Assembly: GCA_030145195.1 (NCBI GenBank)
Contig: JAQYVY010000033.1
Span: 1 to 39,886, forward strand
Reading direction: 5' to 3'
Source: Desulfuromonadales bacterium
GTDB taxonomy: Bacteria; Desulfobacterota; Desulfuromonadia; Desulfuromonadales; BM103
Length of the DNA: 39,886 nucleotides
A program made the position numbers and the translations under genes. Below the pieces are notes generated by a model. That model saw nothing but the letters and a program-made list of their open reading frames with translations. It searched no databases and was not told the DNA's origin. Position 1 is the stretch's first letter; every line of letters begins with the position of its first letter. Below, piece after piece: positions 1 to 39,886 of the stretch.

Positions 1-1
1 C

Positions 2-199
2 ATCCGCGACCGCTACCTCAACGGAGCCGTAGACTACCAGCGGGTACTCGGCGCACTTCTGTCAAAACAGCTCTTGCAACGCACCCAGCTCTCTGCCCGG
101 CGCGAACTTTTTGTTAACCGTGTCAACCTCTGCCGCGCTTTAGCAGGCGGCTGGGAGCTGCCGCGTCCGAACAATCAAACAACCGCCCTCACGAGGTAA
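2..199 (+). CDS. TolC-like outer membrane efflux protein, C-terminal fragment
   Basis: The window opens inside a reading frame that runs without a stop to a TAA at 197-199. The 65 visible residues end in a pattern usual for the last helix of TolC/OprM-type factors: a Leu/Gln-rich amphipathic helix, then [12 protein letters not shown] and a short polar tail. The stop lies 6 bases before the RND adaptor start, so this is the outer-membrane member of a tripartite efflux operon (outer-membrane duct, periplasmic adaptor, inner-membrane pump). The family assignment rests on the short C-terminal motif plus context; the beta-barrel part is outside the window. Confidence 0.8.
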
Positions 200-205
200 A
201 TAATC

Positions 206-1462
206 ATGTGCCCAGATCAGCTTCAAACACCTCAGCCAGACCCTTCCGCACAAAACCGCAGAGCCGCGAGACTGCGGCTGCTGCTGCCGATCATCGTCGT
301 TATGATCAGTGCGGTGATCGCCTTCTGGATGATGCAATCAGGACCCAAAGCCAAAGCCCGGCCCAAAGTTCGTAATGCGGTCATGGTCGATGTGCGCCCG
401 GTCGAGTTCAGCGCGCAAACAACCACTATCAGCATCATGGGCACAGTCAGGCCACAACGTGAGGTCGCCCTCAAACCCCGGGTCAGCGGCGAAATTATCG
501 AGATGAGCGCCAACTTGGTGCCGGGAGGCCAGTTTTCCAAAGACGAACCGCTGCTCATCATCGATCCGAGCGACTATCAACTGGTCGTGAAGCAGCTCGC
601 CAGTGAGGTCGCCCGAGTTGAAGCTGATATGCAGATGGAGTTAGGGCGACAGCGGGTAGCGCAAAAAGAATACGAATTACTCGGTGAATCCGTCAGCGTT
701 GCAGAGCAGGCGCTGATACTGAGAGAACCACAACTTGAGAGCAACCGCGCACTTCTGGACGGAACCAGGGCCCGGCTCGAGCAAGCGCAGCTTGACCTGA
801 GCCGAACTACGGTAACAGCACCGTTCAACGCCGTGATCATGTCGCGTGAAATCAATCAAGGCACGCGCGTCTCTCCGTCCAGCACCTTGGCGACGTTGGT
901 CGGCAGCGACAGCTATTGGGTCGAAGCCCCGATCCCGGCCAGCCAGTTGCAATGGATCAGCACCGGGCAGCAAGGCGGCGCAGCCGGCTCACCGGTACGC
1001 ATCTACGATGCGACAGCCTGGGGTGAAGACAACTATCGAACCGGCCAGCTGGTTGGTCTGACCGCCATGGTCGAAGAAAATGGCCGCATGGCCAGATTGC
1101 TGGCCGAAATCCCCGATCCGCTCGCCCTCAATCAGGCATCATCCGGGCAGGCGAAACTTTTACTCGGGGCTTATGTCCGCGTTGAAATCGAAGGCAAACA
1201 ACTGCCGCATGTCGCAGCGATTGAACGCGATCTGATCCGTGATGGAGACCATGTCTGGATCATGGACGAGCAGGATCTACTCGACATCCGTCCCGTAGAA
1301 ATTGCCTTTCGAGGTCAGAGTCACGTTCTGGTCACTGCGGGAATCCGTGCTGGCGAGCGCCTGATTACGACCAACCTGCCCTCTCCGGTGCAGGCCATGA
1401 CCCTGAGAATCAAGGGGACTGAAACCACTGGCCCGGCCGACTCAGAGAAAACTAAGCCATGA
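206..1462 (+). CDS. RND efflux periplasmic adaptor subunit (HlyD/AcrA family)
   Basis: This 418-residue membrane-fusion protein should link the inner-membrane RND pump to the TolC-like duct. A hydrophobic anchor (about residues 24-46, LLLPIIVVMISAVIAFWMM) follows a short charged N-terminus. It precedes a first barrel-sandwich half (about 90-120, with the motif VALKPRVSGEI), a coiled-coil hairpin (about 125-200) and the second half (TVTAPFNAVI), then beta-barrel and membrane-proximal domains. It starts 6 bases after the upstream stop. Its last four bases (ATGA, 1459-1462) overlap the pump start, which implies translational coupling. Length and order are typical of AcrA/MdtA-like adaptors. The substrate cannot be read from sequence. 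Confidence 0.93.
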   Translation: MCPDQLQTPQPDPSAQNRRAARLRLLLPIIVVMISAVIAFWMMQSGPKAKARPKVRNAVMVDVRPVEFSAQTTTISIMGTVRPQREVALKPRVSGEIIEMSANLVPGGQFSKDEPLLIIDPSDYQLVVKQLASEVARVEADMQMELGRQRVAQKEYELLGESVSVAEQALILREPQLESNRALLDGTRARLEQAQLDLSRTTVTAPFNAVIMSREINQGTRVSPSSTLATLVGSDSYWVEAPIPASQLQWISTGQQGGAAGSPVRIYDATAWGEDNYRTGQLVGLTAMVEENGRMARLLAEIPDPLALNQASSGQAKLLLGAYVRVEIEGKQLPHVAAIERDLIRDGDHVWIMDEQDLLDIRPVEIAFRGQSHVLVTAGIRAGERLITTNLPSPVQAMTLRIKGTETTGPADSEKTKP

Positions 1463-4400
1463 GACCTTTGCGACTAGAACGTTGGCAACGAGGGCCGATC
1501 GCCTGGATGGCCTTAAACCGGGTCACCCCCAACCTGGTGATGGTGGCGCTGTTGCTCGGCGGCTTTTTGGTCTCGGGGCAGATCAAGAAAGAAGTTTTTC
1601 CAGAGTTTGAGACCGACAGAGTCAGCGTCAGCGTGGCCTATCCTGGCGCCAGCCCCGAAGAGGTCGAGCAGGGAATCATCCTCGTCGTCGAAGAAGCGGT
1701 GCGTGGCCTGGAAGGGATCAAAGAACTGGCATCGACCGCGGCTGAAAGCCGCGGGTCGGTGAGCATTGAGTTGTTGGCCGATGTCGATCAGCAAAAGGTT
1801 TATCAGGAAATCAAGCAGGAGATTGACCGGATTCGAACCTTCCCGGATGATGCCGAAGAACCGCAAGTTTCGTTGGCGACCCACCGCCACGAGGTGCTCA
1901 ATATTCAGCTCTACGGCAACACCAGCGAAGCCGCTCTGCGCGAAACCGCCGAGCAGGTCCGCGACCGCTTGCTGCAAGATCCTGGGATCACCCAGATTGA
2001 CCTCTCCGGAGCTCGCGATTTCGAGATCCACGTTGATGTTCCGCAGGAGAAGCTGCGCGCTTACAATCTGACTCTTGATGAAATCGGCCGCACCATCGCA
2101 GCCGCTTCGACCGAGATCCCGGGCGGAGCCATCGAGACCAGTGGCGGCGACATTCTGCTGCGGGTCACGGACCGCCGTGACTGGGCCAATGAATTCGCCC
2201 GCATTCCGATAATCAGCAGCGCCGATGGTACGGTCATCCGGCTTGAAGACATCGCCACGGTCAGCGAGACCTTTGAAGACAGCGACCGGTTTGCCACCTA
2301 CAATGGCCAGCGCAGCATCGGCCTTGATATCTACCGCGTCGGCGAACAGACCCCGATCGGGGTCTCACGCGTGGTTCGCGACGCCATGGCCGAGATCGAG
2401 GCCGACCTCGCCACAGGCATCGAGTGGGACATCAACCGCGACCGCTCCGAGGTCTACGAGCAACGCCTCAACCTGCTGTTGAAGAACGCCTGCATCGGCC
2501 TGGTGCTGGTCCTTTTGTTGCTGGGCCTGTTCCTCGAATTCAAGCTGGCCTTCTGGGTAACCATGGGCATTCCGATTTCCTTTCTCGGCGGGCTGCTTTT
2601 TCTCCCTCTCCTGGGCGTCTCGATCAACGTCATCTCCATGTTCGCCTTTATCGTTGCCCTCGGGATCGTGGTCGACGATGCCATCGTGGCCGGTGAAAAC
2701 ATCTATGAGTACCGCCAGCAAGGCCACGGACTGATTAAGGCCGCTGTCCTCGGCGCCCGCAGTGTCTCCATCCCAATCACCTATGCGATTTTGACCAATA
2801 TCGTGGCCTTCATGCCGCTCTATTTCGTTCCCGGGACCATGGGCAAAATCTGGAGGGTGATTCCCATCGTCGTCATCGCGGTCTTCATCATCTCGTTGGT
2901 CGAAGCACTCTTTATTCTGCCAGCTCACCTCGCTCATACCCGCAGCAAACCAGCCAGCAAAATGACCGCTCGGCTACACGATTGGCAACAAAACTTCAGT
3001 ACCGGAGTCACGCGTTTTATCGAAAGACGCTACCAGCCGCTGCTCGAACTGAGTCTCCGCTGGCGCGGCCTGACCGTCGCCATCGGCCTGTCCGTATTGA
3101 TCATTATTCTCAGCTACGTCATGAGCGGGCGCATCGGCATGATCCTGATGCCGCGAGTCGAGTCGGATCGAGCTGTCGTCACTGCTATGCTGCCGGCTGG
3201 AAGCCCGCTCTCAGAGGCAGAAAAGGTCCAAAAACAACTGGTTGATGGCATTGAAGAAGTCGCTGCAGCCAACGGCGGAGACACACTGCTGCAAGGAGTC
3301 TTTGCGCTGGTCGATGAAGGTCAGGTGAGAGTGACGGCCTACCTGACGTCGCCTGACGTACGCCCCCTGAACACCGGCACAGTCACCAAGCTCTGGCGTA
3401 AACAGGTGGGCCCGATTATCGGCTTGGAGTCCTTGCGCTACGAGTCTGATCGCGGCGGCCCCGGTGGCGGTGCCTCGCTGACGGTCGAGCTGTCACATCG
3501 CGACACCGAAGTGCTCAACCGGGCCAGCGTGTCCCTGGCCGAGCGTTTAGGCGAGTTCTCCAACGTCGAAGATGTGGATGACGGCTTCACCCCGGGCAAA
3601 GAGCAACTCGACTTTAGCATCAAGCCAAGTGGAGAGAGTCTGGGTCTGACCTCCCGGGAGATCGCACGCCAGGTACGCAACGCCTTCTCGGGCACCGAAG
3701 CCTTACGCCAGCAGCGTGGCCGCAACGAAGTCACAGTGCGCGTGCGCCTGCCTGAGTTGGAGCGGAGTAGCGAATTCAACGTCGAAAACCTGATGCTCCG
3801 CACCCCGGCCGGCACCTTCGTGCCCCTGTTTGAAGTTGCCGAAGTCGAGCGCGGCCGAGCCTATACCACCATCAATCGTCGCGACGCCCGCCGCACCGTC
3901 AGCGTCACCGGCGACGTCGAACCGATCAGCCAGACCGGTCAGGTCCTCGCCACGCTGAACAGTGAAATCCTGCCAGAACTCGCGCGGGATTTTCCAGGAT
4001 TGACCTACGGCTACCAGGGCCGTCAGGCCAGAATGAAAGAGAGTACCGGCGGCCTCGCCAACGGTTTTATCGCCGCAATGATCGCCATCTACTTTCTGTT
4101 GGCGATCCCTTTTCGCAGCTACTGCCAGCCCATGATCGTGATGTTGGCCATCCCCTTCGGCATCGTCGGCGCCATCATAGGCCACCTGCTCATGGGCTAC
4201 AGCCTCAGCCTGATGAGCATGATGGGAATCGTCGCCCTCTCCGGAGTGGTCGTCAACGATTCCCTGGTGCTGATCGACTATGCTAATCGCCAGCGACTCG
4301 AAGGCCACTCGGCCCACATAGCGATCAGCGCCGCCGGCACCCGCCGTTTCCGGCCGATCATCCTCACCACCCTGACCACTTTCGGCGGCCTGGCCCCGAT

Positions 4401-4575
4401 GATCTTCGAAACCTCGCGACAGGCCCGTTTCCTGATCCCAATGGCGCTCTCCCTCGGTTTTGGCATCCTCTTCGCCACAGTCATCACCCTGCTGCTGATT
4501 CCATGCCTATACATGCTGATGGAGGATTTCTTGCAATGGCAAGCCAGCATCTTTGGCACAACCCCGGAAGAATAA
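1459..4575 (+). CDS. RND multidrug/solute efflux permease (AcrB-like)
   Basis: At 1038 residues this is a full-length RND transporter that would export substrates from the inner leaflet or periplasm using the proton gradient. TM1 lies near residues 20-42, a first large periplasmic loop follows, then TM2-7 near 335-550 (including FLEFKLAFWVTMGIPISFLGG). A second loop and TM8-12 near 860-1025 complete the duplicated fold. The TM4 acidic pair is present in GIVVDDAIVAGENIYEY. In TM10 the region GVVVNDSLVLIDYANRQ carries Asn/Asp where AcrB has its proton-relay Lys-Asn, so the relay may differ from the HAE1 paradigm. The gene overlaps the adaptor by 4 bases and is followed by a terminator at 4637-4670. 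A drug, lipid or solute substrate is equally possible. Confidence 0.95.
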   Translation: MRPLRLERWQRGPIAWMALNRVTPNLVMVALLLGGFLVSGQIKKEVFPEFETDRVSVSVAYPGASPEEVEQGIILVVEEAVRGLEGIKELASTAAESRGSVSIELLADVDQQKVYQEIKQEIDRIRTFPDDAEEPQVSLATHRHEVLNIQLYGNTSEAALRETAEQVRDRLLQDPGITQIDLSGARDFEIHVDVPQEKLRAYNLTLDEIGRTIAAASTEIPGGAIETSGGDILLRVTDRRDWANEFARIPIISSADGTVIRLEDIATVSETFEDSDRFATYNGQRSIGLDIYRVGEQTPIGVSRVVRDAMAEIEADLATGIEWDINRDRSEVYEQRLNLLLKNACIGLVLVLLLLGLFLEFKLAFWVTMGIPISFLGGLLFLPLLGVSINVISMFAFIVALGIVVDDAIVAGENIYEYRQQGHGLIKAAVLGARSVSIPITYAILTNIVAFMPLYFVPGTMGKIWRVIPIVVIAVFIISLVEALFILPAHLAHTRSKPASKMTARLHDWQQNFSTGVTRFIERRYQPLLELSLRWRGLTVAIGLSVLIIILSYVMSGRIGMILMPRVESDRAVVTAMLPAGSPLSEAEKVQKQLVDGIEEVAAANGGDTLLQGVFALVDEGQVRVTAYLTSPDVRPLNTGTVTKLWRKQVGPIIGLESLRYESDRGGPGGGASLTVELSHRDTEVLNRASVSLAERLGEFSNVEDVDDGFTPGKEQLDFSIKPSGESLGLTSREIARQVRNAFSGTEALRQQRGRNEVTVRVRLPELERSSEFNVENLMLRTPAGTFVPLFEVAEVERGRAYTTINRRDARRTVSVTGDVEPISQTGQVLATLNSEILPELARDFPGLTYGYQGRQARMKESTGGLANGFIAAMIAIYFLLAIPFRSYCQPMIVMLAIPFGIVGAIIGHLLMGYSLSLMSMMGIVALSGVVVNDSLVLIDYANRQRLEGHSAHIAISAAGTRRFRPIILTTLTTFGGLAPMIFETSRQARFLIPMALSLGFGILFATVITLLLIPCLYMLMEDFLQWQASIFGTTPEE

Positions 4576-4636
4576 GCCAAAACAAGTTGGTGACGGTAAT
4601 CTTCTTCATCTTAAAGCTTGCGCTGAGATTGTTAAA

Positions 4637-4670
4637 GGGGCGGTCCAATCTGGACCGCCCCCTGCATTTT
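4637..4670 (+). terminator. Rho-independent terminator after the RND operon
   Basis: A perfect 11-bp stem (GGGGCGGTCCA at 4637-4647, complement at 4651-4661) with a 3-base loop is followed by a T-containing tail (CTGCATTTT). It sits 60 bases past the pump stop and between convergent genes, so it may also stop transcripts from the minus-strand J-domain gene. Confidence 0.7.
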
Positions 4671-4717
4671 AGAAAGAATTATTCAGTTGTCAGCGGACAA
4701 AAGACACCCTCTTCCGT

Positions 4718-5470
4718 TCAAGTAGACTTTGATTTCTTGATCGCCTCATAGGCTTCGTTAATTTCACGAAATTTTTCTTCGGCAAACTTGATAAAATCTT
4801 CTGGCAACCCCTTGGAGATAACCTTATCAGGGTGATATTCGCTAACCAGTTTGCGATAGGCCTTTTTAACAGTGGCAATGTCCGCCCCGTTCTCCAGCCC
4901 AAGCATGGCGTAATGATGTGAAACATCACTGACGAACTGGCGCTTGACGGTTTCGTAAACGTTGCCATGCAGGCCAAGCAGCCCCGGTGCTGCACGCAAC
5001 ATCGAATCTTCAGCCGGATGTAGCACGCCATCGGCCAGCGCCAGAGTAAAGAGCATTTCAAAAAACATCATTCGCAGCTGCGGCTCGGCTTGAAAAACCT
5101 GGCCCAACTGCCTGGCATAATCTTCAAATGGAGTATTGTTGTCTTTCGCTTCGTTGAAGACCCCGATAGCAAACTGCTGCGTCACCGCATCGAGACGAAG
5201 CTTATCCTGCATAAAACAACGCACGGCCTTGATCTCATCATCGCAAACTTGTCCATCGGCCTTGGCCATTTTACCAAACATGGCAAAGGTGGCGGTAAAA
5301 AAGACCGCCTGGCGTTGCTCCTGACCAGTCAACTGACCGCGCTCGGCATAGCTGGACCGCACCTTGTCATCTATCAGGGAATGTCCCAGTGACACCCCAA
5401 CCAGCGCTCCGATCGGGCCACCGAGCATGAAACCGACACTGCCTCCCATAATTTTACCGAACCATGACAT
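4718..5470 (-). CDS. djlA: DjlA-like co-chaperone: TerB domain plus J domain
   Basis: The protein has 250 residues. The N-terminus (about 5-32) is a Gly-rich hydrophobic stretch with glycine-zipper spacing (GGSVGFMLGGPIGALVGV), a probable membrane anchor. A TerB-like helical domain covers about 55-165, with DG acidic motifs at ADGQVCDDE and ADGVLHPAE. A C-terminal J domain (185-250) carries HPD at 213-215, the residues that stimulate DnaK ATPase. Anchor, TerB and J domain in this order match DjlA, and the length is close to the E. coli protein. The ATG has an AGGAG about 10 bases upstream. It stands alone, convergent with the RND operon. It is inferred to recruit Hsp70 to envelope clients. 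Confidence 0.88.
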   Translation of the reverse strand: MSWFGKIMGGSVGFMLGGPIGALVGVSLGHSLIDDKVRSSYAERGQLTGQEQRQAVFFTATFAMFGKMAKADGQVCDDEIKAVRCFMQDKLRLDAVTQQFAIGVFNEAKDNNTPFEDYARQLGQVFQAEPQLRMMFFEMLFTLALADGVLHPAEDSMLRAAPGLLGLHGNVYETVKRQFVSDVSHHYAMLGLENGADIATVKKAYRKLVSEYHPDKVISKGLPEDFIKFAEEKFREINEAYEAIKKSKST

Positions 5471-5530
5471 GTGGATTGTTCTCCTGTTTTTTAAAAAATC
5501 CCGGATCAGGATTTCGTTTGTATAGCCAAG

Positions 5531-5669
5531 GGTTAGCTTCAGCCACAGAGACGCGAAGACACAAAGAAAAACCTGTTTTTGCCAAAAGCTTAAACAAGTT
5601 TTGCCCTTTAAATGTTTGTGTTTCGTATTTCTTAATGCCTTCGCGTCTTTGTGGCTAACTCTGTTTTTA
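5531..5669. repeat. Dispersed inverted-repeat element, copy A
   Basis: The left arm (5531-5566, TTAGCTTCAGCCACAGAGAC then GCGAAGACAC) is complementary to the right arm (5638-5663, CTTCGCGTCTTTGTGGCTAA), with about 70 bases of AT-rich spacer. Five further copies occur in other spacers of this window. No coding sequence is visible in it. Confidence 0.7.
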
Positions 5670-6022
5670 TTACAGGCCTGCTATTAATAAAGATCGGCAT
5701 CGTACCACGAACTGTTTTTCACTTCTATACGGATTGGAAGGACAGTGCTGAGGGATGGGGTGAGATTTGAGCAAGGGGCTAGGTGATATGACGGCAGAGT
5801 GTGACGAAGCATGTTCCAACTGTGGCAGAAAAACCCTGCACCCTGTCGTGAAAGTTACACATGCTTGCACACCTGTAATTAAAAACGACCAAAAATCAAA
5901 CAGTTAGATATATTTATCGATTTTTCATAAACTCCCAAGTGAGCAGAATAATTCAATTCCTGCAGGGTCACGAGTGCGTGCGTCATAGAATCACAAAAAC
6001 ATAACCTCGTTTGTCTTCTTCT
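5670..6022. other. Non-coding spacer
   Basis: AT-rich spacer between repeat copy A and the sigma-54-like promoter. No convincing gene or RNA was seen. The region upstream of the promoter could hold an enhancer-binding site (possibly 5960-5995), but no symmetric site was clear enough to call. Confidence 0.4.
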
Positions 6023-6038
6023 TGGCACAACGCTTGCT
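6023..6038 (+). promoter_or_regulatory. Sigma-54 (RpoN) type promoter
   Basis: TGGCAC (6023-6028), five bases, then TTGCT (6034-6038) match the -24/-12 consensus. GG and GC are exactly 12 positions apart, as RpoN requires. The predicted start of transcription is near 6049, leaving an 80-base leader before the lipoprotein ATG at 6130. Confidence 0.7.
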
Positions 6039-6129
6039 CTATTACCTGATCGAACCCGCCTTATCGAACATGATCAAAAGCATCAAACTATGCAATCGAC
6101 ACCCAGGGGAGACAAGGACATATCTGGAT

Positions 6130-6534
6130 ATGCTGCAAAAGCTAATCACCATTATACTGCTCGCCCTCCTTACCAGCGCCTGCGCTCAACAAACCGCTTT
6201 TATGTCGAATCCTCCCGGTGCGGAGGTTTTCGTTGATGGCACGTCAATCGGCAACACACCATGCGCCTTCGACTACAACCTCGGCAATGGCAACAGCCAC
6301 GAAGTCACCGTCGCCAAGACCGGCTTTGACCCGGTTCATTTCGTGGTCAAAACCGATGAGGTGGATACTCAGGCCCGCAACCGCTGGTTGGCGGCGGGAG
6401 TGGTCTGGAGTCCTCTCTGGGTAGGCACACTCTTCACCAAGAAGTTCAAAGACAGCTACGATTTCTCACTACGGGCCGAACCATCCGCCTTGACGGCTCA
6501 TTCGGGGCAAGCTGTAACTCCCAACAAAATGTAA
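6130..6534 (+). CDS. PEGA-domain lipoprotein
   Basis: The frame is open from 6022, but the sigma-54 promoter lies inside that extension and a lipoprotein signal begins at the ATG at 6130. I therefore choose 6130 (134 residues), with AAGGA 11 bases upstream. The signal is MLQKLITIILLALLTSAC, with lipidation expected at Cys18; Thr at -3 is less usual in a lipobox. Residues about 22-75 form a PEGA-like beta domain (NPPGAEVFVDGTSIGNTP). A short hydrophobic segment follows (LAAGVVWSPLWVGTLF). PEGA domains are small envelope modules of unclear biochemical role. The gene is monocistronic, between its own promoter and a strong terminator. Confidence 0.82.
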   Translation: MLQKLITIILLALLTSACAQQTAFMSNPPGAEVFVDGTSIGNTPCAFDYNLGNGNSHEVTVAKTGFDPVHFVVKTDEVDTQARNRWLAAGVVWSPLWVGTLFTKKFKDSYDFSLRAEPSALTAHSGQAVTPNKM

Positions 6535-6552
6535 TCCGTCTGATTTTCATAT

Positions 6553-6597
6553 AACAACAATGGCCGACTTCACGATGAAGTCGGCCTTGTTGTTTTC
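6553..6597 (+). terminator. Rho-independent terminator
   Basis: The stem GGCCGACTT (6562-6570) / AAGTCGGCC (6578-6586) has a 7-base loop. It extends through AACAACAA/TTGTTGTT with one bulge and is followed by TTTTCGTT. It lies 18 bases after the lipoprotein stop. Confidence 0.75.
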
Positions 6598-6615
6598 GTT
6601 CAACATCCCCCAAAA

Positions 6616-6749
6616 GGCAATCCTGCCACATAGACATACGAACATCCTAAAAACACAATGGTTCAAGATCCAAAAACTTGTTAGCGGTTCAGTAGAAAAA
6701 ATTTCGTTCTCCGAGCCTTTGTGTCTTAGTGGCTAATCTTAGTTTTGGT
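6616..6749. repeat. Dispersed inverted-repeat element, copy B (degenerate)
   Basis: The left arm GCCACATAGACATACGAA (6625-6642) and the right arm CTTTGTGTCTTAGTGGCTAA (about 6717-6736) match the family of copy A. It lies directly after the lipoprotein terminator and before the end of the HD-GYP gene. Confidence 0.6.
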
Positions 6750-6762
6750 TGCACCGACACCA

Positions 6763-7905
6763 CTACTGCAAACCAACATCAGCAAAGCCACGCTGAATCT
6801 TCATAATTTCAGCAGATTGACTGACAAGTGCTCCAACGCAATCCTTATCCAACTTATCGATCGACATCATCTGCAACATAGCAAAGGCCTGTTCATTGGA
6901 CCAAGTCTCTTTATAGGAACGTTTGCTGGTAAGTGCATCAAAGATATCGCTGACAGCCGTAATCCGTGCCTCCAGTGAAATATCAGGGCCCTTGAGTCCA
7001 TGCGGGTAGCCACGACCATCCATTGTTTCATGATGGTGCTCGGCAATATTGCGTAGATAATCTATGTAGGGCAATTGCTCGAATTTGAAGTTCACTATCA
7101 GTTCATCGATAATCCTCCGCCCAAGCGTGGTGTGAGTGTTCATGACCTCACGTTCATCCAGATCAAGCTTAGAGGTTTTTTTCACAATTCGATCTGGGAT
7201 AGCTAGTTTGCCTACATCATGCAACGGTGCGAAGAGAAATATCTGCTCAAGCTGTTCATCATCCAGAGAATGCACCCCCAGTTTGACCAGGCTGCGGCCA
7301 ATCAACCGGGCGTACCGAGCCATGCGCTCCATATGATTACCGCTCTCAACGTTGTGTACCTTCACCATGCTGAGCAAAGTTCGCAGTGATGCCACCAAAG
7401 CCCGACTCGCAGCAAAATCACTCATAATCATTTCGCCAACCAGATGAACAAAAATATCAACTTGCTCGAGCACCCGTTCGCGAAAATACCGTTTGCGAAA
7501 GGAGTCGAAAAAGATAAAACCGATCAGTTCACTATTTTGGTACATGGGATGGGTGTAGCTAGAGGCAAAACCGTGACCAACAATTGCATGGGTATGTGCA
7601 CTGCTGCTGTGATCAAAAATCTGCAGATCGTGAACGACTCGCGGTTGCCGACGAATCGCGACCTCATGTAAAGAAGTCAGATCATTAAGGACCGCTTGGT
7701 AATTAGACAGGGGACTTTCGGCAATCGGACTGGCAAGAAAGGTTTTCAACACGTCGGCCTGACTGTCATAAAGGGCAACACTAATGCGGTCAATACCGGC
7801 GCAATATCGCTGCAATACCTTATGCACCACAGCCAGCTTTTCCTGTAAAGTGGCAGCGTCTGCTAATCCGGACATCGGATCATCGCGGAAGAATAACTGT
7901 TCCAT
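6763..7905 (-). CDS. GAF-like sensor with HD-GYP c-di-GMP phosphodiesterase domain
   Basis: The protein has 380 residues and no signal peptide or membrane segment, so it is cytoplasmic. Residues about 20-160 form a GAF-like sensory domain. An HD-GYP domain runs from about 175 to 365 with HD at 229-230 (APLHDVGKLAIPDRIV), His pairs in AEHHHETMDGRGYPHG and the GYP triplet at 299-301. The metal ligands and GYP are intact, so hydrolysis of c-di-GMP is expected. The entry helix has NVESGNHMERM instead of the more common HD..TG.H..R, a mild deviation. The gene is monocistronic, flanked by repeat copies B and C. Its ligand is unknown. Confidence 0.9.
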   Translation of the reverse strand: MEQLFFRDDPMSGLADAATLQEKLAVVHKVLQRYCAGIDRISVALYDSQADVLKTFLASPIAESPLSNYQAVLNDLTSLHEVAIRRQPRVVHDLQIFDHSSSAHTHAIVGHGFASSYTHPMYQNSELIGFIFFDSFRKRYFRERVLEQVDIFVHLVGEMIMSDFAASRALVASLRTLLSMVKVHNVESGNHMERMARYARLIGRSLVKLGVHSLDDEQLEQIFLFAPLHDVGKLAIPDRIVKKTSKLDLDEREVMNTHTTLGRRIIDELIVNFKFEQLPYIDYLRNIAEHHHETMDGRGYPHGLKGPDISLEARITAVSDIFDALTSKRSYKETWSNEQAFAMLQMMSIDKLDKDCVGALVSQSAEIMKIQRGFADVGLQ

Positions 7906-8117
7906 ATCTGCCCCGGGAAACTATTGTTTGCTCCCCCTCAGGGAACTGGATCATACCAATCGGGAGTCAGAGATTGACTCTTCTCTACATTGTATCGAGC
8001 AAAATGATTAGTGCAATGTGCTCCCACCAGCCAGACTTTGACCAATAGGCCCCATTGCGACAACCTTGAGCAAGATTAAAATACTAATAACAAGCCTAAG
8101 AGGCCGAGGAACTTATT

Positions 8118-8321
8118 GTTTGCCACCAAGGCACAAGGCAGCAAGAATTTCCTTTATAAAATAAAGAACAAGTTTTTCGATCTTGACGCTTTGATATTGC
8201 ATAAGATCAGAAGCACTTACTCCGGGGATTGATGGCTTGGTGGTTCTCCTCTGTTCTGGTTATAAGCTTATCAAATCAGGTGTTTTAAACTTAGTGCCTT
8301 TGTGACTTAGTGGCTCCTTAG
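8118..8321. repeat. Dispersed inverted-repeat element, copy C
   Basis: The left arm GTTTGCCACCAAGGCACAAG (from 8118) is complementary to the right arm CTTTGTGACTTAGTGGCT (about 8298-8315), with about 150 bases of AT-rich spacer. It fills most of the 427-base gap between the M24 peptidase stop and the HD-GYP start. Nothing else was recognised in that gap. Confidence 0.65.
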
Positions 8322-8332
8322 TCATTTCGCAA

Positions 8333-9523
8333 TCAGAGCGCCACCAACTCCTGGTCAGAAAAGGTGATGTGTTTGAGGCCATCGGGTGCCACCCGGAGGG
8401 TGTTTTCGATCCCGACCGCTCCCAACCCAGGGAAGACCACTTTCGGTTCGAAGGCAAAGGTCATATTCTCCTTGAGTTGATAGTCGTTGAACCCCCTGGC
8501 AATGAAGGGATATTCATCGAGTTCAACGCCAGTGCCGTGGCCAATGAAGGACACCTGAGCCCCTTTCGAACCCATAAAATGGTCCTGGTAGCCCATCTCG
8601 CAAGCCATTGAGAGACACTCATCATACAGCCCCCCCCATGACACACCCGGCTTGCCGACCTGGCGGGCATATTCCTGAATGGCCAACATATCGGCATAGG
8701 CTTTCAAAAAATTGTCTGGAAGCTCGCCGACACTGAAGATTCGGGTCTGGTCAACAATATAGCCATCAAAGACACCAGAAAAATCGACGGTGATCGGTTC
8801 ATTGGCCAGGATTGTCTTGTAACTCGCGCCCTGTGGGAACGACGGGTTAAGCCCCATGCCACCCAGAGGCGTGTCAGAATAGGTCGGAACAGCACTGTCG
8901 GGACCGGAGAAACAGTGGCCGTAAAAGAGTTCATTATTGAACCCACGCATACGGACATAACCTTGATGCCCGGCCTTTCTGGCAACAAACTCAAGCTCTG
9001 CCGACAGTTCCAGATCGGTCAGCCCCTCGCGAATGACCTCCTTCGCCCGCTTACACACTTTATCGACGATCAGGGCCGCATCTTTCATGATATTGATTTC
9101 ATAATCAGACTTGACGGCCCGAACAGTACGAATCAACGGAGAAGCATCACTGACAGAACAGTCGCCAAAAACTTTTTGGAAGCGCTGGAAAGTCCCAACC
9201 GGGAGCACATCCAGTTCCATACCCAATGTTTTCGGCATGGCATACCCGAAATCGGTAAGGACACCTGGGATGTCGCGAGGGCTTCTAAAAGGCACCACCT
9301 CTTTCAGGCCGGACTCCATGCGTGCCCGGGAAAAGTCTTTACGCACCAGATAAAGGGCTTCCCCTTGCACCGGAACATACACAACTCCCTGCTGAACGGC
9401 TCCGGTGAAGTAAAACAGATCGGCATTCTGTAGCATCAAAACTGCATCCAGGCTGTGCATAACCATCTCCTGTTGCAAGTTTTTGATGCGATTATTCAGT
9501 TCTGTCATCGGGGTAATGCGCAC
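8333..9523 (-). CDS. M24 family metallopeptidase (Xaa-Pro aminopeptidase-like)
   Basis: The 396-residue protein has a creatinase-type N-terminal domain (about 1-135) and a pita-bread catalytic domain (about 140-385). The five metal ligands of the family are visible: Asp247 (VDFSG), Asp258 (VDQTR), His329 (GHGTG), Glu359 (FEPK) and Glu373 (IENT). It probably removes N-terminal residues preceding proline from peptides in the cytoplasm. The start is a GTG at 9523, supported by AAGGAG 9 bases upstream; the ATG five codons later has no well-placed site. It stands alone. Xaa-Pro aminopeptidase versus dipeptidase cannot be separated here. Confidence 0.9.
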   Translation of the reverse strand: MRITPMTELNNRIKNLQQEMVMHSLDAVLMLQNADLFYFTGAVQQGVVYVPVQGEALYLVRKDFSRARMESGLKEVVPFRSPRDIPGVLTDFGYAMPKTLGMELDVLPVGTFQRFQKVFGDCSVSDASPLIRTVRAVKSDYEINIMKDAALIVDKVCKRAKEVIREGLTDLELSAELEFVARKAGHQGYVRMRGFNNELFYGHCFSGPDSAVPTYSDTPLGGMGLNPSFPQGASYKTILANEPITVDFSGVFDGYIVDQTRIFSVGELPDNFLKAYADMLAIQEYARQVGKPGVSWGGLYDECLSMACEMGYQDHFMGSKGAQVSFIGHGTGVELDEYPFIARGFNDYQLKENMTFAFEPKVVFPGLGAVGIENTLRVAPDGLKHITFSDQELVAL

Positions 9524-9991
9524 AATAGTAACTCCTTAAGGCGGACATGCTTCGCCAAATGCATATAGGCTAATTTTAGCAACATTGACATCAGAAAATT
9601 GATTTTTTACCGGTTGCCTCAATTGGTTGGCGGAAACGATGCGCCTCAACCGATCAAGCGATCTCCTAAGTGGCGAACCAGGCCATTAACATACTGTTAT
9701 TTAAGGTCTTTTACATATCACAGTGAATTTTTCAAGGCAAACAAAAAGAAGCTTATTCATTAAAACCACAGAAAATTTTGGATATAATGAATGATTAATT
9801 TCTGACGAGGCACAGAGTTTAAGCAGACCAGTAAGGACATGATTTATTTATGTGCAAAAAGCTAAACGAGTATGTCTTTTGGGAGCTTTAGTCGAACATT
9901 TCGGCACTTTCCACATGGCTATCCACAGGCAGCTGTGGACGGTATACAATATACATGAGAACCCTTACCACAGACCAACTTGGAAAGCTTA
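9524..9991. other. Long non-coding spacer with two adjacent palindromes
   Basis: No gene was found. At 9921-9938 TCCACAG and CTGTGGA form a palindrome around 4 bases, and at 9941-9953 GTATA-CAA-TATAC forms another. These could be operator or structural sites. Promoter elements for the divergently placed peptidase gene would lie near 9540-9640 but none is clear. Confidence 0.35.
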
Positions 9992-10020
9992 AGAAACCGG
10001 CCGGGCTAATGCCCGACCGG
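9992..10020 (-). terminator. Rho-independent terminator of the octaheme cytochrome gene
   Basis: On the minus strand CCGGTCGGGC and GCCCGGCCGG pair (10 bp with one G-T wobble) around ATTA, followed by TTTCTT. It lies about 76 bases after the cytochrome stop. Confidence 0.65.
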
Positions 10021-10096
10021 TCGGTACAAGGCAACTTTATTCGGCTTTACTTGGTCTCCTTTTTTTCATACCCCCACCCTAGAGTTCGGATGTGCA

Positions 10097-11440
10097 CTAC
10101 TTAACATCCTGTTGGTAGCGATCCTGATAGTATTTTTTCATCTCATCAACTCGCTTGGGATCGAAGCCCTTAGTGTACCATTCATGTTCTTTGCGTCCGT
10201 CGATGTACTTGGCGATGATCGCTGCGTAAACTTCCGGCTTGCCCGCCTTCTCACAAGCGTCCTTAGCTTCAGGCAACAATTCGATGTAGAAGTGCTTGGC
10301 AACATCATAGATTCCGTGCCACCAGGCATAATCAGGTCCACTCATAGCCGCACCGTGACGAGCCCGACGACCTTCATGATGCCACAACTCCCAGTAGATC
10401 CAGTCGATTTTGTCGTCAAAGTTGCCTTTGGTCAAAACACCCTCGTCTATCAACAAATTACGGATTTCCTTGGCAGGGATGCCAAACTTGTCGTTGTAGA
10501 GGGCGACAAAGCTATCTAACTGTTTGTAAAAACCTTCAACAAACGGCGCACCATGACAGCCGAAGCAGACATCTTGCATATCAGCGAGTTTTGTCTCCCA
10601 ATCAGCGGTTCGCGCGGAAACTGGCGCACGCAGGTTCCACGCGAGACGGGTTCCAACGTCGTGCGTGGTTGGTTGGTTACGCGTAGCACTCATGTGACAA
10701 GTGGCGCAAGTCGCGGCATCATAATAATCGACGCCAGCAACCCACTTCGGATGGTCCATATTCATTTCGTCTTTGAAGGCCTGATACAGGATGCCATGCT
10801 TCGACTCCTCATAGACCTCTTTCTGTGGATGATCTGGGCCAAGATGACATTTACCGCAGGTCTCAGGTTGGCGAGCCTGCTCTTTGCTGAAGCGATGGCG
10901 GGTATGACAAGCCGAGCAAGTCCCCTTGGAACCGTCCGGGTTGACCCGGCCGATGCCGGTGTTAGGCCAGGTATTGGTATCGAGGCTGCCATCATTGTTC
11001 ACCTTGACGAGTGAACCGTGGCACTGCCGGCAACCAACCGCAACCGCAGGCTCCCCCCCAATAGTCTGGCCGAGGATTCCATCCTGGCTGTTCAGAATAT
11101 CACCGGCCTGGGCATGATGACTGGTTTCCTGCTCTGCAGTCTCCCGGGGATGGCACTGGCCACAATCGCGAGGGGATACGATGACGGCAACGGAGAAACC
11201 GTAGTGCTCCATAGCATCCGCATCATTATTGTTTGCTTTGTGACACTCGTAGCAACCGACGGCAGCGTTCCAATGGGCACTGTCTTCCCATTGACGGACC
11301 ATTCCGGGCGTCTCTTCTGTGTGACAAGCCAGACACTCTATTGTTTCTTCCGAATGGCGAATCTCGGCAAAACTGACAGCAACGGTGAGCAATATGATCA
11401 CTGAGACCAATACACCCGGCAAAACCAAGTTCACTCTCAT
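10097..11440 (-). CDS. Octaheme c-type cytochrome of the hydroxylamine oxidoreductase (HAO) family
   Basis: A 447-residue exported protein; the signal peptide ends near residue 25 (VSFA). Eight CXXCH motifs bind c-type haems at Cys36, 63, 93, 137, 175, 195, 245 and 292. The section after haem 7 (CHMSATRNQPTTHDVGTR then LAWNLRAPVS) is characteristic of the HAO family. The C-terminal 150 residues are helical and Trp/His/Tyr-rich without haems, as in HAO. In anaerobes such proteins are usually thought to act reductively on nitrite or hydroxylamine, or as electron carriers; whether the catalytic-haem tyrosine crosslink of ammonia oxidisers is present cannot be decided by eye. It has a GGGAGG ribosome site, its own terminator, and no NapC/NrfH-type quinol partner in the window. 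Confidence 0.9.
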   Translation of the reverse strand: MRVNLVLPGVLVSVIILLTVAVSFAEIRHSEETIECLACHTEETPGMVRQWEDSAHWNAAVGCYECHKANNNDADAMEHYGFSVAVIVSPRDCGQCHPRETAEQETSHHAQAGDILNSQDGILGQTIGGEPAVAVGCRQCHGSLVKVNNDGSLDTNTWPNTGIGRVNPDGSKGTCSACHTRHRFSKEQARQPETCGKCHLGPDHPQKEVYEESKHGILYQAFKDEMNMDHPKWVAGVDYYDAATCATCHMSATRNQPTTHDVGTRLAWNLRAPVSARTADWETKLADMQDVCFGCHGAPFVEGFYKQLDSFVALYNDKFGIPAKEIRNLLIDEGVLTKGNFDDKIDWIYWELWHHEGRRARHGAAMSGPDYAWWHGIYDVAKHFYIELLPEAKDACEKAGKPEVYAAIIAKYIDGRKEHEWYTKGFDPKRVDEMKKYYQDRYQQDVK

Positions 11441-11610
11441 GCCAAGACCTCCCTCACAATGGTGTGGATCAAAGAAATTTTACGACGAACCTGTTTGCAA
11501 TCCGACACTACCTGCAGACTGCAACAACAGGTTAAAAGATAACCTAGATGTAAAATTTCTCAACTTTATGAGGATTAAGCCTATACATATTTATGTGCGC
11601 CAAACTTCAG

Positions 11611-11641
11611 ACATAAAAAAACCGGCAGGAGGGCCGGGTTC
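11611..11641 (-). terminator. Rho-independent terminator of the receiver-PilZ gene
   Basis: On the minus strand AACC(C)GGC pairs with GCCGGTT around a 7-base loop, followed by a run of T (TTTTTTATG). It begins about 22 bases after the receiver-PilZ stop codon. Confidence 0.65.
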
Positions 11642-11662
11642 AAAGAGGGCAGGGATTGACAG

Positions 11663-12382
11663 CTACCAGACAGGCTCTAATTCATTATACTCAATAAAAC
11701 GCCGAATGGAGCGCAGGTCTTCCAGGGAGATCTCGACAAACTGTATTCCCATCCCGGTCGGGATGTTCGGGTTTCTCGGGTTTTCTTTCGTATTGACCCA
11801 GGCAACACGAGCCTTGCAGGACACCATCTGCTGCTGTTTTGGCAAGCTAAAACGGAGGACTAAAGGTTCATCGGTTGTGAGAGGAAAATCAGTCTTGAGA
11901 TAGAGGCCGCCAGCACTCACATCAACACTGAATTCAGATAATAGCTGCTGCGGTTCGGGCCCGTAGTTAACCCGAATTTCGGCTTTCAATCGGGAACCGG
12001 CTCGAACCTCCAATTCCAGACATTGGCGAATCATCGACAAAAATTCACCGTGATTAATCGGCTTGAACAGGATTTTATCGCAGCCAGCCTCACGGCAAAG
12101 ATCAGCGATATCAGGACGCCCGGCGGAAACGACCATGGCAAGGGTTGTTCCGGCAAGGGACGAATCCTGTTTGACCTGGCGACAGCACTCCAGGCCATCT
12201 ATTCCGGGCATAGTCAGATTCAGGAAGGCAATTTCAGGATTATGCTCGCGAATCATTGCCAGCGCTTTACAACCATCTTTTGCAATCAAAAGGTCGAGAT
12301 CCTCGCGTTGCAAAAAGTTTCGTTCCAACTCCAGAAAGAGTTCAATATCATCGGTCAACAGAATTTTTTTTCGTGTTCCCAT
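11663..12382 (-). CDS. Receiver-PilZ protein with Asn at the phosphorylation site
   Basis: The protein has 239 residues. Residues 5-122 form a CheY-like receiver: acidic pair Asp11-Asp12, Ser in VVSAG and Lys107 in LFKPI are present. The phospho-acceptor position reads FLNLTMPG, so Asn55 replaces Asp (codon AAT at 12218-12220). A PilZ domain follows (about 125-235) with RAGSR (127-131) and DVSAGG (154-159), the two motifs that bind c-di-GMP. It should therefore bind c-di-GMP but is not expected to be switched by Asp phosphorylation. It is monocistronic with its own terminator and no adjacent kinase. Its likely role is as a cytoplasmic c-di-GMP effector, target unknown. Confidence 0.9.
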   Translation of the reverse strand: MGTRKKILLTDDIELFLELERNFLQREDLDLLIAKDGCKALAMIREHNPEIAFLNLTMPGIDGLECCRQVKQDSSLAGTTLAMVVSAGRPDIADLCREAGCDKILFKPINHGEFLSMIRQCLELEVRAGSRLKAEIRVNYGPEPQQLLSEFSVDVSAGGLYLKTDFPLTTDEPLVLRFSLPKQQQMVSCKARVAWVNTKENPRNPNIPTGMGIQFVEISLEDLRSIRRFIEYNELEPVW

Positions 12383-12493
12383 CCAACCCCTCTGCCCAAA
12401 TTAAAATTCATTTGATCATACATGAACTCTTGCCGAATACGAACTTCAATCCTATACTGCCTTTCGGAATAAATCCTTGGAGATACAAACTTT

Positions 12494-13267
12494 ATGTCAA
12501 ATCAATGGTGGCAGGTTCTGATTGCCGGAAGTTTCGCCGGCGCAGCAACTTTTGCCGGGATGTCGATGGTGCTGGTCAAAGAAGCCTGGAGTCGCCGTAA
12601 TTCGGCAACGCTGGTTTCCTTTGCGGCAGGAGTTTTGCTCGGGGTCGGCTTTCTGCATATCCTGCCAGAAGCAATGGAGTTGAACCCGAATGCCCCGTTG
12701 TTTGTGGTACTGGCGTTTGTGCTCTTCTACTTTCTCGAACATCACCTGCTGATCCATGCCGGGCATGAAGAACAACATCACGTCAACCTCGACATTGATG
12801 ACTGCCACAGCGATTGCTGTTTGCGGCCGCACCCGATGGGTTTCGTCGCCTTTATCGGTATGGGTTTACACTCGGCAATTGATGGTGTGATCATCGGCAC
12901 GGGTTTCGAAGTCAGCTACGATCTCGGGTTACTGGCGGCCCTCGGTGTGATTGCGCATGAAGTTCCGGAAGGAATTGCCATGATCGCCATCCTGCTTCAT
13001 TACGGATGGAAACGCAGGTCGGCCATTCAACTGACCTCCTTTGTCGCCCTGGCAACGCCTGGCAGTGCGATTTTGACCTTTGCTCTGGTACACAATATTT
13101 CAACGCAACTGCTCGGGGCCTTACTGGCTATGGCGGGGGGGTCCTTCGTTTACATCGCGGCATCAGACCTGATCCCGGAGTCCCATCGTAGCCGAGGATT
13201 CTCAGCGTCGCTGGCACTTTGTGGCGGCCTCACAGTCGCCTGGTTGGCGGGGCTGATGGCGCATTAG
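12494..13267 (+). CDS. ZIP family divalent metal transporter
   Basis: The 257-residue protein has about eight membrane segments. It carries the two ZIP metal-binding signatures: HSAIDGVIIG in TM4 and HEVPEGIAM in TM5. Between TM3 and TM4 lies a His/Asp/Cys-rich loop (HAGHEEQHH, then DIDDCHSDCC), usual for zinc/iron uptake carriers. It would import Zn2+ or Fe2+/Mn2+ across the inner membrane. GGAG lies about 11 bases before the ATG. Its stop is only two bases from the stop of the convergent mogA gene and no terminator lies between them, so the two transcripts probably overlap. Confidence 0.92.
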   Translation: MSNQWWQVLIAGSFAGAATFAGMSMVLVKEAWSRRNSATLVSFAAGVLLGVGFLHILPEAMELNPNAPLFVVLAFVLFYFLEHHLLIHAGHEEQHHVNLDIDDCHSDCCLRPHPMGFVAFIGMGLHSAIDGVIIGTGFEVSYDLGLLAALGVIAHEVPEGIAMIAILLHYGWKRRSAIQLTSFVALATPGSAILTFALVHNISTQLLGALLAMAGGSFVYIAASDLIPESHRSRGFSASLALCGGLTVAWLAGLMAH

Positions 13268-13269
13268 GC

Positions 13270-13770
13270 TTAAACCCCACAATCGCTCGGGTCACCAGCC
13301 AGTTTGGCCATGGCGTGAGCTAACGCAGGCAAAACGACTTCCAGGTTTTCCCGTACCGCCTTGGGGCTACCTGGCAGGTTAATAATCATCGTACTTTGCC
13401 TGACCCCCACCACCGCTCGTGACAGCATCGCATGAGGTGTTTTAAACAGGCTCTGCATCCGCATCGCCTCGGCCATTCCCGGTATTTCGTAATCGACAAC
13501 CTGCAAAGTCGCCTGCGGGGTTACGTCGCGGGGAGACAAGCCGGTACCGCCGGTCGTTAAGATCAGGTTAAGTCGCGCGACATCGCTCCATTCAATCAGG
13601 GTTCGAGTAATCTCCGCCGCCTCGTCGGGAATCACCTCATAATGGGTCACTTCACCTAGGCCGGCAACCATCGCCCGAATTAACTTGCCGCTCTCGTCAA
13701 CACGCAACCCTTGAGCGCCTTTGTCTGACAAGGTCAAGACCCCGATGCAGAATGTCGGCACTGACTTCAT
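13270..13770 (-). CDS. mogA: Molybdopterin adenylyltransferase (MogA/MoaB family)
   Basis: The 166-residue protein has the MoaB/MogA fold, with TTGGTGLSPRDVTPQAT (about 85-101) and NLPGSPKAVREN (about 129-140), the loops that bind molybdopterin. It activates molybdopterin by adenylation before metal insertion in molybdenum or tungsten enzymes. It overlaps the MOSC gene by 4 bases (ATGA), implying coupled translation, and has GGAGG 5 bases before its ATG. The alternative is the MoaB subgroup, which acts on tungsten cofactor. Confidence 0.9.
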   Translation of the reverse strand: MKSVPTFCIGVLTLSDKGAQGLRVDESGKLIRAMVAGLGEVTHYEVIPDEAAEITRTLIEWSDVARLNLILTTGGTGLSPRDVTPQATLQVVDYEIPGMAEAMRMQSLFKTPHAMLSRAVVGVRQSTMIINLPGSPKAVRENLEVVLPALAHAMAKLAGDPSDCGV

Positions 13771-14246
13771 GCGTCCTCCCCACTCCCGGCAATGGGCAGA
13801 AGCTCAAGCTCATCGCCAACTTTGACCGGGCCGCCGTGCAGGACAATGGCAAAGACTCCCTCACGCGGCATGACGCAATCACCGGCCTGATAATAAATGG
13901 CGCATCGATCATGACACTCTTTGCCAATCTGGGTGATTTCCAATAGCGCATTGGCTCCGATCTTAAGCCGAGTGCCCACCGGCAGGTGATAGAGATCCAC
14001 CCCTTGAGTCGTAATATTTTCAGCGAAGTCACCGGGGCCAACATCCAACCCTGCGGCACGCATTTTATCAATGCTTTCAATCGCCAGTAGACTGACCTGA
14101 CGATGCCAGTCGCCGCCATGAGCGTCGCCGCGGAGGCCAAAGCCATGCTGCAACTCACCTTGACCGATATTGGTCTTACGCTCGCCCTTGGCCTTGCTGC
14201 TGCAAACGGCAACAACTTTTTTCGAAATCAACGTCACCTTAACCAC
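13767..14246 (-). CDS. MOSC domain protein
   Basis: 159 residues spanning a single MOSC beta-barrel domain. Typical elements are HGFGLRGDAHGG near 34-45, a GPGDFAENI stretch and a conserved Cys in the C-terminal part (IGKECHDRCAIYYQ). MOSC domains are tied to molybdenum cofactor sulfuration or delivery; stand-alone bacterial forms are poorly defined. Overlap with mogA by 4 bases and with the upstream gene by 8 supports a role in cofactor maturation. The start is a GTG; a second in-frame GTG three codons later is possible. Confidence 0.87.
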   Translation of the reverse strand: MVKVTLISKKVVAVCSSKAKGERKTNIGQGELQHGFGLRGDAHGGDWHRQVSLLAIESIDKMRAAGLDVGPGDFAENITTQGVDLYHLPVGTRLKIGANALLEITQIGKECHDRCAIYYQAGDCVMPREGVFAIVLHGGPVKVGDELELLPIAGSGEDA

Positions 14247-15288
14247 CTTGCTTCTTGATTCTGAAATCCAGTTCCTTACGTACAGCCGTAGCGACCATCC
14301 TCGATATCTGACGACTGCGAGCCAGCACCTTGAGATCCTTCAGCGATAAGGAACTAACAAAACGCATCGCCTTGGCAGGCGGTGTTTTCGGATGAACCAC
14401 CAGAGCTTTTTTTATTTCGTAAAGCTTGAGCCAATCCCTATTGAGGAGAATGATACGAATTATCTCATCACTGGAAGTTTTACTTTTAGCTACGGTCAAA
14501 ACTTCGCCGTCCGTAATCCGCGGATTTTTCATCACCGCGCCTTGAATCAACTTATTCGACTCTTTAATCAGAATCGTTCGCCACTCTTTGTCACCGGTCA
14601 GCCCCATCTTGATCTTTTCCGCTACCTTGAGTTCCATAGCGATCTGATACTTTGACATCCCCTCAAAGTCTTTCTCTTCATCCTCCATCAACAGCTGATC
14701 TTCATCGTCTTGCGCTCCCTCATCTGTTTCAGCTTCAGCAGAGGTCTCATCAACGTTTTCTTCGGTAGCCGCCTGTCCCTCAGGATCCAGCCAGCCGAGC
14801 TTGAACTTCAAAGTACGCTCAGCGAACGGATTTTCAATGATTGCGGCAACAATTTCCGGGTGTTGCATCAGCATATTCTGATGTCCAGCCAGCCGCTCCA
14901 GGATCACCTGATTTCCCTTGCGAGCAAGGAACAGGAGCGTTTCGATCCGAACCTTCGGATGCACAATAACCGCACCCATGAGTTCCGTATCTGCGATTCT
15001 GGTTCTCGCCACGACTTCAATCAGTTGAGGGTGCAGGCTTGCATCTTTGAGTAAAGGATCAAGAATCGATTCAGGGAGTACCCTCAGCGTCTTAACTGCA
15101 GCCTTTTTGATTTCTGCATCCTTACTGTTACACAGAAAGAAAAGCACCGTCAGAAGATCTTTTCCCCCCAGGGGAAGAGCCCCTCGAGCTGCCGACATCT
15201 GGGCATCACGAGGGGCTCCCGATCCAACGATACGTGCCACTTGCGAAGAAACCTTTAAGCGCACTGTAGTGGTTTCAGACTGTGTCAT
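14239..15288 (-). CDS. HEAT-like helical repeat protein of unknown function
   Basis: The 349-residue soluble protein has no signal peptide. Residues about 40-160 form short helical repeats (for example KDAEIKKAAVKTLRVLP and HPKVRIETLLFLARKG) that resemble HEAT-like or DUF2336-like repeats. A strongly acidic linker follows (about 170-210, many Glu/Asp), then a second helical block with similar repeats and a basic C-terminus. I recognise no catalytic motif. It is flanked by the SPOR protein (43-base gap) and the MOSC gene (8-base overlap), so it is co-transcribed. It may act as a scaffold, but this is inference. Confidence 0.75.
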   Translation of the reverse strand: MTQSETTTVRLKVSSQVARIVGSGAPRDAQMSAARGALPLGGKDLLTVLFFLCNSKDAEIKKAAVKTLRVLPESILDPLLKDASLHPQLIEVVARTRIADTELMGAVIVHPKVRIETLLFLARKGNQVILERLAGHQNMLMQHPEIVAAIIENPFAERTLKFKLGWLDPEGQAATEENVDETSAEAETDEGAQDDEDQLLMEDEEKDFEGMSKYQIAMELKVAEKIKMGLTGDKEWRTILIKESNKLIQGAVMKNPRITDGEVLTVAKSKTSSDEIIRIILLNRDWLKLYEIKKALVVHPKTPPAKAMRFVSSLSLKDLKVLARSRQISRMVATAVRKELDFRIKKQGG

Positions 15289-15331
15289 AAGTCAGTCCAG
15301 TCCTTTATCATCTCTATTCTCAATTTCAAGG

Positions 15332-16441
15332 CTATTTAACTTTAAAAATCTCGGTCTTAAATCCTGCAACCTCGGCCTCATGGGCAACGGCAGCAGCATC
15401 CGCTTTAGAGGCGAAACCACCGAAATGGATACGACTCAAAGTCCTCACCACTTTAACCGGGACGGCCTCGGCCTGAATCCCTTCCTGCTGGAAACGCTGC
15501 TTTAATTTCTCGACGCTGTTGCTCATCAGATAAGTCCCGGCGTAGATAATGTACCGGTCACCATCACGGACACTGAAAGCAGCAGGTTCAATCGTACGAG
15601 CAAAAGTCAGGGCCTCCTGGGCCTCCGCTTCGGGGAAACTGCCGAGACGCAACCGGGTCATCGCCAGGGTCGCATCTACCGGAGTAATCCGCGGCTCGTA
15701 ACCAAGCTTCTTGATTTTCTTGACCAGTATGTCACGATTTGAGTCCAACAAGTATGAGCCCGCATCCAGAGCATAGAGTCCGGTCGCAGCTGCAGCTTTC
15801 CCCTGAATCGGAGCGGACTGCGTGACTGGCTGAGGAGCAGGTACAGGTAAAGATTCCGGCTGCTGCTTGACAACATCTGTCGTTGCCACAGGGATCGTCT
15901 CAGGCTTGGATGACGTCACCACTTCGACGACAGATGCGGACTCAACCACAGGGAGAGGCGGCGTGGAAGTCGCCTCCTGCGCCGACTCAGGAACTGAGGC
16001 CGGTGGTGGCACTGCAACGACAACCTTTACCTGCTCCGGTTCAACCTTAGCAGGGGCGGGTACTGTCTGTTGGGCAGGTTGCAGATCGGTCGGTTTAGTC
16101 AACTGCTGAGCTGACCCCGGGGCCGGTTTTGGCGGCAAGGCAACGACTTTCTTGATGGGCGCCGGATTTTGGGGTGCCACAGGCGTGGTGCCGCCAAGAT
16201 CCATGAAATAATAAACCCCCGCACCACCGGCAACAACCAAAAGCAACACCAAAAGCACGATTCGTGATTTGGAACCGCCTCCGTTACGACTCTTTCCACC
16301 ACGCCCGCGTTTCTGCTTCGGTGCAGGCTCTTCTGGTGCCAGTACCGGAGCTTCATGCTCGCCTTCTGCAAAAGCGCTGCTCAAATCGGTTTCAGGAAAA
16401 TCGTCGTTGTCGTCAAAAGTAAAATCATCTTTGCCTGGCAT
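15332..16441 (-). CDS. Membrane-anchored SPOR-domain protein
   Basis: The frame opens 15 codons earlier, but the ATG at 16441 follows a strong GGAGG at good distance, giving 369 residues. The N-terminus is acidic, then basic/Gly-rich (KRGRGGKSRNGG), then one membrane segment (RIVLLVLLLVVAGGAGVYYF, near residues 60-80). A long Pro/Ala/Val-rich periplasmic stalk leads to two SPOR-like beta-alpha-beta units at the C-terminus (about 225-295 and 300-369; LYALDAGSYL and YIIYAGTYL mark the first strands). SPOR domains bind denuded septal peptidoglycan, so a role at the division site is likely. Cytoplasmic N-terminus, periplasmic C-terminus. It follows an EF-G-like gene and is probably co-transcribed with it. 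Confidence 0.88.
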   Translation of the reverse strand: MPGKDDFTFDDNDDFPETDLSSAFAEGEHEAPVLAPEEPAPKQKRGRGGKSRNGGGSKSRIVLLVLLLVVAGGAGVYYFMDLGGTTPVAPQNPAPIKKVVALPPKPAPGSAQQLTKPTDLQPAQQTVPAPAKVEPEQVKVVVAVPPPASVPESAQEATSTPPLPVVESASVVEVVTSSKPETIPVATTDVVKQQPESLPVPAPQPVTQSAPIQGKAAAATGLYALDAGSYLLDSNRDILVKKIKKLGYEPRITPVDATLAMTRLRLGSFPEAEAQEALTFARTIEPAAFSVRDGDRYIIYAGTYLMSNSVEKLKQRFQQEGIQAEAVPVKVVRTLSRIHFGGFASKADAAAVAHEAEVAGFKTEIFKVK

Positions 16442-16537
16442 AAAATCCTCCGAGGGGCGGATCCATTCAAAGCTACGAATAGACACGCCCCCGTTCCTTT
16501 CAAATCGTCAAGTTTTTAAGGTCAACGCACAGACCTG

Positions 16538-18619
16538 TCACACCTCTTCTTGCTTGAACTCTTCCATCAGCTTGGCCATCAAGTGAGAAGGGACTTCTTC
16601 GTAATGAGAAAACTCCATGGTAAAAAGCCCCCGGTCCGAGGTCATGGAACGAAGTTCCGGAGCATATTTCAGGACCTCGGCCATCGGCACATGGGTCTTG
16701 ACCACCTGGCTATGACCCTGAGGATCCATTCCCAACACCTTGCCTCGCCGGGAGTTCATATCACCAATCACATCACCAACGCATTCATCGGGAACGGTGA
16801 TATCCATCGACATGACCGGCTCCAACAGAACCGGGCTGGCAGCCAGGCACGCCTTCTTAAACGCCATGGAACCGGCAATCTTAAAGGCCATCTCCGAGGA
16901 ATCAACCGAGTGATGGGAACCATCGTAAAGAGTGACGCTGAAATCCATCACCGGGAAACCGCCCAACGGCCCCTTGTGCATGACTTCCTGAATCCCTTTA
17001 TCGACTGCGGGGATATATTGACGAGGAACCACCCCACCAACAACCTTGTCGACAAACTCATAACCTTCACCGCGTTTTTTCGGCTCCAGACGAATATGCA
17101 CATCGGCAAACTGACCACGACCGCCCGACTGCTTCTTGTGGCGGTAGTGCTGATCGACACTTTTCTTGATCGCTTCGCGATAAGGCACCTTCGGCTCTTT
17201 GAGAAAGACTTCGGCGCCAAACTTACGCTTGAGCTTTTCAATGGCAACCTCAACGTGAACCTGTCCCATGCCGGAGATGATCATCTCCTTGGTCTCACTG
17301 TCACGGAGCAGAATCAGGGTTGAATCTTCTTCAGCCAACTTTGTCAGCCCACTGAAAATCTTTTCTTCATCGCCCTTATTTTTTGGTTCAAGAGCAAAAG
17401 AGATCACCGGCTTCATGGTCACCGGGCATTCGTAGCGGATCGGCTTGGCGGCATCACAGAGGGTATCACCGGTGGTGGTCTCTTTAAGCTTGGCAACAGC
17501 CACAATATCTCCAGCGACGGCTTCGCTGACCGGCTTTTGCTTCTTGCCTTCCGGTAGCAGGATCTGGCCGAGACGTTCGCTGCAATCCTTGTTCGGGTTG
17601 TAAACCGTAGAATCGGACTTGACGGTTCCCGAGTAGACCCGGAAGATATTCAGCTTGCCGGTAAAAGGATCACTCACCGTTTTGAAGACCATCGCCGAAA
17701 ACGGTTCCTTCGGATCAGGACGACGCTCTTCGGCCTCACCGGTCTTTGGATTGGTCCCATACTGGGTGCCTTTGTCGATCGGAGACGGCATACAGATAAG
17801 GATATAATCGAGCAGTTGCCGGATCCCGATATTGGCCGTAGCGCTGCCGCAGAAGACCGGCGTAAAGACTCCGGTCAAAGTGCCTTCGCGCAGGCCGCGT
17901 AAGATCTCGTCATCAGTGAGTTCCTCGGTTTCGAGGTACTTTTCCATCAATTCGTCGTCGGACTCGGCACACGCTTCCATCAACATGACATGCAGCCGCT
18001 GCGCCTCATCCTGGTATTCGGCCGGGATGTCAGTCTCTTCGTAGGTGCCTTTTTCATCAAACTGGAAAATCCGAGCCTTCATCTTGATCAGGTCGATAAC
18101 ACCCTTGAAAGCCAATTCTTCACCGATCGGCATATTCACCGCGACCGGGCGACAGCTCAGGGTTTTCTCCATATCATCGACGACCTTGAGATAGTCGGAG
18201 CGCTCACGATCAAGCTTGTTAATAAAGGCAATGCGCGGCACCTCAAACTCTTCAGCCCACCTCCAGAGCGTTTGGGTCTGAGCCTTGACTCCGTCAACAG
18301 CTGAGACCATAAGGACCGCACCACCGAGAATTCGCATGCAGCCGCGAGTGTCGTGGAGGAAGTTGGTATAACCCGGCGTATCGGCGATATGAAGCTCATG
18401 CCCATTCCACTCGCAATGATGCAGCGATGAGGAGAGTGTAATTTTGCGCTTGGTCTCTTCGGGCTCGAAGTCCATATTGGAAGAGCCATCATCCACCTTG
18501 CCGAGGCGATCCGTCATGCCGGTATTAAACAGGATGGCTTCCACCAGGGAGGTCTTGCCCGCATCTCCTTGTCCAACGATACCCAGATTACGCAGTTTTT
18601 CAGTTTCAAACTTTGCCAT
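16538..18619 (-). CDS. fusA: Elongation factor G-like translational GTPase (second-type EF-G)
   Basis: The 693-residue protein has all five EF-G domains. The GTPase motifs differ from classical EF-G: the P-loop is GQGDAGKTS (16-24), switch I ends in KRKIT instead of RGIT, and G3 is DTPGY (80-84), so Tyr84 replaces the catalytic His of EF-G/EF-Tu. NKLDRE is intact. These traits mark the EF-G-like group found beside a canonical fusA in many bacteria. Its exact task (translocation under stress, or a slow GTPase) is not settled. AAAGGAG precedes the ATG. It lies alone among cofactor genes rather than in the str operon, which supports a secondary paralogue. Confidence 0.9.
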   Translation of the reverse strand: MAKFETEKLRNLGIVGQGDAGKTSLVEAILFNTGMTDRLGKVDDGSSNMDFEPEETKRKITLSSSLHHCEWNGHELHIADTPGYTNFLHDTRGCMRILGGAVLMVSAVDGVKAQTQTLWRWAEEFEVPRIAFINKLDRERSDYLKVVDDMEKTLSCRPVAVNMPIGEELAFKGVIDLIKMKARIFQFDEKGTYEETDIPAEYQDEAQRLHVMLMEACAESDDELMEKYLETEELTDDEILRGLREGTLTGVFTPVFCGSATANIGIRQLLDYILICMPSPIDKGTQYGTNPKTGEAEERRPDPKEPFSAMVFKTVSDPFTGKLNIFRVYSGTVKSDSTVYNPNKDCSERLGQILLPEGKKQKPVSEAVAGDIVAVAKLKETTTGDTLCDAAKPIRYECPVTMKPVISFALEPKNKGDEEKIFSGLTKLAEEDSTLILLRDSETKEMIISGMGQVHVEVAIEKLKRKFGAEVFLKEPKVPYREAIKKSVDQHYRHKKQSGGRGQFADVHIRLEPKKRGEGYEFVDKVVGGVVPRQYIPAVDKGIQEVMHKGPLGGFPVMDFSVTLYDGSHHSVDSSEMAFKIAGSMAFKKACLAASPVLLEPVMSMDITVPDECVGDVIGDMNSRRGKVLGMDPQGHSQVVKTHVPMAEVLKYAPELRSMTSDRGLFTMEFSHYEEVPSHLMAKLMEEFKQEEV

Positions 18620-18676
18620 GATCTCTCCTTTCAGTGTTCCTCAAAATTCACGAGTTTTGATCATCAAGTCGATAGA

Positions 18677-19459
18677 TTAATACTGTGGCCCGGTCGGCCG
18701 ATTCAGTTCGTAAATGATCCTGAGTCCTTCAAGAGTGAGACTATCGTCAACTTCGTCAATGGTCTGGCTGTGCGGTGCGATCAATCTGGCCAGACCTCCG
18801 GTTGCGATGACGCAAGGGTTGTTCTCGACTTCCTGCTTCATCCGACTGACGATGCCGTCGACCAGACCAACATAACCATAAAAAAGACCGGACTGCATGC
18901 TGTTCACTGTATTCGTGGCAATCACCTTCGGTGGGCAGGCGATCTCTACTCGCGGCAACTTGCTGGCTTTTTCGTACAGGGCATCGGCTGAAATCTTCAA
19001 GCCCGGCGCAATCGCACCGCCCTGGTACTCGCCGTTATCGGAGAGATAATCGAAGGTGGTCGCCGTACCGAAATCAACCACGATCAAGCTGCACTGTTTT
19101 AACGCATAAGCAGCGACGGCGTTGACGATGCGATCCGCCCCCACCTCGCGCGGGTTGTCGTAGTGAATCGACATCCCGGTTTTGGTTTCTAAACCAACAA
19201 CCAACGGTTGCACCCGGAAATAAGTTTCACAAAAGCTTTCCAGAATATGTAACAGCGGTGGCACCACGCAGGAAATGATCACGGCGCTGACGTCGGTAAA
19301 GTACAGTTCGTCAAAGCTGAACAGCTCACGGGCCGCGACAGCCCATTCATCGGCCGTGCGAGTCTGATCCGTGGTCAAACGCCAACTGCGGACTAGTTGT
19401 TTTTCCCGGTAAAGCCCGAGCACTGTATTGGTATTACCGACATCTATGACGAGAAGCAT
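18677..19459 (-). CDS. coaX: Type III pantothenate kinase
   Basis: 260 residues from the ATG at 19459, preferred over the upstream one because AGGG lies 6 bases before it and the family begins here ([17 protein letters not shown]). The ASKHA signatures are present: [31 protein letters not shown] and the substrate loop [11 protein letters not shown]. It phosphorylates pantothenate with ATP, the first step of coenzyme A synthesis, in the cytoplasm. It follows birA with a 107-base spacer and precedes the EF-G-like gene by 57 bases, all on the minus strand. Confidence 0.95.
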
Positions 19460-19467
19460 TAAAAACC

Positions 19468-19563
19468 CTGGCACGCGGTTCGCGGTACACGGTCCGCAGT
19501 ACAGTTAAAATAAGAGCCAAAAAAGTTTATTTCTCAATCCTCGTTCCGCGTCACACGTCCCGG
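19468..19563. repeat. Degenerate GC-rich short repeats in the birA-coaX spacer
   Basis: The spacer carries CGCGGTTCGCGGTACACGG (19475-19493) and CGTTCCGCGTCACACGTCCC (19542-19561). Their tails resemble CTCGTCCCGCGTCCC beside the REP-like element near 34973. They look like decayed repeats rather than a terminator. Confidence 0.35.
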
Positions 19564-19566
19564 CCT

Positions 19567-20550
19567 TTATACTGGTCGCACATCCCCTGCATAAATGTTC
19601 TCTATCTTACCAGCAGCAGTACGAACCAGCAACGCCCCATCTTCATTCAAACCGACCATTGTTCCCTGAATAATCTGGCTGTTACAATCGACACTCACAC
19701 TTTTACCCGTCAGATCACACAGCTCAGACCAAGCCGCCATGACCGGTTCATGGCCGTTCGCCAGGAAATCCTGATAAAGGGTATCTACTTGACGCAGAAG
19801 TTCGCGGGTAAAAGCAAGCCGCGAAACCGGTTTTCCCAGTTCGAGGACAAGAGAGGTTGCGGGATAACGCAAATCGGCCGGGAACAAATCGGCGGTCATA
19901 TTGAGATTAACCCCGACCCCCAACACCACGTAATTCACCCGATCCGTCTCTGAACTCATTTCATTGAGCAGACCAGCGACCTTGGCACCGTTGAGCAAAA
20001 TATCATTTGGCCATTTTACGGTCGCTTGCAGGTCGGTGCAATGACGAATAGCGCGGCAGACCGCCACGGCAGAAAGAAAGGTCAATTGGGGCGCATCAAA
20101 CGGCGGAATCGATGGACGCAACAGGATTGAGGCATAGAGGTTGACACCGGGCGGAGAAATCCATTGGCGGCCCATCCGACCTTTACCAGCGCTCTGCTGG
20201 TCGGCCACCACAACCAGCCCTTCGGCTTCGCCAGCATCCCCCAGGCGACAAGCTTGCAGGTTGGTGGAATCGGTCTGATCAAAACAACGCACCTGTGAAG
20301 CCACCCGAGAGCAATTGAGCCCGGCCTGGATCGCTTCGGGCCTCAAGGTGTCTGGCGATTGCAGTAAGCGGTAACCACGCGACGGCACAGCTTCGATCTC
20401 ATAGCCCGCCTCACGCAGGCTGCTGATATGCTTCCACACTGCGGTTCGAGACACACCCAACTCAGTGCTGAGCCGACCGCCGGAAAGAAAGGAGTCAGGG
20501 GCCTGGCTGAAAAGATCAAGAATGATTTCGCGCGGCGTGGGGCTCGTCAT
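19567..20550 (-). CDS. birA: Bifunctional biotin ligase / biotin operon repressor
   Basis: 327 residues from the ATG at 20550; a TTG five codons upstream is less well placed (one base after GGAG). The N-terminal winged helix (about 5-65) has an HTH (LGVSRTAVWKHISSLREAG) that marks the repressor type. The catalytic domain follows, with the adenylate loop SAGKGRMGRQW and KWPNDILL, then the C-terminal SH3-like domain (LVRTAAGKIENIYAGDV). It makes biotinyl-AMP, attaches biotin to acetyl-CoA carboxylase and related proteins, and probably represses bio genes. Its ribosome site overlaps the end of nadC, suggesting one transcript. Confidence 0.95.
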   Translation of the reverse strand: MTSPTPREIILDLFSQAPDSFLSGGRLSTELGVSRTAVWKHISSLREAGYEIEAVPSRGYRLLQSPDTLRPEAIQAGLNCSRVASQVRCFDQTDSTNLQACRLGDAGEAEGLVVVADQQSAGKGRMGRQWISPPGVNLYASILLRPSIPPFDAPQLTFLSAVAVCRAIRHCTDLQATVKWPNDILLNGAKVAGLLNEMSSETDRVNYVVLGVGVNLNMTADLFPADLRYPATSLVLELGKPVSRLAFTRELLRQVDTLYQDFLANGHEPVMAAWSELCDLTGKSVSVDCNSQIIQGTMVGLNEDGALLVRTAAGKIENIYAGDVRPV

Positions 20551-20572
20551 GGGCTGTGGGGTCAAACTCCTC

Positions 20573-21403
20573 TCAGGTAAAAAGCATGGAGATATCGACA
20601 GAACGGTAGGAATGCGTCAGAGCGCCAACCGAAATCAGCTTAACACCGGTCTCGGCAATAGCTCGGACCGTTTCCAGATTAACCCCGCCCGAGGCTTCGG
20701 CAATGGCCCGTCCGCCGATCAATTCAACGGCAGCAGACAGCTGGTCCAGAGTCATGTTATCAAGTAGCAGGATGTCTGCTCCGACGGCAAGCGCTTCGGC
20801 GACCTCATCCTGGTTGCGAACCTCAACTTCGATCTTCTGGGTATGGGGAACGCGCGCCTGGGCACGGGTCACTGCAGCGGTGATGCCACCGGCCGCTGCA
20901 ACGTGATTTTCCTTGATCAAGACAGCATCGTAAAGAGCCATGCGATGGTTACCGCCGCCGCCCATACGAACCGCGTACTTTTCCAGCACGCGCAGACCCG
21001 GAGTCGTCTTGCGGGTATCAACCACAATCGCCGCCGTGCCTTTGACCTCATGCATGAATGCGGCCGTCAAAGTCGCCACACCACTGAGGCGCTGCAACAG
21101 ATTGAGGGCCACCCGTTCGCCCTGCAACAACACGGCAGCATCACCTTTAATCCAGGCAATGACCTCGCCGCGTTTGATTGTTTGGCCATCTTTCCGCAAC
21201 ATTTCGAAGGCGGTCTCTTCGTCAAGCAACTGGAAAACCCTCTGTGCCACCTCAATGCCAGCCAGAACAAAATCTTCTTTAGCCACCAACTGAGCGCGAG
21301 CCGGAGTTCCCGGTTCAACCGTTGCCATAGTGGTCACATCACCGGTGCCGATATCTTCTTCCAGGGCACGCCGCAAAATGGGATCAAGAACGAATGGGTT
21401 CAT
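20573..21403 (-). CDS. nadC: Nicotinate-nucleotide pyrophosphorylase (quinolinate phosphoribosyltransferase)
   Basis: The 276-residue protein matches the family in length. Motifs include EDIGTGDVTT near the N-terminus, the catalytic/substrate segment TRKTTPGLRVLEKYAV, GGGGNHRMALYDAVLIKENH, GADILLLDNM and EASGGVN. It converts quinolinate and PRPP to nicotinate mononucleotide in de novo NAD synthesis. GGGGAG sits before the ATG. It heads the minus-strand series nadC-birA-coaX, a cofactor-metabolism group common in this lineage. No promoter could be read confidently upstream. Confidence 0.96.
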   Translation of the reverse strand: MNPFVLDPILRRALEEDIGTGDVTTMATVEPGTPARAQLVAKEDFVLAGIEVAQRVFQLLDEETAFEMLRKDGQTIKRGEVIAWIKGDAAVLLQGERVALNLLQRLSGVATLTAAFMHEVKGTAAIVVDTRKTTPGLRVLEKYAVRMGGGGNHRMALYDAVLIKENHVAAAGGITAAVTRAQARVPHTQKIEVEVRNQDEVAEALAVGADILLLDNMTLDQLSAAVELIGGRAIAEASGGVNLETVRAIAETGVKLISVGALTHSYRSVDISMLFT

Positions 21404-21675
21404 AAACTCCCCAACCTATATAAATGGTAAGAATTTAACTCTATTTTAAAGATTTTTTTATATCACAGCACTCCCTGAACAAGCAAACAAAAACCCTGTA
21501 ACTATGCCTATTTCCAACCATTACAATCGTCCTGAATGCAAGGTTGAACGACGACCTTGTGCATAAAACGCCAGCCCCCTTATCCGCCCGTACCCACAGG
21601 CTCAAGTTTGTGCTATTCTTTTTTGTTTTTGACGCATAACAACCTTATTTTATCCGACTCATAACCCAAACAAAG

Positions 21676-21815
21676 GTTGTGTTAGCCACCAAGTCACGAA
21701 GATACCAAGAGGACCGATTGATGGATACAAACAAAAATCACAACCTTGATATTCTGAAGGACTTGGAGGAAAATCAAAAAATCTCCGTGTGTTAGCGTTT
21801 TAGTGACTATTTTCC
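21676..21815. repeat. Dispersed inverted-repeat element, copy D
   Basis: The left arm GTTAGCCACCAAGTCACGAA (from 21681) is partly complementary to the right arm CTCCGTGTGTTAGCGTTTTA (from 21783). It ends just before the OmpA lipoprotein gene. The rest of the 447-base spacer (21404-21675) shows no gene. Confidence 0.65.
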
Positions 21816-21850
21816 CAGCTATGGTTACGGTCTTTTTTTCAGGAGTCCCC

Positions 21851-22735
21851 ATGAACAAACTCATAAGATTCAGTCTGGCACTCATTATGCTGGCGACGAC
21901 CTCAGGATGCGTCAGTCAGACGGTGCACCAGCAAAAGCTCGATGAAAACATGAATTTACGACAGGTCATTAAAGGCCTTGAGGCTGACTACGAACGCCTG
22001 GCGGCTGACAAAAAGCAGCTAACGGAACGCAATGACAGCCTCAATCAACGACTCCTCGAAGCGATTGAACGTAGCTCGATACTTCAGGAAGACCTGATGC
22101 GAGCCCGCTCCGACCTGACCCGGGTGGAGAAAGTTCTGGCTGACCGCAGTGCCCAAGCAGGGGCGGCCATTACAGAGATGCGCCGGGAGGTCGATCGTCT
22201 GACCAAAGAGAGTCATGATCTCAAGCAGCAACTTGAAGCTGAGCTTCAGGCCCGAGAGACTCGCCTGGCAGAGGTGCAAAGCACCTACAATGAGCTGGTC
22301 GGCAAACTGGAAGAGGAAATCGAACGCGGCGAGGTGAAAATTTCTGAGCTCAAAGGCAAGTTGACCGTCAATGTGGTTGACAAGGTTCTGTTCGCTTCCG
22401 GTGAAGCCGCCCTAAAAAACGACGGCATCAGGGTTCTACAGCAAATCGGCGACATCCTCAAGTCAGCCGTCGATAAGGATATCCAGGTCGAAGGCCACAC
22501 CGATAACGTTCCGATCCGCGGAACCCTGACCAAAACCTTCCCGACCAACTGGGAGCTTTCCACCACGCGCGCAACCACCGTCCTCCACTTCCTGCAAGAC
22601 CAGGTCGGCATCCCCGGCGAACGACTCTCTGCGGTTGGCTATGGGGAATACAGCCCTATCGACAGCAACAGCACAAAAGAAGGTCGCGCCCGGAATCGCC
22701 GGATTCAAATTGTGTTAACGAAGGCGAAGAATTAG
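21851..22735 (+). CDS. OmpA-domain lipoprotein with coiled coil
   Basis: The frame opens at 21803, but AGGAG followed by ATG at 21851 begins a clear lipoprotein signal (LALIMLATTSGC), giving 294 residues with lipidation at Cys20. Residues about 30-170 are heptad-rich coiled coil (many Glu/Arg/Leu). A C-terminal OmpA/MotB domain (about 180-294) carries LFASGEAAL, EGHTDN and TNWELSTTRATTV, the peptidoglycan-binding elements. It probably tethers the outer membrane to the cell wall, like Pal/YiaD. Single gene; it converges on a minus-strand gene whose terminator lies at 22792-22823. Confidence 0.9.
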   Translation: MNKLIRFSLALIMLATTSGCVSQTVHQQKLDENMNLRQVIKGLEADYERLAADKKQLTERNDSLNQRLLEAIERSSILQEDLMRARSDLTRVEKVLADRSAQAGAAITEMRREVDRLTKESHDLKQQLEAELQARETRLAEVQSTYNELVGKLEEEIERGEVKISELKGKLTVNVVDKVLFASGEAALKNDGIRVLQQIGDILKSAVDKDIQVEGHTDNVPIRGTLTKTFPTNWELSTTRATTVLHFLQDQVGIPGERLSAVGYGEYSPIDSNSTKEGRARNRRIQIVLTKAKN

Positions 22736-22791
22736 AAATACCAGCCACTGCCTTGGGACAGCTCCGCAACAACTGAACCGGTGACAGAACA

Positions 22792-22823
22792 AAAAAAAGC
22801 GGGGACAGAATTCTCTGTCCCCG
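22792..22823 (-). terminator. Strong Rho-independent terminator
   Basis: A perfect 10-bp stem CGGGGACAGA/TCTGTCCCCG (22800-22809 and 22814-22823) around ATTC is followed on the minus strand by eight T. It lies 33 bases after the stop of the minus-strand membrane protein gene. The A-run on the other side may give weak action for the OmpA gene. Confidence 0.82.
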
Positions 22824-22855
22824 TTCACCTATCACTCATCTCTCAACACTATATT

Positions 22856-23542
22856 TTATCGAAGCAATTTGCCCAGATAGAGGAAAGTTCCACCGACCGT
22901 GATACTGGCCAGAACATTGCCAATATTCTTGCACCAGAAAGAAATCTCATAACGTAGCGGGAAAGTATCTTTGATCATCTCAAGGTTGAATACGTCGATA
23001 TAGAGCTGCGAGCCCTTCCAGAGGAAAATACAGGCAAAGACCACCATAAAAGCGATGAAGCCATTACTGATCGGGGTGTCTTTGACGTTAAGATAGATCT
23101 TACGGATCAGGTCGATGTTAATCAACGACAAGAAGACCCAGTTGGTGTTTTCAACTATGCGGATAACCTTGCGCACCTCTTCGGTCGGCGTCGGATTAAT
23201 CAGCAGAAAAACCAGTGAGGCGGCAATGACCCCGAGAACCGACAGATAAACAAACCGTTTACTGCCCTCAAAATCGAGCGTGCGGGTAAAGACGTAATAT
23301 TCCTGAAAACCGTGGCTCATCACCAAGATCGAAATGGTGCCGATGATGTGGCCCATGGCCAGCACATAAGCATTATCGAGGCCCGGCAGAAAAGGCATGG
23401 CTCCGGGGATAATTTCGCCAAGCAAGATCAGGAAGAAACCAACCGCGATGCTGGTCCAGACCCGGGCATTGCCAATACTGAAATAAAAAGAGACGCCCCC
23501 GGCGATTAGCCAGAAAAGGGCCAGAACAGACTGAAATTCCAT
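22856..23542 (-). CDS. Multi-pass membrane protein of unknown function
   Basis: The 228-residue protein has about seven hydrophobic segments (near residues 4-21, 28-50, 57-78, 93-114, 130-148, 158-178 and 203-224). It has short loops and no signal peptide. I recognise no catalytic motif. GAGGGG precedes the ATG. It starts 43 bases after the DUF4388-like gene and ends at a strong terminator, so it is the last gene of that unit. The seven-helix layout resembles sensory or 7TM-type integral domains without attached output, but that is only a topological impression. Confidence 0.75.
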   Translation of the reverse strand: MEFQSVLALFWLIAGGVSFYFSIGNARVWTSIAVGFFLILLGEIIPGAMPFLPGLDNAYVLAMGHIIGTISILVMSHGFQEYYVFTRTLDFEGSKRFVYLSVLGVIAASLVFLLINPTPTEEVRKVIRIVENTNWVFLSLINIDLIRKIYLNVKDTPISNGFIAFMVVFACIFLWKGSQLYIDVFNLEMIKDTFPLRYEISFWCKNIGNVLASITVGGTFLYLGKLLR

Positions 23543-23585
23543 ATTGAGTTCCCCTCGTTGGTTAGGAGGCGACCGAAGCGAAAAG

Positions 23586-24539
23586 CTATTTGGACAACCC
23601 CTTGAAGCCCTTTTTCATTTCATCAAGCATCAGTTCAATTTTGCTCGGTCCGGCGACCAGCTTGGCCGCCTTCGACAGGTTGCCATAAAACCCACTCAGC
23701 AAAGCTTCATTAAGCTGGCCACCATTAAGCTTCATTTTTTCGAATTCCTTTTCGACCAGCGACACTCCGAGCTTACCGAGATGCGCTTGCGCAGACCGTT
23801 GAAACAGGGCCAGAGCTTTTTGTCGACGTTCGGACTCCTTCATTTCCAGAGTACGGCTGGTGGTGCTCTCCCGCTCCTCGCGTTGGCGACGACGCTCGGT
23901 AAGCGCATTATCCCACAAACCGGCCACATCAGCGGTTTCCATAAGATCCGCCAAAGAGGTTTCAATGTTACCTCTGGTGACCAGCACATCGACTTTCGCG
24001 CCCGGCTCCCTGGCCACCGACATTGAGCTGTCGGCGGTGGTTTCAATCTCAGTGGACCCGTCGTGAAAGAACCCGAGTGGATTGCCATTCCGGTAAAAAA
24101 TCAGGGCGATATGTTCGGGGGAATAGATGCGCAGACAACCGTTGCTTTTGTCCTCGCGCATGCGAACCAGCAGTGATTTGATGTCGATAAGTTGCAGATC
24201 CTGACCCTTATGCAACATTTCACCGTGCAACAAGGCATGAATGCTGTAAGCGAGGTCCGTGGAGAGGCGATAGATATTCAACACCCCCGACCCGGCCAAC
24301 GACTCGGCAAAGGTCCGGGCAATGCCATCGTAGGCAATTAAATTCTCACGCTCACTCTGGTAGAGGGCACTGATCAATCGGCCTTCCTGATAAATGAAGA
24401 CACCGGTCCCATCCGGGAAATCGAAGCGCAGATAACCGGTAAATTTCCCCTGACGCATCTTTCCCAGAGCGCCGGCCAAGTCAACTTTCCCGGGATCAAT
24501 ATTTTCCTTAACAGGATTGCCACGCGGCAACAAGATCAT
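23586..24539 (-). CDS. DUF4388/PATAN-like two-repeat protein
   Basis: The 317-residue soluble protein has two similar N-terminal units (about 15-105 and 115-185). Each has the pattern Gly-x-Leu-Arg, then an F/Y-rich strand and Glu/Asn-Gly-x-Leu (GKFTGYLRF, FIYQEGRLISALY; SNGCLRIY, LIFYRNGNPLGFF), as in DUF4388/PATAN-type domains. A charged coiled coil (about 210-245) and a helical C-terminus follow. DUF4388-like domains occur in gliding, chemotaxis-like and c-di-GMP contexts in deltaproteobacteria. It is downstream of a ParA-like gene (288-base gap holding repeat copy E) and upstream of a membrane protein. No enzyme activity is apparent. Confidence 0.72.
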   Translation of the reverse strand: MILLPRGNPVKENIDPGKVDLAGALGKMRQGKFTGYLRFDFPDGTGVFIYQEGRLISALYQSERENLIAYDGIARTFAESLAGSGVLNIYRLSTDLAYSIHALLHGEMLHKGQDLQLIDIKSLLVRMREDKSNGCLRIYSPEHIALIFYRNGNPLGFFHDGSTEIETTADSSMSVAREPGAKVDVLVTRGNIETSLADLMETADVAGLWDNALTERRRQREERESTTSRTLEMKESERRQKALALFQRSAQAHLGKLGVSLVEKEFEKMKLNGGQLNEALLSGFYGNLSKAAKLVAGPSKIELMLDEMKKGFKGLSK

Positions 24540-24585
24540 AAGCAGCCCTCAAACTGAAGAACAACGGACTTATCACAAAAGCAGA

Positions 24586-24740
24586 AGTTAGCCACCAAAT
24601 CGCCAGGGCACCGAGTCAATACTTGTGTTTTTCTGCAAACATCAAAAAGCGCAAGAGCGAAAGGATCGATCCTTACCCTATAAATCATACTTCGTGGAGC
24701 CTTCGTATCTGAGTGGTAAGCACAACCTTTAATTGGGGTT
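24586..24740. repeat. Dispersed inverted-repeat element, copy E
   Basis: The left arm GTTAGCCACCAAATCGCCAG (from 24587) and the right arm CTTCGTATCTGAGTGGTAAG (24701-24720) are imperfect complements. It separates the ParA-like gene from the DUF4388-like gene. Confidence 0.6.
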
Positions 24741-24827
24741 GTAACACCGACAAATAAGGGTTAAGAGATTCCAACTTTTAGGATATTTGTCCTATTAAGT
24801 CAAGGTGATTGCCAGCAGCAAAAGAAC

Positions 24828-26099
24828 TTAGAAGAGCCCCGAGTGACGCAATTCGCGGATCACCCGACGTCTTTTTTGCGCAAAGCTACGATAGTCCGCC
24901 TCCGCCATTATTTCTACGACAGGCTGCGCAACAGTTTGTAGCAAGACCAACTCTCGATAGGCATGATTGAGCGAACGTCCGGTCATGACGGACAGAGCGG
25001 TTGTCAGTTTACTGCGGCCTTCGAGATCGACCCCTTCACTAACGATCAGGTTGCCGTCGATATCACAGAGATGCACGGTGAGGCGACAATCCGGCGCCAT
25101 CAAACCGGGGCCATCAAGTGTCAAAGCCAGAATGGCGCCGGGGACATCAAAGCTTTCCAGGTCGAGACCCTCAAGCAGTTGTTCAAGACATTCCGGGTGG
25201 ATGAAACCACGCCTTCGACTACGCAGGTCGAACAAAAAATGACCCGACTGATCAAGCATCCCACCTGCGCAAACCGGGCAACCTGCTAACTGTCGGCGAT
25301 GACCAATCGATTGCGCCCCAAGAGAGTCAGGCGCGGCAAGGGTTCGCTCATTGAACCGGGCCAAAACAAACTCGGCCAAAGCCTTGAACTGACCATGGAC
25401 CATAGTATTGCGCGCATGGGTGAGCACCGGTCGAATCCGGCTGGAAAACCCGGAGGCCAGGCTCTCGACCTTGGGACTTTTGCTGATCACGGTATCAACC
25501 ATCTGGTAGTCGCGCTCTTGGGCAGCAAAGCGCAGGAACTCGTGAACCCGGACCTCGGCATTCAGTCGCGCCCGACTATCAACCAGGCTGGGAATCAGCC
25601 AAAGCCGCTCAATCCGACCGACATCAGCCAACACCTTTCGCAAGGTGCTGGCATTGATCAGGGCGGCGCGATCCTTGATCGGCACCAGCACTAAATCAGC
25701 CGCCAGCAGCGCTGCCTCGGTAAACCAGTCAAGAATTGGCCGGGTATCGAGTACCAGTATGCCCTCGATGCCAGAGGTACAAAGACGCTGACGCAGCCAG
25801 TCCGGTGACTGCAGCGGTGGCTCCAGGCGTCGTGACGAGGCAATATACTGCACACCATACTGACCCAGCGTCACCACTTCGGCAAAGGGCCGGTCGCCCA
25901 ACAAATCGGCGACACTCCCCTCCGGACGTGGCCCGAGAGCAAACATCTGGTCAACACTGAAATGATTGTCAAAAGAGGCGATGGTGACCGGCAAATCCTC
26001 ATGTAGGGCCTTGAGATACACCGTCAGGTTGGTGGCGATCGTGGTTTTACCGACCCCCCCTTTTTCACTAGCAACCGCAATTATGAAAGGACGGCTCAC
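24828..26099 (-). CDS. ParA/MinD-like ATPase with C-terminal zinc-finger-like domain
   Basis: I choose the GTG at 26099, which overlaps the upstream TAG by one base (TAGTG) with GGAG 7 bases before it, giving 423 residues. The N-terminal 250 residues are a ParA-type ATPase: deviant Walker A KGGVGKTT (13-20), FDNHF as the A' region and ILVLDTRP as Walker B. The C-terminal part is unusual for ParA: CPVC (274-277) with HPEC (301-304) suggests a zinc ribbon, followed by a beta-rich region and a basic end. No parB or centromere-like array is nearby, so plasmid partition is unlikely. ParA proteins of this kind often position protein complexes. It is translationally coupled to the ABC-F gene. Confidence 0.85.
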   Translation of the reverse strand: MSRPFIIAVASEKGGVGKTTIATNLTVYLKALHEDLPVTIASFDNHFSVDQMFALGPRPEGSVADLLGDRPFAEVVTLGQYGVQYIASSRRLEPPLQSPDWLRQRLCTSGIEGILVLDTRPILDWFTEAALLAADLVLVPIKDRAALINASTLRKVLADVGRIERLWLIPSLVDSRARLNAEVRVHEFLRFAAQERDYQMVDTVISKSPKVESLASGFSSRIRPVLTHARNTMVHGQFKALAEFVLARFNERTLAAPDSLGAQSIGHRRQLAGCPVCAGGMLDQSGHFLFDLRSRRRGFIHPECLEQLLEGLDLESFDVPGAILALTLDGPGLMAPDCRLTVHLCDIDGNLIVSEGVDLEGRSKLTTALSVMTGRSLNHAYRELVLLQTVAQPVVEIMAEADYRSFAQKRRRVIRELRHSGLF

Positions 26100-28036
26100 T
26101 ACTCGTCTCCGGCGGCAACAACCTCTTGCAGCTGTTCCCATCGGGCCAGACAGACATCAAGTTCTTCCTGCAAGCCAGCATGCTGGTCAACCAGCTGGTT
26201 GAGTCGGGCATGATCAAGCGCCATCTCGGGGGCCTGCATCGCTGTGACTAACGTAGCCAATTGCTGTTCGAGCCCTTCAATGCGGGTCTCAACGGTATCG
26301 AGCTGTTTCTTTTGACGCTGGGCTTCGCGACGGGCCTCCTTGCGCTCGGCATGAGAGGCCACCCGGCCAGCTTTGTCAGAGGGAATTTCTGCGGCGGCTT
26401 TTGCTCCCGCCTTCTCGACGCGCAAAGCCGAGTGACTCGAATCGCCCTCCCCGGCTTTGACCTGCAGAAAATCCGCGTAATTACCGATATAGGAGGTGGC
26501 CAGGTGATTGGCAACCTCAACCACTCGACTGGCCAGGGCATCGACAAAATAGCGGTCGTGAGACACGAAAATCAAGGTGCCCCGATAACCCTTCAAGGCT
26601 TCGAGCAGAACCTCTTTTGACGCCAGGTCGAGATGATTGGTCGGCTCGTCAAGCAGCAATAGATTCGCGGGTTCTAGCAACAGAATCGCCAGCGCCAAAC
26701 GATTACGCTCACCACCAGAAAGCACCGCAACCTTCTTGTGGACATCATCACCATGAAACAGGAACGCGCCAAGCAGGTTGCGCAGCTTCGGTACCATATC
26801 GAAAGGCGCGACACGGGTAATCTGCTCGATCACAGTCAAGCTCGAATCCAGGGTGCGCGCCTGATCCTGCGCAAAGTAGCCCATCACCAGATTGTGACCT
26901 TCTTCGCGGAGACCTTGCTGCGGAGCTTCCACGCCAGCGAGAAGACGCATCAGGGTCGACTTGCCAGCACCATTGGCACCGACCAGAGCCACCCGTTCGC
27001 CCCGCTCGACCGAGAGCTCAACCTCTTGCAGCACGCTCAACTCACCATAACCGTGATTAACCCCGCTGAGACCGACCGCGAGACGACCACCCTTCGGTGG
27101 CGACGGGAAGGCAAAGCCGATCTTCTTACGTTCTGGCGGCAACTCGATCCGTTCTATCTTTTCAAGCTGTTTGACCCGACTCTGCACCAGCGACGCCTTA
27201 TTGGCGTTAAAGCGGAACTTGCTGATAAAAGCCTCGACCCGGGCGACTTCTTCATCCTGGCGCCGCTTTGATTCTCGCAAGGCCGCCACCCGCTCTTCCC
27301 GAACCACCAGATAACGGGAATAGTTGCCGGGGTAATCGGTCAGTTTGGCGTGCCAGACTTCGACGATGCGGGTCACCACCTGATCGAGAAAAAAACGATC
27401 ATGCGACACCAGGATCACGGCATGCGGATAGGAGACCAGGTAGCCTTCAAGCCAGTCACGGGCGGGTAAGTCGAGATGATTGGTTGGTTCATCAAGCAGC
27501 AACAGGTTCGGTCGCTGCAACAGCAGCTTCGCCAAAGCAATCCGCATCTGCCAACCACCGGAAAAATGTTCACACGGCTTGTTCCAGTCATTTTCGGCAA
27601 AGCCCAGCCCCTTAAGCACCCGGCCGATCTCCGATTCCATGGTGTAGCCGCCACGCTGACGAAAAGTCTCCTGGAGTTCGGCATAACGATCCAGGTCGAC
27701 CGATACCGCCTCATGACTGATCCGGCCCTCCAGACGTTGCAGCTCTGCCTCAATAACCAGCAGTTCATGCAAGGCCGAGCGCACTTCAACAAAGAGGCTC
27801 TGGCCATGATGCTCCAGACCTTCCTGAGGCAGGTAGCCGATCGTGGTTCCCTTGGCCCGCGAGATGATGCCCGCGTCGACATCAACCTGTCCGGCCAGCA
27901 TCCGCAGCAAGGTGGTTTTACCGGCACCATTCTCACCGCAAAGACCGATTCGGTCACCCGGACGCACGTGCCAGGTCACATCCCGCAACACAACCCGATC
28001 GGCAAATTGTTTAATGACATTCTTAAGCTGTAGCAT
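26099..28036 (-). CDS. ABC-F family ATP-binding protein (Uup/YheS-like)
   Basis: 645 residues from the ATG at 28036; the frame opens 16 codons earlier, but the family begins with MLQLKNVIKQF. Two ABC domains lie in one chain without membrane segments: Walker A GENGAGKTT and GANGAGKST, signatures FSGGWQ and LSGGERN, and two DEPTNHLDL Walker B boxes. The inter-domain linker has the ABC-F P-site tRNA-interacting helix pair. A C-terminal coiled coil (about 530-630) resembles YheS/Uup. ABC-F proteins act on ribosomes to relieve stalls or give antibiotic protection. The subgroup is not certain. The stop overlaps the ParA start. Confidence 0.93.
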   Translation of the reverse strand: MLQLKNVIKQFADRVVLRDVTWHVRPGDRIGLCGENGAGKTTLLRMLAGQVDVDAGIISRAKGTTIGYLPQEGLEHHGQSLFVEVRSALHELLVIEAELQRLEGRISHEAVSVDLDRYAELQETFRQRGGYTMESEIGRVLKGLGFAENDWNKPCEHFSGGWQMRIALAKLLLQRPNLLLLDEPTNHLDLPARDWLEGYLVSYPHAVILVSHDRFFLDQVVTRIVEVWHAKLTDYPGNYSRYLVVREERVAALRESKRRQDEEVARVEAFISKFRFNANKASLVQSRVKQLEKIERIELPPERKKIGFAFPSPPKGGRLAVGLSGVNHGYGELSVLQEVELSVERGERVALVGANGAGKSTLMRLLAGVEAPQQGLREEGHNLVMGYFAQDQARTLDSSLTVIEQITRVAPFDMVPKLRNLLGAFLFHGDDVHKKVAVLSGGERNRLALAILLLEPANLLLLDEPTNHLDLASKEVLLEALKGYRGTLIFVSHDRYFVDALASRVVEVANHLATSYIGNYADFLQVKAGEGDSSHSALRVEKAGAKAAAEIPSDKAGRVASHAERKEARREAQRQKKQLDTVETRIEGLEQQLATLVTAMQAPEMALDHARLNQLVDQHAGLQEELDVCLARWEQLQEVVAAGDE

Positions 28037-28182
28037 GGGCTTCTTATAGCACATCTGCGCCGTCACTAAAATCTTCATTATCATCGGCAGGCATGAATAT
28101 GAGAGAGAATCATGACGGGCTCGCTTCTCGATTGACAGCTGACATAAAGATGCCAGAATAGAGCAGTGCCATAATCGAATAA

Positions 28183-28285
28183 AAGGTTAGCCACGAAGAC
28201 TCCAAGACAGAGAGAAATTCACGATTTTCTCCTAACCATTTACAGAAATAAAGGTTATGTCTTTTGTCTTTCATCCTTTAATCGG
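28183..28285. repeat. Dispersed inverted-repeat element, copy F (degenerate right arm)
   Basis: The left arm GGTTAGCCACGAAGACTCCA (from 28185) is clear. The right side (CTTTTGTCTTTCATCCTTTA from 28261) is a poor complement. It lies in the 347-base spacer between the divergent ABC-F and DRTGG genes; nothing else was recognised there. Confidence 0.5.
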
Positions 28286-28383
28286 CCCTCTTAGTACCCT
28301 CGGGTCCTGGTGGCCAGCACAAAGCTTGTGCGGGTTTATAAGTCCGGAATAGAGTCGTTCGACAGAATTGATCAGGAGATCCC

Positions 28384-29478
28384 ATGGCACGCAAAATTTT
28401 CATTGCAGCAACTGGCCAGGACTGTGGCAAAACAACCACGAGCCTTTCACTACTGCACCTGGCCCGCAAAAAATACCGACGGGTCGGATTCATCAAGCCG
28501 ATTGGACCGAAACCAGTCAAATTCGGCGAACTGACGGTCGATAAAGATGCCGCCCTGGTGGCCCAGGTTTTCGGCCTGGAAAGTGATATTGAGCTGATGT
28601 CTCCGGTCGTGGTGGCTCCAGGTGACACCCGCAAAGTACTCGACGGTGTCCACGATAGCGTTCAGCTGAAGAAACAGCTACTGGCCGCTTGCGCAGAGCT
28701 TGACCGTCGTTGCGACTTCCTGGTGATTGAAGGCGCCGGGCACAGCGGCGTTGGCTCGGTGCTCGGCCTCAGCAACGCCCGGGTTGCGCAACTGCTCGAC
28801 GCTCCGGTACTGCTGGTGAGCGGCGGCGGCATCGGCCATGTCATTGATGATGTCAGCATGAACTTGGCTCTTTACCAGATGGAAGGGGCCAAAGTTCGTA
28901 TTGTCATGCCCAACAAGCTGATTGCCGAAAAACGTGAACGCACCTTGAGCTACATGACCAAGGCTTTTCCCAAACAGGAATTCATTATTCACGGAGGTTT
29001 TAACTATTCGCCGATTCTGGCCGGGCCAACCTTGCAACATATCGCCAAGATCTTCAATCTACCGTTGCGGGCAACTCACGAACAGGCGATGAGCATTATC
29101 CGGCATATTCAACTTGGCGCCGCCTCCACCGAAAAAGTGGTCGGGATGCTGAAGCCCTCGACGCTGTTGCTGGTCAACAGCAGTCGCGCTGAGCTGTTGG
29201 TCATGCTCACCTCTCTATACCACATCCCTGAGTACCGAGAAAAACTCGCGGGGGTACTGATCTCTGGCGTCAGCCCTGTCGCCAAGCTGACCCAGCAGGT
29301 TCTCGATGACAGTGACCTGCCATTCATGAGAACCGAGCAGACGACCTCGTCGGTTTTCCAGACGGTCACCAAAGACGTTTCCAAGATTACCGCAGAGGAT
29401 CAAGAGAAAATTGAGATGGTCAAGCAACTTGCTGAGAAGGACCTCAACTTCGACCTCATTGACAGCCTGTTGGACTGA
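28384..29478 (+). CDS. BioD-like P-loop protein with DRTGG domain (Pta N-terminal-like)
   Basis: The 364-residue protein starts at an ATG with AGGAG 5 bases upstream. The first 200 residues form a dethiobiotin-synthetase-like P-loop domain (GQDCGKTT at 11-18; VIEGAGHSGVGSVLGLSNARV). About 215-325 is a DRTGG domain (EKVVGMLKPSTLLLVNSSRAE region). The pairing matches the N-terminal regulatory part of long phosphotransacetylases, here without the catalytic part. Such free-standing proteins are conserved in deltaproteobacteria, and nucleotide-dependent regulation is plausible but unproven. It is followed by RNase E/G with a 259-base spacer that carries its own promoter candidate. Confidence 0.85.
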   Translation: MARKIFIAATGQDCGKTTTSLSLLHLARKKYRRVGFIKPIGPKPVKFGELTVDKDAALVAQVFGLESDIELMSPVVVAPGDTRKVLDGVHDSVQLKKQLLAACAELDRRCDFLVIEGAGHSGVGSVLGLSNARVAQLLDAPVLLVSGGGIGHVIDDVSMNLALYQMEGAKVRIVMPNKLIAEKRERTLSYMTKAFPKQEFIIHGGFNYSPILAGPTLQHIAKIFNLPLRATHEQAMSIIRHIQLGAASTEKVVGMLKPSTLLLVNSSRAELLVMLTSLYHIPEYREKLAGVLISGVSPVAKLTQQVLDDSDLPFMRTEQTTSSVFQTVTKDVSKITAEDQEKIEMVKQLAEKDLNFDLIDSLLD

Positions 29479-29537
29479 TGTCTCAACCGAGAGAGAGGAG
29501 AGCTTGTGTCTTTTTTCTGTCAATATTTTTCAATACT

Positions 29538-29546
29538 TGCTATAGT
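29538..29546 (+). promoter_or_regulatory. Candidate extended -10 promoter of the RNase E/G gene
   Basis: TGC-TATAGT (29538-29546) fits an extended -10 element. No good -35 hexamer is visible 17 bases upstream. Transcription would start near 29553 and give a leader of about 185 bases. Confidence 0.4.
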
Positions 29547-29629
29547 CAGGATTGTATCTGCCTTTTTTAAAAGGTTTTTTTGATCATTTCAGGTCATTGC
29601 GACCCGTATGGATACAAAGTTTTGACGTA

Positions 29630-29737
29630 GAATCCCGACCCCGAGCGAGCTCCCAATTCTGGTTGAGCCACATCTCGAGTCGGGGAACCGTCCCTAACAG
29701 TTCAAGGTTGTCGTACGCGACAGCCGGGAAGTTTTTT
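29630..29737 (+). promoter_or_regulatory. Structured 5' leader of the RNase E/G gene
   Basis: Inverted repeats CCCCGA (29638-29643)/TCGGGG (about 29680-29685) and TGTCG/CGACA (29709-29722) lie just before a weak ribosome site (GGGAAG, then seven T/A bases to the ATG). Enterobacterial rne is autoregulated through a long leader, so this leader may serve the same purpose. The folding was judged by eye only. Confidence 0.4.
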
Positions 29738-32350
29738 ATGTCTAAGAAAATGCTGGTGAACGCCACCCATCCAGAAGAAAACCGCGTGGCCATCGTAGAA
29801 GAGGGTATTCTCACTGACCTCAACATTGAAGTTGCTGGTCGAGAGCCCACCAAGGGAAACATCTATAAAGCGGTCGTAGTCAGGGTTGAAACCGGACTTC
29901 AGGCCGCTTTTGTTGATTATGGTGCAGAGCGCCTCGGCTTTCTGCAGATCGACGAAATCAATTTCTCCACAGTTAAACCCGACAGTAAAGCCCAGGAAAA
30001 TGGGCGTCGGCCCCGCATCAACGACCTGCTGAACCGAGGCCAGGAGATTCTGGTCCAGATCACCAAGGAAGAACGCGGCACCAAAGGTGCGGCGCTCACC
30101 ACCTACATTTCCCTCGCCGGCCGATACATGGTGCTTATGCCGGGCAACCAGACGCGTGGAGTTTCTCGAAAAGCGGAAAGTGACGCCCAGCGCAAACAAT
30201 TAAAAAAGGCGATGTCAACGCTGGAGATGGCTGATGACATTGGCTACATCGTACGAACTGCGGCCCTCGACCAGACCCGAGAGGAACTGGAACGCGACTA
30301 CCGCTATCTGATTCGTTTGTTTGAAAGCATCAAGGAGCTAGAACAAAAAGCCAAAGCCCCAGCCTTGATCTACAAAGAATCGAATCTGATGATCCGCTCG
30401 ATCCGAGATTACTTCACCACCGATATGGATGAAGTCCTGATTGATGACCCTCAGGTTTTCAAGGAAGCTAAGGATTTTTTCAACATGGTCATGCCTGACC
30501 ATGCGGGCCTGGTCAAATTGCATCAGGAGCGGCGTCCAATCTTTTCCCGCTACCAGATTGAAGAACAGATCGAAACCTTGAGTCGTAACAAAGTCAACCT
30601 GCCTTCTGGCGGTTCAATCGTTATTGACCCCACCGAAGCGTTGGTCGCCATCGATGTCAACAGCGGCAAGATGTCTTCAGAGCAGGGCGTAGAATCCACC
30701 GCGACCAAAACCAACCTTGAAGCGGCAACCGAAGTCGGCCGGCAGTTGCGCCTGCGCGATCTCGGCGGCCTGATCGTGATCGACTTCATTGACATGCGTG
30801 ATCGCAAGCATATGCGCCAGGTCGAAGATCAGGTTAAAGCCTCTCTGGAAAATGACAAGGCTCGCGTCAACGTCGGTCGCATCAGCAAATTCGGACTACT
30901 TGAAATGAGCCGGCAACGAATCAAAGCAGCGCTGACTCAGGGTTCACACTCGCCCTGCCCGCACTGTAACGGCACCGGCCAATTGAAGAGCCCGGAGACC
31001 CAGGCGGTTTCCTTGTTACGGAAAATCCACGCCAGTGCTGCCAAGGGACAGATTAGCCGGGTCGATGCCCAGTTACCCATAGATGTTGCGGCATATCTCT
31101 TGAATTACAGCCGTGAAGAACTGGTTGATATGGAGCGGCGCTACCAACTGCAGATTCATATCCACGGCAATCGCGACTTCATGGCTGATCAGATCGAGAT
31201 TGAGATCCAGAAAAAAGAGAAGGAAACAACACCTTCGCCGGAATTCGTTGCCGCCAGCATTCAGGCTCCGGTCTCTGAAGAAGAGATCCAGCAAGAAACC
31301 AACGAGACCTTGTCCGAGGAGAAGACTGAGGCCGAAGCCGCGCCGAACAAAAAACGCCGGCGCCGGCGCCGGCGCAAGCCCGCTAGCGCCGCGACCACAG
31401 GAGAGGCTCAGGAGTCGACAACAGACAGTGACGCGTCCGAGACAATGGATACGCCTGCCGAGTCGGCCACAGAACCAACGGATGCTGAGCCTCCGACGAA
31501 GAGACCCCAAAGAGGACGACGCCCTAGCAGCAAGGCCAAGACTGCGGCACAGGAAACTGACACCGCCGCAACGCCTGAAACAGACCCGGCAACCGAACCA
31601 TCGGTAACGACCGACCAACCAGTGGTAGCAACAGCAGACGAACCAGAGGCGACAGAAACAAAACCGAAACGCCGCAGGAGTCGTCGCAAGCCTAAAGCTG
31701 CCGTTGACGTAGCCGAAGTTGTAGCAGAGACATCGGAGCAGGCTCAAACCGAGACCGCAATCAAACCAGCGGAACAGCCGGTAGCAGAACAGTCAACAGA
31801 AGAAAACGCTGCGGCAGCCCCCAAGCCAAAACCGAGACGGCCTCGTCGGACGACTAAGAAACCTGAAGCGACTGTAGAAACCGCCGCTACGCCTCAAGAG
31901 CAACCGACTGTGGCAGCGACCACAGACAATGTGGCCACTGAGGCAAAGCCGGAGCCAAAGAAACCGGTTCGCCGCAGTCGCAAGCAGAGCGTTAGCAGCG
32001 AAAAGACCTCCGACCCCGTCGCGGCAAACGAAGTAAAACCAGACGACGCTCAAGCAGCTCAAGTTGTCGCTGAAACGGCAGAAAAGCCGAAGCGAAGTCG
32101 GGCCAGTCGCGCCAAGCCGAAAGCGGCAGAGGCGGTCGCAGAGGCCCCAGTAGCAGCAGCTCAACCGGAGGAGGCAAAACCAGCCAAGAAAGCTCCGGTG
32201 CGGCGCACCACCAAGAAGTCTCCCGTCAAAGAAACTGCAGCAACAACCAAAGGTGACGAAACGACTTCAGTAAAGGACAACGCTTCTGAAAGCGCAACAG
32301 AAGAAAAGGTTAAACCCAAGCGAACCAGGACCGTTAAGAAGAAAGACTAA
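29738..32350 (+). CDS. rne: Ribonuclease E/G family endoribonuclease with long charged C-terminal tail
   Basis: The frame opens at 29552, but the family start MSKKMLVNATHPEENRVAIV is at 29738, giving 870 residues. The S1 domain lies about 35-125. The catalytic DNase-I-like core contains Asp306 (VAIDVNSGK) and Asp349 (VIDFIDM), matching Asp303/Asp346 of E. coli RNase E. The zinc-link Cys407/Cys410 is in CPHCNGTG. From about residue 505 to the end the chain is a low-complexity Ala/Glu/Pro/Thr tail. It carries about eight clusters of Arg/Lys, such as KKRRRRRRRKPA, KRRRSRRKPK and KPRRPRRTTKK. The enzyme starts mRNA decay and rRNA processing; the tail is presumably an RNA-binding or degradosome scaffold. 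The catalytic core is certain; the E versus G label is less so. Confidence 0.94.
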   Translation: MSKKMLVNATHPEENRVAIVEEGILTDLNIEVAGREPTKGNIYKAVVVRVETGLQAAFVDYGAERLGFLQIDEINFSTVKPDSKAQENGRRPRINDLLNRGQEILVQITKEERGTKGAALTTYISLAGRYMVLMPGNQTRGVSRKAESDAQRKQLKKAMSTLEMADDIGYIVRTAALDQTREELERDYRYLIRLFESIKELEQKAKAPALIYKESNLMIRSIRDYFTTDMDEVLIDDPQVFKEAKDFFNMVMPDHAGLVKLHQERRPIFSRYQIEEQIETLSRNKVNLPSGGSIVIDPTEALVAIDVNSGKMSSEQGVESTATKTNLEAATEVGRQLRLRDLGGLIVIDFIDMRDRKHMRQVEDQVKASLENDKARVNVGRISKFGLLEMSRQRIKAALTQGSHSPCPHCNGTGQLKSPETQAVSLLRKIHASAAKGQISRVDAQLPIDVAAYLLNYSREELVDMERRYQLQIHIHGNRDFMADQIEIEIQKKEKETTPSPEFVAASIQAPVSEEEIQQETNETLSEEKTEAEAAPNKKRRRRRRRKPASAATTGEAQESTTDSDASETMDTPAESATEPTDAEPPTKRPQRGRRPSSKAKTAAQETDTAATPETDPATEPSVTTDQPVVATADEPEATETKPKRRRSRRKPKAAVDVAEVVAETSEQAQTETAIKPAEQPVAEQSTEENAAAAPKPKPRRPRRTTKKPEATVETAATPQEQPTVAATTDNVATEAKPEPKKPVRRSRKQSVSSEKTSDPVAANEVKPDDAQAAQVVAETAEKPKRSRASRAKPKAAEAVAEAPVAAAQPEEAKPAKKAPVRRTTKKSPVKETAATTKGDETTSVKDNASESATEEKVKPKRTRTVKKKD

Positions 32351-32411
32351 AAGTCTTCGCGACCGGACCGGTACGCCATACCATGAAAGTCCCAACAACT
32401 AAGCAAAAACC

Positions 32412-32448
32412 AAAAGTAATGGCCGCTTGATTCATCAAGCGGCCATTA
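32412..32448 (-). terminator. Bidirectional terminator between rne and the secreted-protein gene
   Basis: A perfect 14-bp stem TAATGGCCGCTTGA (32417-32430) and its complement (32435-32448) surround TTCA. On the minus strand CTTTTGGTTTTT follows, serving the gene ending at 32475. On the plus strand the tail is poor in T. Confidence 0.72.
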
Positions 32449-32474
32449 ACATCACTTCTATCCAAGGTTAAAAA

Positions 32475-33527
32475 TCAGTTAAAACCTTTACCACCAGTCA
32501 TCTCACGCTCAATCGTCTCGCCGCGATCAACCACAAACTGCAACTGACGGGCATTCGACTTGCCAGGATGAATCCCTTTGAGCTGACGGATTTCGTCTGC
32601 GCTGTAACGGTAAGGTACGCCTTTCAGTTCAATGTTACCGCCAGAGTCCATAACATCACCGATCATCTTCATGATGTTGGCTTCGAGACGGAACGACTCA
32701 GTGATGGAACCATCAATCTCCACTCGCCAGGCAGCATAGCTGGCTTGAGGATTGTTGCGCACGATGCTGCCACCAACCCGCTTGGCATCGACTACACCAG
32801 TCGCCGTATTCAGAACCTTGCCGAACACCTCAGCGATTTCGTAATCGGTCGCGCCATCAAGACGAATCTGCAGGGTGTTTTCATGCTTGCGGGCGTTCTG
32901 CATCAGGCGGCCTTGATTTGACGCCGGAGTTGCAGGATCAACCACGGTGGCATACTGATCGCCGCGATCACGCCGCCAGGTGGTCAGCATCTGACCAACC
33001 AGGTCGCCAGCGTATTTTTCGACTTCAACAACGGCTTCGTCGCGGTCACGACGAGTCACCTTAAAGGTTTCGGTCAGGCCAACGCCGAGGTCACGGCCGC
33101 CGGCATCGTAGCCTTCGCCATCAATGATCGCGGTCGCCTTGTAATAACCATCAGCGGTACGCTTCATCTTTACTTTCAGCCAGACGATGTAAGCCACGTC
33201 GACGCCGTACTTCTCACAGACTTCGCGTATCGCCAGAATCGAATCTTCACGAGCGCGCTCAGCGACCCGGTTGTATTCGTTCTCGATGCTTTCTTTGGCG
33301 AAAGGGTTGATCACCTCAAAATCGTTGTGGTCGAGATGATTGTTGATCTGGCGCATGGTACGACGGTAGTGAGTCTTGATCTCACCACCTTTGGACGCAT
33401 CAACGCCCTCTTCCACGTAGAACGGCAGAACCACGATCCGCACCGGGCTGGCAGCGGCGGTTAGTACAGAGCCCAGAAGCATCAGGCTGGCCAAACTTAT
33501 AACCATTAAAAGATTGAAACGACGCAT
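32475..33527 (-). CDS. Secreted protein of unknown function (caspase-cluster member)
   Basis: The 350-residue protein has a clear signal peptide (cleavage near residue 26, LTAAASP). The mature N-terminus, PVRIVVLPFYVEEG, resembles the alpha/beta start of CsgG/FlgT-like periplasmic domains. Residues up to about 180 look alpha/beta with conserved charged helices; the C-terminal half (about 210-350) may hold a second small domain (NTLQIRLDGATDYEIAEVFG). No catalytic motif is seen. A near-ideal AAGGAGG lies just before the ATG, suggesting high expression. It is the last gene of the minus-strand caspase region, separated from proX by a 257-base spacer with a REP pair, so it may have its own promoter. 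Confidence 0.8.
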   Translation of the reverse strand: MRRFNLLMVISLASLMLLGSVLTAAASPVRIVVLPFYVEEGVDASKGGEIKTHYRRTMRQINNHLDHNDFEVINPFAKESIENEYNRVAERAREDSILAIREVCEKYGVDVAYIVWLKVKMKRTADGYYKATAIIDGEGYDAGGRDLGVGLTETFKVTRRDRDEAVVEVEKYAGDLVGQMLTTWRRDRGDQYATVVDPATPASNQGRLMQNARKHENTLQIRLDGATDYEIAEVFGKVLNTATGVVDAKRVGGSIVRNNPQASYAAWRVEIDGSITESFRLEANIMKMIGDVMDSGGNIELKGVPYRYSADEIRQLKGIHPGKSNARQLQFVVDRGETIEREMTGGKGFN

Positions 33528-33656
33528 GGTGGAACCTCCTTAGGATAATGTCATTGTCAAATGACTGAATTTAACAATTGGGTTAATGGTCTTATCGTTG
33601 ATTGCGTTAAGTTTTCAAGAAAAAAATAACTTACGCTTCATTTCACACACAAAACC

Positions 33657-33728
33657 TTCGCGGTGTGGACACCGCTCCTACAAAACCACCACCGCTAGTC
33701 TCTGTGGGAGCGGTCTCCGTACCGCGAA
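33657..33728. repeat. REP-like inverted pair, copy 1
   Basis: TTCGCGGTGTGGACACCGCT then CCTACA (33657-33682) and, inverted, TGTGGGAGCGGTCTCCGTAC then CGCGAA (33703-33728). Each unit contains its own palindrome (GCGGTGTGGACACCGC type). The head-to-head pair resembles a BIME. Confidence 0.75.
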
Positions 33729-33784
33729 TTATTCCACCAAAAGGACAACACTTCTATCGCAACGCCATTATCACCGCCGAAAAA

Positions 33785-34897
33785 TCACATCAAAGCGGCG
33801 CGGGCCTCCGCAAGCCAGCCGTTCCATGTCTCCTGATTCGTGGCAATCCACTCTCTGGCGTGTCGCTCAATGCTGTTCTGTGATTTTTCACCGCGCTGCA
33901 TCCTGGCGTTCTGTGCGTTAATATCGCTCAACGGGAGGTTAAAAACCTCGAAAAAACGTTTTGCTGCTGGATTCTTTTCGAGGAATCTTTTGTTTGCAAC
34001 CACTCGGATATCGCTGTTCACGAAACCGGTTTTCAGCGGATCCGTCACCGCACCTTCAACGCGGCTCACCGTCATCCGGTCCTGATTTTCCCTCTGCGAT
34101 TCTTTCGGGACGATGTCCGGGACATTGATCCATAAAACGTCTTTGCCCGGCTTCAACTCGTCGAGTGTCCAATTCGGCGCCCAGGAATAGAAGAAGACTG
34201 GTTCACCTGACCTGTAGCGTGCCACCGTGTCTGCCATGTTCGCCGAGTATCCGGACTTATTTGGATTTATGTAGCGAGTGAGACCGTACGCTTCCAGGTG
34301 GTGGGTAATGACCTTTTCACAGCCCCAACCGGGTGGGCAAGCAGTCAGATCAGACTTGCCATCACCATTGTCATCAAAGGCCCGCATGACTTCAGGCCGC
34401 TTGAAATCATCCAGCGATTGGATATTAAATTCTTCAACATGCTGCTTTGACACCAGGTAGCCTTGCAACCCACCGGCTTTGGCCACATAACCGATAATCT
34501 CAACCCGGTTTTCCCAGCCATTCGGCATTTGTTGGAAATGCAATGGAAACCAGCCGTTGGCCCAGTAGTCAATGTCTCCCTGCATGACCGCTTTGTAGAA
34601 ACGCGGGTTCTGCAATTCTTTTGACTCCCTGACATCGTAACCAAGCTCTTGCAGGCCGGCGCGTACCAGAGCTTCCTGAAAATATCCGGTGTTCCAGGTT
34701 GCCCGAGCGGGCTGTACTGTCACCCCCTTGCCAGGCAAGGGGTTTGCCGCGTGGACCGCCTGGCTTGAACTTTTCGGCTCCGATAGAGATGTCCTTTTTC
34801 GCTCTTCCTCCTGAGGCAATTCAAAGCCGGGGATAAAGTCGGCCGAGGCCACCCCCGAGCCAAGCACCAAGGTCAAGAGGATTAGAAAAATATGCAT
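33785..34897 (-). CDS. proX: ProX-like glycine betaine/proline substrate-binding protein
   Basis: 370 residues from the ATG at 34897 (AAAGGA 11 bases upstream); a start seven codons earlier is also possible. The signal peptide ends near residue 20 (SGVASA). The mature protein has an extra polar linker of about 35 residues before the conserved core VTVQPARATWNTGYFQEAL. Family features are the Trp-rich ligand site regions (TWNTGYF, YWANGWFPLH, YSWAPNWTLDEL) and the CPPGWGCEKV loop. It would bind betaine, proline betaine or a similar quaternary amine in the periplasm. No ProV/ProW gene is adjacent; instead it lies between two REP elements, after the TPR-caspase gene. Confidence 0.88.
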   Translation of the reverse strand: MHIFLILLTLVLGSGVASADFIPGFELPQEEERKRTSLSEPKSSSQAVHAANPLPGKGVTVQPARATWNTGYFQEALVRAGLQELGYDVRESKELQNPRFYKAVMQGDIDYWANGWFPLHFQQMPNGWENRVEIIGYVAKAGGLQGYLVSKQHVEEFNIQSLDDFKRPEVMRAFDDNGDGKSDLTACPPGWGCEKVITHHLEAYGLTRYINPNKSGYSANMADTVARYRSGEPVFFYSWAPNWTLDELKPGKDVLWINVPDIVPKESQRENQDRMTVSRVEGAVTDPLKTGFVNSDIRVVANKRFLEKNPAAKRFFEVFNLPLSDINAQNARMQRGEKSQNSIERHAREWIATNQETWNGWLAEARAALM

Positions 34898-34930
34898 GTT
34901 TGAGCCATTCCTTTGCATCCGTTCGAAAGC

Positions 34931-34956
34931 TTCGCGGTACGGAGACCGCTCCTACA
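34931..34956. repeat. REP-like element, copy 2
   Basis: TTCGCGGTACGGAGACCGCT followed by CCTACA; nearly identical to the inverted unit of copy 1. It sits just upstream of the proX start. CTCGTCCCGCGTCCC follows at about 34973-34987. Confidence 0.75.
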
Positions 34957-34992
34957 AAAAACTTTCGCGCACCTCGTCCCGCGTCCCATTCT

Positions 34993-36840
34993 TTACCGCA
35001 ACTCCACCATCACCGCATCGGCCTTGCCCGACATCAACGGCGTCTGCGACCGATTGGCCTCACGCTGCGCCCAATAAGGCACCTCTTTGCCAAGATAGGC
35101 CTGCATCTCACCAGCAGTAATTGACTTGTTGCGGTTCGCGTCGGCCGCACCGCCGAGCCCCTTTAAGAAGAAATAAGTAAAGAGGCTGTGCCGTTTGGCG
35201 TTGTACCAGGCCGAGACCTGGTCTTTATCGGCACTGGAGAAAATCACGCTGTTCTCCACATCCTGCAGCGCGCGCACGTTCTTGACCATGGCCGGGCTGA
35301 TATTCTTGAACAAAGCCCCCGCCGGCGAATCGCCGGAGAAGCAGGCATCGAGCACCACCGTCTTGCTCTTGACCGGCAGGTCACGCAACACCTGGTAAAA
35401 GAGATCGAGCGGATAACCGTTGTTGGCGATAAAATCAGCCTGGGCATCCACCGGCACCAGGTAGGCGCTCTTGCCATCGGGGCCGGGCGCACCGTGGCCA
35501 ACATAGTAAATAAAGACTTCCGATTCACCACTGCGGACAAAGTTGTGTAACCGTCCGCGCGGGTTGTCTTTGCTGCCAAAGATATTGCGCAAGTCACCGC
35601 TGGTGGTGTCGGTCTCGTAGATGATGTTCTGCGGATCGTAGCCGAGCACTTCCACCAGGTACTTCTGCATCACTCGCGCATCGCGCCCGGCCCAGCGCAC
35701 ATCGCCGATACCGCGATCCTGGCTGGCATAGTTCTGGTTGCCGATCACCACCGCCACCGCATGCGGGCGCTTGACGGCACCGCGCGGGATGTTGTCATCA
35801 ACATCAACCTTCAGGTTCAGATCGGTTGAAGCGTTGTTCGTGCCAGTCGATAAACCGGCCAACAGTTGATCGGCCTTGCCGCCGCCAGAACTCTTTTTAC
35901 TGCGCGCCACAGCCTTGGGCACTTCGATCTCGACCGCCTCGGCAAGAAAGGCTTCCAGCAGCTTGTCGGAGGTGGTCTGGAAGGCTGATACCGCCGGGTA
36001 CTTCTTCGCCAGGTCACGCGCCTGAGCCACCGCGGACCCGCCCTTGCCCGCCTGATAGTTGGCGTAAAGGTTCTGCACCATCACATCGGCCACATCTTCA
36101 AGAGCGTCGCCGATCTCTCGATCACCGGGGAAACTCTTTTGGGCAGCCAAGCCTGCAGACAATGCATCCTCAGTGCGGCCCAAACTGTTCAAAGCCAGCA
36201 CCTCGGCTCGCGCCGCATCGGGGATATTCGACAGCTTTTTCAAGCCGGCCAAACCGGCCTGGGTCTGGCCATTTTTGATCAGCTCAAGGTTATGCGCCAG
36301 CGTCGCATCCAGAGCCTGAGCATAAGCAGACTGGATCGATTTATCAGATGACCATTTCTGTTTGGCCTGTTGAGCGGTAGTCATCGCGGCTTCAAGATTG
36401 CCAGTGGCCAGTTCGGCCTGAATCAAAGTCGCCTGAACAGATGGAGAGCCCTTATCGAGCCGGGAGGCTTTGCGGGCATACTCAAGAGCCTGACTCGCAT
36501 TGACGCCCTGCTCCAGCATCACCGCCGCCAGGTTGTTCAACCAGGCAGAACGGCTGCCATCCAATTGCACCGCTTTTTCCAGAGCACTCTGGGCATCGGC
36601 CAAACGCCCGTACTGGTAATAGGCGACCCCCAGGTTATAGCTCAGGCTGGCATCATCGGGGCAGAGCTGCTGAGCCTTGATGAAGAGCTTGAGGCCAGAG
36701 GCCTGATCGCTGGTAAACTTTTGGGCGCCTTTACCGGCGATTTCGCTGGCTAAGCCGCAGGTATCGGCGGCCAACAACGGCTGGCAGACCAGGCCGAGCA
36801 GGGCTGTAGTCAGAAAAAGTAATCGTACCAATTTGTGCAT
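34993..36840 (-). CDS. Exported TPR-caspase (peptidase C14 / orthocaspase) protein
   Basis: 615 residues from the ATG at 36840 (CAGGAG before it). The signal peptide ends near residue 25 (LLAA). About 30-300 holds TPR-type helical repeats (SLSYNLGVAYYQYGRLADAQ begins one). The caspase domain covers about 365-615: KRPHAVAVVIGNQNYAS, catalytic His449 in YYVGHGAPG and Cys500 in VLDACFSGD, then DQVSAWYNAKRHSLFTYFFL. A degenerate EF-hand-like loop (DANRNKSITAGE, 567-578) lies 49 residues from the end. It is a predicted periplasmic cysteine protease cutting after Arg/Lys (as most orthocaspases do) or an inactive scaffold. The neighbouring gene carries a sister domain, so the two probably arose by duplication. 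Confidence 0.9.
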   Translation of the reverse strand: MHKLVRLLFLTTALLGLVCQPLLAADTCGLASEIAGKGAQKFTSDQASGLKLFIKAQQLCPDDASLSYNLGVAYYQYGRLADAQSALEKAVQLDGSRSAWLNNLAAVMLEQGVNASQALEYARKASRLDKGSPSVQATLIQAELATGNLEAAMTTAQQAKQKWSSDKSIQSAYAQALDATLAHNLELIKNGQTQAGLAGLKKLSNIPDAARAEVLALNSLGRTEDALSAGLAAQKSFPGDREIGDALEDVADVMVQNLYANYQAGKGGSAVAQARDLAKKYPAVSAFQTTSDKLLEAFLAEAVEIEVPKAVARSKKSSGGGKADQLLAGLSTGTNNASTDLNLKVDVDDNIPRGAVKRPHAVAVVIGNQNYASQDRGIGDVRWAGRDARVMQKYLVEVLGYDPQNIIYETDTTSGDLRNIFGSKDNPRGRLHNFVRSGESEVFIYYVGHGAPGPDGKSAYLVPVDAQADFIANNGYPLDLFYQVLRDLPVKSKTVVLDACFSGDSPAGALFKNISPAMVKNVRALQDVENSVIFSSADKDQVSAWYNAKRHSLFTYFFLKGLGGAADANRNKSITAGEMQAYLGKEVPYWAQREANRSQTPLMSGKADAVMVELR

Positions 36841-36888
36841 TGTCGTCTCCTGTTGCAACAATCGGAATCCACCAAAAACCACAAAAAC

Positions 36889-36914
36889 TTCGCGGTGAGG
36901 ACACCGCTCCTACC
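36889..36914. repeat. REP-like element, copy 3
   Basis: TTCGCGGTGAGGACACCGCT followed by CCTACC in the 108-base spacer between the two caspase genes. Same family as copies 1 and 2. Confidence 0.72.
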
Positions 36915-36948
36915 AAGAACTGTCCCTACTTCCACAATCGTCCTCGAC

Positions 36949-39279
36949 TTATTTCAACTCAGCCAACACAACCGACCGGTCACCATTGACACTCGGCTCT
37001 TGAATAATGTTGTTGAGACGGCTTGCCATGTACGGAACTTTCTCCGTCAGATACCCTTCAATTTCGGCAACCGTAACCTTTCGGTCCTGATTTGAGTCGG
37101 CCGCGCCCTGCAGTGCTTTCAAAAAATAATAGGTAAACATTGAATGGCGCTTCTCATGGTACCAGGCTGAAACCTGGTCAACTCCGGCACTGGTAAAAAC
37201 GATAGCTTTTGCAGGTCCCTTAGCCAGTGCTTTGGTTTTGACCATGGCCGGGCTGATATTACGAAACAACAGCCCCTGCTCCGAGTTGCCAGAGAAGCAG
37301 GCATCCAACACCACGGTCATCTGTTTGGTCGGTATTTCCGCAAGGTTCTTGTACAGAGTTGCCAATGAATAACCGCTGGCGCTCAAGTATAGGGGGTCGG
37401 CATTCACCGGCACAAAGTAGGCATCGCCACTTTTCAGGTCGGGAGCCCCATGGCCGGTATAGTAAACAAACACCCGAGAGGAGCCCTTGGGGTCGACCCA
37501 TGCCGCAAGTTTGCCACGCGGATCGCGATCGGTTCCGAAGATCATATTGAACTCAGACAGATCGGCATTCTCGGTGAATATAATGTTCTTTTTATCGAAA
37601 CCAAGGGTGCGAATCAGGTATTCCTGCATGATCCGGGCGTCACGAATCGCATATTTAACCTGCGGTACACCGGCGACCGTGTAATCCCGGTTGCCAATCA
37701 CCACGGCAATATCGTATTCACCTGCCTTCGTGCCGATCGGGATATTATTATCAACATCAACACTCAAACCTGTCGCCTGAGTGATCGGAGCCTTTGCGTT
37801 AGCCGAGGCCTGAACCGACTGGACCACGACCTGATGGTTTTTTCTTGCAGGAGCATTCATCTCAAGCGCGAGTGCAGTTGACTGAGCAAACCTGGGGCGA
37901 GATTCATCGATCTGAACAGTGACGGGGATTTGTTCGCCATTTTTTATTCGGCGATTGGTGTAGAAGCTGAAAGAGACATCCTCGTAGGCGCCAGACTTCA
38001 GTTCACCAAGCTCGAAATTTGTGTCGCTGCCAGCGGCCAGGAAAACGTTTGGCCCCAGTTCAATGCGAGCCATAACACCACGGGCATCGCCTTGGCCAGT
38101 GTTTTGAATTCTGGCTGTCAGTTCTACAATTTCGAGCGGTTCAATTCGAGCATTGCTGTTCTGATCGGCAATTCCAAGATCGGCAAGGATGAGGTTCGGG
38201 GGCTCCAGCTTGTTACAATCAAAAACCAGGCTGACCGGAGCCGGCTCGAAACCATTGGCTTCATACGGGGTCACGGTCACACGCGCAGAGGTTGTTTCAA
38301 GGGACTCACCGGCCGCCAGCTTAACCGAACGCGTCACCTTACCACCTGCCGGGATATCACCAAAAGTCACTTTCTTTGCAACATCAAGCCCTCGAACCGG
38401 GGGAGACACAGCAATAACAGCTTCGACATCCTGCGCATGACCTTTGCCAGTATTAACGATCTCAACATCGAGGGTTCCTGTTTCTTCTGCATCGAGGGCC
38501 TTGTTGCCGGATGATTCGGCAAGAGTGACATTAAGCTCCAGCACAGGTGGATGGGAGGGCTTGCTGGGAGGTACATTTTTACTATTGGATGCAATGGAAT
38601 GTTGTTTTTGAGCCTTATCAATGTAGACAATCCCATCTCTTTTAGTTTTCTTCAACTGATTAACATCAAGAACTAAGTCAAGTGCTTGATCCCAAGGGAC
38701 ATCTATCAGACGAAGAGTAATTTTACCCTTGACTTCAGGTGATGCCATTATTGGCACGCCACTGACATCGCTTATCAACTGAAGGATGTTTTTGATCTCG
38801 GCTTCGTCAAATACCAAGGTGATTGGAGAGCCACTGTAGTCCTTTTCAATTTTTCCCCACGACACAACCAAACCACTATCTAGTTCTGTCACCTTGACGT
38901 TAGAGAGATCACCACAAGCAGAATCGAAGACAAATCTTGTCTTATCCGAGTACGCACCTATTCTCAGCCCTTCAAAGCAGCTATCATCCATACGAAAAGT
39001 GCGCTCTTTAAACCCCGGCTTGGCATCATAAATATCGAGCAAAAACCGCGGTGGTTTGCCTAATGTGAAATACTGATATTTTTCTAGTTTTGTATTTACA
39101 TTGAAGGTGACTTTGCCAGGGTCAAAGACAGGGGTTTCTACCTGTCTTTCACGATCATCCGTTCTTTCTGAAATTGTCGTTGCAATATTTTTTGCTTCTG
39201 CATGGGCCGAAATCCCAGCAAAGCACAGAGAATGGAAACAAATAAGAAGAGCGAAAACAAACAGAAATAATCTTGTCAT
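36949..39279 (-). CDS. Exported AMIN-STN-CARDB-caspase multidomain protein
   Basis: The 776-residue protein has a signal peptide ending near residue 21-26. Domains by eye: AMIN (about 55-143; KYQYFTLGKPPRFLLDIYDA), an STN/secretin-N-like unit (150-222; ITLVFDEAEIKNILQLISDV, then MASPEVKGKITLRL) as in PilQ, and two CARDB/Ig-like beta domains (about 245-355 and 358-470; NTGKGHAQDVEA, NTGQGDARGVMA). A caspase domain follows (about 520-776) with catalytic His610 (YYTGHGAPD) and Cys661 (VLDACFSGN). An EF-hand-like loop DSNQDRKVTVAE (728-739) lies 49 residues from the end. AMIN/STN modules bind peptidoglycan or secretin partners, so this protease is probably wall- or secretin-associated. I know no described protein with this exact order. 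Confidence 0.9.
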   Translation of the reverse strand: MTRLFLFVFALLICFHSLCFAGISAHAEAKNIATTISERTDDRERQVETPVFDPGKVTFNVNTKLEKYQYFTLGKPPRFLLDIYDAKPGFKERTFRMDDSCFEGLRIGAYSDKTRFVFDSACGDLSNVKVTELDSGLVVSWGKIEKDYSGSPITLVFDEAEIKNILQLISDVSGVPIMASPEVKGKITLRLIDVPWDQALDLVLDVNQLKKTKRDGIVYIDKAQKQHSIASNSKNVPPSKPSHPPVLELNVTLAESSGNKALDAEETGTLDVEIVNTGKGHAQDVEAVIAVSPPVRGLDVAKKVTFGDIPAGGKVTRSVKLAAGESLETTSARVTVTPYEANGFEPAPVSLVFDCNKLEPPNLILADLGIADQNSNARIEPLEIVELTARIQNTGQGDARGVMARIELGPNVFLAAGSDTNFELGELKSGAYEDVSFSFYTNRRIKNGEQIPVTVQIDESRPRFAQSTALALEMNAPARKNHQVVVQSVQASANAKAPITQATGLSVDVDNNIPIGTKAGEYDIAVVIGNRDYTVAGVPQVKYAIRDARIMQEYLIRTLGFDKKNIIFTENADLSEFNMIFGTDRDPRGKLAAWVDPKGSSRVFVYYTGHGAPDLKSGDAYFVPVNADPLYLSASGYSLATLYKNLAEIPTKQMTVVLDACFSGNSEQGLLFRNISPAMVKTKALAKGPAKAIVFTSAGVDQVSAWYHEKRHSMFTYYFLKALQGAADSNQDRKVTVAEIEGYLTEKVPYMASRLNNIIQEPSVNGDRSVVLAELK

Positions 39280-39384
39280 GGTTAACCTTAACGATATTAA
39301 ACTAAATCAAAAAGCCAAAATAAAAAAGCCTAAATCAGCACGACTTGAATCAAACAGCAAAGCAACATAACGGATAAATCTCGA

Positions 39385-39886
39385 CTAATTACAATCCGGC
39401 CCAACCATGTAACCAACCACCTTCTCACTCCAGCCAAAATTTTCCTTCAACAACGCCGACACCTGGCGAATATCGCCGCCCTGCGCGCCAGCATAGATGG
39501 CGTTCTCCGGGACCGGCAGAAAAGAGAAATCAAGCGGATACTTGCTGGAAATCACCTTGATCCCCTCATGGATGGTCTCGCGTTCATCCAGAGGATAGAA
39601 AACCAACTGGATATCATCCTCAAGGGCTGATGGCGGAAAGTGCAGGCGACCAGTCGGTAACGGCTGATCTTTCATGATGGAGTTGGGATAGAGCAAGGTG
39701 ACAGTGTGGTCGGCGGCAAGATTGAGCAGATAGACGTGACTACCTGGCTCAGTATTAACGATCACCTTGCCGGGAGTACCAGACGGATAGCAGGCGGGAT
39801 TCCGATCAAGGGCGGCAACCAGCTTTGGTCCTGACGTCGCAGAACCGTCAACCAGAGTCTCAACTTCTTCTTGAAAGACATTGCCT
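39385..39886 (-). CDS. DUF4384-like protein, C-terminal part (5' end outside window)
   Basis: The minus-strand frame stays open to the window edge, so only the last 166 residues are seen. The pattern TEPGSHVYLLNLAADHTVTL followed by LYPNS and the strand LHFPPSALEDDIQLVFYPLD fits DUF4384, a beta-rich domain often placed in exported proteins and at the N-terminus or next to caspase (C14) proteins. It ends 106 bases before the AMIN-caspase gene on the same strand, so co-transcription is likely. The last four residues (GPDCN) hold a Cys. Function unknown. Confidence 0.75.
   Translation of the reverse strand, partial: GNVFQEEVETLVDGSATSGPKLVAALDRNPACYPSGTPGKVIVNTEPGSHVYLLNLAADHTVTLLYPNSIMKDQPLPTGRLHFPPSALEDDIQLVFYPLDERETIHEGIKVISSKYPLDFSFLPVPENAIYAGAQGGDIRQVSALLKENFGWSEKVVGYMVGPDCN

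Follow-up and report, generated by a model that had tools for sequence, protein, structure and literature searches.

Bacterial metacaspases have rich domain architectures and can occur in operons with up to three metacaspases (PMC3501461). Reports on them also include partners of the TPR, WD40 and FGE-sulfatase types, putative signal peptides and operons with more than one metacaspase (PMC3501461, PMC5756287; for these and the other articles cited, our statements concern the sections considered here). Variation in conflict systems comes from one of two sources, DGR-linked FGS/FGE domains or modules captured from other subsystems of the cell, which are often inactive, and decoy action has been proposed (PMC7159879). 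The EACC1-caspase system described in that article has up to 50 fused domains, and in one case TM helices and a downstream extracellular periplasmic-binding-protein domain occupy the variable position; a binding-protein domain in a caspase is therefore, in itself, no novelty. Some DGR targets are predicted to be secreted or periplasmic (PMC10907252, PMC7517822), and a signal peptide or a TM domain is present in the majority of cellular DGR targets according to PMC8144416, which makes no mention of caspases in the sections considered. Searches of open-licence PMC literature for exported caspases with a DGR, a DUF4384 protein or an SBP fusion, or for a Geobacter metacaspase, yielded no title on such an arrangement.

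We analyzed an entire contig (C85) of 39,886 bases, hereafter called the window, which belongs to a 3.4 Mb draft genome of 100 contigs with an estimated contamination of 1.79%. A sequence-only reading of this DNA had described five successive minus-strand genes, four of them with a signal peptide. The ORFs are indeed present at that place, and signal peptides, read by eye, are visible at the start of P0001, P0002, P0003 and P0004. All features given below are on the (-) strand. In the order of transcription, the genes encode P0005 (39385..39885), the C-terminal 166 aa of a DUF4384 protein that runs off the contig end; P0001 (36949..39279), an exported PilQ(AMIN-N0)-CARDBx2-caspase of 776 aa; P0002 (34993..36840), an exported TPR-caspase of 615 aa; P0003 (33785..34897), an orphan ProX with the glycine-betaine-binding fold; and P0004 (32475..33527), a secreted 350 aa protein of family F58 without a Pfam match. 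The start codon of P0002 is ATG, and a GTG at 36882 lies upstream of it. The explanation we favor is that exported sensor-protease devices are encoded in an island, one end of which is the window; taken as a whole, with the docking, trigger and outcome proposed below, we give this explanation about an even chance of being correct.

Both window caspases exceed the Pfam C14 cut-off of 21.4 bits, with scores of 56.8 and 55.9 bits. The catalytic residues that had been proposed were confirmed at the codon level, namely His610 (37450-37452) and Cys661 (37297-37299) in P0001, whose caspase domain spans 36952..37710, and His449 (35494-35496) and Cys500 (35341-35343) in P0002, and the ISPAMVK and DQVSAWY blocks are present in both proteins. 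The His-Cys dyad is invariant in four alignments (A1-A4), and both catalytic motifs were found in 74 of 80 relatives (80 loci kept out of 227 relatives; some of those without a motif or without the His-Cys spacing of 51 are truncated). The expected caspase fold was recovered in the AF2 model of P0001, which matches the MALT1 paracaspase with a TMt of 0.66 and also resembles metacaspase 4; the best Foldseek row for P0001 was an integrin, which we did not accept as kinship. The Asp two residues before the Cys presumably fits the metacaspase pocket, which predicts cleavage directed to Arg/Lys. Near the C-termini of P0001 and P0002 there are loops (DSNQDRKVTVAE and DANRNKSITAGE, respectively) resembling the EF-hand consensus, and each caspase might thus contain a Ca2+ switch. 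In PADLOC only the generic caspase model PDLC02987 was matched, with E values of 4.6e-5 and 7.4e-6. Exported caspases of this family are found in Thermodesulfobacteriota, Nitrospirota, Bacteroidota, Cloacimonadota and other phyla. In the genome analyzed, 11 C14 domains were detected by profile search, and members on contigs C13 and C96 were additionally obtained from other searches.

P0001 consists of a signal peptide, a PilQ-type AMIN domain, a PilQ N0 domain, two CARDB-like domains, a linker and the caspase domain. The N-terminal modules had been read as AMIN-STN; the AMIN assignment holds, and the STN part is specifically a PilQ-type N0 domain, as judged by NCBIfam, structure and PilQ-profile matches. 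In Pfam, both remain under their cut-offs (AMIN 20.2 against 20.5; STN 22.2 against 28.4). The PilQ profile matched P0001 with an E value of 1.3e-63 at aa 41-144 (AMIN) and 146-225 (N0), together 38605..39159, and a match to 3jc8 had an E value of 2.3e-19. With TIGR02515, which has a cut-off of 284 bits, P0001 scored 75 bits and the PilQ of the same genome 404 bits. The two CARDB/Ig-like domains (aa 244-490; 37810..38550) were assigned by Pfam for one and by relatives and the model for the other, and the entry linker DVDNNIPIG (aa 508-516) is located at 37732..37758. Thus, P0001 shares AMIN and N0 with the PilQ secretin of type IV pili, but it lacks about 205 positions between these domains as well as the C-terminal secretin domain, in place of which it has the CARDB and caspase domains. 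Identity to the PilQ of the same genome is 43% for AMIN and 55% for N0, the latter reaching 65% with other PilQ proteins, and the module is therefore not a recent copy of the genome's own gene. The GC content is 0.411 for aa 1-240, 0.53 for the CARDB part and 0.508 for the caspase part. Among 82 caspases tested with the PilQ profile, five of which are open at the N-terminus, only P0001 has the PilQ module, and none of the matches listed from 97 other genomes combined a PilQ part with a caspase; this fusion is the single known case. The commonest relative of P0001 is a shorter protein of about 565 aa composed of a signal peptide, CARDB and caspase. The AF2 model of P0001 has a mean pLDDT of 65.7, and its AMIN-N0 part is of low confidence (mostly < 50), the underlying alignment containing no relative that covers this part.

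The PilQ piece is one of several envelope modules in the exported caspases of this genome, which carry PilQ AMIN-N0, DctP, FKBP, cytochrome c7, WD40 or TPR. The caspase on contig C96 carries the DctP module of a TRAP solute-binding protein. A free DctP gene comes immediately after this caspase gene and matches the module with 80.7% identity across 321 aa (85% across 837 bp); it is followed by DctQ and DctM genes, all on the same strand. On contig C57, the FKBP module of one caspase shows 65% identity to a resident FKBP and passes the NCBIfam BamJ model (beta-barrel assembly; 102.8 against a cut-off of 100), and the other caspase has a terminal triheme cytochrome c7 domain (TIGR04257, 89 bits against 40). 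At loci L090 and L103 of other genomes, OmpH/Skp precedes the CARDB-caspase (for L103, the Pfam caspase domain was not listed). Modules copied from resident proteins are what the idea of integrated-decoy receptors, known from plant NLRs, would lead one to expect; the DctP (81%) and FKBP (65%) modules match this idea, but the PilQ module of P0001, with 43/55% identity to the resident PilQ, fits it weakly.

Neighboring genes were surveyed at 94 loci, i.e., 93 loci and the window, with L048/L097 and L049/L094 being the same places. FGE-sulfatase-fold proteins are encoded at 37 of them, a second DUF4384 family at 26 and a reverse transcriptase family at 11. The two members of the second DUF4384 family that were scanned both contain DUF4384 according to Pfam; an LPP20-like start considered for this family, which Pfam did not confirm, was discarded. 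Another family (15 loci) is a mixture of bAvd-like and Y1-transposase-like proteins (two members scanned; the Y1 match is under the Pfam cut-off). In 10 of the 15 loci inspected for diversity-generating retroelements, mismatches between template and variable repeat are nearly all at a template A, including all 17 at L251 and all 18 at L071. Since the 3' ends of these FGE genes and the template repeats differ almost only at template A, the FGE genes are true DGR targets. No template repeat was found at L084, L230, L132, L093 and L249, the match at L249 being a paralogue. At L251, the order is FGE, HRDC-domain protein, reverse transcriptase and then TPR-caspase; the second gene had been considered as Avd, an accessory gene of the cassette, which was rejected because Pfam identifies HRDC. 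In the genome containing the window, a search made without a positive control gave no match to the reverse transcriptase of L251, and no DGR template/variable repeat was found on its contig C79, which encodes an FGE protein discussed below.

These modules can also be understood as address labels only. A protease serving in processing or quality control would be guided by them to the pilus secretin, peptidoglycan, transporters and foldases, and neither immunity nor death would be involved. Binding to the envelope is a known property of AMIN and PilQ N0, quality control is the role of OmpH/Skp and FKBP, with the FKBP part on C57 passing the BamJ cut-off, and the low frequency of the reverse transcriptase family (11/94 loci) points in the same direction. 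However, the strong turnover of modules, the local duplication of the TRAP solute-binding protein and the hypermutated partner in relatives fit an arms race better. Housekeeping proteolysis of the envelope is a serious alternative, which we nevertheless judge to be rather improbable.

P0002 is composed of a signal peptide, TPR repeats, a linker (aa 346-354) and the caspase domain. Its AF2 model (mean pLDDT 73.6) shows a confident TPR superhelix, a low-confidence linker region (332-354) and a weak C-terminal half. In VIA-align, all rows for P0002 concern the TPR part only, and this part resembles PilF/PilW, MamA and OGT. A tree of the TPR parts gave no clear branching.

The gene downstream of P0002 had been read as ProX-like and as encoding a possible ligand sensor. 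P0003 is rather a complete ProX, scoring 423 bits with NCBIfam PRK11119 (cut-off 215), and is unusual in having some 33 additional residues inserted in its N-terminal part. The whole of its domain aligns with E. coli ProX (1r9l), and it is 76% identical to the ProX of a relative's ProVWX cluster; it differs from ordinary ProX in being an orphan and in having a tag inserted at the N-terminus. This tag, DFIPGFEL (34817..34840), lies directly behind the signal peptide, and it is what links the putative sensor to the caspases. The mature protein starts with DFIPGFELPQ, and the secreted FGE protein encoded on C79 of the same genome starts with DFIPGFELHP. The DFIPGFEL codons of the two genes differ at five of 24 bases, all silent, and the leaders align poorly (24/57 positions), which argues for selection on the peptide rather than for a recent DNA copy.

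Secreted lectin-fold FGE partners of TPR-caspases in relatives carry related peptides at the same position, immediately after the signal peptide, whose cleavage site was judged by eye: GFISGFEPVW, WFIKDFR, GVIVQFEEVW, GFVPGFELKG, GWEYDFEKVW, GVVEKFEPVW and WLIGDFQIPA. With a first regular expression, 13 of 1145 ORFs were retrieved, 10 of which (8 distinct genes) are such partners, ProX included. A widened pattern that admits L and Q was found in 12 of 16 FGE proteins beside TPR-caspases (7/8 non-redundant) and in none of 28 beside other caspases, in a count that left out open ORFs and ORFs < 200 aa and added L250 and L251. The same pattern with a strict pre-filter, which missed L132 and L140, gave 8/14 versus 0/31 (non-redundant, 4/10 versus 0/31). 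Because the pattern was built from the sequences counted, all these counts are in-sample and the p value of 9.6e-7 is descriptive only. The tag is absent from all 25 readable ordinary ProX proteins at 26 loci. An exception is the genome of L117/L249, whose four FGE proteins share YVPDDLDF or close variants instead. As DNA, the tag is too short to be specific, since 92 of 98 genomes match its pattern. The possibility that it is a general cleavage site was rejected, because no Arg/Lys occurs among the 30 residues that follow the tag in the C79 FGE protein.

Both clades of TPR-caspases have tagged partners, and the tag therefore follows the TPR module. The C79 FGE protein is 58% identical to the FGE protein preceding the TPR-caspase of L132, which is the closest relative of P0002. 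There is no caspase near the tagged FGE gene on its 7.9 kb contig and, likewise, no tagged neighbor of the TPR-caspase on the 4.5 kb contig C13. From these sequence comparisons, we infer that the tag may dock onto the TPR scaffold, and our reading is that ProX would have joined or replaced an FGE partner of the C79 type, carrying its docking peptide.

A ProX beside a caspase could alternatively indicate ligand-gated regulation of ordinary physiology, with ProX reporting betaine or the osmotic state, DctP reporting carboxylates, and the caspase tuning the matching transport or the pilus. The full-domain alignment of P0003 with 1r9l is in line with this, as is the position of the C96 caspase gene directly before DctP, DctQ and DctM on the same strand. 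However, no ProV or ProW gene adjoins P0003 in the window, and ProV (527 bits against 444), ProW (best model, 349 against 439) and ProX are found together on contig C80. With a ProVWX cluster elsewhere in the genome and an unusual tag, there was also no support for the notion that P0003 is a displaced part of such a cluster. In addition, a sensor role of this kind does not apply to PilQ pieces, FKBP, cytochrome c7 and Skp. Regulation of ordinary physiology is an unlikely explanation.

Returning to the island, contigs C13 and C57 have 144 bases of a WD40-caspase ORF in common without a mismatch, an overlap by which the two are joined at the sequence level. At its end, C57 encodes the N-terminal 102 aa of a protein of the DUF4384 type, including a lipoprotein-like leader, and the window contains the last 166 aa of one. 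These ends do not overlap; judged against the homologue at L140, about 65 aa are missing between them, and we infer that C57 and C85 are joined through this split gene. With the 144-bp overlap and the split gene, the island seems to extend to six caspases. On the basis of both junctions, the likely gene order is TPR-caspase, WD40-caspase, (on the opposite strand, a subtilase and a protein of 227 aa), caspase-PEGA-FKBP, caspase-cytochrome c7, two uncharacterized proteins, DUF4384, P0001, P0002, P0003 and P0004.

The outer genes have counterparts beside other exported caspases. In Pfam, P0005 scores 24.4 bits for DUF4384 (cut-off 27), and its relatives (family F28) adjoin an exported caspase at L108, L138 and L256 and are two genes away from one at L140; thus, a P0005-type gene is near an exported caspase in four other genomes. 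P0004 is 63% identical over 347 aa to the protein encoded behind the TPR-caspase of L132, and a relative at L138 lies behind a TPR-caspase with one gene between; one search at E 0.001 gave no relative of P0004 in the other 97 genomes.

Co-transcription of the five genes would have to cross gaps of 105, 108, 95 and 257 bp, and three of these four contain REP-like hairpins (36889..36913 between P0001 and P0002, 34931..34955 between P0002 and P0003, and 33657..33681 between P0003 and P0004). A terminator-like hairpin of 14 pairs behind P0004 (32417..32448) possibly marks the end of the cluster; six terminator-like sites were found in the region against 8.0 expected by chance, and promoter-like sites are not in excess. 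The REP-like elements, the Y1-transposase-like genes near some relatives (one scan, under the Pfam cut-off) and the deviating GC of the first 240 aa of P0001 would suit a mostly chance neighborhood, in which repeat-mediated rearrangement had placed ProX and P0001 without any joint function with P0002. The tag on ProX and the recurrent links to DUF4384 and P0004 speak against this, and we consider it improbable.

The sequence-only reading had proposed one periplasmic protease system in which two sister caspases operate one after the other or pairwise, and ProX is a possible sensor. The signal peptides agree with export of the system; the pairing of the caspases found no support. An alignment of their caspase regions over 274 aa has 47% identity, and the features regarded as their special bond are present in both proteins and are family-wide: the His-Cys spacing of 51 is found in 69 of 80 relatives, and the DVDxNIPxG linker is widespread. 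A tree built from 92 caspase domains groups P0001 with the DctP-bearing C96 caspase of the same genome and P0002 with the caspase of L132, a Geopsychrobacter protein (support 100/98 for each), and the TPR-caspases form two separate clades. The two window caspases thus are not sisters but belong to different subclades, and both their pairing and the order P0001-P0002-ProX were found only here among the genomes searched, so that the pair was rejected as a conserved unit. Confinement of the gene order to a single strain, which the sequence-only reading had named as grounds against itself, applies to P0001-P0002-ProX in the genomes searched, but neither to a P0005-type gene close to an exported caspase nor to P0004 relatives following a TPR-caspase. 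Although the two genes are adjacent on the same strand and share a domain, and caspase genes also adjoin each other at L102, L109, L126, L139 and L150, the separation in the tree, the restriction of the pair to this genome and the four further caspases of other types that the island seems to hold make a concerted pair highly unlikely.

In the sensor-protease explanation, the tag would dock a ligand-binding partner onto the TPR scaffold of a caspase, which would make the sensor exchangeable: FGE proteins, hypermutated by a retroelement in some genomes, or ProX as here. In P0001 and its sister on C96, the sensor or bait would be built in, as a PilQ piece and a DctP copy, respectively. Engagement of the partner or bait by a phage or toxin, a change in ligand, or envelope damage might then act as the trigger, upon which the caspase would cut envelope proteins behind Arg/Lys. 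Containment or death of the cell would be the likely outcome and repair a less likely one.

These findings bear on what exported bacterial caspases sense. The exported caspase family uses both diversification routes of caspase-bearing conflict systems, i.e., DGR-driven sensors and captured modules. If docking is as proposed, sensor exchange would find a simple explanation in the short N-terminal tag acting as a plug, and the tag would also be a handle for finding sensors of uncharacterized fold. More tentatively, and with the chances in our view leaning against it, the island could be an envelope counterpart of intracellular caspase immunity, with integrated baits that are copies of resident envelope proteins (PilQ, DctP, FKBP, Skp and cytochrome c7) and a plug-in TPR socket for tag-bearing ligand-binding proteins such as a hypermutated FGE lectin or ProX; if so, both the sensing and the killing step would be located on the outer side of the cytoplasmic membrane, at the site where a phage or toxin enters.

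The caspases studied here share with orthocaspases and bacterial metacaspases the Peptidase C14 domain and the His-Cys dyad (PMC3501461, PMC5756287). In the sections of these two articles considered, combinations with PilQ, DctP, Skp, FKBP or cytochrome c7 were not found, and those of PMC3501461 make no mention of CARDB, substrate-binding or the periplasm. As in the reports on DGR sensors of multicellular bacteria (PMC10907252) and on cyanobacterial DGR orthocaspases (PMC7517822), lectin-fold DGR targets are co-located with caspase-type effectors. However, the arrangements described there involve STAND/MoxR or a direct fusion of caspase and variable domain, whereas here the two are separate exported proteins and, at TPR-caspase loci, the partners share an N-terminal peptide. 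Similar to the EACC1-caspase "System 4" and the MoxR-vWA/VMAP systems of PMC7159879, a caspase is combined with many alternative fused domains, and there are two diversification routes. In those systems, as described in the sections considered, the variable domain follows the caspase on the C-terminal side, and the partner is EACC1 or MoxR-vWA; here, in contrast, the entire protein is exported and has its module mostly at the N-terminus, and the partners are DUF4384 and tagged FGE or ProX proteins. The window caspases score 69 and 67 bits with the EACC1-caspase model NF047832 (cut-off 140), and EACC1 was not detected in the five window proteins (Pfam, NCBIfam) or in six proteins of C57 (Pfam only). 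The system would therefore appear to be an exported version of a known kind of caspase conflict system, in which the tag and the modules taken from envelope proteins are the new elements.

The contig C96 of the source genome carries a caspase fusion at locus L040 (G000:C96:18000-32239), in which the DctP-CARDB-caspase gene (8253-10991) is immediately followed by the genes encoding a free DctP (7053-8204), DctQ and DctM. The free and fused DctP share 81% identity: the DctP-caspase is the product of a local duplication, one copy of which was joined to the protease. Two caspase fusion genes are located on contig C57 (L055, 2849-4240 and 4445-6250); one encodes a caspase with a fused triheme cytochrome c7 domain, the other a caspase that carries FKBP and two PEGA domains. 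Two or three caspase genes adjoin each other at L109, L102, L139, L150 and L126, several of which belong to Geobacter-type genomes.

At L251 (4663-10343), a TPR-caspase is located a short way after a diversity-generating retroelement cassette, which encodes an FGE target (a secreted lectin-fold partner), an HRDC-domain protein and a reverse transcriptase. All mismatches (17/17) fall at adenine positions of the template repeat. The TPR-caspase of L249 is followed by four secreted FGE paralogues (10792-16593), whose mature N-termini are almost identical (YVPDDLDF).

In the window, the C-terminal regions of the exported caspases P0001 and P0002 contain a putative EF-hand-like loop (residues 728-739, about 37063-37098, and residues 567-578, about 35107-35142, respectively), and this loop is alike throughout the family. 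REP-like elements (GTAGGAGCGG..CCGCGAA; 36889-36913, 34931-34955 and 33657-33681) are present in three of the four intergenic gaps of the five-gene cluster. Y1-transposase-like genes are located near several relatives, and a putative C-terminal fragment of an IS3-type transposase precedes the TPR-caspase gene on contig C13 (L039, 1-140).
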